From: Chrysemys picta bellii
Taxonomy: Eukaryota > Chordata > Testudines > Emydidae
NCBI RefSeq assembly: GCF_011386835.1
Contig: NC_088792.1
Location: 41,530,882-41,594,881 of the forward strand
Reading direction: 5' to 3'
Length of the DNA stretch: 64,000 nucleotides
The stretch's first letter is position 1. Each line of letters begins with the position of its first letter. Position numbers and translations under genes: made by a program. Below, one piece after another: positions 1 through 64,000 of the stretch. The notes beneath the pieces are model-generated. The model saw only the letters and a list, made by a program, of their open reading frames with translations. It had not been told where the DNA came from and did not search any database.

Positions 1-87
1 AGAATGCAAATTTGGTTAAGATTTCATTCATTCCAATTACATCATTTTTTCTCAAAATCAGACATGCAATTCAGTTATTTTATCACA
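1..87 (-). other. Start of 3' UTR of the MRC1-like gene
   Basis: AT-rich sequence directly downstream of the stop codon. No AATAAA on the minus strand is visible in these 87 bases, so the polyadenylation site lies outside the window. Confidence 0.6.
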
Positions 88-314
88 CTAGATGACAGTG
101 TGTTCATTTTGATCTTTCTTGTCCACAGAATCCTTTGTATCACTCTCTCTGGTTACAGTATCCCTGTGTTCTAATAGCACATTATTGAAGCTGGCATCTG
201 TTTGTAGTTTATTTTGTCTTTTTTTCCTGAATAAGAAATAGGCAGTGAGTCCTGCTCCTACTAGAATAAGGACCAGAATAATTAGAATCCAAACTGTCCT
301 ATGGGCAGGTGCTT
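88..314 (-). CDS. MRC1: MRC1-like exon 28: membrane segment and cytoplasmic tail
   Basis: It encodes APAHR, a hydrophobic span ([20 protein letters not shown]), a basic stop-transfer FRKKR, and a tail ending QNEHTVI before TAG (88-90). The C-terminus matches MRC1. The endocytic FENTLY-like site reads FNNVLL, so the tyrosine is absent and a Leu-Leu pair takes its place. The tail has no tyrosine at all after the membrane segment. Acceptor TATTTTCAG at 315-316; 3' UTR continues below 88. Confidence 0.93.
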
Positions 315-3300
315 CTGAAAATAAATGAAAAATAATTACTAGAGAGACAATTGTTATGATAGATATTAGGCAGCAGACTAGAGAAAAAACATTGGCTTGA
401 GTCTCTTCTCACTCACACTGATGTAAATCAGGAGTTAATTGCTTTCGAAGAACCCTCAACCATCCTATGACTCCTGTGCACTGTTCAGGCAGCAGAAAAA
501 GACCAGAAAGCTAGCTCAGCTAGTCTACTGATGATTTCCACAGCCTAGAATTTTCTCAGTCTAGCATACTGTCTCTAGGTCAATCCCTTCCCATCCCTGA
601 GCATGGAGAAAATGGCTGAGATAAAGAGGAAACAGTCAGGGTGCCAATGCACTTCAGCTATCCTGAGATGGCACAACAGCCTCATGGGGTCATAGGTAGC
701 TCTAAGTCATGCTGGGGATGAACTTAAAGTCACCTTCCTTCCCCCACCCCCTTGACCCCACCTACAGTCCTATGTTGAGTGTAGCTCAGAGAGTAGGGAG
801 CATTTGGTCAAATCGCGGATTTACACCTGTGAGGCCTCCACATAGGGGCATATTGGGGAGGGGAGAGGGCAGGCTGAAGGGCAGAGCACCTGGAACTTTC
901 CTTGATCCCCAGGCTGTGCCACAGTCCTTATAGGTGCCTATAGCCTAAGGGTAATCTGAGGGTCATTTAGCCCCTGGCTGGCCCAGGATCAGGGGAGCAG
1001 AAAGGCAGTATTTTATGTTTGAATATATTGTCAGTTTGCAGAGATATTTTTTGACTGTAAAGAAGTGACACCATGGAAAGGAGAATATGGAAAAAGAATA
1101 ACCTTACCCCTCAATGTTATTCAAAACTCACTCCCACTTAAGGAGGGAGAGAGTCCTGCCCTTGGGCATGAATGAGATATATGGATATTTTAGGACACCG
1201 ACATGCATTTTATAGTAATTATGTCAGAAAACACAATAAATAACAGTTATGAACTTATGTGAATTTATCTTTGAAGTTATTTGTGAGGAAAATAGTCCTA
1301 CCTTTCTTAATTATTAGATTCTCACTTGGATGAGCTTCAATCACTTGCAAAAACAAAAACAAATAACCCCACATTTAGTCAAAATCTGCAAACATCTGCA
1401 TTTTACCCTTAAAATGATATATGCGGTGAAGCACACACTGTACAAACAATTACTGCTTTAGTCATACCACTTTATTCATTTATTGTAGATGCATTTGCTA
1501 AATGAAACTAACAAAGCTGAAAAATGTGATACCCACTTTAACTTGACATTCATTGTAGCAGAACCCAAACACTTCAGTGAATAAAATTTCTTACTGTACT
1601 TGTTTCTTGATTAATAATCAAATAACGTCCAAATACAGCGAGACCCTGATTCATGAAGGTACTTAAGCATGTGAGTAGTCCCATTGACTTCAATGGCATT
1701 ACTCACATGCTCACAGTGAAACATGTGCCTAATGACCTAATGTGGCCTAATGGCCTAATGTGAACACAGATATTTGCAATTGTCATTCTGCCAAAAAGGT
1801 CTAGGAATTACTTAAAACGTGTGATGCACCAGTCATGTTATATAGCTCATTTAATGATAATCCACAAAGAATGGCCAAAAACAACGAGGAGTACTTGTGG
1901 CACCTTAGAGACTAACAAATTTATTTGGGCATAAGATGCATCTGATGAAGTGGGTTTTAGCCCACGAAAGTTTATGCCCAAATAAATCTGTTCGTGTCTA
2001 AGGTGCCACAAGTACTCCTCGTTGTTTTTGCTGATACAGACTAACATGGCTGCCACTCTGAAAGAATGGCCAGTCTCCCACGCCCACTATTCTGACCACT
2101 TTCCCTGTTGTACCTCTCAGGCAGTGCAAAGATACTAGATCTGGCCACGGTTTCCTAGCTGAGAATTCTCTCTGTGGGAGGGCTCTGCTGATGCAAAGAC
2201 TCCAGAGCTGGCTCCTATACCAACTGCCCACTCAGCCCTGGCATAGCTGGCTCCCTGATGGCCCCAAATCTCTTGTACTGAAGAGATCTCAGTACAGGAG
2301 AGAATCTGGCCTAACATGTTCAAATCATGAAAAAATGCCCTAATTTTCTGTACTGTACACAGCCTATTCAAGACATAGTAGGTTTTAGTTTAACATGCTC
2401 CAGTATTTGAAGCTCATATATTCTGCATCTACAGGGTTCAGTTCTCAAACACTTGCTTTGTACCAGCTCAGTTGTCTTATGCTATTTCTCTGTGCTGTAC
2501 AATGAGTGAGCTGTCTGCAAGGCTTTTAAAATTAATACCACTTACCAATACTTAAATGGCAACTGGATGATTATGTACTCAAGTGCAGATTTCAAATATG
2601 GGCAATGGGATTTCACTGCTATTAAAAGGCAGACTGTATCTTTCAGACACAGTCCTGAGCAGGAGGCAATACAGACTTGCACATCTCCAACAGGAGCACC
2701 CCAAACGTCATGCTGGAGAGAGGCATAGTGCCTTCCAGTGCATACAGGAGAGCAGAGGGAATGTGCCTACTATACCACCATGTGACCACAGCTATGCTCC
2801 CTTTCTGTCTCAGTTAGGGTGACCAGACACCAAATGTAAAAAATCGGGATGGGGGTGGGGAGTAATAGGAGCCTATGTAAGAAAAAGACCCCAAAATCGG
2901 GACTGTCCCTATAAAATCAGGACATCTGGTCACACTAGTCTCAGTTGTGGCTGGGCCCTGTTTTGGGGAACAAAAACTTAGGAAGGCTCCTTGCACGTTC
3001 ACCCCACATTGTGCTTCCACATAGGGGCTGGAGACAATCAGTCCCACAAGTACTAACCAGGTGTCAGCACTGACTTAGTACTTTCCAATATATTTGGCAA
3101 CAAAACGTAAGCCTTTATTGGTCTATAATGCTATGAACTCATGATCTAAGATATAGGAGAATTGTCTCAAATCAAGCACTCACTCATCTGGAAGGCCCTA
3201 ATGCTATCACTTGCATGAAAAGCTGATGTCTGGGGCAATTGCACCCACTTAGGAGAAGAGACTAACAATAGGTGAACCTCACAAAATGTAGAACTTATAC

Positions 3301-6300
3301 CAGTCTGTGTAGGTTGCAAAATTGGACAGGAAATCAAGCTTTTGTATCATATTTCTAGAACTTGCTGTTTGAGTTGAGTCAGAAATACCACAAGAGTAGC
3401 ATAGCTCATGATATTTCAATATATCTGCTTCCTGACAAAGGCAGATGGTGCACAGAAATAAGATAAATGCTAACCAAAACATTTTTTCTAGCTTTTAAAA
3501 GATTTCTATTTGAGTTCTGGATGAATATCCAGTTTAGTGATTGCTTAACCGGAATTGGCCTTCCTCCCCACCCCTGGAACACAGTACACCATGTATCTTC
3601 ACATGGCAAGAGGAAGAAAAGAAAATCACTTAAATGCAATTCTTGTTCTCCAAAGGCAAAAAAAAATTAAAGGAGGTTGGAAAAGGAAAGAAAAAAATGC
3701 AGAAATGTTTAAAGAATTTTCAAATTCAGTAACATCCTGAGTTATTATTTGAACATTCTTTGGTCTGTGCTCCCAGAGTGCAACTATGTGGGAAAGTCTG
3801 AAACTGTATGAAGTACATCATGGAGGGTACCCAAATCTTGATATTACTTATGTGCCTATGCAGTAGTCACTGATACTAGGTAATAAATAAGATATCGGAA
3901 CATCTACAGCTGTAGGTGGAAGGAAAGCCTGGAAGGAAAGCCAGTGAAGTTACATGCAGTTAGTTTTGGGTAAGCCATATGAGGCATACATTAAATTTGC
4001 GCAAGAATTGGGGTGGGATACTCAACTGGCTCATTAAACTTTGTAAAACTTAGAATATTTTTTTAAAATCTCATATACATTTTGTTACTTGCTCTTTCTT
4101 AAGTTTTGCTTTCCCCTCCCATTTACCACCTCAGCATGTTAGAGCAAATTGTACCCTTGCATTCTAAGTATGGACAGAGTCACAGAGCATGAGCTGAGGT
4201 TTTCAATATTTGAATGTGAAATGCAGAAAAACTGGCTCTAGATTATATTTACACATGATATTTGTGAGTAGGGCCTTTAATCTGTGGTATTTACCTTATG
4301 TGAATGTTCAGACATTTTTGGCTTTATGTTGTAATCACAAACAGCAAAGGAGAAATGTGGACACACTGTACTTCACACAGCACAAACAGTATGTATTTTG
4401 TAGTATATGTACTTTGGCATTACTACTAAAATAAAACCATCAACATCAAATCATAGGATTTAACATATCACTTACTCTTTGGTTTCTTACAAATGGACCC
4501 CTTTTGGGAAGAGCAGGGAATGGTATTCCAGTACCCAGAGGATGCAGACATTTCCACACAGTACTCAAACTGATTACTTGAAGGCTGTCCTTTATTCCAG
4601 TTGACAAAATCTACTGCAGTTTTGTCTAGCCATAACCACAACCCTAATGACAAAATGCATTAAAAGGGTAGAGATAACTCACTATAGACAATCTTGGTTA
4701 ATATGTGTCAGTCTGAATTTATATTTAATTTTCTTAGTTTCTAAAAGGAAAATTTTAAAAAAATCTTCGTGGTGCTTATTTCATCACATGCAAATAGATT
4801 TTTACTTCCCTTTATTCTTTTCCAAGGGAAATACTGCCTTTATCTTTGCAAATTATGATTCTTAGATATGGAGAATTACATTTTCCTAGTTTTCCATGAT
4901 ATAAGCCCATATTTCTCAGGTATATGGGCCAAAAGTTTCAAACTTGGGGATTAGGCACCTAAATCCACAAAGTCAGGCAACTTTTATTTAAGTACCTAAA
5001 GTCATATGTCGGTAACTCCCACTGAAAAGAAAGCTGATTTTGCTGAAGTGCTTAAATATAAACACATACTTCACTTTGGGTACCCTGGTTTGAAAATTTT
5101 CATCATAGTTTCTCAAAGATCTTAAAGATACTGGAAGTATTGGGGGGGAGGGGAGAGAAAACCTTCTGATTACATTAGACTGAGGCTAATTTTGCTCCCT
5201 TCCATTCCAACGTTCTCTTTCTTTGTTCTCCAAAAATCCTGTTTTCCTGGTAACCGTAAATCTAATTCTTTCCTTATAGCTTATGACCAGTACTGATTAA
5301 CTAGTCAGCAGCTGCGGATAGAAGACATCCTCTAGCCAGGTTCACATTGTTTTCTGAACTTAGGCACAGGTCAGGACAGCAAGAAAAAAGACTCTATGGG
5401 GCCAAATTTGGCCCTGGCTCTGCTCCTTGCACACGAGTCAAGTGAGGTGTAAAGGAGCTGCAAGAGGATGGGGAGAATTTCCCTGGCACAGGAGCAGTGT
5501 AGGGCGATGTGATATGCTGTCCCCTTGCAGGCCAGCAGTAGGGGCCATGGTGGAGGTAGTGATGGGAGAATAAGAAGATATTCAAAGGGATGGGAGAGGG
5601 CATGCCACAGCACTTGGTGCTATGTGAATTCTGGACTGCAGTACAGTCCATAGGCATCTGCGAGAGACCTCTATGGACAGCTCTCATTTTGGCCCCCATA
5701 ACAGCCAAGAATATGGGCAGTGCAAAGGCACCTTTGTCCCCTCTTCCCATGAACTGCACCTACTGTGTTGTGCAGCTCAGGAGGTGTATGAGAATCTGTC
5801 CTGTTACGCTGTTCAGACGCTTATTACAAAACGTAGCTAATAAGCATAAGGCCACTGAATTCCTTAGGTCTCCATGCAGGCATAAGGGTTCACCCATTTG
5901 GATCTTATTACATGCTTGGGCCCTAAAACAGAAAACAAACTGAAGAGTCAGAAATCTCTCTCTTTTACAATATTTCTCGGGTCATACTTTTGCTAGATGA
6001 AACCAACAACTCCAAGTAAGATTTTCAGATTAAGATACCATAGATCTAATTTTTTTTTTGTTACTGCTTAGTAATCTTTCCAGATGAATTTCTATTTTCT
6101 ATTCATTACAGCCTAAGTTATGACATATTTTAATCAGCTTTCAGTCTATTGAATACAGAATTTATATGATTAAATATCAAAACTAAAATAATTACCATCA
6201 ACGTTTCTATATATTCCTGTCCAAAACCCACTTGTCTCTCCTTTATGTGGCTCTATAATGTCTGCTAGAAATTTGGATTCAGCTAAATCTTCTATTGAAA

Positions 6301-9300
6301 CCAAAGTAGCACCTGCAAAACATTAGGAAACAAATAAGTTGTATCCTGCCACAGAAACCAGTCTCAGGTTATGGCTTTTGATACAGTACAAGGTTCTGTA
6401 ATACATAAATGCCCCTGCTGTTAATAGGGTATAGGCGGGTGTATGAATAAAGAATACAGAGGGTGGTAAGGCTGTAGGGGAGGGCATAGTCTGGATCCTA
6501 AGTGATGTAATCGAAAATAAAGGAATGGATTTCACTGCAAACATAATTTGAAAACTTTAGGTTACATCACACAGAGTATTATTTTGAGGTTATTGGGGAA
6601 GCATATTTTTATAGACAATATATACCGATGGTTGTCATTCTTGTTTGGCAAGTGAGCCAAAATAGTGTCATGGAACCAGAGGTGAAAGTAAGCTGGTCCG
6701 GTCCGGTAAGGCATACCGGCAAGAGCCAGTACGCCATGCCGGACCAGACCGGCTTCCCCAGGCTGGTGATTTAAAGGGCCTGGGGCTCCCCACAGCAGCC
6801 AGAGCCCCAGGCCCTTTAACTCACCGCCCGAGCCCAGCGGTAGCGGTGGCAGGGCTCCAGCGGTGATTTAAAGGGCCCGGGGCTCCCCGCAGCAGCGCTG
6901 CCGGAGCCCTGCCACAGATACCCTGGGGTCTGGCAGTGGGGCTCGGGCAGCGCTTTAAAGGGCCAGGGGCTCCGCTGCGGTAGCGGCGGCCAGAGCCCCG
7001 GGCCCTTTAAATTGCCCTTGAGCCCCGGGACCCCCAGCTGCCTCTGCAGCTGGTAGCTCCGGGTGTGATTTAAAGGCCCCTGGGCTCCCAGCCGCAGCCA
7101 GAGCCCCGGGGCCTTTAAATCTTGATTTAAAGAGCCTAGGTATTTAAAGGCCCAGCCTCTTCTAGTTGAGGCCACGCCTTTTCCAGTTGAGGCCACACCC
7201 CCTGCAGCAAATGGTTATGGGATTTGGTTTGTGGAGAATTTTGTGGGCTAGAGATCCAAAAGTGTTGGGGTTAAGAGGGCCTTGATGAGGGTTAGGAATG
7301 AAGGGGCTCATTCCCCCAAGCTGGGGTAACTTCTCCCTCCTTACCCTAGTCTGTGAAGCATGCAGATCTGGATGTTGGGAAGCTCAGCAGATCGTCCCAC
7401 CACCCCTTGAAGCATCACTTTCCCTTTCCCTACCCTGGAATGGAGAGGTGTGGAGGTTGAGGAGCTACTCTTGGATTGGTTGGCGGGTGAGAGATGAAGG
7501 AGCATGGCACAGGCAACAGCATTAGGAAGAAGAAAGGAGAGAGCTGCTTCTTCCTTTCTCTCCCTAGATTACTGGTGGGTCCTACTGATGAAGGATTTTG
7601 CAGCTTTCAGGCAATGGGTGTAACCCACTTTTGGACCATGCCCCACCTGTTGATAGATACTATGATATACCCACAGTTTGGGAATTTTTGTGTGTGTGCT
7701 CCTGTTTCTAAATTTATAAGGACACTCTGAAATGGTTTCGGACAAAAATTGAGGTTTTCAATTTATGATTAAAGAACATGAAAACATAAGAATGGCCATA
7801 CTGGGTCAGACCAAAGGGCCATCCAGTCCAGTATCCTGTCTACCGAAAGTGGCCAATGCCAGGTGCCCCAGAGGGAATGAACAGAACAGATAATCATCAA
7901 GTGATCCATCCCCTGTGACCCATTCCCAGATTCTGACAAACAGAGGTTAGGGACAGCATTCCTTACCCATCCTGGCTAATAGCCATTAATGGACTTAACC
8001 TCCATGAATTTATCTAGTTCTCTTTTAAACCCTGTTACCCTGTTATGGTCCTAGCCTTCACAACCTCCTCAGGCAAGGAGTTCCACAGGTTGACTGTGCG
8101 CTGTGTGTTTTAAACCTGCTGCCCATTAATTTCATTTGGTAACCCCTAGTTCTTAGATTATGGGAACAAGTAAATAACTTTTCCTTATTCACTTTCTCCA
8201 CACCATTCATGATTTATATATCTTTATCATATTCCCCCTTGGTCTCCTCTTTTCCAATCTGAAAAGTCCTAGCCTCTTTAATCTCTTCTCATATGGGACC
8301 CGTTCCAACCCCCTAATCATTTTAGTTGCCCTTCTCTGAACCTTTTCTAATGCCAGTATATCTTTTTTGAGATGAGGAGGCCACATCTGCATGCACTATT
8401 TAAGATGTGGGCATACCATGGATTTATATAAGGGCAATAAGATATTCTCTGTCTTATTCTCTATCCCTTTTTAAATGATTCCTAACATCCTGTTTGCTTT
8501 TTTGACTGCCACTGCACATTGCGTGGTCGTCTTCAAAGAACTATCCATGATGACTCCAAGATCGCTTTCTTGATTAGTTGTAGCTAAATTAGCCCCCATC
8601 ATATTGTATGTATAGTTGGGGTTATTTTTTCCCCATGTGCTTTACTTTACATTTATCCACATTAAATTTCATTTGCCATTTTGTTGCCCAATCACTTAGT
8701 TTTGTGAGATCTTTTTGAAGTTCTTCACAGTCTGCTTTGGTCTTAACTATCTTGAGCAGTTTAATATTGTCTGCAAACTTTGCCACCTCACTGTTTACCC
8801 CTTTCTCCAGATTATCTATAAATGAGTTGAATAGGATTGGTCCTAGGACTGACCCTTGAGGAACACCACTAGTTACCTCTGTCCATTCTGAAAATTTACC
8901 ATTTATTCCTACCCTTTGTTCCCTGGCTTTTAACCAGTTCTCAATCCATGAAAGGATCTTCCCTTTTATCCCATGACAACTTAATTTACATAAGAGCCGT
9001 TGGTGAGGGACCTTGTCAAAGGCTTTCTGGAAATCTAAGTATACTATGTCCACTGGATCCCCCTTGTCCACATGTTTGTTGACCCCTTCAAAGAACTCTA
9101 ATAGATTAGTAAGACATAATTTACCTTTACAGAAATCATGTTGACTTTTGCCCAACAATTTATATTCTTCTATGTGTCCGACAATTTTATTCTTTACTAT
9201 TGTTTCAACTAATTTGCCAGGTACGGACGTTAGACTTACCAGTCTGTAATTGCCGGGATCACCACTATAGCCCTTTTTAAATATTGGCGTTACATTAGCT

Positions 9301-12300
9301 AACTTCCAGTCATTGGGTACAGAAGCTGATTTAAAGGACAGGTTACAAACCATAGTTAATAGTTCCGCAATTTCACATTTGAGTTCTTTCAGAACTCTTG
9401 GATGAATGCCATCTGGTCCCGGTGACTTGTTGCTGTTAATTTTATCAATTAATTCCAAAACCTCCTCTAGGGACACTTCAATCTGTGACAATTCCTCAGA
9501 TTTGTCACCTACAGAGGACGGCTCAGGGTTGGGAATCTTCCTAACATCCTCAGCCATGAAGACTGAGGCAAAGAATTCATTTAGTTTCTCCGCAATGATT
9601 TTATTGTCTTTAAGTGTTCCTTTTGTATCTCGTATCAGAGGGGTAGCCGTGTTCGTCTGAATCTGTAAAAAGCAACAGAGGGTCCTGTGGCACCTTTAAG
9701 ACTAACAGAAGTATTGGGAGCATAAATGTAACAGAAGTATTGGGAGCTTACTTCTGTTAGTCTTAAAGGTGCCACAGGACCCTCTGTTGCTTTTTGTATC
9801 TCGATCTACCCCGATATAACACTGTCCTCGGGAGCCAATAAATCTTACTGTGTTATAGGTGAAACTGCATTATATTGAACTTGCTTCAATCTGCCGGAGT
9901 GTGCAGCCCTCTCTCCCCACCCCCCCGGAGCGCTGCTTTACCGCATTTTATCCGAATTCGTGTTATATCGGGTCATGTTATATCGGGGTAGAGGTGTATT
10001 TTAAAACATTTTGTTATTACCTTTTGAGTTTTTGGCTAGCTGTTCTTCAAACTCCTTTCTGGCTTTTCTTATTACATTTTTACACTTAATTTGGCAGTGT
10101 TTATGTTCCTTTCTATTTACCTCACTAGGATTTGACTTCCACGTTTTAAAAGATGCCTTTTTATCTCTCACTGCTTCTTTTACATGGTTGTTAAGCCACG
10201 GTGGCTCTTTTTTAGTTCTTTTACTATGTTTTTTAATTTGGGGTATACATTTAAGTTGGGCCTCTATTATGGTGTCTTTGAAAAGTGTCCATGCAGCTTG
10301 CAGGGATTTCACTCTAGTTACTGTACCTTTTAATTTCTGTTTAACTAACCTCCTCATTTTTGCATAGTTCCCCTTTCTGAAATTAAATGCCACAGTGTTG
10401 GGCTGTTGAGATGTTCTTCCCACCACAGGAATGTTAAATGTTATTATATTATGGTCACTATTTCCAAGCAGTCCTGTTATAGTTAGCTCTATGATTTTAA
10501 AATAAAATAATGACATGTGATGATAGAAACTCAAACCTAAGAGCATTGTAGCAGTACACACATGCATTAGAACCAAAGAGCAGAGATGACTATAAGTGAC
10601 AAGGGAAATTGATCTGCTTAGTTTCATTGTCCAAGGTGAGTGAAATGCAAAAAGCAAGCAAACAGCAATAATGGTGGAAAGTAAATTAAATGTTAAAATT
10701 CTTTGTTTTAACGCGCAAAGGTTTTACCATAATAATAATACAATTAAGGATTTTTAAATGTGAATTTTATGTGAACACTAAAGTCTGACCTTTTAATAAA
10801 AGAGAACACTCACCTAATCGAGTGCATTCAGTAGAGGATTCAGCCCAGCTGGTACTATGGGCATTAAAGAAGTAGCAATGGCCACGAAAAGGAATCCAAG
10901 ATAAGGGGTTTCTTGATTTCGGACATTTTCCAGGGAGTTGTGGAGGATCAGTAGGAGCTATAACTGTTAAGAAACAGTTAAGAAACTAAAGCCAGTGAGA
11001 ATTTTGCTATTGACTTCCATGACTTCAGAAAATAGGGTTCTTAAAAGTTAATTAAAAAGCTGCTAAGCACGTTTTAGTAAGTAGATACTACAAGCTCAAA
11101 AAAGATACCAAGTAGCAGAAGCTCCCAATTGCAGCTCATCAGCACAATCTAATCTATATAAATCAGAATCTTCATTATCACTAGAGCTGAGCAAAACTCA
11201 GAATTTCAATCCCATGGGAAATTTAGAGTTTTTGACATTTTGTTTTCTTCCGTTTTTTAAAATAAATAATAATATAATATAAACATATTCATAAGAAAAT
11301 AGCCAAAACACAAAACTTTGATAAGATTGAAATAAAACAGTTAATCTTATTGAAACAAATATTTTTTGTTTTGTTTTTTAAAAACAAAATTTCGGCAAAA
11401 TTGACACATTTCTGTTGGAGCTATAGATTTCGTTGAATCAGCTTTCCTAACAGAAAAACTGCCAGCAGAAAATTTTCAACCAATTCCAATCATTACATTG
11501 TATGGAACAACCTTAAACTTGTGAAATATTAGTGTTGCAGCCTCTTGTTACACAGAATACTCTGCAATTAATCATGTCAGGCCACAAATCAGTAATCCTG
11601 TCAGTCTGTACATGCATCTCCCATCGACATCAGTGGGAGTTGCATATGCAGATCAAGCTCAGTGCACGACCTGGAAAAAGAAAAGAAAAGAACCCTACAC
11701 TCAAGAAATGTAGGCTATTAAAGATCCCACATAAGTAACAGAGCATATTGTGCAGTGTACAAAAAGACGTATCATTCTAAAACCCTTGTATGTGTAGCCC
11801 ATTCTTAAGATACCCCAATCCCTTCATTCCTCTCTCTTCAGGGGCCTAATGATCCATCTTAGGACCAATGGGCTCTGTGTTCTTGTGCTCGGGGCCTCCA
11901 TCTAATGGTCAGGTATGTAAACAAATAAACTACTCCTATGACCTCTAGGACGCCCTCCCCACAGCCCCCAATGCAGAGAGGCATGGGGAGCAGGACTGGC
12001 TGGAGTACTGCATACTCTGGCTATGCTCCCAGAATTAGCTACGAGCAAAGGTTAGAGCAGCCTAGAGGATGTAATTTCAGAACTGATAAAATCTATGTGA
12101 TTGGTATATGTGATTCTATCATTTGGCTCACAAAGGGATGATAAGTACAGCTTTGCAAACCTTGCAAAAATGAAAACATAAATCATATTTTCAGGTAAAT
12201 CTAAAATTCCAATGAAACTTTGGGAATGCAAACTCATATGAGTTGAAACACACACCAAAAAGCTTGGTCTGACCCTTTAAAATGTTCTCCACACTTTTAA

Positions 12301-15300
12301 ACCTTCTGCTGCTATAGCTAATGGTGATTCTCCTGTAGCTCAAATGAGCTGATTTTCTGAAGCAGAAGAGGTTGGGTTCTGTCATAGATGATGCCTATAT
12401 ATGCAGTCTATAGAGTCACTGCAAGTGTAATATTTTTGCTTGTCCCACCAGTGATTTTTTTGCATCCTATAGCACACTAGCCATCTAGAAGTCATTGTTT
12501 CCATAGGTAATAGGAGTAACCAGATGTAATTATCCAGGCTACCCTCCAACTGTTGCAATGTAGTGGCATTATTGTGCAGAACATAGAAGTTTCTGCTACT
12601 GTATACAGGTTGATTATTGTGAAGGAACAGAGTGTTTCCTCCAACAATTAGACTTCATAGATCAGAGCTACTCCCATAAATTCCTATTTATTCTTTCAAC
12701 TGGATAGAGACTCCATTTTACAGACTTTAAAAGTACTGACACTTATTCCAATAATACACGCTCTGTTTGGCTTTAAGGAATGTCTTTGAAATTTTATATA
12801 ACTCATTAGCTATCTCCTGAGTTCCAAAAAGCAGCAGCAATCTGTGTCATTGAGTACATGTTTGAAAAAATGCAATATTAATGCAAAATAGGGTTATGTA
12901 CTTGACAGACACAGGTTCTCTATCCGTTAATATATGTTAAATATTATATATTGTTGTAAAACCAAATCCAACCTCTAGTGCAGGCTCTCGAATTCCAGGG
13001 CACGAAACTAGAACTGTTACATTCAATTGCTTACCATCAGACCGTTTACAGACAGAGAAATAATTTTCATCACAGGATGCTGTTTTCCAGGTTCCATCAA
13101 GGTCTAGATAGACACAGGCTATTTTCTGTTTTGGTTCCCCTCTAGCCCAATTAGAATATTTGATTCTCCTGTTATCAGTCCATTTGTAATAGCCATCAGT
13201 CTAAAAGCAAAACAAATGGAATTAACAAATGGCAGCTCATAGGCATAAACATGATTCTCTCTGTTTACACTCTAGTCTCCTGTTTCAGATCAGAGGATTC
13301 ATACACATCCCCTGATGATATATGCAGCCCTATTTTGCAGGAAACACCCATATGCCATTGTTATTCTGACACATTCAAATGAGTACTGAGCACGTCTGAG
13401 GGTGATGTAGAACAGTGTGCCTTATGCATTTGTAACCCTTCTGCCAGGTGCAGTTGGCAGCAACAAGGGCCGGGTTCAATATCCAGGGATTCCTCTTAAC
13501 AACACAAAATAGACCAGATTGAGTCCCACCAACCTGGGAAAACTAAAAACCACCCTGGGGCTCCTGTCAGAGGCAATACTTCCCCACTCGCAAGCACTGA
13601 GTCCGTGTACAACAAAATAAAGCTTTTATTAAAAAGGAAAAGGGACCCAGCATTAATTTAGGAAAACACCACAATCACTATTTAAAAGCATGAGACCATA
13701 AGCTTCTACCTGTAATACTCCCAACTGTGTTACTGAAAAAACTGCAGCAGACAGAAACTCAAATAGAAGAAAAAAGTTCCACCACATACCCCTCTGCCGA
13801 TCCACACTAAATGTGTTGGTCTTTGCTAGCAGAATTTGCACCCACCACAGCCACAACGCTGGGATAAACAACCATCAAGCAAAGAGCGAGGCTTTTGCAA
13901 TACAGTAACTCCTCACTTAACGTTGTAGTTATGTTCCTGAAAAATGCGACTTTAAGTGAAACGATGTTAAGTGAATCCAATTTCCCCATGAGAATTCATG
14001 TAAATGAGGCGATGAGGTTCCAGGGAAATTTTTTTCACCAGACAAAAGACTATATTATATACATACACACACACAGTATAAGTTTTAAACAAACAATTTA
14101 ATACTGGTACACAACGATGATGATTGTGAAGCTTGATTGAGGTGGAGGAGTCAAAAGGTGGGATATCTCCCTTACTGCTAAATGAAGAACTAGCAGTTGG
14201 CTGAGCCCTCAAGGGTTAACTCTCTCACTCTACAAGGCAGCAGGAATGGAGGGAGATATGCGCATTTCCCCTTTAAGTACACTGCCTTGTTAATTAGATT
14301 AGCTTGCTGAGACAGCAGCTGCTGCAATCTCCCTCTGTCCTGAGCCCTGGTGTGTCCCCCCTGCTCTAGGGAAGATGGGGTAAGCGGGGTGCAGGAGCAG
14401 AGGGGAGGGGGACACCCTGACATTAGCCTCCCCCCTCTCTCTTCCCTCCCCCCCGCACAGCAAGCAGGAGTCTCAGGGAGCAGCTCCAAGGCAGAAGGCA
14501 GGAGCAGCACATGGCAGTGGTGGGAGGGACAGCTGCAATTGATAGCCTGCTGGGCAGCTGCTGCACAGGAAACTTAGGGGACTGGGGAGCTGATAGGGGG
14601 GCTGCTGATCTACCCTGTGGTTCCAAGCCCCCACCAGCTAGCTGCAATGGGCTGCTCTTCCTGCAAGCAGTAGACAAAGCAGGTGGCTGCCAAATGACAT
14701 TAGAAGGGAGCATTACACAACTTTAAACACGCATATTCCCTAATTGATCAGCAAGGTAACAATGAAAGAACGTTAACCGGGACGACTTTAAGTGAGGAGT
14801 TACTGTATCTATTAAATAGCAGCTTCCTCAGAAACTGAAAAGAACTTTCTACAGTCTTTACCATCCGAACCACATTTCCTAGACTTCCCCTCCAACTGCT
14901 GATCAGCTTTCCTCACTACATTTCTATTGCTCCCCTTTTCCACTCACTACTTGTTTCTCCTAGTATGGCTTCCCTGCTACTCTAGCTGCATCTCAGGATA
15001 TCTTTGAAGGACCGTGACATAGAAGAGTTAGGGATTCCTAGATAACTTGATACTCAGCTTGAGACCATCAAGAGTCTACCTATTAAAGCCCTATAAAATG
15101 GATAAGGTCAAAATTTAAAGGAAAATTCAAGCTCTATTTGGAGTAGCAGCGTACCATTCAGACCTCACCCGTTTCGTGTTCTTACCACATTGCTGTTGAG
15201 ACCAACCCATGCAGGCTCTCCAAACTGCAACATGTATAACCACAGGAATAAAGCACTATAGTAATCCAAAATGCTGGCAAGTTCTAAAGATTTTTTCTTG

Positions 15301-18300
15301 CAGTTGTTTCGTGCCTCTTCCCAATTAATTTTGGAGCGGATAATTGAATAGCTACTATTACCATAATGAATAATGTCTGAGGCTGGAATTGCTGGGGAAT
15401 GAAATAAATCAGGGTCTGTTGTTTTGGGGAAGAAAAAAAAAACAATGAAAATGTTTGCATGCTTGGTTAGTCATACCATTGCACCACAAATAAATGCAGT
15501 ATTACAAAAATTGAGTGGGACAGCACAAGCAATAAGTGAAAATCATTCCTCATTTACAACCCAAAGAAATATATACAATATATTTTGATGAATCGTGTTT
15601 GCTGTTCAAATCTAGAACAATGAATCCACACCTACTCTAGGTCACAAGTGAAAATCAGCTGGGTGCTTTCACAGGATGGATTTCCCTCTAGCCAACTGTG
15701 AAATTCACCCAACACAGAAACCACTTAAATCCTCAAAATAGGAGTACACAGGGGTGGGGCAAATTGCTTCCTAAATGGACAAGCAAAACAAACAAATATT
15801 CATTCTTCCCTTTCCAGAGTTTAATCAAAAGAGTTTGGGGTACAAACGGAAAACCAAACCAGCATTATCCCTCTGATGGTATGGTATACAGAAATACGAC
15901 TTTGGCTGAGTTGTTCTCAGTGCAGGGCCTGAAAAAGTAGGGCAAAAATGGCTTAAAGCTGCTGCCTTTGTGCTTATCCAGTTTTAGTAGCAACTGGGGA
16001 ATGCTTTATTCCAGCCAGAGATTCCTTTATGTAAAGGGAATCCTCAGCTGCCATCCTCTGACCCAAATTTCTGTTCTTCCGGTAGTGCCAACTGTGGCAC
16101 CTATCTGCTATCAAGCTGAGTCCAGCATTTCCCCATAACTAGCCACATCTTTCCTCTTCCTCTGGACTCTATGAGTGCAAATGAGCTTTGGATGAATCTG
16201 TTCTCCAGCCACTTCCCACTCTGCAGATCTAGAGGAAAATTGGGTTGTGTAGCTTTGACCCTACTTGGGTAATGCCAGTCAAATTACATGAAATCCCCGC
16301 AGACCCAGATGAATAGTATAACCTGTTATTGTGTCCTTAACTTAATCCCCAAGAGACATTTTTTCTCTGTTAATGATTTTTAAGGGTACAATTTTTTTAG
16401 TTATACCCTATATTGTGGAGGTTACTGTTGGACTTGTGCTTTTTAAATATTAGCCAGGGCACGTAGAGGCTGGGATAGGCACTTTTTGTGGTTGTTCTTA
16501 CAAATTAAATAAGCACATAGAAAACTACAACAAAATAATGTACAGAGGGACATCTCTGGTCATGAAAGGCTCAAAACTAGAAAAAAACAGCTGCAGGCAT
16601 GAGGTACAGAAGTAGAGTTTTGCAGAGAAGTTTACAGAGGCCTTGTCTACACTACCAGGGTAAGTCAACCTAAGTTATGCTATTCCAGCTACGTGAATAA
16701 CGTAATTGGAGTCGACGTAGCTTAGGTCAACTTATCCCGGTGTCTTCACCGTGCTACATCAATAGAAGACGCTCTCCCATCAACTTACCTTACTCTTCTC
16801 GGGGAGCTGAAGTACTGGAGTTGACCAGGGAGCACTCTACCATCAATTTAGCAGGTCTTCATTAGACCCCCTAATTTGACACCCGCTGCATCGATTTCAG
16901 CAAAGTTGATCTCCCCAGTAGTGACGACAAGCCTATTGACTCATAGACTTTAAGGCCAGACATTATACCTTCCCATGCAGTGCCAGTTAAATTGCAGTAA
17001 TTTATTTTTGTAATTGCAGCAAAGAAACCCAACAATGCCATGACCAATGGTCTGGCATTTCAATATTATGAAAACAGTAATTACTTATTAGCTTTTATTA
17101 TAGTTCAGCACTTTGACATAAACCCTACCTATTTTTCCAAGACAAGATTTTCAAAGGTGATTTTAAGTTCTTCAGTTTCAGGGTGTTCAACTTAAGACCT
17201 CTTCAATGGTTCTGATTTTCAGAAAGTGCTGACCACCAACCCTCTGAAAATCACATCCTTTTGAGGGGGTCTCAAGATGGGCATCGAAAAATTCAGACAC
17301 CCAAAATTATTAGTCACTTCTGAAAATCTTGGTCAGAACATACAAATGGAAAAATTGAAATAATAAATGTTTCCCTTTTCACTCAAATCCTGAGTATTCA
17401 GACTCTGTGGGTGAAGTGCAAATAAACTGGAGGTGAAATCTAACCCCAACTCAGAGCCATAACATAGGATACCCGTGATAGCTATTCCATCTAGAATTCC
17501 TGGGCTGTGACAGAAGATGCAGCTTCTTGGCACCAGATGCTTGAGATATTGGCAGCCACAGTATCTGAGTAAACAAGGAACTTTAGAACTCAGAGGGGTT
17601 ATTAAATGTGCTTTAAATTAGAAGGCTGATCAAATTAAACTCACTGCTGTCCATCTGGCATATATAGCTTTTGTTCTGCTGACAATCATTGTTTCCCCAT
17701 TTCCCTTCCTCTCCTACAAATCTCTTCATCATTGCAATACAGTCAGTCTAGGGACAAAGGATACATGAATTAATAAAAGTGAAAAAAATGCTGGCAAAAT
17801 AATAGAGGTTACTTATTAATAATGAGACCCAATAAATCTTTTTCTGCTCTAATTTTGATTCTGTGGCACAGTGTACATAAAACTACTTTTTTAAGAAAAG
17901 GAAACAAGTATTTAAATTTCTGGAAGGAGGTGGGTTAAATATAAGTATTTTCTTAAAAAGCAAAAATGAACTTCAGGGCTTGCATTTGATTGGTACAAGA
18001 GCATTCGTCAAGTGCTGGCAATCCCTTACAGTGCACCCAGACTATTACACTATTATCATACAACCTATCATGTAAAAGAAAATAATGCAAAGTTAAAAAA
18101 AAAACATACTGAGTATCTGCAATGAATATAACTCTGTTAAAGCACCATGCTACTATAGTTCTGGATTTCTGCAAAAAAAGATTTGCAATCAGAACTGCTA
18201 GTACATGGAGACAATGTAAAAAACGTAAACCCTCTGTTTGCAGTAGCGCCTTCCGTGGCAGTCAATGTTTTCAATAAGAGACAAGTTGAACTGGTTGCAT

Positions 18301-21300
18301 AAAGCTTGACTCTGCCCCAGGTTACAGTGGTTTAGTCATATTTGTTCTGTTTACCTCCTGTGTAACAAGTGTCCAGTCAACTCGTATGTAACTATCTCTA
18401 AATGGGAAATTCCTGGCCCACTTTGCATAGTCAAATAAACTCCCATCTGTCCAAAGATAATGGCCCTCCATGTTAATATCGTTCAGTCCAATCCAGGTTT
18501 CAGCCATGACATCCTTTAAATGGAAGGTGAGGAAAGCTGCAAAAAACCCAGAGGTATATGTTTTACAAAAATGGATTCCCTTTCTCCAATCTCTGAAGAC
18601 ACCAGCATGCCCAAAACTTGAACAATGGTAAAAAATACTAAAAATAAAATTACTGCTCAAGTATTGAATTAAAAAAAACTTGCAAATGCTACATTTTATT
18701 ACTCTAAATAATTGCCTGATGGTGAGATTGAAAGGAATGTCTGTTACAAAAATAGTAACTTAAAAGAGATAGGAGGATTCAATTAGGAAAAGTACAAATA
18801 AAGGTTTTCAGTTTAAAAACTCTAACCACAGCCCCTTGGAAGAGGACACAGAAATAGTACAGCCACAACACAGGTAATTTGTACCCCCCACCTAGGAACT
18901 GATGTTCAGTACCCTATGCATAATGTGTTACAGAAGGCACTCAGGTACTATGGTGATGCATGCTAGCATCGAACTTTGGAAGTTAGGCAGGTATGATACA
19001 TTTTTCTCAAAGTAGTTTTCATTAATTCTTATATTAACTATTAGTGACAAAGGCAGCATAGTTTACTGGAGCAGCCTCAAAATTCCAGCTACATAAACTA
19101 CGTTTATGATTGTTAGAAATGGGTAGATGTCTCATCTAGTACCGAAGGGACCAGATATTATACCTTGCACTTGTTCATTATGTATAGAAGGCAGGTTTCC
19201 TCCTAACTTTATGCAAGTGTTTCGTGCAGCATGCCAAGTCAATCTCTCTGCTTCACTGGAGCCGAATATTTTATAACACTGTGGGGGGAAACAGGACATT
19301 TTACTGTAAAGTGCCCAAGAAAGAATAAACCATGAGATTTGACCCAGTCCTAGTGCACACGCATACTGAGCTCAAAGAGTGGGGGACTGTTTGTAATGCC
19401 AGATAAAAAGGGGTGGAGCTGGCAGGGTGTGCAGTACTTCCACCCCAACAGGCCATCCAAGATGAGCGTTGGAGAAGAACTTATGATTTATATATTGATA
19501 AAGGACATTGATTTCAGGGGTGAGCTAGAAGGAGTGAATTCTCTAAGAGCGTCCAAGCAGGAACTATGTCTGGTCCAAGTTAATCAGCGAGGTTAGGCAA
19601 TAATTGTAGGATAAGGTGAAATGTAACAATCAATGTCCAAAGGGGAGAAGGAACTGAACAATACGATGAAGACTGGGTTAAATCCATGCCCGTTTTGGCA
19701 GCACCCTGGTGGTTGCTGTTTGTCAATCGGGAGAGAGTTGTGATCTAATGGACAGAGCACTGGACTGGGATTTAGGAAACCTATTCCTGGCTCTGCTGCT
19801 AGCCTGCTAGATGACCTTAGGCAAATCAATTCACCTCTCTTCGCCTTAGTTTCCCGACCTGTAAGAATGGGATAATGATATTAACTTCCCTTGCAAAGCG
19901 CTTTGAGAGTTACTGAAGAAAACCGCTATATAAGAGTTAGTTTTTTACATCATCATCATCATCATCATCATCAAACCTGTTTTCTTTTATATGTACTTAA
20001 CCTTTAAAGATCTAGGAATGTGCTGTATGCTGAAGGCAGCTGCCATTTTGGTTATGTCTACACTTATAGACATGTGTAGAAAGCAGACTCTGCATGCCCC
20101 CTGGCATGGGTATAAAAAGCAGTGTAGATGGTGGGGCACTGCTTAGGCGAGCAAAGACGCATCAGAACCTTATGGTATATCCCCTACACAGCTCTCTACT
20201 CCCCCAAGCAGCGCCTCCCCATGCCTACCCTGCTTTTTTTTAAGCAGCGTAGTGTCCCTCTGCCTTCCTGTTGACAGAGCTTTTCCCAGCCACAGAGAAA
20301 GACTCCAACAGCAGGGAAAGGCTCCACCAGGAGTGAAGCAGTGGGGAAAGACTCCAGCAGCTCCCTGCTGCCAGAGCCTTTCCCCCCATCTTCCCCTTGC
20401 CGGAACCTTTCCCAGCTGCCTCCCCACTGCCAGAGCCCTTCGCTGCCACATGGACCTACATACCGCTGTGTAGACATGGCCTGCTTTTCACTGTGGTATA
20501 CAGCTACATGTACCCTATGTGCCACCGCCGCAAGTGTAGACAAAGTTTTTGCGTTCAGTTCAAATGGAGCCTGTAACAGAGGAGACACATACTGTGCTTT
20601 CTTATGGAACACATTCTCGTCTTCATGAATGTGGCTAAAATTCAGAAAAAGAAAGTCACTTAGACTGAAAAATTATGAATGCTATTTATCTCTTGAAAAT
20701 ATTATTGTCTAAGGACTGTTTGGAGTGGCAAAGGAATAGAAGAATGGTCTAAGAGAAATAAGCAGAGGATTTTACATTTGAGTATTTCTAGGAGGTTTGC
20801 TTTAGGGATAAGAAAGGGGTCTGCTCTGGAGCAAACTTTGTGTACAGTACCTTTGGCATTTCCACTTTCCCAGATCACTCTCAAGTCTGGGTCTCTCATT
20901 AGCATATTAGAGTCCTTAGGCCAAAAATTTCAGCTAGTGTAAAGCAGCTTTGACGTGAAAGGAGCAGTATCAATTTACACGTGCTGAGGCTTTGACCTAT
21001 TGGGTAATCAATCTTTTGTAAATTTAATGAACAACTAAATCTCCCCATTCAGTTGGTTTCAGGGATAGTTTGGGCAGTGACCCAGTTAGACATAAAATGA
21101 GAAGAAGGTTTTTCATTCAGTGCGTATATATTTAGCAGGAAGATCTGACTCTCTTTCTGTAATGCTGATACAAAAGTGATCTCCCTGATTTGTCTGAGTG
21201 CTCATTGACTGAAGAGGTATATTTTTCTTAATGAAACTTGCTACTTCCCTCTTTTTCTGCTCTTATAGATTCAGATTCTAAGACTGAAAGGGACCTCGAG

Positions 21301-24300
21301 AGGTCATCGAGTCCAGTCCCCTGCCCTCATGGCAGGACCAAATACTGTCTAGACCGTCCCTGATAGACATTTATCTAACCTACTATTAAATATCTCCCGA
21401 GATGGAGATTCCACAACCTCCCTAAGCAATTTATTCCAGTGTTTAACTACCCTGACAGTTAGGAACTTTTTCCTAATGTCCAACCTAAACCTCCCTTGCT
21501 GCAGTTTAAGCCCATTGCTTCTTGTTCTATCCTTAGAGGCTAAGGTGAACAAGTTTTCTCCCTCCTCCTTATGACACCCTTTTAGATACCTGAAAACTGC
21601 TATCATGTCCCCTCTCAGTCTTCTCTTTTCCAAACTAAACAAACCCAATTCTTTCAGCCTTCCTTCATAGGTCATGTTCTCAAGACCTTTAATCATTCTT
21701 GGTGCTCTTCTCTGGACCCTCTCCAATTTCTCCACATCTTTCTTGAAATGCGGTGCCCAGAACTGGACACAATACTCCAGTTGAGGCCTAACCAGCGCAG
21801 AGTAGAGCGGAAGAATGACTTCTCGTGTCTTGCTCACAACACACCTGTTAATGCATCCCAGAATCATGTTTGCTTTTTTTGCAACAGCATCACACTGTTG
21901 ACTCATATTTAGCTTGTGGTCCACTATAATCCCTAGATCCCTTTCTGCCGTACTCCTTCCTAGACAGTCTCTTCCCATTCTGTATGTGTGAAACTGATTT
22001 TTTCTTCCTAAGCGGAGCACTTTGCATTTGTTTTTGTTAAACTTCATCCTGTTTACCTCAGACCATTTCTCCAATTTGTCCAGATCATTTTGAATTATGA
22101 CCCTGTCCTCCAAAGCAGTTGCAATCCCTCCCAGTTTGGTATCATCTGCAAACTTAATAAACGTACTTTCTATGCCAATATCTAAGTCGTTAATGAAGAT
22201 ATTGAACAGAGACAGTCCCAAAACAGACCCCTGAGGAACCCCTCTTGTTATGCCTTTCCAGCAGGATTGGGAACCATTAATAACAACTCTCTGAGTATGG
22301 TTATCCAGCCAGTTATGCACCTACCTTATAGTGGCCCCATCTAAATTGTATTTGCCTAGTTTATATATAAGAATATCATGCGAGACCGTATCAAATGCCT
22401 TACTAAAGACTAGGTATACCACATCCACAGCTTCTCCCTTACATAAGGGGAGTAGTTCCTTATTTTCATGTTCTTGTGGTCATGTGTATTTCCATTTACC
22501 ACAGCACAGGAACAAAGTAGTATTTGCACAAGAAGGTTAAAATATTTGTTTTTCTTGTCAGCTATTAGTTTGCTGATATTTAAGATGACAACATTCAGAT
22601 GTCCTGCTATTTATTTAAAGTGGACCTACTGCATTTTTTCCAGTTCACCCTCATTCAGAAAACTGTTTAGACTTTCTGCTCAATAGAACAGCTGGTATTT
22701 TCATTCACTAAACTTGTCTAAAACAAACCCAAATAGCAGAAAAAAGAAAGATAACTTTGGTTTAGGCCTACTAACAGATACAAAAATTACTCCTCTGTTA
22801 AATTAATTCATTAGATATTTAAATGTGAGTATGACATCATCAAAATGGCCCAACCATCCAGATAGAATGCAGCTTTCTGTATAGAATGATATATAAGATA
22901 AAATAATAATTCATATTTAATTTCCCTGAAATACTGTAGATGTTTGTTACTGTACCTTATTATTAAACAAAAGCCAGGTTTCAGGACATCCTCCCAGAGG
23001 AGAAGGTGCTATTGAAGCAAATTCTGAGTGAGAAGAACGGTTGTGCCTTTCACAGATAAAGGCATTTTTAATACCACAGTTTATGTCATTCCAAAAGCCT
23101 GTAAATAAGTTAAATAGAGAAAATCACTTTAGGAGATTGACATTTGTAGTATCACCCTCAGAATGGTGAGCCTCCGACATTGTCAGTAAAACAAGCTGAC
23201 AAGGGGGGAGGGATAGCTCAGTGGTTTGAGCATTGGCCTGCTAAAACCCAGGGTTGTGAATTCAGTCCTTTAGGGGGCCACTTAGGGATCTGGGGCAAAA
23301 TCAGTACTTGGTCCTGCTAGTGAAGGCAGGGGGCTGGACTCAATGACCTTTCAAGGTCCCTTCCAGTTCTAGGAGATACAATATCTCCATTTTTTGGGGC
23401 AGGAGGGATAGCTCAGTGGTTTGAGCATTGGGCAGCTAAACCCAGGGTTGTGAGTTCAATCCTTGAAGGGGCCATTTAGGAATCTGGGGCAAAAATCTGT
23501 CTGGGGATTGGTCCTGCTTTGAGCAGGGGGTTGGACTAGATGACCTCCTGAGGTCCCTTCCAACCCTGATATTCTATGATTCTATGAACAGAATTGAGAT
23601 TTCTTTGGAGGCATACAGAGTAACAGCTCCACCCCACCCCTCTCACAACTCATTTCTTAACATTTATCCAAAAATATTGTCCCATTACTCACCAAAATCT
23701 TTGTTCATGACCACACAGTTTTCATCATTATTTGCAAAGTTGGGTTCATTTGGGGCCCAGGCTACATAGTTCACTGGGGTTCCATCCAGCCAGCTAAAAG
23801 AAACAGTATGACATGCGTCTGAGGAAGTGGGTATTCACCCATGAAAGCTTATGCTCCAATACATCTGTTAGGCTTAAAGGTGCCACAAGACTCTCTGTTG
23901 CTTTTTACAGATCCAGACTAACACAGCTACCCCTCTGATAGTATGACAGTAGTTACTGGATATCTAGCCTTATAATTGTTTTAGCATTACAGGAGTCATT
24001 TGGCAAAAAAATTAAGAGAAATACCATTTGCGATAGTGGGAGTTACATGGTGAAAGCCCTGCGCATCAACTAGCGGACATAGTCTTTATTCATTATTATT
24101 ATTATTATTATTATTATTTATTGTTTGTATCATGGTATCACTTATAGGTCACAACCTTGTTGTTGTTCCATTTTACTAATACAGCCACATATAGTAAAAT
24201 TCAGGCCCTTCCCCAAAAGCTGAGAAAGCCTGAAACCTCAAGCTCTCACTAGCGTCCCAGTGATCCCCTTGTTCCCTCAATATTTTAGTGCTGGGGTGGG

Positions 24301-27300
24301 AGCGTATCACTGCACATTTGGTCGTCATTTGCTTTCTTTCTACTTGGCATGCTGGTGTGGAAGAATGAACTTATTTCTAGCAGCTCATTTGACCTCCCCT
24401 TCTCTTAATGTGAGGGCGAGGGAGCTGGCACTGGCAATGCCTCTCCTCCCCTCCCCTCTGCTCCAGAAAACCCTTTCCAAGAATGTTTCTAAAACAGTAA
24501 TTCTCAAACTGTGGCCCACTGGTGATCCTCAGAGAGCTGTCTGCTCCCAGGCTGCAGACTGCCCTTGTTTCCTGTTGAACTGATGGGAGACGATCATGAA
24601 ATGAAGAGTAGATGTAGACAATATGATTGTCCTTTTTGGAAAAATGGAAACCACACTTCTCACACTAAATATGCCCATAGCAAGGGGCACAAATCCCAAG
24701 AATGAGAACCTGCAGAGTGTAGCATCTTTTGGAGGAACAACTTTACATAATACAAACAAAACAAATAAATTGATGAAATTTAACACATGGATTTGACTTG
24801 CTCACATTTCCCCCCAAAATTCAGAAATTGGAAAAGAAAAGATTTTGTTTTTATAACACTGGAAAACCATTTTCACACAGACTTTTCTGCTGAAACTAAG
24901 TTAGAGTAAATTTTCACAAAAGTTAGCAAACCTGGAAATGGAATACCTAAGAAACTCAAATATTGCAGTGCTAAAGAGCAGTCATTCATTACACACTTTA
25001 AAGTTGCTTCTTTACTTACCTAAATTTTTGATCAAAGCTGACAGTTAGGCCAATGAAATATGAATTCATTCTGTTTTTAGTGTAAATCTAAAACATGAAG
25101 AGATTACACTAATTTAAAACCATTTATCTTTTATACTGAGCAGAAAACTAGAAGGGGCTCAGCCACCTTTGCGGTGCTGTTTTCCCCTTCTTTGGATCCC
25201 AGGGGGCACAGAGCACAGATCCAGGATCCATGCTGTGGATAGCAAGTAAAGCCAGGAAGAGTGAGGGTGGGAGGCATGTATAGAAAAGGACAGGAATGCA
25301 CATCATCTCTCTGCTCCTCAACTCTGCAGAGGTCAGACAGACAAGATAATACAGCCTGGGGCAGTATCTTCCTCTCTACCTCCTCAGCATTCACATACTT
25401 TCTCTCTACTCACCAAAAGGAAATAAAATCCTAAAATAAGATTGTGGGCCAGTGTTTTTCTCTGGATCGTTGCCTTTATTTTCTCAATTGCTTTGCTGCA
25501 TCTCATGCCTGAAGCACTCACATCAACATCAGATGGTGTTTCATTAGGCCATTAAGGCCCTATCCTGCATGCCTGACTCAGTCCAAACTCCCACTATCTT
25601 TGGAACTTTTGAACCTAACAAGTGGAACAGCAGCGGAGTTTGGAAATTATTATTTTGCACTGCAGTTTGGCTGTTAAGAAGCTAATGTAGGTACAAATGT
25701 AAATGTAATGAATGGACCATGCTGGTTCTATTGTATAATTAACTCCTGATGAGATGTGGTGTGGGTCTGAAGGGACTCTCTGCATTCTCTCCAAAGTTTT
25801 GAAAGCAGAGCGTGAGGTGTCTATGATCGCTATATTGAACATATTTTTGAATCAATATGTCTGGCTCTTACATATCTCCATAGAAATTTCCTTTCACTTT
25901 CACTGTCAATGACAGCAAGATCTGCAAACTTCTTCTTGCAAATATCCCAAGCTTTCTCCATATGGACATTTTCTGTGCTGAAGTAGTACTGCTTGTCTTC
26001 ATAGATAACCCATCCATCGTCAGTGACTTTATAATCTGAAAGATAAATAAAGTGCCATATGCGGTATCTGTACTGTACACGTTCTCATCATACAGTTATA
26101 TTTTTTTCTGGCAAGAGGGAAAAATACCTACCAAACTTAGTACTTGGTTCAGGTTTTAATGGAATGCCTGTAAAACAAAATATCAGCATGAGCTTTGTCT
26201 CAAACACTCATTCAAGGAAATTGATTTTGTGCAGTAGCTAATGACAACGACTTGCAGGAAAAAAAGGAATCAAGCATTATCTTATGCACTGCACAGGTTT
26301 TTGTCATTAACTTCACAAGACTAACATAAAATATATTTATCATTTAGAATAATATCATTGAATAGTTACATTTGAAGAAAACACACATGTCCCTAGCAAG
26401 TACTGGGTTGCAATAAGTATGCACTCTGAATGCTACTTTTAAATGTGCTCTAAAATATATTGCCTTAGGTGAAATCCATGGGTTCCTACTTAGACAGAAA
26501 TTAATTATTTCATTAACATTCTACGATATGGTAGGGGTCAGAGCAAGCCATTGCAGGCCTGTGTCAGCAGTGATGCTGCCATGTACACCGGTGCAAACCA
26601 GACATGAGGATTCCTGACACTGATTTTTCATAAATATTACAAGTAATTCTCTGTGTCCTCACTGACTCGTGCTATCTTGATGGTTTGGTTTGTGTTAGAA
26701 AAGTGGGGTTTTAAGAGAAATTTAAAGAGAGATAGGGTAGGCACCTTGCAGATGAGTTCAGGGAAGTCAAACCAAGCAGAGAGGGCAGTGTGGAAGAAGC
26801 CATGGAGGTGATTGTTTGAGAAAGTAACAAGGAGGCAGACAAGGTGGCAGAGTGGGACGGAGGTGATGCAAAACCTGACTCAGGAGGATAGATTGTAAGC
26901 AGTGCTTAATTTGTAATGAAAGAGGTGCTGGGGATCAAGCAATTTTTTTATATTAATAATTGATGCAGTAAGCCCAAAGGTGCCGAGACTAAACTGCCAT
27001 GCCTAGAGGTGCCGAGGCTCAGTGCAAGCAAGCCCCTGGTACAAATTAAGCACTGGTTATAAGGGCTAGTTTTATATAGACCCCCAAAGCCTGGCTCTAA
27101 CAGAAATTCTCACAGTTAGAACAGTTCTAATGCCCTAGTTAGAAAGTGGGCAATGAGGAAGAAACCATCCTGTTCCTTGCCCCAGGTCTGGCCCCTTGAA
27201 AATTCTTCTTTCTTCAGTATGCCTTGTGGGGGGGTTGCGCAAAGGCCATTATTACTGCTGTTACCTTTCCTCCTTTCTTCTCTGATTTTGTTTGAGGGGA

Positions 27301-30300
27301 AGATTTTATGAAACAGTATGAATGAGGAACAGACGTTCTTTAGGCTATTGCTTCAATTTGGGTTCTAACAGTCAAATAGCCTTAAGTTTGCCTTGTAGTG
27401 ATGGCATACAATATTGTTTGTGGTCATTGATAAAGATAAAAGCGATTTATAATTATTTTAGATTTTTTCATATTTTTCCCCACATGGTGACATTACAGGA
27501 AAGAGTTAAAGTTGTTTAGGTGCCTTAATTGTGCATTTTCCAACTTTATCATATTTGGATTTCTTTTAAGTGTGACCTGAAGTCTGAATTTCCTGGATTT
27601 GTAATGCTTGGTTTGAACACAATGACAATATCCCTGAAATCTAATTTCTCTAAATTACTCTAAAGTTCTCCTATCCTTAGCTCCATCTTAACCTAGTTGG
27701 TTTTTTTTGTCTGATTTTTAAAAATTACTCAGAATCTCATACATGAACAGTAACCAAGGAACCCAAAGAGGATGTTTCCATTGAGTTCAAGATATGCAGT
27801 AGCAACCTAAAATAAATTTTTCTTGGTTTTAACTTTTAAGGGTGATTTGCCAGTGCAAAATACCCAGAGCGCCCCTGATTAATTGAGATGAGTTTACATG
27901 TGCTTCACATTGCTAAAGCAGTGCAAAGCAGCTAAAGCATACTGGTGAATTTGGCTTTCAATTTACAACTGACATTGGTTTAGAGTGCTGTGTTACTGAA
28001 GATAGCACTGTGTGAAAAGAGGGTGCTGAGTCCCAGAGTTCTAACATCTCTGCCGTTTATGGGCTCGCCCTATATTTATGTTTCAGTTCCCCTGGCAGTG
28101 CTGCAATAGAAATAATAATGGTGATTTTACAAAATATAATATCAATACGCTAGTTTATATATTTTTACAATCCCTTCCCTATGGAACAGTATGTTAAGTC
28201 ACTGCGTGAGCAATATTGTATCGTACAAAAGACAGTCCCTTGGTCACACCGAGGCCAAGCAAAAGAGTTAAATGTTACAAAATCCAGGAACTGATAACAG
28301 AACTGCTAACCTCTCTCTGCAGAGATCCAAAAGTGATAGAATAATACTACTTATTCATAACAACGTTTACTTCTTTTCATTTTATTTCTGAAAGGTTGTC
28401 CAAGATGAAGATGAACTGATCAGGGCTTCCACCCACAGTTTCTCAAATCCTCCTCACAAGCCTTGTTGAGAACAGATAAACAGATACCAACCAAAACATA
28501 GCATTCAAAATGCTAAAAAGGGGCTGCACAGGATGTGCTTTGTCAGTTGGTGCACAGAAGCCAATATTCTGATGACATCCGAGTCATGAGTAATTTACTA
28601 GAAAGATCACTTTGATTAATCAAATGACAAATGTTTTTTAAAGTGACAGTCCAGTACATCTCCTGGTGTTCCAGAATAGTCTGTCAGGATGGACCTCAAG
28701 GGTTCAGAAGTTTCATTGCCTGGGGGCAGCTGCTGCTATCCTTCACCTCACCCTTAGCCAGTTTCTTGTGTGCCCCCCGCTTTCCTTTTAGTTTAGAGAC
28801 ATGGGTAGTTAGGTGCTTTCAAACTTGCCTCGAAGATATCTCTGTACCACGGATGACATTGCCCCTCTCTTCTCGTTCAGACAGGTTCTGGTGCCCGTGC
28901 CCTCTGCTTATGTACTCAAATACTCAACTGGGGGGAGGGGGCAGAAATTCTACCCACAACTGGGGAGGGGAGGGAAGGAAAATTAGGCAGAGGGTCAAAA
29001 TAAGCTAAATATTTATTTTATTTAGTATGTTTCAATGTCAGTCATTTATTCCTATAACCCTTATTTCTCCCAATCCCTGCATTCCCAGGGAAACAGCACC
29101 TCATGGTACCACTCACTTCTGGGTTTTGCTAGAGTGTGAGTAACATTGGGGCAGCCTGTGAGCCACATGACAAAGTGGGCTTTGGGGTCAATCATGTTGC
29201 CACAATGACCTTTTGCAGATTTTCTACTGTTGAGAGCCCTGCCCCTTGGACAATGTTGGTGTAAGCTACATCTACATTTATTTTTTCCTCCTTGTCAGAA
29301 CAAGTGATTTTTACACCAACTGGTTCATTCACTTTTATTATATACTCAGACAATATGAAACAGCTACTTTTGCTCAAGGAAATTGAAGCTCTATACCTCC
29401 TGCCTTCCAGCTCTCCTTTGGACAAAATGGATCCAGATAAAGGGAGGAGATAAGAAAGAGAGATACTCCTCTTAAAGAGAGAGGCATCCTTGCACTGCAA
29501 GCCTTTTCAATATATGGGATAGTGAGCTAAGGCCACAGATAAAATACAAGGGAGCTTTTTTCACCTTCTGTATCCCTGTATTTAATTAAGAGATCAGAAT
29601 TCATGTCCTTGCTCTTTATCTACTGTGTTCCCTTCCTGTGCTTTCAAACAAAGAGTGATTCTCAGTGTCACGCCTATTTTTAATTTTAGTTAGCCCAACA
29701 AACTGACTGTACTTTGTTTATATTGCTCTAATTAAATAGATCAGTAGTCCTACCTTTTTTTATTTCACAAATCCAATTAAGTAAATGTTCACAATACAAG
29801 TCATTCCACTGCATTTTTGGACTTCCTTCAAATGTTCCACAATGTTCAATTCCTTTGTCATTATTGGGTTCTTCTTCATTCCAGTTTTCATAAATCACCT
29901 ATGGTGGAAATACAGCTCTATTACTAGTTACTTCTATAGTTGTGAACTGCATGGTCAAAAAGCCTCAAGGGTTGATCCTTCCAAGTGTTTCATTTCTGAG
30001 GCCAGTAGGAGCAAGAAGTGTTGTGGAACCAATAAGCTCAGCCCTTCTACAGAGGGAGATGAGCACCTTGTACTAGACCTGGTCTACACTACGACTTTAA
30101 TTCGGATTTATCAGCTTTAATTCGAATTTACCCTGCAACCGTCCACACAACGACGCTATTTATTTCGATGTAAAGGGCCCTTTAAATCGATTTCTGTGCT
30201 CCACCCCGACGAGCGGAGTAGCGCCAAAATCGATTTTAACATTTCGAATTAGGGATAGTGTGGCCGCAATTCGATGGTATTGGCCTCCGGGAGCTATCCC

Positions 30301-33300
30301 ACAGTGCATCATTGTGACCGCTCTGGACAGCAATCTAAACTCGGATGCACTGGCCAGGTAGACAGGAAAAGCCACGCGAACATTTGAATTTCATTTCCTG
30401 TTTGCCCAGCGTGGAGAGCACAGGTGACCACAGATAGCTCATCAGCACAGGTAACCATGCAGGCTGATAATCGAAAAAGAGCACCAGCATGGACCGTGAG
30501 GGAGGTACTGGATCTGATCGCTGTATGGGGAGAGGATTCAGTGCTTGCAGAACTTCGTTCTAAAAGACGAAATGCCAAAACTTTTGAAAAAATCTCCAAG
30601 GGCATGATGGAGAGAGGCCACAATAGGGACTCTGAGCAGTGCCGCGTGAAAGTCAAGGAGCTCAGACAAGCCTATCAAAAAACAAAGGAGGCAAACGGTC
30701 GCTCCGGGTCAGAGCCGCGGACATGCCGCTTCTACGCCGAGCTGCATGCAATTCTAGGGGGGGCTGCCACCACTACCCCACCTGTGATCGTGGATTCTGG
30801 GTCGGGGATAGTCTCATCAGCGACGCCTGAGGATTCTGCCGATGGGGGAGAGGAGGAGGAGGATGAGCTTGCAGAGAGCACACAGCACTCCGTTCTCCCC
30901 AACAGCCAGGATCTTTTTCTCACCCTGACTGAAGTACCCTCCCAAGCCTCCGACCCCATGGAAGGGACCTCAGGTGAGTTTACCTTTTAAAATATAAAAC
31001 TTGTTTTAAAAGCAAACGGTTTTTAATGATTACTTTGCCCTGAAGACTTGGGATGCATTCGCGGTCAGTTCAGCTACTGGAAAAGTCTGTTAACGTGTCT
31101 GGGGATGGAGCGGAAATCCTCCAGGGACATCTCCATGAAGCTCTCCTGGAGGTACTACAAAAGCCTTGCCACAAGGTTTCTGGGCAGTGCATCCTTATTC
31201 CGTCCTCCATGGTAGGACACTTGACCGCGCCATGCTTGCAGCAAGTAATCTGGTATCATTGCCTGACAAAGCCTGGCAGCGTATGGTCCCGGTGTTTGCT
31301 GGCATTCAAGCAACATCCGTTCTTTATCTTGTTGTGTAATCCTCAGGAGAGTGATATCACTCCTGGTAACCTGGTTGAAATACGGGAACTTAATTAAGGG
31401 GACAGAGGTGGCCGTTCCTACTGGGCTGTTTGCCTGTGGCGGAAAATAAATCCTTCCTGCAGTTAGCCAAGCGCAGATGGGAAATTGGCCCTGAGTTTTT
31501 CGCGTTTGGCTAGCAGGGATCTTCCCTGTTACCAGCCACGCGGTGGGGGGAGGGGTACCGTGATCATCCCAGAGAATTCATGGCGGGAGGGGGGCGGCGG
31601 CGGGGGGGGGTGGTTAGTTTGGTGCCTGCAGGGATCTTCCCTGATACCAGCCACGCGGTGGGGGGAGGGGTACAGCGATCATCCCAGAGAATTCATGGCG
31701 AGGGGGGGGGGTGGTTAGTTTGTTTTCTGCTGCTGCTGAATGTTAACAGAAAAACCGCAGCACTCTACAGGCTATGCTTGGTATGTGGGAAAGGAGGGCG
31801 CAGAAGCTGTAAGACAATGGCTTACCATGGCCGCATGCAAGCCGAATTCTGTTGCCCAGACCTGTGATCTCTAGCAGCAAAGCCACAGGCACTCAGCATT
31901 AAGAGGCAAAATGCGACCTTGCACAGAAATCACATGTGCTATGTAATGTGAATAGTGTTGGTCACCGTGAAAGAGTATAAGCATTGTTCTGCAAAATGTA
32001 GCTTTTTAAACAATTCTCTCTTTTTTCCCCTCCCTACAGCAGCTGCAAATTCCTCAAGCCTCCCTCCTCCATCCCGAAGGTTATCACAGATAAGGCGTCG
32101 TAAGAAGAGAACGCGAGACGAGATGTTTTCTGAAATTATGGAATCCAGCTGCAGTGACAGAGCTCATCTGAATGAGTGGAAGGAAACAGTTTCAAAGTAT
32201 AGGAAAGAAGCCAGTGAACGTGAGGACAGGAGGGACCAACGTGAGGACATGAGGGACCAACGTGAGGAGAGGAGGGACCAACGTGAGGAGAGGAGAGACG
32301 CTCGAGATGAGAGGTGGCGGCAGGAAGATCAGAGGAGGCAGGATGCAATGCTGGGGCTGCTGCGTGAGCAAACAGACATGCTCCGGTGTCTGGTGGAGCT
32401 TCAGGAACGGCTGCTGGAAAACAGACTGCCGCTTCAGCCCCTGTTCCACCCTCCCCCCTCCCCATGTTCCATATCCTCCTCACCCAGACGTGTAAGAACG
32501 CGGGGGGGAGGCTCCGTACACCTTCCCATTCCACCCCAGTAGACACCCCAAGCAAAAGGCTGTCATTTTTTTAACCTTTTCTTTGTGGCTTTTTCCTTCC
32601 CAGCAATCCTCCTCGCAAATACCACCCGGGTTCCCTCCCTCTTTTTCTAATCTATTAATAAAGAATAAATGATTTTTAAATGATAGTGACTTTATTTGGT
32701 TTGAAAGAAAGCTGGGGCAAGGGGGAGGGTGGGTTCCTTACAGAAAATCAGTCAATAAAGGGGGCGGGTTTTCATGAAGGAGAAACAAACAGATATTTCA
32801 CACTGTAGCCTGGCCAGTCATGAAACTGATTTTTAAAGCTTCTCTGATGCACAGCGCTTCCTGGTGTGCTCTTCTAATCGCCCTGGTGTCTGGCTGTGCG
32901 TAATCAGCAGCCAGGCGATTTGCCTCAGCCTCCCACCCCGCCATAAAGGTCTCCCCCTTACTTTCACAGAGATTGTGGAGCACACAGCAAGCAGAAATAA
33001 CAATGGGGAGATTTCTTTAGCTGAGGTCAGAGCGAGTCAATAATGATCGCCAGCGACCTTTTAAACGGCCAAATGCACATTCTACCACCATTCTGCACTT
33101 GCTTAGCCTGTAGTTAAACAGCTCCTGACTCCTGTCCAGGCTGCCTGTGTACGGCTTCATGAGCCATGGCATTAAGGGGTAGGCTGGGTCCCCAAGAATA
33201 ACTATTGGCATTTCAACATCCCCAACGGTTATTTTCTGGTCCGGAAAATAAGTCCCTTGCTGCAGCCCTTTAAACAGAGTAGTGTTCCTGAAGACGCGAG

Positions 33301-36300
33301 CGTCATGAACCCTTCCCGCCCAGCCCGCGTTGATGTTGGTGAAACGTCCCTTGTGATCCACAAGTGCTTGCAGCACCATTGAAAAGTACCCCTTGCGGTT
33401 TATGTACTCGGTGGCTTGATGCTCCGGTGCCAAGATAGGGATATGGGTTCCGTCTATCGCCCCACCACAGTTAGGGAATCCCATTGCAGCAAAACCATCC
33501 ACTATAGCCTGCACATTTCCCAGAGTCACTAACTTTCGTAGCAGCACCTGAGTGATTGCTTTGGCTACTTGCATCACAGCAGCCCCCACAGTAGATTTGC
33601 CCACTCCAAATTGATTCCCGACTGACCGGTAGCTGTCTGGCATTGCAAGCTTCCACAGGGCTATCGCCACACGCTTCTCAACTGTGAGGGCTGCTCTCAT
33701 CTTGGTATTCTGGCGTTTCAGGGCAGGGGACAGCAAGTCACAAAGTTCCATGAAAGTGCCCTTACGCATGCGAAAGTTCCGCAGCCACTGGGAATCATCC
33801 CACACCTGCAACACTATGCGGTCCCACCAGTCTGTGCTTGTTTCCCTTGCCCAGAATTGGCGTTCCATGGATAGAATCTGCCCCATTAACAACATGATCT
33901 CCAAAGCACCGGGGCCCGTGGTTTCACAGAATTCTGTATCCGTGTCCGTGTCCATGTCCATGTCAATGTCCTCATCATGCTTGTCGCTGCGCTGCCGCCG
34001 CCGCTGCCTCCTCGCCTCGTTTTTCTGGTCCTGGCTGAGCATAAACTCCACGAGAACGCGCGAGGTGTTTACAATGTTCATGACTGCTGTCTTGAGCTCA
34101 GCGGGCTCCATGCTTGCCGTGGTATGGAGTCTGCAGTGTTCACCCACCCAGGAAAAAAGGCGCGAAAATGGTTGTCTGCCGTCCGTTGCTTTCATGCAGG
34201 GAGGGAGGGAGGGAGGAGGGAGGGAGGAGGTGAGGCTGTACCCAGAACCACCTGCGACGATGTTTTTTGTCCCATCAGGCACTGGGATCTTAACCCACAA
34301 TTCCAATGGGCGCGGGAGACTGCGGGAACTATGGGATAGCTATGGGATAGCTACCCACAGTGCAACGCTGCAGAAATCGACGCTAGCCCCGGTACTTGGA
34401 CGCACACCACCGAATTAATGTGCTTAGTGTGGCCGCATACATTTCAACTTTATACAACCTGTTTTTCAAATCCGAATTATATAAATTCGGATTAATCCCG
34501 TAGTGTAGACATACCCCTATATGCACACTGATATAGCTGAAAAGGGCAACCCTGATGGCTGAAGAAATTATATCTACTCCTCTTCATCAACTAGTTGATA
34601 ACTATTACTCAGGGGTGCAAAGGTGGGGTTGTAAAATGGTGTAAAATCAGAGGAAGTGTAGTCCACCTCTATAGAAGCACTCTATTTTACCTATGTCAAA
34701 GTCAGTTTATCATCTCCAGGCTGAGGTCAGGGCCTATTCTCACTTCCATGAGGTGGCAGACTAGTTTTGATGGTCCAACCTCAGACACGAATAGGCCCTG
34801 TTGGAAGCAGGTTGGTCTGAGGGGTAATGCTGACCTAGTGGGACATTAAAACTGTCTTTGATCCACATATATCAACCTATTAATCATCAAGGCTCCCTTC
34901 TCCCACATCTTCCTTCCAAATTGATATCCATGCCCATATAATATGAAGCAGCAGGGAAGGCCACTAGAACATGGGTGATGGAAGCCATTTTCCAGTTTGA
35001 ATGTATCATGGGATTCAGATTGCATATGCTCCTGTTTTACGATTGTGTGGCTGGGGCTGAAGATATGAAGTGATTCTTTTCTTCTATCATAGCCTCTGTG
35101 AAGACTGAACCACTGCACTTGTTTAGTGCAGTGACAGAGAGTGCTTCTATGGAACTGGGTATGAAAGTTTAGGAGGGAATGGGAAGGGAGTAAGAAAAGG
35201 CTCAGAAAAGATTACAAAAAAGATAAGCCAGAAAGGCAATGATTGTCTAACAACTAATATACTCACTGGAGAACCATCAATCCAGGTATATCCTTCATCA
35301 GGATTCAAGTAAATCAAACCCATCCAGAAATGCTGAAAGGTAAATCCTTTGTCCCTAAAATATAGTATATGATTAGATATGTGGTTGTATATAATAGGAC
35401 AATGATAAAACCCTTTATACAAAAGACGTTTTAGAACTTATAGCAGTTCAAAAATTTTGAAATCTCTATAAAATTATATCATAAAAGGAACCTGTAAAGG
35501 AAGAAAATGTGTTTATAACCATTTGCCTTTCTTCATGATGTACAATGATGTATTTCTCTCGGAAAAGTGTTTTCTCCTTGTTTTCTATCATAGATAAATT
35601 GGCCCATATTCCACTCTGTTTGTGCTACTCCAGTAGGAGAAAAACAGCCCCATCTCTCCAGAGGACATAGAACCAGCTCCTACCCTAAACCTGTCACAGT
35701 TTCCATGTGAGGGGTTTGGTCAAGGCATGCTGATCTCTGACAATTCTGAGTTGATAGACAATTCCTTGTTAACCATTACCAGCTGGTAGAGTTTAGAATA
35801 GCCACTAGCAGTCACCACAGAACTGACCCAATGATCAGAGTGTCATAATCAGCTCCTGCTGGTGCTTCCTGTCTACCACACCAAGTAGATCTTGACTGCA
35901 GCAGATCATCAGGCCCGCTAAGAATATAAATATTTATCATCCTTGTGTTTGATGGAGAACAACTTGAAGGACCAGAGAAGTGGGAGGGAGCTATCTCAGC
36001 CCTCTCTCAAAGTGGTGAGGGGTGCGGGCTTTTCTCAGAGATCTTTTCTCTCAACTGTATGTCAGGAGTTTGGGTTAAGAGATTTCAACAAAAATAAAGA
36101 ATTGTAAAACAATTTAACTAACTAAAAATCTTTTTCTCAATGCGTAGGTTTCACTTTCATGATACTCATTATTATTTCTAGTGCAGTAGCAGATACAGTC
36201 CCAGACTGAGATCAAGGACTCCTGTGCTCAGTATTGTATGAACACATCACAGGAAAGAGTTCCTGACCCAAAGATCTTATAGCCACACTAAGCCATAGAT

Positions 36301-39300
36301 TCTTCAAGGAAAAAAGGGTAGACAAGATCTGAATCTCTAATCTATCTATTGGTAGACAGATGACCAAGCAAAACAAAAATGAAAAAAAGGCAAATTAAAA
36401 AACAAATACATCCTACATATTATTATATAATAAACTAAAATGGACAAAGTGTCAAAAAGTCCCTTTCCCACTTGTAAATCACTCTTAAATTTATTGGAAA
36501 AATAAGTTTATAGTACACCATTGCTTGGCAATTTAAACAACAAGAAAAAAACAAACAAAACCACCATCTTTTATATGCCAATGAGAGCCTTTGATATGAA
36601 TTCACTGGGAAACACCAGATGTTGAGACTTTGTATAATTTATATAGAGTTACTTTTCAGAATACAGCCACACTTAAGTGGCCTGAAAGTGTGTTTGAAAG
36701 AAGTTTCACAGCAACCTCAATTTTTGTGGACACATTTTGGCACCTGCGCATGCTAGCAGTTAGAGGTCTAACTACCTGATTTGTGGGCACAGTCATGCAG
36801 TTAGATGCCCAATTTTAGCATTTACATCTGCAAAAAAAAAAAAAACAAACAAACATCCTAACAACCACCAACAACTTTTCATAGTCAGGACATAAAGCTC
36901 TTCCAATTGTTTGTAAATTTAATATATCATCACAAATGAACTCTGTATCACTTTTAGAAGTCTCCAACCCATACACAAACATTTGCACATCAAGTTCCTG
37001 AATTCTGAGATTCCTGTTACACCCAAATTCTTGAGGTTTATTTTAAATACAATAATTAAAAATAAATGGGGTATAATGATAAAGATATAATGAACAGATA
37101 TTTACTTGAAATTAACCCTTTCAGAATGAATACAAGTGTTTTTTGTTATTCTTCTTATACATGCCATTAAAGTGAAAGAATAAATAATTTTGTAAATACT
37201 CACAGAACCATCTGCCATATTAAATGCTTTACTTCTTTTCTGTTGATAGTGATCAAGTGTCCTCCTATTTCTCTACAAAAATCTTCAGCTTCAAACCATG
37301 ATTTCTTTTGGTTTCCTTCTCTCACAAAAATCTAATGAGGACATATTTCACAATAAGCTACTATATAATAATACCCTCCCTATGTAATAAAATCAAACAA
37401 CACCCTATGCAGCTACTTTCTCAGGAGTGGGATTTCATACAATCCAGCTAACCAAATCAAAAGGACATCCAGAAGGTAAATAACACCTGGAATATGGATT
37501 ATAGAATGCCTAATTCTTAGCATCCATTGTTTCACTTTGTTTGAGCAAAAGTACAGGGGAGGACTGAGAAGACCCATAGCTGTCACAATACACAGAGAGG
37601 GAAAAAGCTAGTTTGTTTAACTTAACAGGAGCTCTGACCACTGAAACTGGTGAAGAAAAATAGAGTGATTGTATCTAAATATCCAGGGGGGGGTTGAAAA
37701 TCAGGAGATTACTGAGAAATGACAGGAGCAAAACCCAAAGTAATGGGAGCGAAAGGGAGATGTGGATGTAGGGCTCATCCTGCAAGGTTCTAAGCACTCT
37801 GGCCCTAACTCCGCAAAGAAATTAAGTATGTGCTTAACCTTGCAGGACTGAGCCCATAATTAAGGTTATTTAAGTCTAAGGGAAGAGGTCTCAGCAGTAG
37901 GAAAGTATTTGATCTCATAAATGGTAATCCAAATAAATAAATAAGAATTTGAGTGTGACACAATATAACAGAATTACATAGTCCCTGAAGAGTAAGAGCT
38001 TAACCTCAGCTTTGTTTACTCTTTATGCTTGCCCAGGTATGCCAGGGGAAGTTTCACACAATTCGATTAGCTGAGAATCTCAGCTTTCATTTTAAAAGAG
38101 AAAAGTATGTTTCAAGCCCTTATGGTTGAGGGGAAAAGCCTGAAAACAATATAAAAAAGAACCCAATATTTTTTTTAAAAAAATCTTATGATTTTAAGCC
38201 AATATCATGATTTCTTGGAACCCGGACTCATAATTTTCCAATACCTGGCGTTGACAATAGTGTTGCGAAATGGAATCTCTAAAAAATGCGCATTTCGCTA
38301 CATAATGCAGGTTAGGGAACAACTGAGAGCAGATTTTAACTTTCAGTGCATTGGATGGACAGTGTGTAGTGAAATGAGGCAGGAAAGTTTAATACTTACT
38401 TTGAAGCATGAGCTAATAAAATTGCTTGAATCCCAGCCTTCAGGGCATGTGGGGGCAAGAGTTGTTAGTGGAATCGGAGGATGTGTCACACCGTCAGCCC
38501 ACTGTTTGCAGAGAAATTTTGCTGTGTTCTCACAACTAAGAACATCCCATAATCCAGCCGCAATTCCAGTTCCCATGGCAACACAGCCCGACTTTCCTCC
38601 TTCATGAAAGAAATTTTAAAAACCTAAATTAAAAATTACATATTTCTCTCAAAGAAATTAAACTTCTGTTTCCATTCCTATTTGGGTTTGTTTTCTATAA
38701 GCCAAAGGATGGAAATTCTAATGCAGATGCAAAGTCACTTGGGTCCAGATTTTTAAAGGTATATAGGCATTGCTGTGCTCAGCATTGCAATATATAAGTC
38801 ACCTAGAAGGCAAAGACTTATTGTCAAAAGGGATTTAGGCACTTAGGAGCCTAAATTCCATTAACTGTGCCTAAATCCCTTTTGAAAGTAAGATTTAGGC
38901 TTCTAATCCATTAGGTGTTGCAACACTGAGTGCAACAATGCCTACATACTTTTAAAAACCTGGGTCTCGATTCCATGTGTCACAGGAATACACAGAACAG
39001 TAACACAGGTACATTAACAAATCCCATGAGCCGATCTCTGCCAAATGGTGACAAAACTCACAAAATGTGAAAACTGATAGTCACTTTTTCCCACCCTAGT
39101 GTGACTGTTTTTAGTCTAATAATCTATATATTTGCTGTTACTTCATTTCTCAAATGAGCACCCTATAGGTCTAATTGTTTGGCCACTTATGTCCAGCACT
39201 AATTTTCATAGAATCATAGAATATCAGGATTGGAAGGGACCTCGGGAGGTCATCTAGTCCAACCCCCTGCTCAAAGCAGGACCAATCCCCAGACAGATTT

Positions 39301-42300
39301 TTACCCCAGTTCCCTAAATAGCCCCCTCAAGGACTGAACTCACAACCCTGGGTTTAGCAGGCTAATGCTCAAACCACTGAGCTATCCCTCCCCCCCAGTT
39401 TGATGAACGATGTCAACCATTAATGCTGTGATAAAGTTCTGAAAACGTTGAGGTCCCTTCAGCCCCTGCTTAGTATTGTCTCTAGACCTTCAAAGCCCCT
39501 GCTTTCACAACTACACAAGACAGAGAATAGCAGCCCACTAATCTTCATGTGGCTAGCCTGCTCCTTACTCCCCTGCAAAAATTCAGAAGAGGTTGAATAC
39601 TGTCTAATCCACCAGAGGATGGAGAGTGGAAATTCATGGGAATTTCAATATTCAGTCTTAACACATACTAAAACCACAGGCAGCACATATTGCACAGCAC
39701 TGCAGTGCATACCAGGCATTGCTGAATTCCAATGAGTGAACAGAACTGCTTCACCATCGGTCCACTTGAAAGTCCCTTGTTCCTCTACATCTGAAAGACC
39801 TGTCCAGAAATATTTTTCAGGCCTTAGCCCAATCAGACTAATCAGATAGGCTTGTTCATTTCTGTTAAGGAAAATAATGTTTCAAAACTAAGATTTAATC
39901 ATGGCTTTTCTTTTTAATGAAATCATTCAGAATGGAAAACTTGATAAAAGAATTAAAATGAAATTAAAAAAGAATGGTTGGTTTAAATCAATTAATTTAT
40001 ACTTTGAACAAATTCAGCTGCTGACACCAGAAAGGAAGCATGATAATTATGGCCTATTAATAATTTGGAATGATTCCTTCTCCTCCTGCACAATATAAGA
40101 CATTATACATTTGTCTGAGAGTTAGACGGGAGAAGGCAGAGGCAGATCCTAGTATGGTCATGATGGAGCTGCTGTCTATTAGCTCCTTATATGTGGCATT
40201 TTGTTTTGTTGTTTAAATTTTGGGGCTACCACTGCCTTAGGAAATAGAGGGCCATATGCTGAGAGAGACCCCACAAACCTTGATCCTCTGATTTTTAATA
40301 AAAGAATATGATGGGCTGGACTATGTCCAGAGGTCCTCTGCTGGAGGCCTCACAGTCCTGCCTCACTCTGCCTCAGAAAAGAGAAGAGGAGAAGCCCTCC
40401 AGGTGGCCTACAATGGCTATGGGGAAGCAGCCAATCGGAGGGGATGATGGAGCGCCATATAAAAAAAAGGAGCAGAGACAAAGCAGTCAGTTGCTGCCTG
40501 GAGCTGGAAGAGAGAGAACCAGGTTCGTGGCCAGTTGGAAGTACAGCAGGACCACAGACAGCTCAGCTAGGGCAAAGCTGAGCCCACGGAGGGCTGTTGA
40601 AGACCAGGGGAGTTAAGAAGGAACTCCTGGATGGCTGAAGGGACCGAGCAAGGACTGAGCCCAAAACCTAGCCAGACCAAGCAAGGGTACCACAATGGGC
40701 CCTGTTGGTCTAGTTAAAGACTAAGCGGGGTGGGGGTGGGGTTGCTGCCGAAAAGGATGTACCAATGGAGGGTACCTTGTTGCGCCCTGTTGAACTGGTA
40801 TAGAGGGCAGTGTGTCCACGAAGGAAGCTTTCGTGCAAAGTAAACACTGTATACCCCAGAAGGGGTTTGTTCATGCTGTTCCACCTATAGATAGCGTGAG
40901 AGATTCGGCCAGAGGGCTGAGTCACTGAAGACCCTCCAAAGAAACCACTGGCCAGGGGGGTTGCTTGTGAGAGGTGGGTGCCACCTCATTCCAAGAACTA
41001 AGAAACAGCAGGCTCCCACCCGATCACAAGGGGGCACTCGCGAGAGGTGGGTGCTGACCCTGTTACAAGGAACTATTACTAAAAAAATATTTTTCCCCTG
41101 ATATTTTTGCTCAAATGTTTCACCTCAAGGAGATATAAACTAATTAAACTAATAATTTAAAGAAAGATTTATAACTATTACAATCTGTCAATTAAAATTA
41201 AAATGATAAACCATTAAAAGTCATTAGAATCCATCAATTGTTAATTTAAATCATTAGAATTGTCAATTATGACACAATGTACAACACACAAGGTGTTCCA
41301 CATTTTGGTCATTTGTCACACACGCATTCTGTTGGCTCATGTCAGACACTGGCAGTTTTGAAGACTGAAAGATGTGTGCACTACATTTCCCTCACAAGCC
41401 AAATCTGGACCAAGAAGCATAGTTTACATATGCTTGGATTAAGCAATGAGAAGAAATGAAGGAAAGAAAACCTGTAAACAGTAAGAAAATGTTATTTGAA
41501 AATCCTGGATAAGAATAAGGAGGGATTTCTGAAATGATAGAGCATCCAAAAAAGTATGGAGATGCACAGAAGTAGATGCATGCATGAAAACAATATGAAA
41601 GAATGGTCAAACCAAATTTAAACCAATGTATCCATCTCAATAAACCAAATCAAAATATAAACTTGAAAGTTAAAATCCAATCCCAGAAGTGTCTCTTCTT
41701 TGCAAGTGAGGTCATAATGGAGCTGTAGGATATGGTTAATATCAGAAACAGAAGCAGAAACAGAACCTCAAAAGTCAGAATGAGACCTGAAAGGAAAAAG
41801 AAGCAAATAAATAATTAATAAAGCCTTCCTATAACCAGGAAATGAAGAAGAACATAAGACTCCATTTAGCCCATGAGGGACCATCTCTGCAAATCTAATT
41901 TTACCTGGGAAGCACTCGGATACTACCACGACAGAGACTATAGAAAACCCCAAGGCACATAGGCATTCATTTTTTTCTGTGTAGATCCTCTGTATTTGGC
42001 TCAGCACTAGAAAAGTTCTAGAGTATTTTAAAATGTAAAACCTTCAAAGCTTTTTCCATCATTAGCACAAATTTAAAAGTAGAAAAAAATATATTTTTCA
42101 TACCTATCTTCCACAGTAGCTAGGTAACCATTGCTCCTTTCACATGTCTTATTTGCTTCTGAGAATGTTACAAATGTGTGTCCAACCAAATAACAGTGAA
42201 ATCCATGTCTTTTCCAGCCCTGTGACAAACATGATGCAAACACATGAGTTCTTGACAGATTAACATATAGATTCTGTTCTGCCCTTTAACATATAAATAC

Positions 42301-45300
42301 ATATTAAAGTGAAATCGATTGATGAAGCTCAGTTGAGAAAACAGAAGAGACTGTGATCACCACACATAGGCAGGGCTGTTATTTAACAAAAGGAAGCTCC
42401 CTGCCTCTACAGAGATCAGTATTGTTGTTACTCAGGGGATGATGCTGGGAGGTCTGCCAAGAGCAGCTTGCACCTGGCCCATCTTTTCCTCCTCTTATGT
42501 TGGTATGATTTTCCTGGAGTGGAAGATTATCTTTCCTGATCAGGATGGCCTTACACTGATTTGCAGGCTTGGTTACGCACGCCCCAGAAGAACAAAGATG
42601 CTGACTTTGCTCGGCTCAGAGGGAAATTATGTCTATGTAGCTCAAGAATTGTGGCCTCTAAAACCTTGAAATACAAAAATGATTTAAATTATTCACATAG
42701 AACCAGAGCTACCAATATCTGATTACACTGGCTCTTCCGAATTCAATGAAGGACCCTTTGTGATCCAGCCTAGGTTTGTTCTCCTGAGTCTACGACAGAG
42801 GCTTACCCCAAACCAGCATACAGTAAACCAGTGGATTTCTGGGCAGGTGAGACTTGCTAAGTTTGCTGACTAGGAACCATATCACCTGTTGGGTTTGTTC
42901 AAAGTCCAGCCAGGCAGCCCACAAATAAGGAATCTGAACCAGACAGCTGGGAAGGGAGATTCTTCTCTGCTTTGAATTAATTTCCGTTTCTTATTAGTTG
43001 CTGATGCTAAAGACTATGAAGAGACAGAATATCTGAGACTTGAGACAGAGAGGCCTCTGGTGGGTGCTATGTTTGTTATTTCATTGGGTTAAGAGCCTTA
43101 AATAAACACAGGATGTTGTGAAGACTTTTTGTTAACCAAAACGGTCTATGTATATCTATTACTGAGAGGGAAACTGGACTCCATTATAAAGAAGAGGGAG
43201 GAGATGGAAGCATTCATATAAATGAAAAATGAATTCAGAGTAGATTTGCATCTGAAAATGAATGATAATAAAAATTGTACATACATGAGCAGCTTGCTAA
43301 GGGAAAAAAACACCAGGCTCCTTCAAAAGAGTACTTTCTCTTCCCCCTAGTTACTCAATAGGGGGGAAGAGGAAATACTTTGAAGAGCACGAAACCCAAT
43401 AGGCTAAATATAGACCTTTATAGATCACACTTACTCTCTGACAGCCTGGATCGATGATCTCCACTTCCCTGGGAGCTTGTGGTAAAGGTGTCCTTTTGCA
43501 GATATAACCAAGTTTCTTTTCACAAACATTAGCTGCCCAATATCCATCCTGAACATGATGGGGGAGAGAGAAAAGAATGTCCAGGAAGAGGGATGCATAA
43601 TCTTTAGAAAACTGCTAATTTCCTTGCTCATGCTCATTTTTAATCTGTTGCATAAATTGGTTAATATATATAGATTGCATCAAAAAGTGATGTGCCAGAT
43701 TCATCACAGCGTTACTCGAGTTCTACACTGCTGTAACTCCAGTGAAAGGAGTAGAACTGGAGTAATGCAGGCTTGAACGTGTCCCCATAAGTATGACGAT
43801 GTCACTTATGAGTAGGAGACTCGATGAAAGCCAGTGAATTTTGTGAGAGAGAAAGTGAAAAAACACACTAAAAATAAATCATAATGTCCCACAAAATGTT
43901 AATTAATTTTGATGTTAGATGTTTCTCATTAATTATTTATTATATTATTTTGTAATGAACTAGATGAACTTTCCTGTAGTATGTTTTGTAAAAGATACCT
44001 AAGAACTATCTGCCATTAGATCTTTGCTGAGAAACAGTCAACTTGAAATGATTTTTGTTTTTATTTATGGTGGTTTGGAGTGTTTTGTTACCTTCCATTT
44101 ATTTATTTTTAACAAATCTAGCTATGTTTCCATACTGCCCTGCATGAATGAGAAATCTGCGAGGACCAAGAAATAGATGAAGCCATATCTCCCTCCTCCC
44201 TCAGGGGAGCTTGTCAGGCTCAAGCAAGGAGAGTAAGCAGCACCCTGAGCAAGAGGGAGAGAGGAGAGGATTTGGGGCTGAGTTACAGTTCCTTCCCAGT
44301 GTACATCTACATGCTGCCTTTTACACAGGCTGAACCTAGACACTCAGTTTAGCCCTAAATGGCATGCACAATGTCGTACAGAGAGTTAGTGTCAGAACCA
44401 GGATTAAAACGGAGATGCCCTGGTCCATGCTTAATCCATTAGACCACAGTGCCCACTATGTAAACTACTTAATTACTCTGTTCTTCAGTAGCTCTGTTCT
44501 TCCGCCCATTTAATGGTGGGAGAGGATTAATATTTACCATTGATGGAAACAAAAAATATCCTAGGCCGAGCTGGCAGTGACACCTAAATTGCCTAATACT
44601 TCTCATTATAAGACCCTGCTTTCATTTGCTTATGATTTGCCAAACTTTAACCGTTTGAGATTAAATTTTCCCTGCTGGGTGTTTGCCTCAAGCTGAACTT
44701 TTCTTTTGAAAGTTTCAACAAAAACAGTTCAGCCACTTCTCAGAACAAGGTTAGAGAAAAAGACATTGTTTTGCCCGTATTAAAAAAAATTCTTATAATC
44801 ATTTACTCCAAAAGCATCATGCTTTGGAGCAGCAGTACTGCCAACCTGAGATGCTCAGTAATCATGAATAAAGCAACAGAGGGTCTTGTGGCACCTTTAA
44901 GACTAACAGAAGTATTGGGAGCATAAGCTTTCGTGGGTAAGAACCTCACTTCTTCAGATGCATCTGTACTTGCATCTGAAGAAGTGAGGTTCTTACCCAC
45001 GAAAGCTTATGCTCCCAATACTTCTGTTAGTCTTAAAGGTGCCACAAGACCCGCTGTTGCTTTTTACAGATTCAGACTAACTAACCTCTGATAGTAATCA
45101 TGAATGAGGCACTTAAAATTATGAGAGTGGCTTAAAAATCATGAGATTTTTAAAAAAATAATACGTATTGGGCTCTTTTTATTGGCCTGTTGGTTTCCAT
45201 TATGGTTCAATGTCTTTGTGTTATCAAGCTTTTCTCTGAAACCAGGAGAGCTAGAATCAAAGTGTGTGTGGGGGAGGGGGAAAGGGGGGGATTTAAACCA

Positions 45301-48300
45301 AAACTGAGATTTTCGTATAACTTTTTAATCTCAGAAGCTGGAGCTTTAAGAAAAACACCAAATATAGCAAGACTTGTGATAAAAATCACAAGAGTTGGTA
45401 ACACTGGGGCAGAGACTTGTAATTTGGCAGGGGGATGCCCTGGTGTCAGGGATGTGCCTTTTGCCATCCCCATGAAAGTCCACCAAATTTGGCCAGGTTA
45501 TAAACCTCAGAAAACTATCAGGACCCACATGCTAAGAACAGACTTGTTAGAATTTGGCAGTTATTTTCTCCAAAGTTCCCATTTGGACTGGGCATGCTCC
45601 AGCCAGGGACTGAAGGGACTGAGTGGAATGGAGAGAGTGAGTAGTGGTGTGGGGCAGAGACAAGCTGTGTGGGAGGGATAGACAGGTTGTGGGGCACACA
45701 GGAGCAGAGATAGGCTGCAGGGTGGTGGTAGATAGAGCCTAGGGCAGGGGTTCTCACAACAAATTTTTGGTGGCCTCAGAGTGAGGCCACCAACTCTTGC
45801 TGGTGGCCACTCTGACAATTTTTTCTAAAATACTTAATTAACTTTAGGAAAAACAAATAAATATGCACATATACATGCCCAAATCATTGTAATTTATCTA
45901 TGTAGGGTTTTTTTTTAAGACTCAATAATAAAAATAATGTACAGTTGTCCTGAACCTTATTGGACCTAAACAGAATAGAAACACAAATAAGGTGCTTTGA
46001 ATGTTCTTGTCTTTATTCTTGTTGTTTCTTTTTTTTTTTTTAAAGACTTGCTAGCTATAAGTAAGTCTGCTGTGAAAAGTGATATTTGTATGTTTGTTAA
46101 TATCACTTTTCAAAGCAGACTTACTCAGCCCTGGCAAGCTCGGAGACAAATTAAGCCCTGGATGTGTACAGAGGTAGTGGGGGCATGGGCGATGGAGCAC
46201 TGTGGGAGGCAGCAGGGACCAGAAGTGATGATGGGGATGAGCCTGGGCCAGAGCCCACCACTGTGCAGCCAGGGAATGGAGCCCAAAGCCCCCTGGCTGG
46301 AGTCTGCCACTTGCCACCCCAGAGCTGAAGCCCAACCCTATCGCCTCCGGGAAGGTGGGGAACTGACTGACTGACTGCCTGCTCCTGCAGCTTGTACCTC
46401 CCCAGAGAGGGGTGGGGTGCAATCACTGCTGGTGGCCCCTGGGGAGGAGCCACTGTTTTCCCCTCTTCCCCCACCCCCCAAATCATTTCCCTGGAAGCTG
46501 TGGCTGCAAGAAAAGCGCCTGGTGGCTGCATACAGCCATGGTGGCCACATTTGAGAAACGCTGTGCTAGGGCAGGGGCAAAAGGCTGGAGGAGGTATAGG
46601 AAATAAGGGTTTGTAACTACTAGAGAACACTCCCTTCCAGAACTCTCCAGGAATCCAGAGTTTCAACATTTCTCTGCTGTCAGCAACTGGCTGTTCACAG
46701 TCAGAGACAAAATATGTGTCTCATACCCCTCCTCTGGCTTGTCCACATAGAGGACAACAGCCTGCTACTACTACCAGTTACTTGGTAAGCTCAACTGATT
46801 GAGACCCGGGCTCTAGAACTAGAGGTTCCAATCCTGCTCATGACCCATTTGGGGGGAGAGGGAGGGTGAATAATATTCCACATCATAAAATGTATGTCTT
46901 TTCAGTGTTTGGCTTTTTAAAACCTAGGACATTATACACAAAAAAGCAAAACAAAACAAAAACCCACGTTAAAAGATATTTATGGTTGTAAAAGTGGGCA
47001 GTCAAAAGTAATGTAGGATTTAAGATGTTCACAGCCTTAAGAAGGTATATACATATCTTAGGTTTACAGACAGGGAAACAAACTCAGAAGTTCAGTCACT
47101 TCCCTGGAGTATGGTCTAGTGAATTAGAAAACAGAGTATGTAATAGCTACTTATAATAATAACAAATAAATCACTGTGAGCCTCTAAAACCAAAGGCATC
47201 ACTTGTTGCTATGACCATAACAACAAAATAATTTTGGAATTTCTGGGCCAAGTTCTTTAGGAGATATGAAATGCTAAAAGACATTAGGAAAATATTACTC
47301 CTTCACTTTTGATCTCACACATCTTATAAATGCCCTGTCTGATTGGTCCCAAACTTATATGAAAACTTACTTTAGGCTGAGATCTGGCATGTGAAATTTC
47401 AAGTGGTTTCATGTGTTTATGGTAAGGTTATGGAGAAAAGAGGTATGTGAACATTTCAGAATCAGCCTTATAATGAATGGCAGTTTAAGCCTGAACTATG
47501 TAATGATTAGCATCACTATAAAGCACAAATTCTTAATAGTGAGAGTAAATTAACCCTTGGAACAATTTACACAGGGTCGTGATGGATTCTCCATCACTCA
47601 CATTTTTAAATCAAGATTCAATATTTTTCTAAAAGAGCTGGTCTAGAATTATTTAGGGAAAGTTCTGTGGCCTGTGTTATACAGGAGGTCAGACGAGATG
47701 ATCACAGCTGTCCCTTCTGGCCTTCCAATCTATAGATCTATGAAAAATAATTGAATTATTTTACCTGTCCCTTCATAACAACACAATCTTCTTGTCTCTT
47801 TGCATAGCTGGGTTGACCGCGTAGCCATTTAATATATGTCACAGGAGTCCCATCACTCCATTCAAAATACATTTGAATCTTAAGGGCATTCAGTCCAATC
47901 CATAGGTCTTCTGTTGGCGCTAACATAAAACCAGTTGGTGTGTTAATGACACTTTTACTGGTAACAGAGTACATTTCCATGTCTGGAATGAGATTTCAGT
48001 CATGAATGTTGGGATATAGCACTTAGAGAGTTACGGTAAGTCTTTCTCCTTTAGCAAAAATGCAGGTTGCTCCTTCACATCCCTCTCTGCTGTGAGAGGT
48101 AAGCTGGCCTACATTTTAACATGGCTAAGTCTTAGATTCACTCAAAAAATCTTGCCTTTAACAAAGGGACATATGCTCTTTGCAAATGGCAGAGGAGAGA
48201 TATAAACAATTTTTGACAAACTTTATTGATAACTTAAAGCAACAAAATAAAGGCAGAAATATGCTGGTTTGTGCCTGGTTCTGTCTTCTGTCAGCAGTGG

Positions 48301-51300
48301 CCTTACAGGTGCTGGGATTGAGCAACAGCATCCCTCTTAACAACAGAGGGCTGCCATTGACTGGAAAACTGCAGAACCAGACCAGCTATCCCCATGCTGT
48401 CCCACAATTCAGCACTGGTTGTGGTGGTTGGCCTGGCACATATTTGATGAAGTTGTTTGTACCCTGTTCACCTTTTCTATTTCTTTTCATAAAAAAATAC
48501 ATTTTCCTCATTATGGTTCACAAGAAAAAAAAATACATTTTTGCAAAATGTTGGCAGCCCAAAAACTCTTTGGAGACACCTCTGCATGACTGTCTCCTGC
48601 AGGTCCATGAAACAAAGAGGAGGAGGAATTTGGTGGTTTCTTATAACTTATGCTGACACCAACCACAATAGCCCATATTTTGTTTGTACAAAGTAGCAGA
48701 GTTGTTTCTTCCTAATTGTTCTTCACTAGGGCCCCAATGCAGCAATGCATTTAAGCACATGTTCAACTTTAAGCATGAGTAGTTCTGTCAATTTTAATGG
48801 GACTCCTCCAGTGCTTAAAGTTAAGCACATGCTCATATGTTGGATTGAGGCCTAGCTCAGAAGATCTTGGTCACTACAGAACTTGTCAGCCTCCAATGCA
48901 TGGGACTGGGGTTGGAGGCACAAGATTCACCCCCCGTTATGTACTAAGAAAGCAGGTTGGCACACACAAGCTATAGAATTTTTCCTTTCCTACTGTACAA
49001 CTTTTTTTAATACTTAGATTTTTACTTCATAAGTAAACAAAAATATTCTTCTGTGTTTATGTAAAAAACACCCATTAAGTCTGATCCATTCTTTGGCTAT
49101 AAATGTTAGCAGTAGTGTTCAAAATAAAAACCAGCTAACTGTTCATTATAAATACTGCAGACAACACAGTTGCCTGTAGTAATACTTACTGTAGCCAAGC
49201 TGAGAAACAATAAAGCTGTTCTCTGCAATATTATGCATACTCGACAAATTTCCATCTTGCTTCTTACATGAAGTCAAAGCTTCTTTCCATACTTTGGTCT
49301 CTCTGTGAATCATGTAACAGTGACCTGAGTATGGCAGCCACCCATCTGGACATTTAATAGGCCCCAAGTGATCTAAAATCAAAATAAAAATGTTTTAGAG
49401 CAATGTAAAAAAGAACAAAGTAAATGAGACTGGCAGTATTTTCTGTTATTATGCATAAAATACAGGAGATCTAGCTGAATATAGGTGACATTTGCGGTCA
49501 GAAATTCAAGAACATTCTAGTGAGAATTAAAATATGATTAATATTAAATATGTTAAATGTGAATATAAATAAAATATGGTTCTTTATCATTTAAACATCT
49601 AAATATCATAAAATACCCAGACTTGGACAGATCTACCCAGACTTGTCATGTAGTGCAGCTCCATAGAAGTTTCAGGTATTGACACTCATGGTCTAAATCT
49701 CTAGTAACTGCTTATAAGTAACTGACCATCAGAAATAATTTTGTAAACTACTGCAACTAATTGTCTCGTCTTTAAATTGTCACCTTTTTACATTGGGCCA
49801 CTAAATACAGGTTTCAGACCGTAACTTTAGGTCCCCTTTTTAAAAAATCTTGACCCATTTCTTTCTCATGTTATTATTGTCAGTTAAAATATTCTTAAAT
49901 AAAATCTCTATCTAGTTTAATAAGTTTGTCACTGAGCATTTACAGCAGCTTTCAAAGCATCCCTGGGAAACAGCCTATTGAAGATCACTTCTAGGTATAG
50001 CATATGACTGCTATTAACTTGTCATTTGCATGCTTTAGGTCAAAGGCAGCCTGCAGTCTAAATGTAGTCCAAGGAAATGTAAAATGTAGCCCATGGCCGC
50101 TTTTTAATACAGAGACGTGGATAATGAAAACTAGTGCTCCTGCTGTCCAGCATGCAACACTTCATGTCCATCTGAGCAGTAGTCATCACAGACTGACTCT
50201 TTGCATTAAAGGTTAGGGTGGTTGTGGTGTGTGCCTTTTGTGCAATTAAGGACATGAAATTACAATTATGGTTTATGCAAATTCGATCCTTGGCTCCTGT
50301 CAAATTGCCAATATGGCTTTTAGTTGTGTAAAATTTAGCCACCCTGCTTTAGATGAATGGAATAATGGAATTCTTCCCAGAGTGGTTAATATAGGATAAG
50401 GGCAGAATAATGGCCTTTTGTACCAAGCAATATAGAAAATTGTGTGTCCCCACCTGCTTGTGCACAAAGGTATGCACATACACACACGGGTGTTTTTAAA
50501 GTATTGCTCTTGGCTAAAAAAATAACTTCCACTGTAATTTCATGGCGATCAAAATGCATCTCCTTTTTATCCATTGCACATCTTTGCAGGCTGCCGTTTC
50601 TACCAAAAAACAACAACTTTTTATTAAATTAACACACTTACCTGAAGGCGTATTGAGAGACTCTAAAGTGGAGTTTCCCCTTTTACAAATGTAGCCATGT
50701 TTCTGATTACATGCCTGGTTTTCCCATTTAGAAGCTCTTCTGGGATTCAGCATGGCACAGAGTTTACCAGGGGCTGGAATGGGGCTTCCTTTGACAAACA
50801 GATAAAACAGAATCTCCATGTAATCACTGCAAAAAACCATGTCACCAATAGAAGGAACAATTTTTTGGTGATCTCTCTTGCCTTTATGATTGTTAAACTG
50901 ACTAGACGCAGAGCACTATCAGCTGCACAGATTAATCAAACTGAAAAAAGTTAATAGATTCTGAGGCCAAAAGGGAACCTTGGGATCATCTAGCCTGACC
51001 TCCTGTATAACACAGGCCACAGAACTTCACCAAAATAATTCCTAGAGCAGAGCTTGTAGAAAAAGAGCCAATCCTGATTTTAAAAATTTCAGTGATGGAG
51101 AATCTACCATCACTCTTGGTAAATTGTTCCAATGGTTAATTATTCTCACCATTAAACATTTACTCCTTATTTCCAGTCTGAATTTGTCTGGCTTCAACTT
51201 CCAGCTATGGGATTGCATTATATCTTTCTCTGCTAGACTGAAGAGCTCATTATTAAATGTTTGTTCCCCATGTAGATACATATAGACAGTCACCCTGTAG

Positions 51301-54300
51301 CCTTCTCTTAGGTAAGCTAAACAGAGTGAGCTCCTTGAATCTATCACTATAAAGCATATTTTTTAATCCTTTAATCATTCTCATAGATCTTTTCTGAACC
51401 CTTTCCAATTTACCAACATCGTTCCTGAATTGTGGATACCAGGACTGGACACTGTATTCCTGCAGCAGTCACACCTGTGCAGAATTCAAAGGTAAAATAA
51501 CCTCTGTTCTGAGTCAAGATTCCTGTTTATTCATTATGCAGGTGGGGTCGCCCCAAAGGATTGCATCCAGCTTTTTGTAGAAACGGCAGGTCATGGGGGC
51601 AGTACCGGAGCGGTGGTTTGCCTCCCGCGCTTTGTGGTAGGCATTCCCCAGCTCCTTCACTTTAACCCTGCATGGCACTGCGTCCTGGTCATGGCCCCTT
51701 TCTCTCACGGACCTTGATATCTGCCCATAGGTATCGTAATACCTATGGCTGGAGCCAGCTGGGACTGGACAGCTTCCTCCCCCTCCCCAAACACTAATGA
51801 GGTCCAGCACCTCGCCATTGCTCCATACTGGGGATCGCCTGGCGTGTGGAGACATGGTCATCTGGAAAGATGTGCTGAGAGCACTCCATGCCTTGCTGAG
51901 CAAACAGGAAGGGGAATTTCAAAATTCCCAGAGAATTTAAAGGGAGGGTCTGACAGTTGGTTACCTGGGGGCAGGCTAATAGCGTTCAAAGTGATGACCA
52001 GAGTGGCTAGAACAGGCATTGTGGGACACTTCTGGAGGCCGATCAGAGCGCATTAACAGACCAGGGCATCCACACTGGCACCACGATGCTCCAGCTGGGG
52101 CGCAGCAAGCATTATGCTTCTCGTGGAGGTGGATTACCGGGGGTGCTCCAGCCACGAGTCCGGGTGATCTAAGTGCCTTGCCAGTGTGGACATCTCTGCA
52201 GTTAGGGTGTATGGGGCTGATTTAATGCGCTCTAGCTTGCAAGTGTAGCCAAGGCCTAAGTCAACACAAGGTGGCTTATGTTGACATAACTTTGTAGTGC
52301 AGACCTGGCCTAAGCTGCAGAGATGTGTCTGCAGAGACCCTGGAGCAATAGCTCTGAGTGCTGTGAACTGCCCCGTTCATTTCTGTGAGGTGTTAATGCA
52401 GATACCCAGTAATGATAATTTAAATGTCAACATTGTTGATTACTTCATTGTACATATCAAAAAGGGTGGAGAGGGAAGGATAGATCCACACAAGTTATTG
52501 TGAGTGATGTCTTATTTTGGTGCCACAAGTGGGTGGAGTTTGGAAGACAGATTCGCTTTTTTTCCTTTTTCTTTAATCAAAGAGCCAAGCCCAGTGAGCC
52601 CAGTGGAACCAATGGGTATATTCAAGACCTACTGAGAAGCCTAGCAGTTCACATGATCATATTTTGAAAGTCTGCACAATCTACTATGAGCAGCTGTTCA
52701 TTTGTCAATTTACATGGCCAGAGTTTATTTTGTGGAAGCAGCTTGGAAACCATCATGTTTCCCCCTGAATCATACCCTGTCACAAGCATTGGATTATTGA
52801 TTTCAGCAACAAATAAGCTACAAGAGCAGATGAACACATACAAATTACAATCAAGATTTCATGCAACTGGCCTTAGAAATAAAAAATAGCAAATATGTAA
52901 TAGACTATATAAGCAACAATGGGCTTGATTTCCACTGCATTATTCCAGTTACACTGTCATCAAAGGATGCAGTGGCCCCTGTTCTCTAAATAGAATGTGT
53001 TGAAGATTTTTGATGAAGCATCAGTTTTACTCCAACGGTGTATAATATTTAGAATATGTGAAGAAGATGCAATGCCTTTATTTCCTAAATATTTTGCTGC
53101 TTCTGGAAGCTTCAATTTATATTTCTCATTTTTGGATTACATTTTAAGGAAAAATTTGGATCAGATCTGTTTGGTGATTATTAACTCCAAATGATATTCA
53201 TTTCTATAGACAGTTCCATGTTTATAGTGATAAAAAATACTGGTGTTGAAATCTATAATGTGCATCAGAGAATTTTACTCTTAAAAATGATGGGGCAGAC
53301 CATCAGCTAGTGTAAATCAGTGACTTCAGTGGAGCTATACCACTTTACACCAGCAGAAGATCTATTTTGATTATTATAAACAGATTTACCTACCTGGAGC
53401 CCAGTTTAAATATCTGAGAGGACTGCTGCCCATCCACTGCCATCCACTGTTAAAATTCAAACTATTAAGTCCAATCCAGAAAGCAGAATCCATATTTTTA
53501 GTTATCTCTAAATTACAAAAGAAATTAAATGAAACTTTGAACCAAAATTTACATTTCTCAGACAAAGCCAGTTAATAAAAATATCACTTTTCCAATTAGT
53601 AAAATATATAGATGAGAATAGGAACACAATATACATGTGAGCATATATGTGTAAAGGTTACAGAGATTTCTGGCTAACAAAAGGAATAAATGAACTTTTC
53701 ATTTCAGCACAAACATAGCACATGAAAGATTCACTAGCTCTCTTCTGGTCTTGTTCCAAACTGGTGTTTATGAAGCCTCCTTCATGACTTTTATAAAGGA
53801 GCTTAAATTATTAACTCCATTGGTGTTATTGGAAGTTGACGCATGTAAAATCCACCCATATTAGGATGAGACTAACCACCTTCATGTATTCAGAAGTTAT
53901 ATATTGGAGTTATAAATAATCACTAAAGATTACAGGAAACATATTAATCTATGGATCAGATTATGGCTACTCCTGAACAGTGGTGGGAGGAAGCAGATGA
54001 TGTGGAGACAACCTTTGCACCAGGACTTGCTTCTTGTTTTTTCATGGCCAATGTCACTATGCTCCCCGAATGGGGAATGGCCAGTCTTCCTGTACTGCAG
54101 GCTAGTGGGTGGGGGGATGTGTTTTATCCTTTTAAAGGGTGTCATAAATGCTGCTGCCTCACTGAAAAGGTTTCCCAGACCATTGAGATGCATTTAGAAT
54201 TGACACAATAACAGAAAAATCACTGTGGGTGAAACCCTGGTCCCACAGACATCAATGCGAGTTTTTCCATTAACTTCAATGCAGCCAAGATGTCACCTTG

Positions 54301-57300
54301 AGTTTTCACTCTTGATTATTTTGTTAGTTTACCTCTCAGGTATGTTTGCTCCTGTATCTCTGTGATGCTTAATAATTCTGCATTCTGTTGCTGGCAGCTT
54401 TTCCTTGCTTGGTGCCATGTTAGAGCTGATTGGGAGTTTATCTGGTAGTGGAAACCTGTCAAAGAATCTGTAGTCCAAAATCTTTCAGTGTCACCTGGAA
54501 AGGGAAGAAAGATATGTAATATTAATTATGATTGACCCAAATAGACTCTGTTATGCAGTCTGTGCTTCTATGGAATGCAAAATCTGTCAGAGTCCATCAA
54601 TATATGATATTAATTGTAAAATACCATCAATTCTAAAGCAACAGCAACACTAAAATCAAACCAGGAGTTGAATTCTATTAGTGTATATTTTTGTATAGTC
54701 TTCTAAACTTCAGAATTTTTTTTTGCAGGGAGGGGGAGAGCTAGGGTTGGGTGGGTATTTTAAATGTGTTTTTGCTCACAAAATCTAAGATAGCCTTAAA
54801 CATAGGTGAAAGGGGAAGGGTGAGCATCAAGAGATGAGCTGTCACTCATGCTCACCCATGCCCACGGGCAATCACCTCTGACAGCAGAGGAATGGTGAAC
54901 TTCAGGGATCTTGAGTTCCATTTCAGGCTCTGAAGGTGTGTGTGCTCTAGATGGCACAGACTCCTATGTCCCCAATCTTGAACCCTCAACCTGCCCCAGT
55001 CCTACTGCTGACTCCCAGTCCCAAGCCCATTCTCCTCATCTAGTTAGTCCCAGTCTCTACTCCTCAGGCTACTGGTCCCAGTCCCAATTTCCTTCCTGTA
55101 CAAGTCCTAGTCTCCCACTCCAGACTCCCTCTACCAGTTTCTCCCAGTCCATGTCTCCCCCATCATGCTCCAAGTCTCCCTGCCTAGCTATTCCCAATTC
55201 CCTCCACCACTCCCTAATGTGTCCACCATCTCTCCCCAGTCTCCAATCACCTATCTCCCTGGCCATGCTCTCTGTCCCCACTGGCTCCCAGTGCCAGTCT
55301 CCTTCTCCAGACTCCTTGTTCTCCCCTCTCTTGGCTTCTTGTCTCAGTCTGTTTGCCCAGCCAATCCCAGTTATCCCCCATGCAACCTGGCTCCTCATTA
55401 GATCTGTATTCCCTCCCTGCACCTCCTCCCCCCTCCAACTGGTTCCAGTTGCCAGTTTCCTTGTCCTGTCAGTCCCACTTTCCCCTGGCTCCTCATTCAA
55501 TTTCAGTTCACCATCCACTATCTCCCTCTCCACCTGTTTCCTTCCCTGGCTCCCAGGCCTACCCTCACCCAGCCAATCCCATGTCTCAATCTATGCACTG
55601 ATCTTCCCCCACAGTCACTCTGTGTGGATGGTGCATGTGCAGTCTGGTCACATGTATGAATTGTGAGATGATGTTATGCTATGGGAATGGTGCATGAGCA
55701 GTCTGATCAGCTGTAAGAGCTGAGAGAGGATGGAGCATGCTCAGCTGATCGGTGGGGATGGCTCATGCACAGTTCAGTCAACACTAGCAGCTGTGAGAGG
55801 CCCAAATATGCTCTGTGAAGGCAGAATCTTCAGAGATTTTAGTTACTAAAATATACGTCGTCTCCACGGAATATGCGCCAACTGTGATTTTCCAAAGGCT
55901 TATAACTTGACCAAATTCAGACAGATTTCCACAGGAATGGCATAAGCCAGGTCCCTGACACAAAGGGTAGCCTCTGCCAATTATACAATCTCTTCCCCAA
56001 AGCATGGGGATGCTAGCACTTTCCAAAGCCATAGTCATCAGAATTTAACATTGAAAAACAACTTTATTTTCCCTAATCGCATTCTCAGAAGTGGCTGAAC
56101 CAAAAACATTCAGCCCGAGGAAGATATCCATGAAAAATTTCAGCCCAAACAATTAACAAATAAATAAATAAATAAATAATGGAGAGATCCCATCTCCTAG
56201 AACTGGAAGGGACCTTGAAAGGTCATCAAGTCCAGCCCCCTGCCTTCACTAGCAGGACCAAGTACTTGCCAATTAAAGTTTGGCAAAGTGATAAGCAACT
56301 AAAAGTATGGTCTTATAATGGAGAGTGTTGGGCAATCTTAATAATAGGTCAGCCTAACAGCTCAGCCTATAATATGACTTAAGATTTCTTATCTAACTAG
56401 TGAGTTTTGCCCCAATCCAGCCCCTGAAAGTGTTTAAAGTTGGGCACTCAAAACACAGAGGCACACAAAATCATGTCACTTTTAAAAATGTAGGTTCTTT
56501 CTATCTATGTGCACGCACACACACACTTTATATGTTTGGGTATGTCTGCACTGCAATCAAAGAAGTGATTGCAGCTCGGGCAGGCATACTTGTGTTAGCT
56601 TTCATCTAGCTAGCACAGCTAAAAATAGTAGTGAAGGCACAGTGGCATGGGCTTCTGCTCAGGCTGAACAAGCTTGCCTGGAACCCTAGGCATGTACTCG
56701 TGTTGCTAGTCTGTAATGAAGCCTGAGCGGCCACATCTTCACTGCTATTTTCACCAGTACTAGCTAGATTAAAGTTAGAATGGGTATGCCTACCTGAGCT
56801 GAATTCACACCTCCGATTGGAGTGTAGATGATAAAGGGATTCCCTTTATCGTCTACATCCATTCCTTCATCCATCATGTAAACACACTGACCAGATCAGA
56901 AATGAGAGTCCAGCTTAATGTCGGGGGAGGGGGTGGGGGGAAGAGGGAAGCAATTTCCTGCTCTTGTTGTCTCTTCCTCAAAGAGGGTAGAGACCTGGAT
57001 AATGCTGCCATGAAGAAATGGCTCCACAAAGCAACTGTCCTATGGGGGATCACTGCACAAGGGATGTAATTGCAAGGGAAAGCAGAGAAAGCTATTTACA
57101 CCTTCTTCCCCCATTGCACACCCATGCAGAGCCATCAATAAGCTGGCCACAACCATTTGCAAGTCATGACATTCAGAATTAAAGTTCCTGTCCTCTCTCT
57201 CCCTCTGTACCTGTTTCTGATATCCTGCTAGGCCCTGTGCCTTCCCCTGCCTCCTATGTGAATCTGCAACTTTCCCTGAGGCGGGTCCCACCCATCACAG

Positions 57301-57490
57301 CTATACGGTTAATAACAAAAAGAATAGCCAGACTCTACACCAAACAGAGTAGCAAAATGCCCAAGGAAAAGCATGAGGTGAAGACCTTTAATATCCAATT
57401 TTTACAGTAGACACACAATGGAGACTTACCCAGCAGCTGCAAAGTACTGTGAATGAGAGAGAGGAAAACAAGCATTGTGGAGAACGTCAT
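88..57490 (-). CDS. MRC1: Macrophage mannose receptor-like gene, 28 coding exons, lacking cysteine-rich and FNII exons
   Basis: The family is an endocytic, phagocytic type I membrane receptor of macrophages, dendritic cells and liver endothelium; it binds mannose, fucose and GlcNAc through CTLD4/5, sulfated sugars through its cysteine-rich domain and collagen through its FNII domain. The 28 exons read here have consensus splice sites and compatible phases, and total 3751 coding bases. That is 1250 codons with stop plus one extra base, in exon 3. Domain order is signal peptide (residues 1-20), eight CTLDs (about 30-1158), stalk, membrane segment (about 1180-1202) and a 46-47 residue tail. Human MRC1 is about 1456 residues in 30 exons; the missing 207 residues are mainly the cysteine-rich and FNII domains. 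The C-terminal QNEHTVI closely matches MRC1 and rules out the relatives MRC2, PLA2R1 and LY75. Birds and reptiles can carry several MRC1-like copies, so this may be a paralogue. The frameshift leaves coding status open. Confidence 0.9.
315..1301. other. Intron 27, no recognised feature
   Basis: I see no repeat family, exon-like frame or structured RNA here. Confidence 0.5.
1302..1343 (-). CDS. MRC1: MRC1-like exon 27: 42-base stalk exon
   Basis: A small phase 1 to phase 1 exon encoding [13 protein letters not shown], which resembles the IIDAKPTHELLTTK start of the MRC1 juxtamembrane stalk. The stalk is shorter than in mammals. Exon 26 could also splice straight to exon 28 in frame, so this exon may be optional. 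Confidence 0.75.
1878..2060 (+). mobile_element. Short retroposon, inverted dimer, with hammerhead-like core
   Basis: An inverted dimer of a short element: the left arm (to about 1933) is the reverse complement of part of the right arm (1934-2060). It is flanked by a perfect 12-base target duplication AAAGAATGGCCA (1866-1877 and 2061-2072). The right arm has CTGATGA (1942-1948), a GTGGG/CCCAC hairpin and GAAA (1966-1969). Lineage unknown; Penelope-like elements are a candidate. Confidence 0.75.
2815..2937. mobile_element. hAT-type MITE
   Basis: A 123-base element with terminal inverted repeats TAGGGTGACCAGA and TAGTGTGACCAGA, flanked by a perfect 8-base duplication GTCTCAGT (2807-2814, 2938-2945). 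The 8-base duplication and end sequence fit the hAT superfamily. It has no coding capacity. Confidence 0.85.
4476..4643 (-). CDS. MRC1: MRC1-like exon 26: CTLD8 end
   Basis: It encodes [40 protein letters not shown] and ICKKPK. Phase 1 to phase 1, 168 bases. No EPN or WND, as expected for CTLD8. Confidence 0.95.
4644..6195. other. Intron 25, no clear feature
   Basis: A weak 'aggcacctaaat' type decayed palindrome lies near 4940-5060, similar in style to the one at 38.7 kb. Nothing else is recognised; open frames around 5.4-5.9 kb have no family resemblance. Confidence 0.4.
6196..6312 (-). CDS. MRC1: MRC1-like exon 25: CTLD8, second part
   Basis: It encodes [20 protein letters not shown] and [11 protein letters not shown]. 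Phase 1 to phase 1, 117 bases. The usual WIGL core is WTGI here. Confidence 0.93.
6680..7205. repeat. GC-rich repeat with recurring TTTAAAGGGCC blocks
   Basis: It starts with a palindromic GGTCCGGTCCGG / CCGGACC segment (6712-6752) and continues as alternating direct and inverted units built on 'gatttaaagggcc..ggggctccc' and 'gagccccgggccctttaaa', about 60-100 bases apart. It looks like a non-autonomous DNA transposon with internal minisatellite; no target duplication was found. Confidence 0.55.
8622..9557 (-). pseudogene. CR1 reverse transcriptase fragment
   Basis: A 311-codon open stretch with the RT blocks [40 protein letters not shown] and [13 protein letters not shown]. The catalytic box reads FADN instead of FADD, so the second catalytic Asp is lost. 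The frame then breaks near 8622; the homologous continuation is at 8207-8392. The enzyme would copy CR1 RNA at a nicked target; this one is dead. Confidence 0.85.
9633..9790 (-). mobile_element. Short retroposon, inverted dimer, without hammerhead core
   Basis: Two inverted arms share 'aagtattgggagc' and 'gtcttaaaggtgccac'. The flanks repeat TTTTGTATCTCG (9621-9632 and about 9792-9803). Same family as the copies at 23.8 and 44.9 kb, but the junction lies downstream of the hammerhead-like part. Confidence 0.7.
9803..9994. mobile_element. Tc1/mariner-like MITE
   Basis: Inverted ends CTACCCCGATATAAC (left, from about 9806) and CTACCCCGATATAAC (right, reverse complement ending near 9992), flanked by TA-containing sequence. 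The body has the 'cgggagccaata..ttactg..gttatagg' core of this family. Inserted in the CR1 copy. Confidence 0.65.
10814..10963 (-). CDS. MRC1: MRC1-like exon 24: linker and CTLD8, first part
   Basis: It encodes [20 protein letters not shown] and [20 protein letters not shown]. Phase 1 to phase 1, 150 bases. Confidence 0.94.
11183..11500. mobile_element. Decayed AT-rich MITE
   Basis: An imperfect palindrome with ends 'tagagctgagcaaaa' and 'ttttcaaccaattcc', rich in AAAATTT blocks. It resembles the larger element at 61.06-61.78 kb. Confidence 0.4.
13035..13200 (-). CDS. MRC1: MRC1-like exon 23: CTLD7, second part
   Basis: It encodes [39 protein letters not shown] and VCKRSD, close to human CTLD7. 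Phase 0 start, phase 1 end, 166 bases. Confidence 0.94.
13431..15010. repeat. LTR-like repeat, split by a DNA transposon
   Basis: The left part (from about TGTAACCCTTCTGCC at 13431) has the look of a long terminal repeat, including AATAAAGC near 13615; the right part resumes at 14807 after the inserted element. I could not fix the right end or a target duplication. Confidence 0.3.
13903..14806. mobile_element. Tc1/mariner (Tigger-like) non-autonomous element
   Basis: Perfect inverted ends CAGTAACTCCTCACTTAA and TTAAGTGAGGAGTTACTG, flanked by TA at both sides. A further inverted match 'acgactttaagtga' lies inside. The 0.9 kb body holds a GC-rich filler (14.2-14.7 kb) whose open frames show no transposase motif. 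Confidence 0.8.
15186..15391 (-). CDS. MRC1: MRC1-like exon 22: CTLD7, first part
   Basis: It encodes [20 protein letters not shown], the EEARNNCKK helix and [10 protein letters not shown]. Phase 1 start, phase 0 end, 206 bases. Confidence 0.93.
16638..16934. mobile_element. MITE with Harbinger-like ends
   Basis: Ends AGGCCTTGTCTACACTACC and, in reverse complement, AGGCTTGTCGTCACTACTGG. The TGTCTACACTAC core matches the ends of the complete Harbinger at 30.1 kb, so it was probably moved by that kind of transposase. Confidence 0.6.
17645..17747 (-). CDS. MRC1: MRC1-like exon 21: CTLD6 end
   Basis: It encodes [20 protein letters not shown] and [14 protein letters not shown]. Phase 0 start, phase 1 end, 103 bases. 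Confidence 0.92.
17748..19163. other. Introns 19 and 20 around exon 20, no recognised feature
   Basis: Apart from exon 20 (18355-18536) I see only plain AT-rich intron sequence. Confidence 0.45.
18355..18536 (-). CDS. MRC1: MRC1-like exon 20: CTLD6, middle part
   Basis: It encodes [20 protein letters not shown] and [19 protein letters not shown]. Phase 1 start, phase 0 end, 182 bases, donor GTAAAC. Confidence 0.95.
19164..19278 (-). CDS. MRC1: MRC1-like exon 19: CTLD6, first part
   Basis: It encodes [20 protein letters not shown] and [18 protein letters not shown]. Phase 0 start, phase 1 end, 115 bases. Confidence 0.93.
19736..19937 (+). mobile_element. MIR-type (CORE) SINE
   Basis: It begins with a tRNA-like 'gtgatctaatggacagagcactggactgg', continues with the conserved 'gatgaccttaggcaaatca' core, 'gtttcccgacctgtaa', and ends in 'gcgctatataag'-like sequence. 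These are the diagnostic blocks of MIR, an ancient amniote SINE. Confidence 0.8.
19949..19973 (+). repeat. (CAT)n microsatellite
   Basis: About eight uninterrupted copies of CAT directly behind the MIR end. Confidence 0.9.
20050..20545. mobile_element. MITE with Harbinger-like TGTCTACAC ends
   Basis: Left end 'tatgtctacactt' and right end 'aagtgtagacaaag' are inverted. The middle (20.2-20.45 kb) is GC-rich with repeated 'ggaaaggctcc' blocks and long but meaningless open frames. Confidence 0.5.
21265..22445 (-). mobile_element. CR1 LINE, 3' half
   Basis: Antisense CR1 with its 3' end near 21265 ('gattctaagactgaaagggacctcgagag', a CR1 tail form) and the C-terminal half of the second ORF. It is 5' truncated near 22445, inside the RT domain. 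Confidence 0.9.
21349..22320 (-). pseudogene. CR1 reverse transcriptase C-terminal half
   Basis: A 323-codon open stretch with [20 protein letters not shown], an intact FADD catalytic box ([11 protein letters not shown]), the [19 protein letters not shown] block and the CR1 C-terminal [16 protein letters not shown]. Just upstream (about 22400) the first catalytic motif reads YLVF instead of YLDF, and a stop follows, so the enzyme is inactive. Confidence 0.85.
22956..23098 (-). CDS. MRC1: MRC1-like exon 18: CTLD5 end, linker and start of CTLD6
   Basis: It encodes [19 protein letters not shown] (the WND Ca2+ ligand pair), a Ser-rich linker with an N-glycosylation sequon, and [13 protein letters not shown], the start of CTLD6. 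Phase 1 start, phase 0 end, 143 bases. Confidence 0.94.
23203..23396 (+). mobile_element. tRNA-derived SINE with CR1-type tail, copy A
   Basis: Starts 'gggatagctcagtggtttga' (A box) with a B box-like 'gttgtgaattcagtcc', then the CR1-like tail 'gacctttcaaggtcccttcc'. This is the common turtle pol III SINE. It ends in 'ctaggagataca' rather than the ATTCTATGAT form. Confidence 0.85.
23397..23588 (+). mobile_element. tRNA-derived SINE with CR1-type tail, copy B
   Basis: Directly behind copy A, same orientation: 'ggatagctcagtggtttgag', 'gttgtgagttcaatcc', and a tail ending ATTCTATGATTCTATGA, the CR1 3' octamer repeat. That tail shows reliance on CR1 machinery. Confidence 0.88.
23693..23793 (-). 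CDS. MRC1: MRC1-like exon 17: CTLD5 EPN loop
   Basis: It encodes [20 protein letters not shown] and [16 protein letters not shown] and the Glu of DENC are kept, so CTLD5 still looks able to bind Ca2+ and mannose. Phase 2 start, phase 1 end, 101 bases. Confidence 0.95.
23814..23939 (+). mobile_element. Short retroposon, single copy, with hammerhead-like core
   Basis: Starts TGCGTCTGAGGAAG and ends 'cagctacccctctgat', flanked by AGTATGAC (23805-23812 and 23940-23947). CTGAGGA (23819-23825), a GTGGG/CCCAT hairpin and GAAA (23843-23846) lie at the start. Confidence 0.75.
24089..24121 (+). repeat. (ATT)n microsatellite
   Basis: About ten copies of ATT. Confidence 0.9.
25020..25087 (-). CDS. MRC1: MRC1-like exon 16: CTLD5, second part
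   Basis: A 68-base exon encoding [22 protein letters not shown]. Phase 0 start, phase 2 end, and the split codon joins exon 17 as KFSWLDG. Confidence 0.92.
25872..26035 (-). CDS. MRC1: MRC1-like exon 15: CTLD5, first part
   Basis: It encodes [17 protein letters not shown] and [10 protein letters not shown]. As in other MRC1 proteins, CTLD5 lacks the extra N-terminal cysteine pair. Phase 1 start, phase 0 end, 164 bases. Confidence 0.94.
26132..26167 (-). CDS. MRC1: MRC1-like exon 14: 36-base linker between CTLD4 and CTLD5
   Basis: This small phase 1 to phase 1 exon encodes [11 protein letters not shown], matching the Pro-rich CTLD4-CTLD5 linker of MRC1. Both splice sites are good and it is needed to keep the chain continuous. 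Confidence 0.85.
26900..27055. mobile_element. hAT-type MITE
   Basis: Inverted ends CAGTGCTTAATTTGTA, identical over 16 bases, with related 8-base flanks ATTGTAAG and GTTATAAG (two differences). 156 bases, no coding capacity. Sequence just upstream (26.7-26.9 kb) may be an old L2-like LINE end. Confidence 0.8.
27064..29753. other. Intron 13, mostly without recognised feature
   Basis: No family recognised apart from two G-rich tandem 'actggggggaggggg' / 'actggggagggg' blocks at about 28926-28976. Confidence 0.4.
29754..29898 (-). CDS. MRC1: MRC1-like exon 13: CTLD4 sugar-binding loop
   Basis: It encodes [20 protein letters not shown] and later [18 protein letters not shown]. The Ca2+/mannose ligands of the family are all present: EPN, the Glu before His-Cys, and Asn-Asp of WND. 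The residue two after EPN, a Tyr in human MRC1 that stacks on the sugar ring, is Asp here. Phase 0 start, phase 1 end, 145 bases. Confidence 0.95.
30457..30973 (+). CDS. Harbinger Myb/trihelix-like protein, exon 1
   Basis: From the first ATG (30457) it encodes [18 protein letters not shown], an [20 protein letters not shown] helix and [19 protein letters not shown]: the trihelix/MADF-type domain of Harbinger second proteins, which in characterised elements binds the ends and helps bring the transposase into the nucleus. A Glu-rich stretch (EEEEDELAE) follows. The exon ends in phase 1 at CAG|GTGAGT. The frame is open with no lesion. Confidence 0.85.
31517..31715 (+). repeat. G-rich tandem duplication in the Harbinger intron
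   Basis: A unit of about 115 bases occurs twice (from 31517 and from 31632), each with 'ccagccacgcggtgggggga', 'atcatcccagagaattcatg' and a long G run ending 'tggttagtttg'. The G runs could form quadruplexes. Confidence 0.8.
32040..32542 (+). CDS. Harbinger Myb/trihelix-like protein, exon 2
   Basis: After the acceptor CCCTACAG (phase 1, matching exon 1) it encodes [17 protein letters not shown], a basic [12 protein letters not shown], and a charged repeat of RRDQREE-like heptads (about 32217-32310) likely to form a coiled coil, ending LPIPPQ-stop. With exon 1 the protein is 339 residues and intact. An AATAAA at 32657-32662 would end the transcript. Confidence 0.8.
32798..34195 (-). pseudogene. 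Harbinger DDE transposase, one in-frame stop
   Basis: From the ATG at 34193-34195 it encodes an acidic stretch ([15 protein letters not shown]), a helix-turn-helix ([14 protein letters not shown]) and the DDE catalytic domain: [10 protein letters not shown] (first Asp), ILGDPAYPL (second Asp) and [12 protein letters not shown] (Glu), with [16 protein letters not shown] between. A TAA at 33017-33019 interrupts the frame after RSDLS. The same frame goes on with [19 protein letters not shown] and 70-odd residues typical of the family C-terminus. The catalytic triad lies before the stop. A polyadenylation signal (minus AATAAA) is at 32691-32696. Confidence 0.88.
34198..34232 (+). repeat. (GGGA)n simple repeat
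   Basis: A run of GGGA/GGAG units just upstream of the transposase ATG. Confidence 0.85.
35267..35354 (-). CDS. MRC1: MRC1-like exon 12: CTLD4, middle part
   Basis: It encodes [19 protein letters not shown] and TWIDGSP, the WIGL-type core strand of CTLD4. Phase 2 start, phase 0 end, 88 bases. Its 5.4 kb downstream intron carries the Harbinger element. Confidence 0.94.
35355..37203. other. Intron 11, no recognised feature
   Basis: Apart from an A-run (36828-36844) I see nothing identifiable. Confidence 0.45.
37204..37331 (-). CDS. MRC1: MRC1-like exon 11: CTLD4, first part
   Basis: It encodes [18 protein letters not shown] and [16 protein letters not shown] of the main sugar-binding domain. 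Phase 0 start, phase 2 end, 128 bases. Confidence 0.94.
38400..38599 (-). CDS. MRC1: MRC1-like exon 10: CTLD3 end, linker and start of CTLD4
   Basis: It encodes [19 protein letters not shown], then [15 protein letters not shown], a Pro/Thr linker and [16 protein letters not shown], the start of CTLD4. Phase 1 start, phase 0 end, 200 bases. The acceptor pyrimidine tract is weak (TTTCATGAAG). Confidence 0.95.
38745..38972. mobile_element. Palindromic MITE
   Basis: Long inverted ends: 'gggtccagatttttaaaggt' on the left against 'agacccaggtttttaaaagt' read in reverse complement from the right, plus inner 'aagggatttaggcac' / 'gtgcctaaatccctt'. The whole element is nearly one palindrome. Confidence 0.7.
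39208..39396 (-). mobile_element. tRNA-derived SINE with CR1-type tail, copy C
   Basis: Reverse orientation of the SINE at 23.4 kb: tail 'atagaatcatagaat' first, A box 'ccactgagctatccctcc' last. Full length. Confidence 0.88.
39713..39861 (-). CDS. MRC1: MRC1-like exon 9: CTLD3, middle part
   Basis: It encodes [19 protein letters not shown] and THWNSAMPG, very close to MRC1 CTLD3. Phase 2 start, phase 1 end, 149 bases. Confidence 0.95.
40309..41067 (+). repeat. Possible LTR, unresolved family
   Basis: Starts TGATGGGC and ends CCTGTTACA, with a TATA box (CCATATAAAAA, about 40455) followed by a conserved-looking 'cagtcagttgctgcctggag'. It looks like a solo LTR, but I found no matching target duplication, so the ends are uncertain. 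Confidence 0.35.
42104..42219 (-). CDS. MRC1: MRC1-like exon 8: CTLD3, first part
   Basis: It encodes [16 protein letters not shown] and the loop to [10 protein letters not shown]. Phase 0 start, phase 2 end, 116 bases. An N-glycosylation sequon (NKT) is visible. Confidence 0.94.
42220..43434. other. Intron 7, no recognised feature
   Basis: Nothing beyond ordinary intron sequence. Confidence 0.45.
43435..43548 (-). CDS. MRC1: MRC1-like exon 7: CTLD2 end and linker to CTLD3
   Basis: It encodes [19 protein letters not shown], the closing part of CTLD2, then a proline-rich linker and PGCQR, the first Cys of CTLD3. Phase 0 at both ends, 114 bases. Confidence 0.94.
44360..44462 (-). mobile_element. 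MIR-like SINE fragment
   Basis: In reverse it reads as the tRNA-related MIR head: 'attaagcatggaccagg', 'atcctggttctgac' and a 'gtggtctaatgg'-type start. Short and diverged. Confidence 0.45.
44870..45092 (+). mobile_element. Short retroposon, inverted dimer with two hammerhead-like cores
   Basis: Two arms of about 93 bases are almost perfect reverse complements around a short centre (about 44963-44971). The right arm continues to a tail 'cagattcagactaac..ctctgat'. A perfect 13-base duplication AGTAATCATGAAT (44857-44869, 45093-45105) flanks the whole unit. CTGAAGA is at 44976-44982 and GAAA at 45001-45004, with the mirror copies at 44951-44957 and 44929-44932. Confidence 0.82.
45745..46563. 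mobile_element. hAT-type non-autonomous element
   Basis: Ends CAGGGGTTCTCA and CAGCGTTTCTCA (reverse complement of the right end) fit hAT-Charlie elements. Flanks GCCTAGGG and TGCTAGGG differ at two of eight bases. The 0.8 kb body contains a short inverted repeat at 46060-46128 and no transposase frame. Confidence 0.7.
46788..46850 (+). mobile_element. tRNA-like remnant, probably SINE head
   Basis: An A box-like 'taagctcaactgattgaga' and a B box 'ggttccaatcc' at tRNA spacing. There is no clean acceptor stem, so it is read as a SINE remnant and not a tRNA gene. Confidence 0.35.
47530..47742 (+). mobile_element. CR1-type LINE 3' end
   Basis: Plus-strand 3' end of a CR1 subfamily: 'ggaacaatttacacagggtc', 'ggaggtcagacgagatgatc' and a terminal short repeat 'atctatagatctatga'. 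Confidence 0.8.
47765..47919 (-). CDS. MRC1: MRC1-like exon 6: CTLD2, middle part
   Basis: It encodes [19 protein letters not shown] followed by [20 protein letters not shown] and DCVVMKGQ, almost the human CTLD2 sequence. Phase 1 start, phase 0 end, 155 bases. QPS replaces the EPN-type sugar motif, as is usual for CTLD2. Confidence 0.95.
47920..49189. other. Intron 5, little recognised
   Basis: A decayed palindromic repeat with 'ttaagcacatg' / 'catgtgcttaa'-type ends lies at about 48727-48850. Nothing else. Confidence 0.4.
49190..49372 (-). CDS. MRC1: MRC1-like exon 5: CTLD2, first part
   Basis: It encodes [19 protein letters not shown], the CTLD N-terminal Cys and WHxC-type pattern, through FIVSQLGY. 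Phase 1 to phase 1, 183 bases, donor GTAAGT. Confidence 0.95.
49373..50641. other. Intron 4, no recognised feature
   Basis: No repeat or exon recognised. Confidence 0.4.
50642..50788 (-). CDS. MRC1: MRC1-like exon 4: CTLD1 end and linker to CTLD2
   Basis: It encodes [39 protein letters not shown] and a Ser/Thr-rich linker. Phase 1 to phase 1, 147 bases. CTLD1 has no EPN or WND, as in other MRC1 proteins, so it is not expected to bind Ca2+-dependent sugar. Confidence 0.95.
50954..51504 (-). mobile_element. CR1 LINE, 3' fragment
   Basis: Antisense CR1: the 3' end at 50954 ('gattctgaggccaaaaggga') and the last part of the second ORF ([30 protein letters not shown]). It ends abruptly at the Harbinger remnant near 51505. 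Same subfamily type as the fragment at 47.5 kb. Confidence 0.8.
51505..52256 (-). mobile_element. Remnant of a second Harbinger family
   Basis: One end is visible near 52256, reading in reverse complement GGCCTTGGCTACACTTGC, different from the 30.1 kb element. It carries a Myb-like gene start and is truncated at 51505, where the CR1 begins. Confidence 0.65.
51514..51861 (-). pseudogene. Harbinger Myb/trihelix-like protein fragment
   Basis: From the ATG at 51861 it encodes [40 protein letters not shown] and [16 protein letters not shown], the same domain as at 30457 but clearly diverged. It ends where the element is cut; no exon 2 or transposase is found. Confidence 0.75.
53394..53508 (-). 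CDS. MRC1: MRC1-like exon 3: CTLD1, middle part, frameshifted
   Basis: The exon encodes [14 protein letters not shown] and, after a frame change, [19 protein letters not shown], both clearly MRC1 CTLD1. It is 115 bases long, although both ends need phase 1 and the length should be a multiple of 3. One extra T in a four-T run (53459-53462 region) shifts the frame and gives a TAA at 53450-53452. Splice sites look normal. Confidence 0.88.
54333..54494 (-). CDS. MRC1: MRC1-like exon 2: CTLD1, first part
   Basis: The exon encodes [19 protein letters not shown] and [13 protein letters not shown], nearly identical to MRC1 CTLD1. Both ends are phase 1, so it joins exon 1 directly as LLG-DTERFW without disturbing the frame. 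In other MRC1 genes this exon follows the FNII exon, which is not found here. Confidence 0.95.
54940..55615 (+). repeat. Degenerate pyrimidine-rich tandem repeat
   Basis: Loose repeats of 'cccagtctcc' / 'ctggctcc' motifs. The long Ser/Pro-rich frame running through it is a by-product of composition. Confidence 0.6.
56161..56180 (+). repeat. (AAAT)n microsatellite
   Basis: Five copies of TAAA next to the SINE tail. Confidence 0.85.
56181..56268 (-). mobile_element. tRNA-SINE / CR1 tail fragment
   Basis: Only the tail portion remains: 'aactggaagggaccttgaaa' and 'cctgccttcactagcaggacc', matching copy A at 23.2 kb in reverse. Confidence 0.75.
56538..56840. mobile_element. MITE with TGTCTGCACT ends
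   Basis: Left end 'ggtatgtctgcactgcaatc'; right end 'gattggagtgtagatg' is its rough inverse. Internal 'tagctagattaaag' and 'tcatctagctagcac' are also inverted. Related in style to the Harbinger MITEs. Confidence 0.5.
57430..57490 (-). CDS. MRC1: MRC1-like exon 1: start codon and signal peptide
   Basis: Twenty codons plus one base encode a hydrophobic leader ([20 protein letters not shown]) like the MRC1 signal peptide. The ATG at 57488-57490 has a good context (GCCATGA). The open frame extends upstream to 57601, but without another ATG, so this start is chosen. The exon ends in phase 1 at a consensus donor GTAAGT. Confidence 0.85.
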
Positions 57491-57670
57491 GGCAAATGTT
57501 TCATTCCTTTCTTCCTTTCCACTAAGTGATGAATGGTAATTAGTTGCTGTCAATAAAATCCTTCTGTAAGGAACCGTCTGGCAGGTCCTACTATGTTTCA
57601 AAGGGCTGACAGATCAGGGGAAAGCTCTGGGCTCTAAATAAGGAACTATCCTGTCACATGTGACATTTTG
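57491..57670 (-). promoter_or_regulatory. Putative promoter and 5' UTR of the MRC1-like gene
   Basis: Upstream of the ATG the minus strand holds a TATA-like TTATTTAG (57634-57641) next to an AGTTCCTTA stretch whose complement AAGGAACT has a GGAA core of PU.1/ETS type. An E-box CACATGTG lies at 57655-57662. Mammalian MRC1 promoters are known to use PU.1 and USF (E-box) sites. The start site is inferred, not seen. Confidence 0.4.
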
Positions 57671-60600
57671 AAATAGCAGGAATTAACAGAGCAAACTTTG
57701 CTTTTGTAAGTGAATCGCTCTTTACTGAGGGCAAAGTCTCTTTCCATAGAAATGCAGGTGATAAACAAAGTGGTTACAATTCAGTGCAGTTTCCTGAGAC
57801 AATGTTGGGTCAGTTGTTGGGTTTCCAGTCCAATGAAATCGCTAAAAGATATTAGGGAGCTAACAGTGTCAAGCCTGCAGCAGAACACAGATAAAAGCTC
57901 AGCCGCTACATTTAAACAGTATACCTCAGATAGATAGTGAGACAACACTTCCAGTATTCCAGTAAAATTGGTAGCAGCTCACATTTCCACCTGTCTGGAA
58001 GGTAAGGAATTAACTTTACAGCGTTATTCAGTTAAAATCACCCTGCAGGACAAGCAGAATTTTAATTCTGAAAACAAAGATTGGTGAATTAGGATGGTCA
58101 GATGTGCCAGCCTCAGCATACACATTTTGGGTATCTGGCCAAAAGGGATCTCAGAAACAGTGCACTTCAAAGGTAATTTCTAGCTTTCCTGTGTAGGGAC
58201 TAGACAACTGTCATACACCACTTCCAAGGGCCTTCTTCAAGAAAGGTCATGACATTTATCTAAATACCTGCAGTGAGAATATTCAACAGTTCTGTACATT
58301 ATATTGTTGAACTGGTGAACATTACCACCACATTTCCTGGTGGTAGAGGGAGAAAGGGTGAGACTGACTGTACAGGCCAATCCCATTCCCATAGTACATG
58401 TATGAAGACTGGACTTTGTACCAGAATACTTTGTCAGACAAAACTACAGTCTTGTCTACACAGTGCAATTTACTAACATTGCATTTCTAGTATAAGCATA
58501 TTAAACTAAATCGGAAAAAGGAACTATTCTTCAAGAATTAGTGTCCACCTGGGGTGTTATATAATGATACTGGCATAGCTATGTCAGTTAATTTCTCCAT
58601 CTAGACAAACCCCACCAGTTTCTTTCCTTTCACTGAAGTTAAGAGAAGTTGGGACATGAAATTATAAAACATGTGTGAGGTGAAATAACCATCTCAAGCA
58701 CAATAATATATTTATTCAAAATCTGAAGGGAAGCTGTGACAGCAGGAAAACTCATCAATCTCTGCTATTATTACAATGGAGATGCCTAAATACAAGAATT
58801 AGTCAACCTGCCTGATTTGGCTACACAGCAGAAATCTCAAAGGGAAAGGCAGATCCTTAAGCAAGTCTGCAAGACCAAAATAAAAAAGAGGAATTGAATG
58901 AATTGCTGAATAAGAAAATTCTATAGAAGCTTAATATACAGATAGTAGGAAATTAAGGACAAAGCTGGCAGAATTTTGCCTTTTGAAATTGTGACAAAAA
59001 TAGCTAACAGCAACAAAAGCAAAGCAAATATAATCCTTCCCCTCAACAATATCACCAGTATTCTCTAGAATATCTGTTTTGGCCAAGATTTTTCATTTTC
59101 TGTTGTTAATTTTGCCTGAAGAGAACAAATGCTTTTTTTTTTTCCTTTGCTTCAATCAGTACCTTTGTATTTATTAAGATGGAGGCTCATGGAATTGCGG
59201 CATGACAGCATCCCCAAAACCACATGGTTGGTTTTTTTTAAATCACACATTGTCATTGGTATTAATTATTACTTCTTAATATTTACATTGTGGCAACACC
59301 TACAGGCTTTAATCAGGTTGAGCCCCATTGTGCAAGGAACACCTGGGAATACTTTTAAAATATATATTCCAAGTGTGTACAAGGCATTTCTATTCTACTG
59401 AATGGCTATACCACTGAAAAGGAATATGCTCTGTAGGGTCTTATTGATGTTTCTATCTCTACTCATTGCTACACACCACAGACTCTTAGTAATATTCAGT
59501 GGTATAAATTAAAGTTTGTCTTCTAAAGCAAGGAACATAGACTACAAAGTCAATGTGTAATTTAAAGCAAAGACTAGTTTGGCTCATGGACACCCTGAAA
59601 ATGTTCCTGCATGAAATACATATAATCCTGAATCTCACCATTTAAGACATTTTAAAACTGAAGAGGGAGTTGTAATGTTTTTTTCATTTTTTAATGTTAA
59701 TTAGTCCCATTTGAAACCATGTAAACCATTTAAACCACTAGTTCCCTAAAACTGCTTGTAAACTACAATAATAACTCTTCCTATCTGAATAAATTGCTTT
59801 GTATCTGCTACCATCACAGCAGCATCCTGCAGTACCAGTCCTGACCACTCAGACATGCATTAGCCCCAGGACACACGTCATCAGCAAGATTATCCCATTT
59901 ACTTCATTGGACTGATGCAAGTCCCACCAGATCATCTACCAGCTCAACAAGAATTTACTGGTTGCATATTTGTTGACTGTGTCACTTTTTAATGGCACCA
60001 CAGTAACATTATGATAAAATTCTTGTATGACATAGGTAAGCTGGTAATCGTTGATTTTAATGTTAGGTGACTGATTGAAGGAAATAAATTACATTACTAT
60101 TAATAGTAGAATTATTAAACATTTATATTGTGTAGCATCTAAATGCCACAACCAGGCTGGGCTCCATTATGCTAGATAAGATATTGCAGGTAGATGAGCC
60201 AGCCAGAGTGAGGTGAAAGAACAAGGTAAAAAAATCAATACAGGAATAGGATGTGCACAATTCCTTAGCTGGTCATGTCATGATCATAGCTCTCCACCTG
60301 CCTAGCCACATTTGGCTCCTGTGTACCAGGAAAGGGAATTGTTATGAGGGCAGGAGACTCCATGCCAAAAGGATGCCAGTCCCCTGCCCTAATTTTAAAG
60401 GATTTATTAACCTTGCTTAACTGACAGTTTTGAATTAGCTCAAACATTAAACAAAGACCAGTCTATTCTATATGTGTTCTTATACTGCCCCCTTCACTGT
60501 AGTATCCGAGCACCTTCCAACAGCACATTCAACAACTGTCACATGTAGTTCATTCCCTCTCGTCCTCTCCCCAAGGGAAGAATTTTGTTTGTAGGGTTTT

Positions 60601-60680
60601 GTTTTGGTACTGGGTTTATTGTTTTATATTAGAGAAGGTCAAAGAAGTGCACTCTGTACTTCGAGCAGAAGGTGGAGAGG
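57671..60680. other. Upstream flank, no recognised feature
   Basis: About 3 kb of ordinary AT-rich sequence. No exon-like conserved frame and no clear repeat family. Confidence 0.4.
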
Positions 60681-60689
60681 TTTGTGATG

Positions 60690-61055
60690 GTCCTTACTTC
60701 CTGGCGCGGGGGAGGGGGAGGGCGGAAAGAGGGGAGAGTTCCTTCCATAGTCTTGGACTGGCTGACAAGAAAGTTGTGTCTCCTGCCCAGCTGAGCTTTA
60801 AACCCTTATTGTAGGAAGTTCCATTGTCTGAGGAATGGAATTGTCCACTATGGTCTTTATCCTGGAGCTTTAGGTGATCTTCAAATATGCAGGGGCCTAG
60901 GCCACTGAGTACCTTGAAGATAAGAACCTTGAACTTGACATGATAGTCTAAGGGAAGCCAGTGAAGAGAGTGGAGGGCAGGTTTGACGTGCTCTTGGTAG
61001 CACCCATTGCTGAGAAGACATGCTGCATAGTTCTGTATGGAGTTGAGTTTAAATT
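60690..61055 (-). mobile_element. Old LINE fragment (L2-like), first part
   Basis: An open minus frame contains HSLHWLPLDYHVKFKVLIFK and later LWKELSPL, the C-terminal pattern of L2-like reverse transcriptases. It is 5' truncated and old. A related stretch resumes at 61790. Confidence 0.6.
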
Positions 61056-61775
61056 GGAATTTCCATCGAGAATAAAATTCCAATATTTCAACATCTTTAT
61101 TTCTTAAAAGTTCTGAACTGAAATTTTTCAGAAATGGCAAAACATTTTCATTTTGGCATTTTTGATTGAAATGAAAACTTCTGGTGTTCCCAAATTAAAA
61201 TGTTTGATTTTGGATTGTTGAAATGACTCAAAACATTTTATTGAGAGGCATTTCAACATTTAACTGGATCTAGCTATGATGGCACATTGCCTCATGGGTG
61301 TTGTAGTTCAGTTGCCTGATGCCCTAATTCTCCTCTTTAGGCTAAGCTTCCTGACTGGACTACATCTCCCATGATGCACCTACAGTGACACCTACAAAGA
61401 ACCAGGCCATTCAATCAGGGGGGAAATTGCATCACATCATGGGAAATGTAGTCTGGCCAGGTAGCCCTGTCCATAGAAGAGAGTGGGAGCATCAGGAATC
61501 CAAACAAGTCCCATGAAGGAATGTGCCACCACACTGGCGGGGGCGGGAAGGTTGATCTTGAACTGACTTGAAAGAAAATATTTCAGGTCAGTTTAACAAA
61601 CCAAATATTTCAATTCAGGTCAAACCAAGCTGAAATTAAATATTGTTTTGTTTTTCCTGAACAAAAATAGAAAAATAACAAAATCAAAAATTAAAATTAA
61701 AATTTTGATTTTGTGGAAACTGCATTTTGTGTTGAAAATTAATTGAGATAGAAAATTCCCAACCAGGTCTAGTTC
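61056..61775. mobile_element. AT-rich palindromic MITE inserted in the LINE fragment
   Basis: The ends are long inverted AAAATTTT-type blocks. The centre has 'actacatctcccatgatgc' against 'gcatcacatcatgggaaatg', another inverted pair. It separates two pieces of the L2-like element. Confidence 0.5.
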
Positions 61776-61959
61776 TGTACTAGTTGGAGTTTCTTAAAAG
61801 CTGATGGCTTCACAGCCAATTATATTACATTGCTGTAGTCCAAATGGGAGATGACAAAGATGTGTGTAACTAAGGGCAGGTCATCATCTGCCAAGATGGG
61901 TGGATCCTCCTAGCTAATTAGATATAGAAGAGTGTTAATAACAGGCATTGTTATGAGAA

Positions 61960-62165
61960 AGCTTAGGGCAAATTTACAGTACAGTGCTACACTGGCACAT
62001 CTGCAATGTGCACGTCTGGTGAAGATGCGCTATGATGATGAGAAAGCACTCTCCCATCGGTATAATTACTTCACCCCAGCAAGAAGAGGAAGCTATTTTG
62101 TAGGAGAGCGTCTCCCACTGACATTACACCAGTGTGGACAGCGTGAAACTTGCATCACTCCGGGG
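61960..62165. mobile_element. MITE fragment
   Basis: Contains 'gctacactggcacatctgc' and 'tctcccactgacattacacc', typical of turtle MITEs with internal inverted repeats. Ends not fixed. Confidence 0.4.
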
Positions 62166-62423
62166 GTTGGGGAGTGGGGATTTCTAAGACTGAAAACATA
62201 TACATTTAGTTGATAGGAAAGAAACAACAGCTAAGGAAATAATTCTTCATCCTTTAAATAATTTTGTAAAAAAGCAGAACTCAACAAAAATAGTAAATGC
62301 TGGAACTAAAAAAAAAAAGAACATCTGTTTCCTATAGAAACACACGCTGGCAAAACTGTTTCTAGAGAGCTAAGAAAAACAAATACATTAAAGCTCAAAT
62401 ATTGAGGATCAGCCATCGATCTA

Positions 62424-62610
62424 AGGCCTTGTCTACACAAACAGTTAATTGGTGGCAACTGGTTAGTAAATCTATGCTGCACCCAAAACAGAAGTAGATC
62501 AAAGCACACTAAGGAGCTTCTAGTGCACGACAGCATGGTCAAAACGGACAGTTGGAGTACGGCAGACTAGTGCGGGGTAGCTTTACATCCCAGCTTGCTA
62601 CGCTGTTAAC
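62424..62610. mobile_element. MITE fragment with Harbinger-like end
   Basis: Starts 'aaggccttgtctacacaaac', the same end type as 16638. The other end is not clear. Confidence 0.45.
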
Positions 62611-62662
62611 TTTCTGGAAGGGAGGACAAAGAGGTGAAACTTTTTTTTAAAAAATTTATGGT

Positions 62663-63452
62663 TGTCACAGATCCACAGGATTGGTGCTAAGCGCTCAGCT
62701 TTGAAAGTCTCTGGGAGAATCCCCTCTAGTGTGCCAGACCCAAAGGATCTCACTCTTCCTGCACAGGGTAGGCCACGTGATCACACCAGACAGCATCTGG
62801 GGTTTCAGCACTCCTGTCACACATTGTGAGCTCTGTTCAGTGAGTCCAACTGAGACAGACTTCGGGTAAAGATGCATACACTCTTCTGGAATTAACACAC
62901 CTCACCAAGCGTTTGTATCGTCAAAACAGAGTTTATTAGTCCAGGGCAACACAGCATAGGAAGTCCTTAGGTTAGCACAGAGAAAAGAAGGATAAAGCAT
63001 AGTCCATTCTGGTTAGCCAGAGCTCCAGCCAAGCTGTTGTGAACCCTATTGTTCAGGCTCTTGTCTCTCTGAGGGCTGGTTTACACGGAAAACTTAGGGT
63101 CTGTCTACACCTAAAATGGTACAGCTGTGCTGCTGTAGTGTTTCAGTGTAGACACTACCTATGCTGATGAGAGGGGTTCTCCTGTTGTTAATCCACCTCC
63201 CTGACAGGCAGTAGCTAGGTCAACAGGGATTAGGTTGGATTAACCACATCACTTAGAGGTGAGGATTTTTCACTCTGATGAACAATATAGTTGGATCAAT
63301 CTAATTTTTTAGTATAGGCCAGGCCTTAGCCTGCCCTGAGTGCAAACAGTGCTTTCCCCCCATCCCCACTGAATAGCCATGTGAAATACAGGGGAAACTG
63401 AGACACATATAGGCTTCATAAAAATATTACAAAAAATTCCCATTTCGTCACA
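62663..63452 (-). mobile_element. Solo LTR, old LTR retroelement
   Basis: On the minus strand it starts TGTGACGAAATGGG and ends CTGTGACA (TG...CA), with a perfect 5-base duplication ATGGT at 62658-62662 and 63453-63457. An AATAAA is visible on the minus strand near 62932. Interrupted by a MITE at 63091-63330. No internal coding region is present. Superfamily not decided. Confidence 0.8.
63091..63330. mobile_element. MITE nested in the solo LTR
   Basis: Starts 'agggtctgtctacacctaaa' and ends 'agtataggccaggcctta'; the LTR sequence is continuous across it. Confidence 0.55.
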
Positions 63453-64000
63453 ATGGTTTCCCCCCTCACCTCCCCACACACTTTCTCCTCCTCCCTTCCC
63501 CCACAATTTCAGCAACAAAATGGGAAAAGGGAAAATTGAGGGAGAGGAAAAAAGGGAGATGAAGGTGAAATAACTAAAAACTGAAAACAAAATTCATTTT
63601 GGATTTTGGAGATTTTTGTAAATATCAGAAAAAAAATTCAAATATATTTTCCAACAACACTCTTAAAATAAAAGACCAAAAACAGTTTTAGTTTTGAATA
63701 AAAAATTTCAACAAGCTATTAACAGAATTTGTTCTCCCGGTCTTAAAATGAGCACAAAAGGAGCCATGCCAACTCAAGTTAGCTAACTTCCGACATCACT
63801 ATGGAAGAGCTGTAGGTGGGTTCAGGGCTGTATTGTGTGTGGGATTGCCATGGTTAATTTCCTGGTGGACTCTGAGGATAGTTCCATCTAGGCAGGGTCT
63901 CTTCTAACTATAAAGACACAGCCTAGAGTCCCTCCCCATAGCCCTGCAGCTCTCCCGCTTAGGAGAATGACTCAGCTGCTCAGGGTCCCAGGCAGGAATC
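63453..64000. other. Window end, no recognised feature
   Basis: Contains an AT-rich decayed repeat (63590-63720). Nothing further. Confidence 0.4.

Follow-up and report, generated by a model that had tools for sequence, protein, structure and literature searches.

The 64,000-nucleotide stretch of DNA analysed here, referred to as the window (C2:41530882-41594881 of its assembly), contains an intact mannose receptor gene on its minus strand, and it was confirmed that this gene is without recognisable CysR or FNII exons. Almost certainly, it is the turtle counterpart (orthologue) of MRC1L-D, which occupies fourth place in a tandem array of five mannose receptor genes common to turtles and birds. 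That this gene lacks the two domains was already published in 2014, and the trait is ancient and inherited; it did not arise by a fresh deletion.

Gene structure and search for the missing exons

The gene comprises 28 exons extending from position 57490 down to position 88, with 1257 codons and a single stop at its end. All splice sites of the model are canonical (GT at 27/27 donors, AG at 27/27 acceptors). The model was derived from a spliced alignment of human MRC1 on the minus strand and corrected by hand against the Malaclemys orthologue P0001, with which the exon 20 donor and the exon 28 acceptor were set by comparison. A first exon at 57604-57592 was discarded as an artefact, the query having begun at residue 205, and 57490-57430 was used instead. 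This exon 1 (61 nt, ATG at 57490) encodes the signal peptide and ends in phase 1; the exon 1-CTLD1 junction is shared by the turtle orthologue proteins. Intron 1 (54495-57429, 2935 bp) is the site at which the paralogues harbour the CysR and FNII exons, neither of which was matched above chance. Exon 2 (54333-54494, phase 1 at both ends) contains the start of CTLD1 and corresponds to exon 4 of the 30-exon MRC1, thirty being the exon number that the available text of PMC4229073 gives for the mannose receptor family. Exons 2-13 (29754-54494) encode CTLD1 to CTLD4, the end of the latter lying at 29898-29754 with the EPN..E..ND motif. CTLD5 to CTLD7 are encoded by exons 14-23 (13035-26167; exon 20 at 18536-18355) and CTLD8 by exons 24-26 (4476-10963). 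Exon 27 (1302-1343) is a short juxtamembrane linker, and exon 28 (88-314) contains the transmembrane segment and the cytoplasmic tail with FNNV (FxxZ), all of these exons being on the minus strand. The original prediction of 28 MRC1 exons in the proper order was borne out by this open model, and so was its statement that exon 1 ends and exon 2 begins in phase 1, the short form being in frame without any internal stop.

The product of the window gene aligns without gaps to the 1257 residues of Malaclemys P0001 (1240/1257 identical, 98.6%), and its full-length identity is 93.2% to Pangshura and 84.7% to Pelusios, all three proteins having the same architecture. In the Malaclemys and Pelusios proteins, Pfam (E up to 0.001) identified eight Lectin_C stretches, but neither FN2 nor a CysR family. 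Eight CTLDs, the conserved exon structure, a transmembrane segment and a short tail, which are hallmarks of the mannose receptor family, are present in the window gene, while the N-terminal CysR followed by FNII is missing; the gene is a domain-reduced mannose receptor relative by descent. Mammalian MRC1/CD206 and MRC1L-A have the same exon order, phases and eight CTLDs, but differ from it by their own CysR, FNII and both tail endocytosis motifs. That the gene is a decaying pseudogene, as the missing domains and the absence of both classic tail endocytosis motifs might suggest, is extremely unlikely in view of the complete frame, the 54/54 canonical splice sites, the 84.7% identity to Pelusios and the retained CTLD4 motif.

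A tblastn search of the whole window with residues 1-210 of human MRC1 did not yield any match at E values up to 10. On both strands of the region 54495-64000, the best tblastn scores were 22.7 bits for CysR (60 queries) and 21.9 bits for FNII (74 queries), values within the range of 50 Markov-1 shuffled versions of this region (median best score 23.9 and maximum 30.0 for CysR, 21.2 and 25.0 for FNII). The top CysR match (57131-57069), obtained with several queries, is located in intron 1 on the correct strand and comprises 21 columns with one stop. Since its 22.7 bits are below the shuffled median of 23.9, it was not counted as a relic. When the three minus-strand reading frames of 54495-64000 were scanned with Pfam, no family was detected at E up to 10. 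Hence, the predicted absence of both exons between the signal exon and CTLD1 withstood the tblastn search that had been proposed as a check on it, as well as the Pfam analysis.

Neither the window nor the surrounding 144 kb of the chromosome contains a single N. Within these 144 kb, which span genes C and D as well as the 5' portion of E, only four matches were strong, namely the CysR and FNII exons of C and those of E; the runner-up scores were 26.6 bits (CysR) and 24.6 bits (FNII), the shuffled control referring to 54495-64000 only. For CysR, absence refers to tblastn matches in the 144 kb and in the remaining array loci. Nothing was found to favour an assembly or annotation artefact, and it is next to impossible that real exons are missing from the assembly for such a reason, because the stretch is free of N and the predicted proteins of three other turtle species concur, as does the chicken cDNA in the available text of PMC4229073. 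The possibility that the signal exon is a false first exon, with CysR and FNII exons lying further upstream, was also rejected. Nothing convincing was found upstream as far as gene C, since the N-free 7.8 kb between the end of the gene C match (41596189) and the start of the window gene (41588371) gave no convincing CysR or FNII match, and turtle orthologues begin with the same exon 1. Alternatively, the CysR and FNII exons of gene C might be spliced into D through read-through transcripts. As D retains a signal exon and its turtle orthologues have an identical start, this is very unlikely, even though the two genes lie on the same strand about 7.8 kb apart, their phase 1 junctions are compatible and PMC4229073, in its available text, leaves inter-gene splicing possible.

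Position in the tandem array and assignment to MRC1L-D

When the whole genome was searched for FN2, with 150 of 151 candidates scored, minus-strand matches on C2 were obtained at 41812794 (A), 41715498 (B), 41642717 (C) and 41517376 (E), and the list contained none for the window gene, which lies between C and E. This gene is the fourth of five same-strand paralogues arranged side by side. Tblastn with turtle paralogues located a signal exon, a CysR exon and an FNII exon in each of the other four genes, all with GT/AG sites and an open frame. Thus, the paralogue count suggested along with the original prediction came to five genes, and the window gene is the only one of them without CysR and FNII exons, both being kept in the other four. 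It is therefore not "the" MRC1 gene, as had been assumed, but the D member of an array whose neighbouring genes carry both exons. Exon 1 of all four other genes has 61 nt and ends in phase 1. Their CysR exon has 402 nt, and their FNII exon measures 183 nt in B and 174 nt in the other three. Since both exons are in phase 1 at either end, each can be removed with the frame kept. Exon 1 and CTLD1 are separated by 2935 bp in the window gene, compared to about 4809 bp in B, 10176 bp in C and 9689 bp in E, and this shorter span fits a net deletion.

For tree construction, the best 120 of 1081 matches were used, of which 101 entered the protein set and 19 did not. After 11 further proteins (fusions, isoforms, fragments) had been dropped, 90 proteins plus the window gene product made up a 91-row FastTree; 46 of these rows, including 19 of the 29 D rows, were selected for a quick IQ-TREE analysis. 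The window row had 1248 amino acids, nine residues fewer than the final model. In both trees, which were based on the CTLD part, the window product grouped with turtle D proteins, with bird D as the sister group (SH-type support 100). Assignment to clade A or B, which the human-MRC1-like tail might suggest, was ruled out by tree and synteny. No crocodilian protein was found in the D clade among the treed rows (best 120 of 1081 and best 120 of 1421 matches).

In the description by Staines et al. 2014 (PMC4229073), the five genes follow one another as A, B, C, D and E along the transcribed direction, as they do in the array of the window gene. According to the available text of this paper, all five chicken genes except MRC1L-D have CysR and FNII exons, transcripts having been amplified from cDNA, and in the building of a tree of birds, painted turtle, lizard, Xenopus and mammals, gene D is given as lacking these exons. 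Chicken MRC1L-D likewise lies between C and E and has eight CTLDs, no CysR or FNII exons and a (Y/F)xxZ tail; the turtle tail differs in that Y is replaced by F, a feature that the paper mentions for the painted turtle. Because position, clade, domain loss and tail all agree with this description, as far as its available text goes, the window gene is identified as the known MRC1L-D. Beyond PMC4229073, no title or abstract on the domain structure of MRC1L-D was found among those listed. A further report (PMC7433353, available text) describes upregulation of MRC1L-D in infected chicken lung.

Domain loss across the D clade

Domain presence was scored for each protein by alignment coverage, and the counts refer to predicted proteins apart from the chicken cDNA described in the available text of PMC4229073. 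Among the matches listed, the D clade of the 91-row tree comprises 29 rows, six from turtles (the window included, two of them short) and 23 from birds. All six turtle rows are without CysR and FNII. CysR occurs in 0/23 bird rows and FNII in 15/23, the eight FNII-less rows including three short predictions (P0029, P0043, P0084). Within the 19 D rows of the 46-row tree, FNII is present in 10/15 birds and absent from the remaining five as well as from 4/4 turtle rows. Parsimony on this tree requires one change for CysR over all 46 rows, placed on the stem of the turtle and bird D clade, and four changes for FNII within D. Eight bird D FNII sequences are at least 86% identical to one another and at most 79% identical to 13 non-D sequences; being closer to each other than to non-D domains, they appear to be native to D. 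The D gene of ostrich, ducks, hawk, owl, hummingbird and passerines (P0010, P0012, P0058, P0008, P0040, P0022, P0013, others) belongs to the same clade as the window gene and is equally without CysR, but differs from it by an FNII retained in the predicted proteins. One of these proteins, zebra finch D (P0013), has FNII contrary to the general wording in the available text of PMC4229073. It is probable that the N-terminus was eroded stepwise, with CysR lost once before the split of turtles and birds and FNII lost later and independently in turtles, gamebirds, woodpecker/barbet and perhaps curlew.

A Crocodylus protein with CysR but without FNII (P0090) was considered as a D intermediate and rejected, as both trees place it with gene C on a long branch. 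In P0090 (Crocodylus porosus), a gene-C-like protein, FNII is absent from the annotation, and therefore this domain may have gone from another paralogue too. Two Chelonoidis fragments of clades E and B have neither domain; they are short predictions and absent from the 46-row tree.

The original prediction attributed the missing exons to a deletion accompanied by repeat insertion. Such a recent, lineage-specific event is highly improbable: intron 1 is indeed smaller than the exon 1-CTLD1 span of B, C and E and contains some interspersed repeat, but Malaclemys, Pangshura and the side-necked turtle Pelusios (suborder Pleurodira) have the same predicted protein form without CysR and FNII, which refutes the deletion as recent, and parsimony places the CysR absence on the stem of turtle and bird D. 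As the absence of both domains is common to turtles, the repeats now present in the intron say little about its origin. Blastn of intron 1 against the 144 kb matched only one repeat, an interspersed element at 56174-56336 (no strand assigned) with copies elsewhere in this stretch. A short AAAT run and an imperfect inverted repeat of 92 nt are also found in the intron.

Other introns of the gene contain open frames of mobile elements. The frames at 30391-30990 (plus strand, Myb/SANT-like DNA-binding protein) and 33020-34339 (minus strand, DDE_Tnp_4 transposase) presumably make up a DNA transposon of the Harbinger type, with its layout of two genes. The G+C content is 0.51 at 30-34 kb versus about 0.40 in most of the window. 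Elsewhere in the window, a further Myb/SANT-like frame is located at 51517-51918 (minus strand). Reverse-transcriptase frames (PF00078) at 8625-9695 and 21352-22320, both on the minus strand, probably derive from fragmentary LINEs of the CR1 kind.

Lectin sites, cytoplasmic tail and possible function

In line with the original prediction that the lectin domains were kept, all six CTLD4 motif residues (EPN, E, ND) are intact in the window gene; the same applies to all 14 D sequences examined. For CTLD5, the motif residues are intact in three of the 14 (window, Malaclemys, Pangshura), and the other 11 show one substitution each. From work on mammalian MRC1, we take the EPN/E/ND residues to be the Ca2+ and sugar ligands. 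As aligned, the one turtle C protein checked (P0025) has lost the CTLD4 sugar motif (RLRK, GK), and in the one E protein checked (P0039) the motif is altered, with IN for ND. Since the CTLD4 motif is kept in D and gone or altered in C and E, D may exceed these full-length neighbours in mannose competence.

The tail contains FNNV and is devoid of both motifs of A and B: in the aromatic-xNxxY motif it is the tyrosine that is replaced, in the (DE)xxxLZ motif the leucine (motif definitions from the available text of PMC4229073). This text also assigns FxxZ to the turtle D tail and describes D tails as quite different from those of A and B. Against this view, the tail of the window gene is still recognisably similar to that of human MRC1, with 42% identity over 66 columns of the last exon.

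In mammalian MRC1, CysR plays a role in the binding of sulfated glycans and FNII in the binding of collagen. By analogy, the binding of both ligands would have been lost together with CysR and FNII, as the original prediction had proposed. Judging from its sequence, MRC1L-D may be a lectin-only surface receptor of macrophage-type cells with a changed tail. It would bind mannose-type sugars via CTLD4, whose motif residues are kept, and perhaps via CTLD5, and internalisation, if any, would proceed via the FxxZ-type tail signal and not via the two classic MRC1 signals.

The patchy retention of FNII among bird D proteins is a small new lead. If the stepwise erosion is true, a D receptor with FNII plus lectin domains persists in ostrich, ducks, hawk, owl, hummingbird and passerines, which would correct the published generalisation that D is without both domains. 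With a receptor that has been devoid of CysR since before the divergence of turtles and birds and has kept its mannose-type motif intact, nature provides a test of the role of the N-terminal module.
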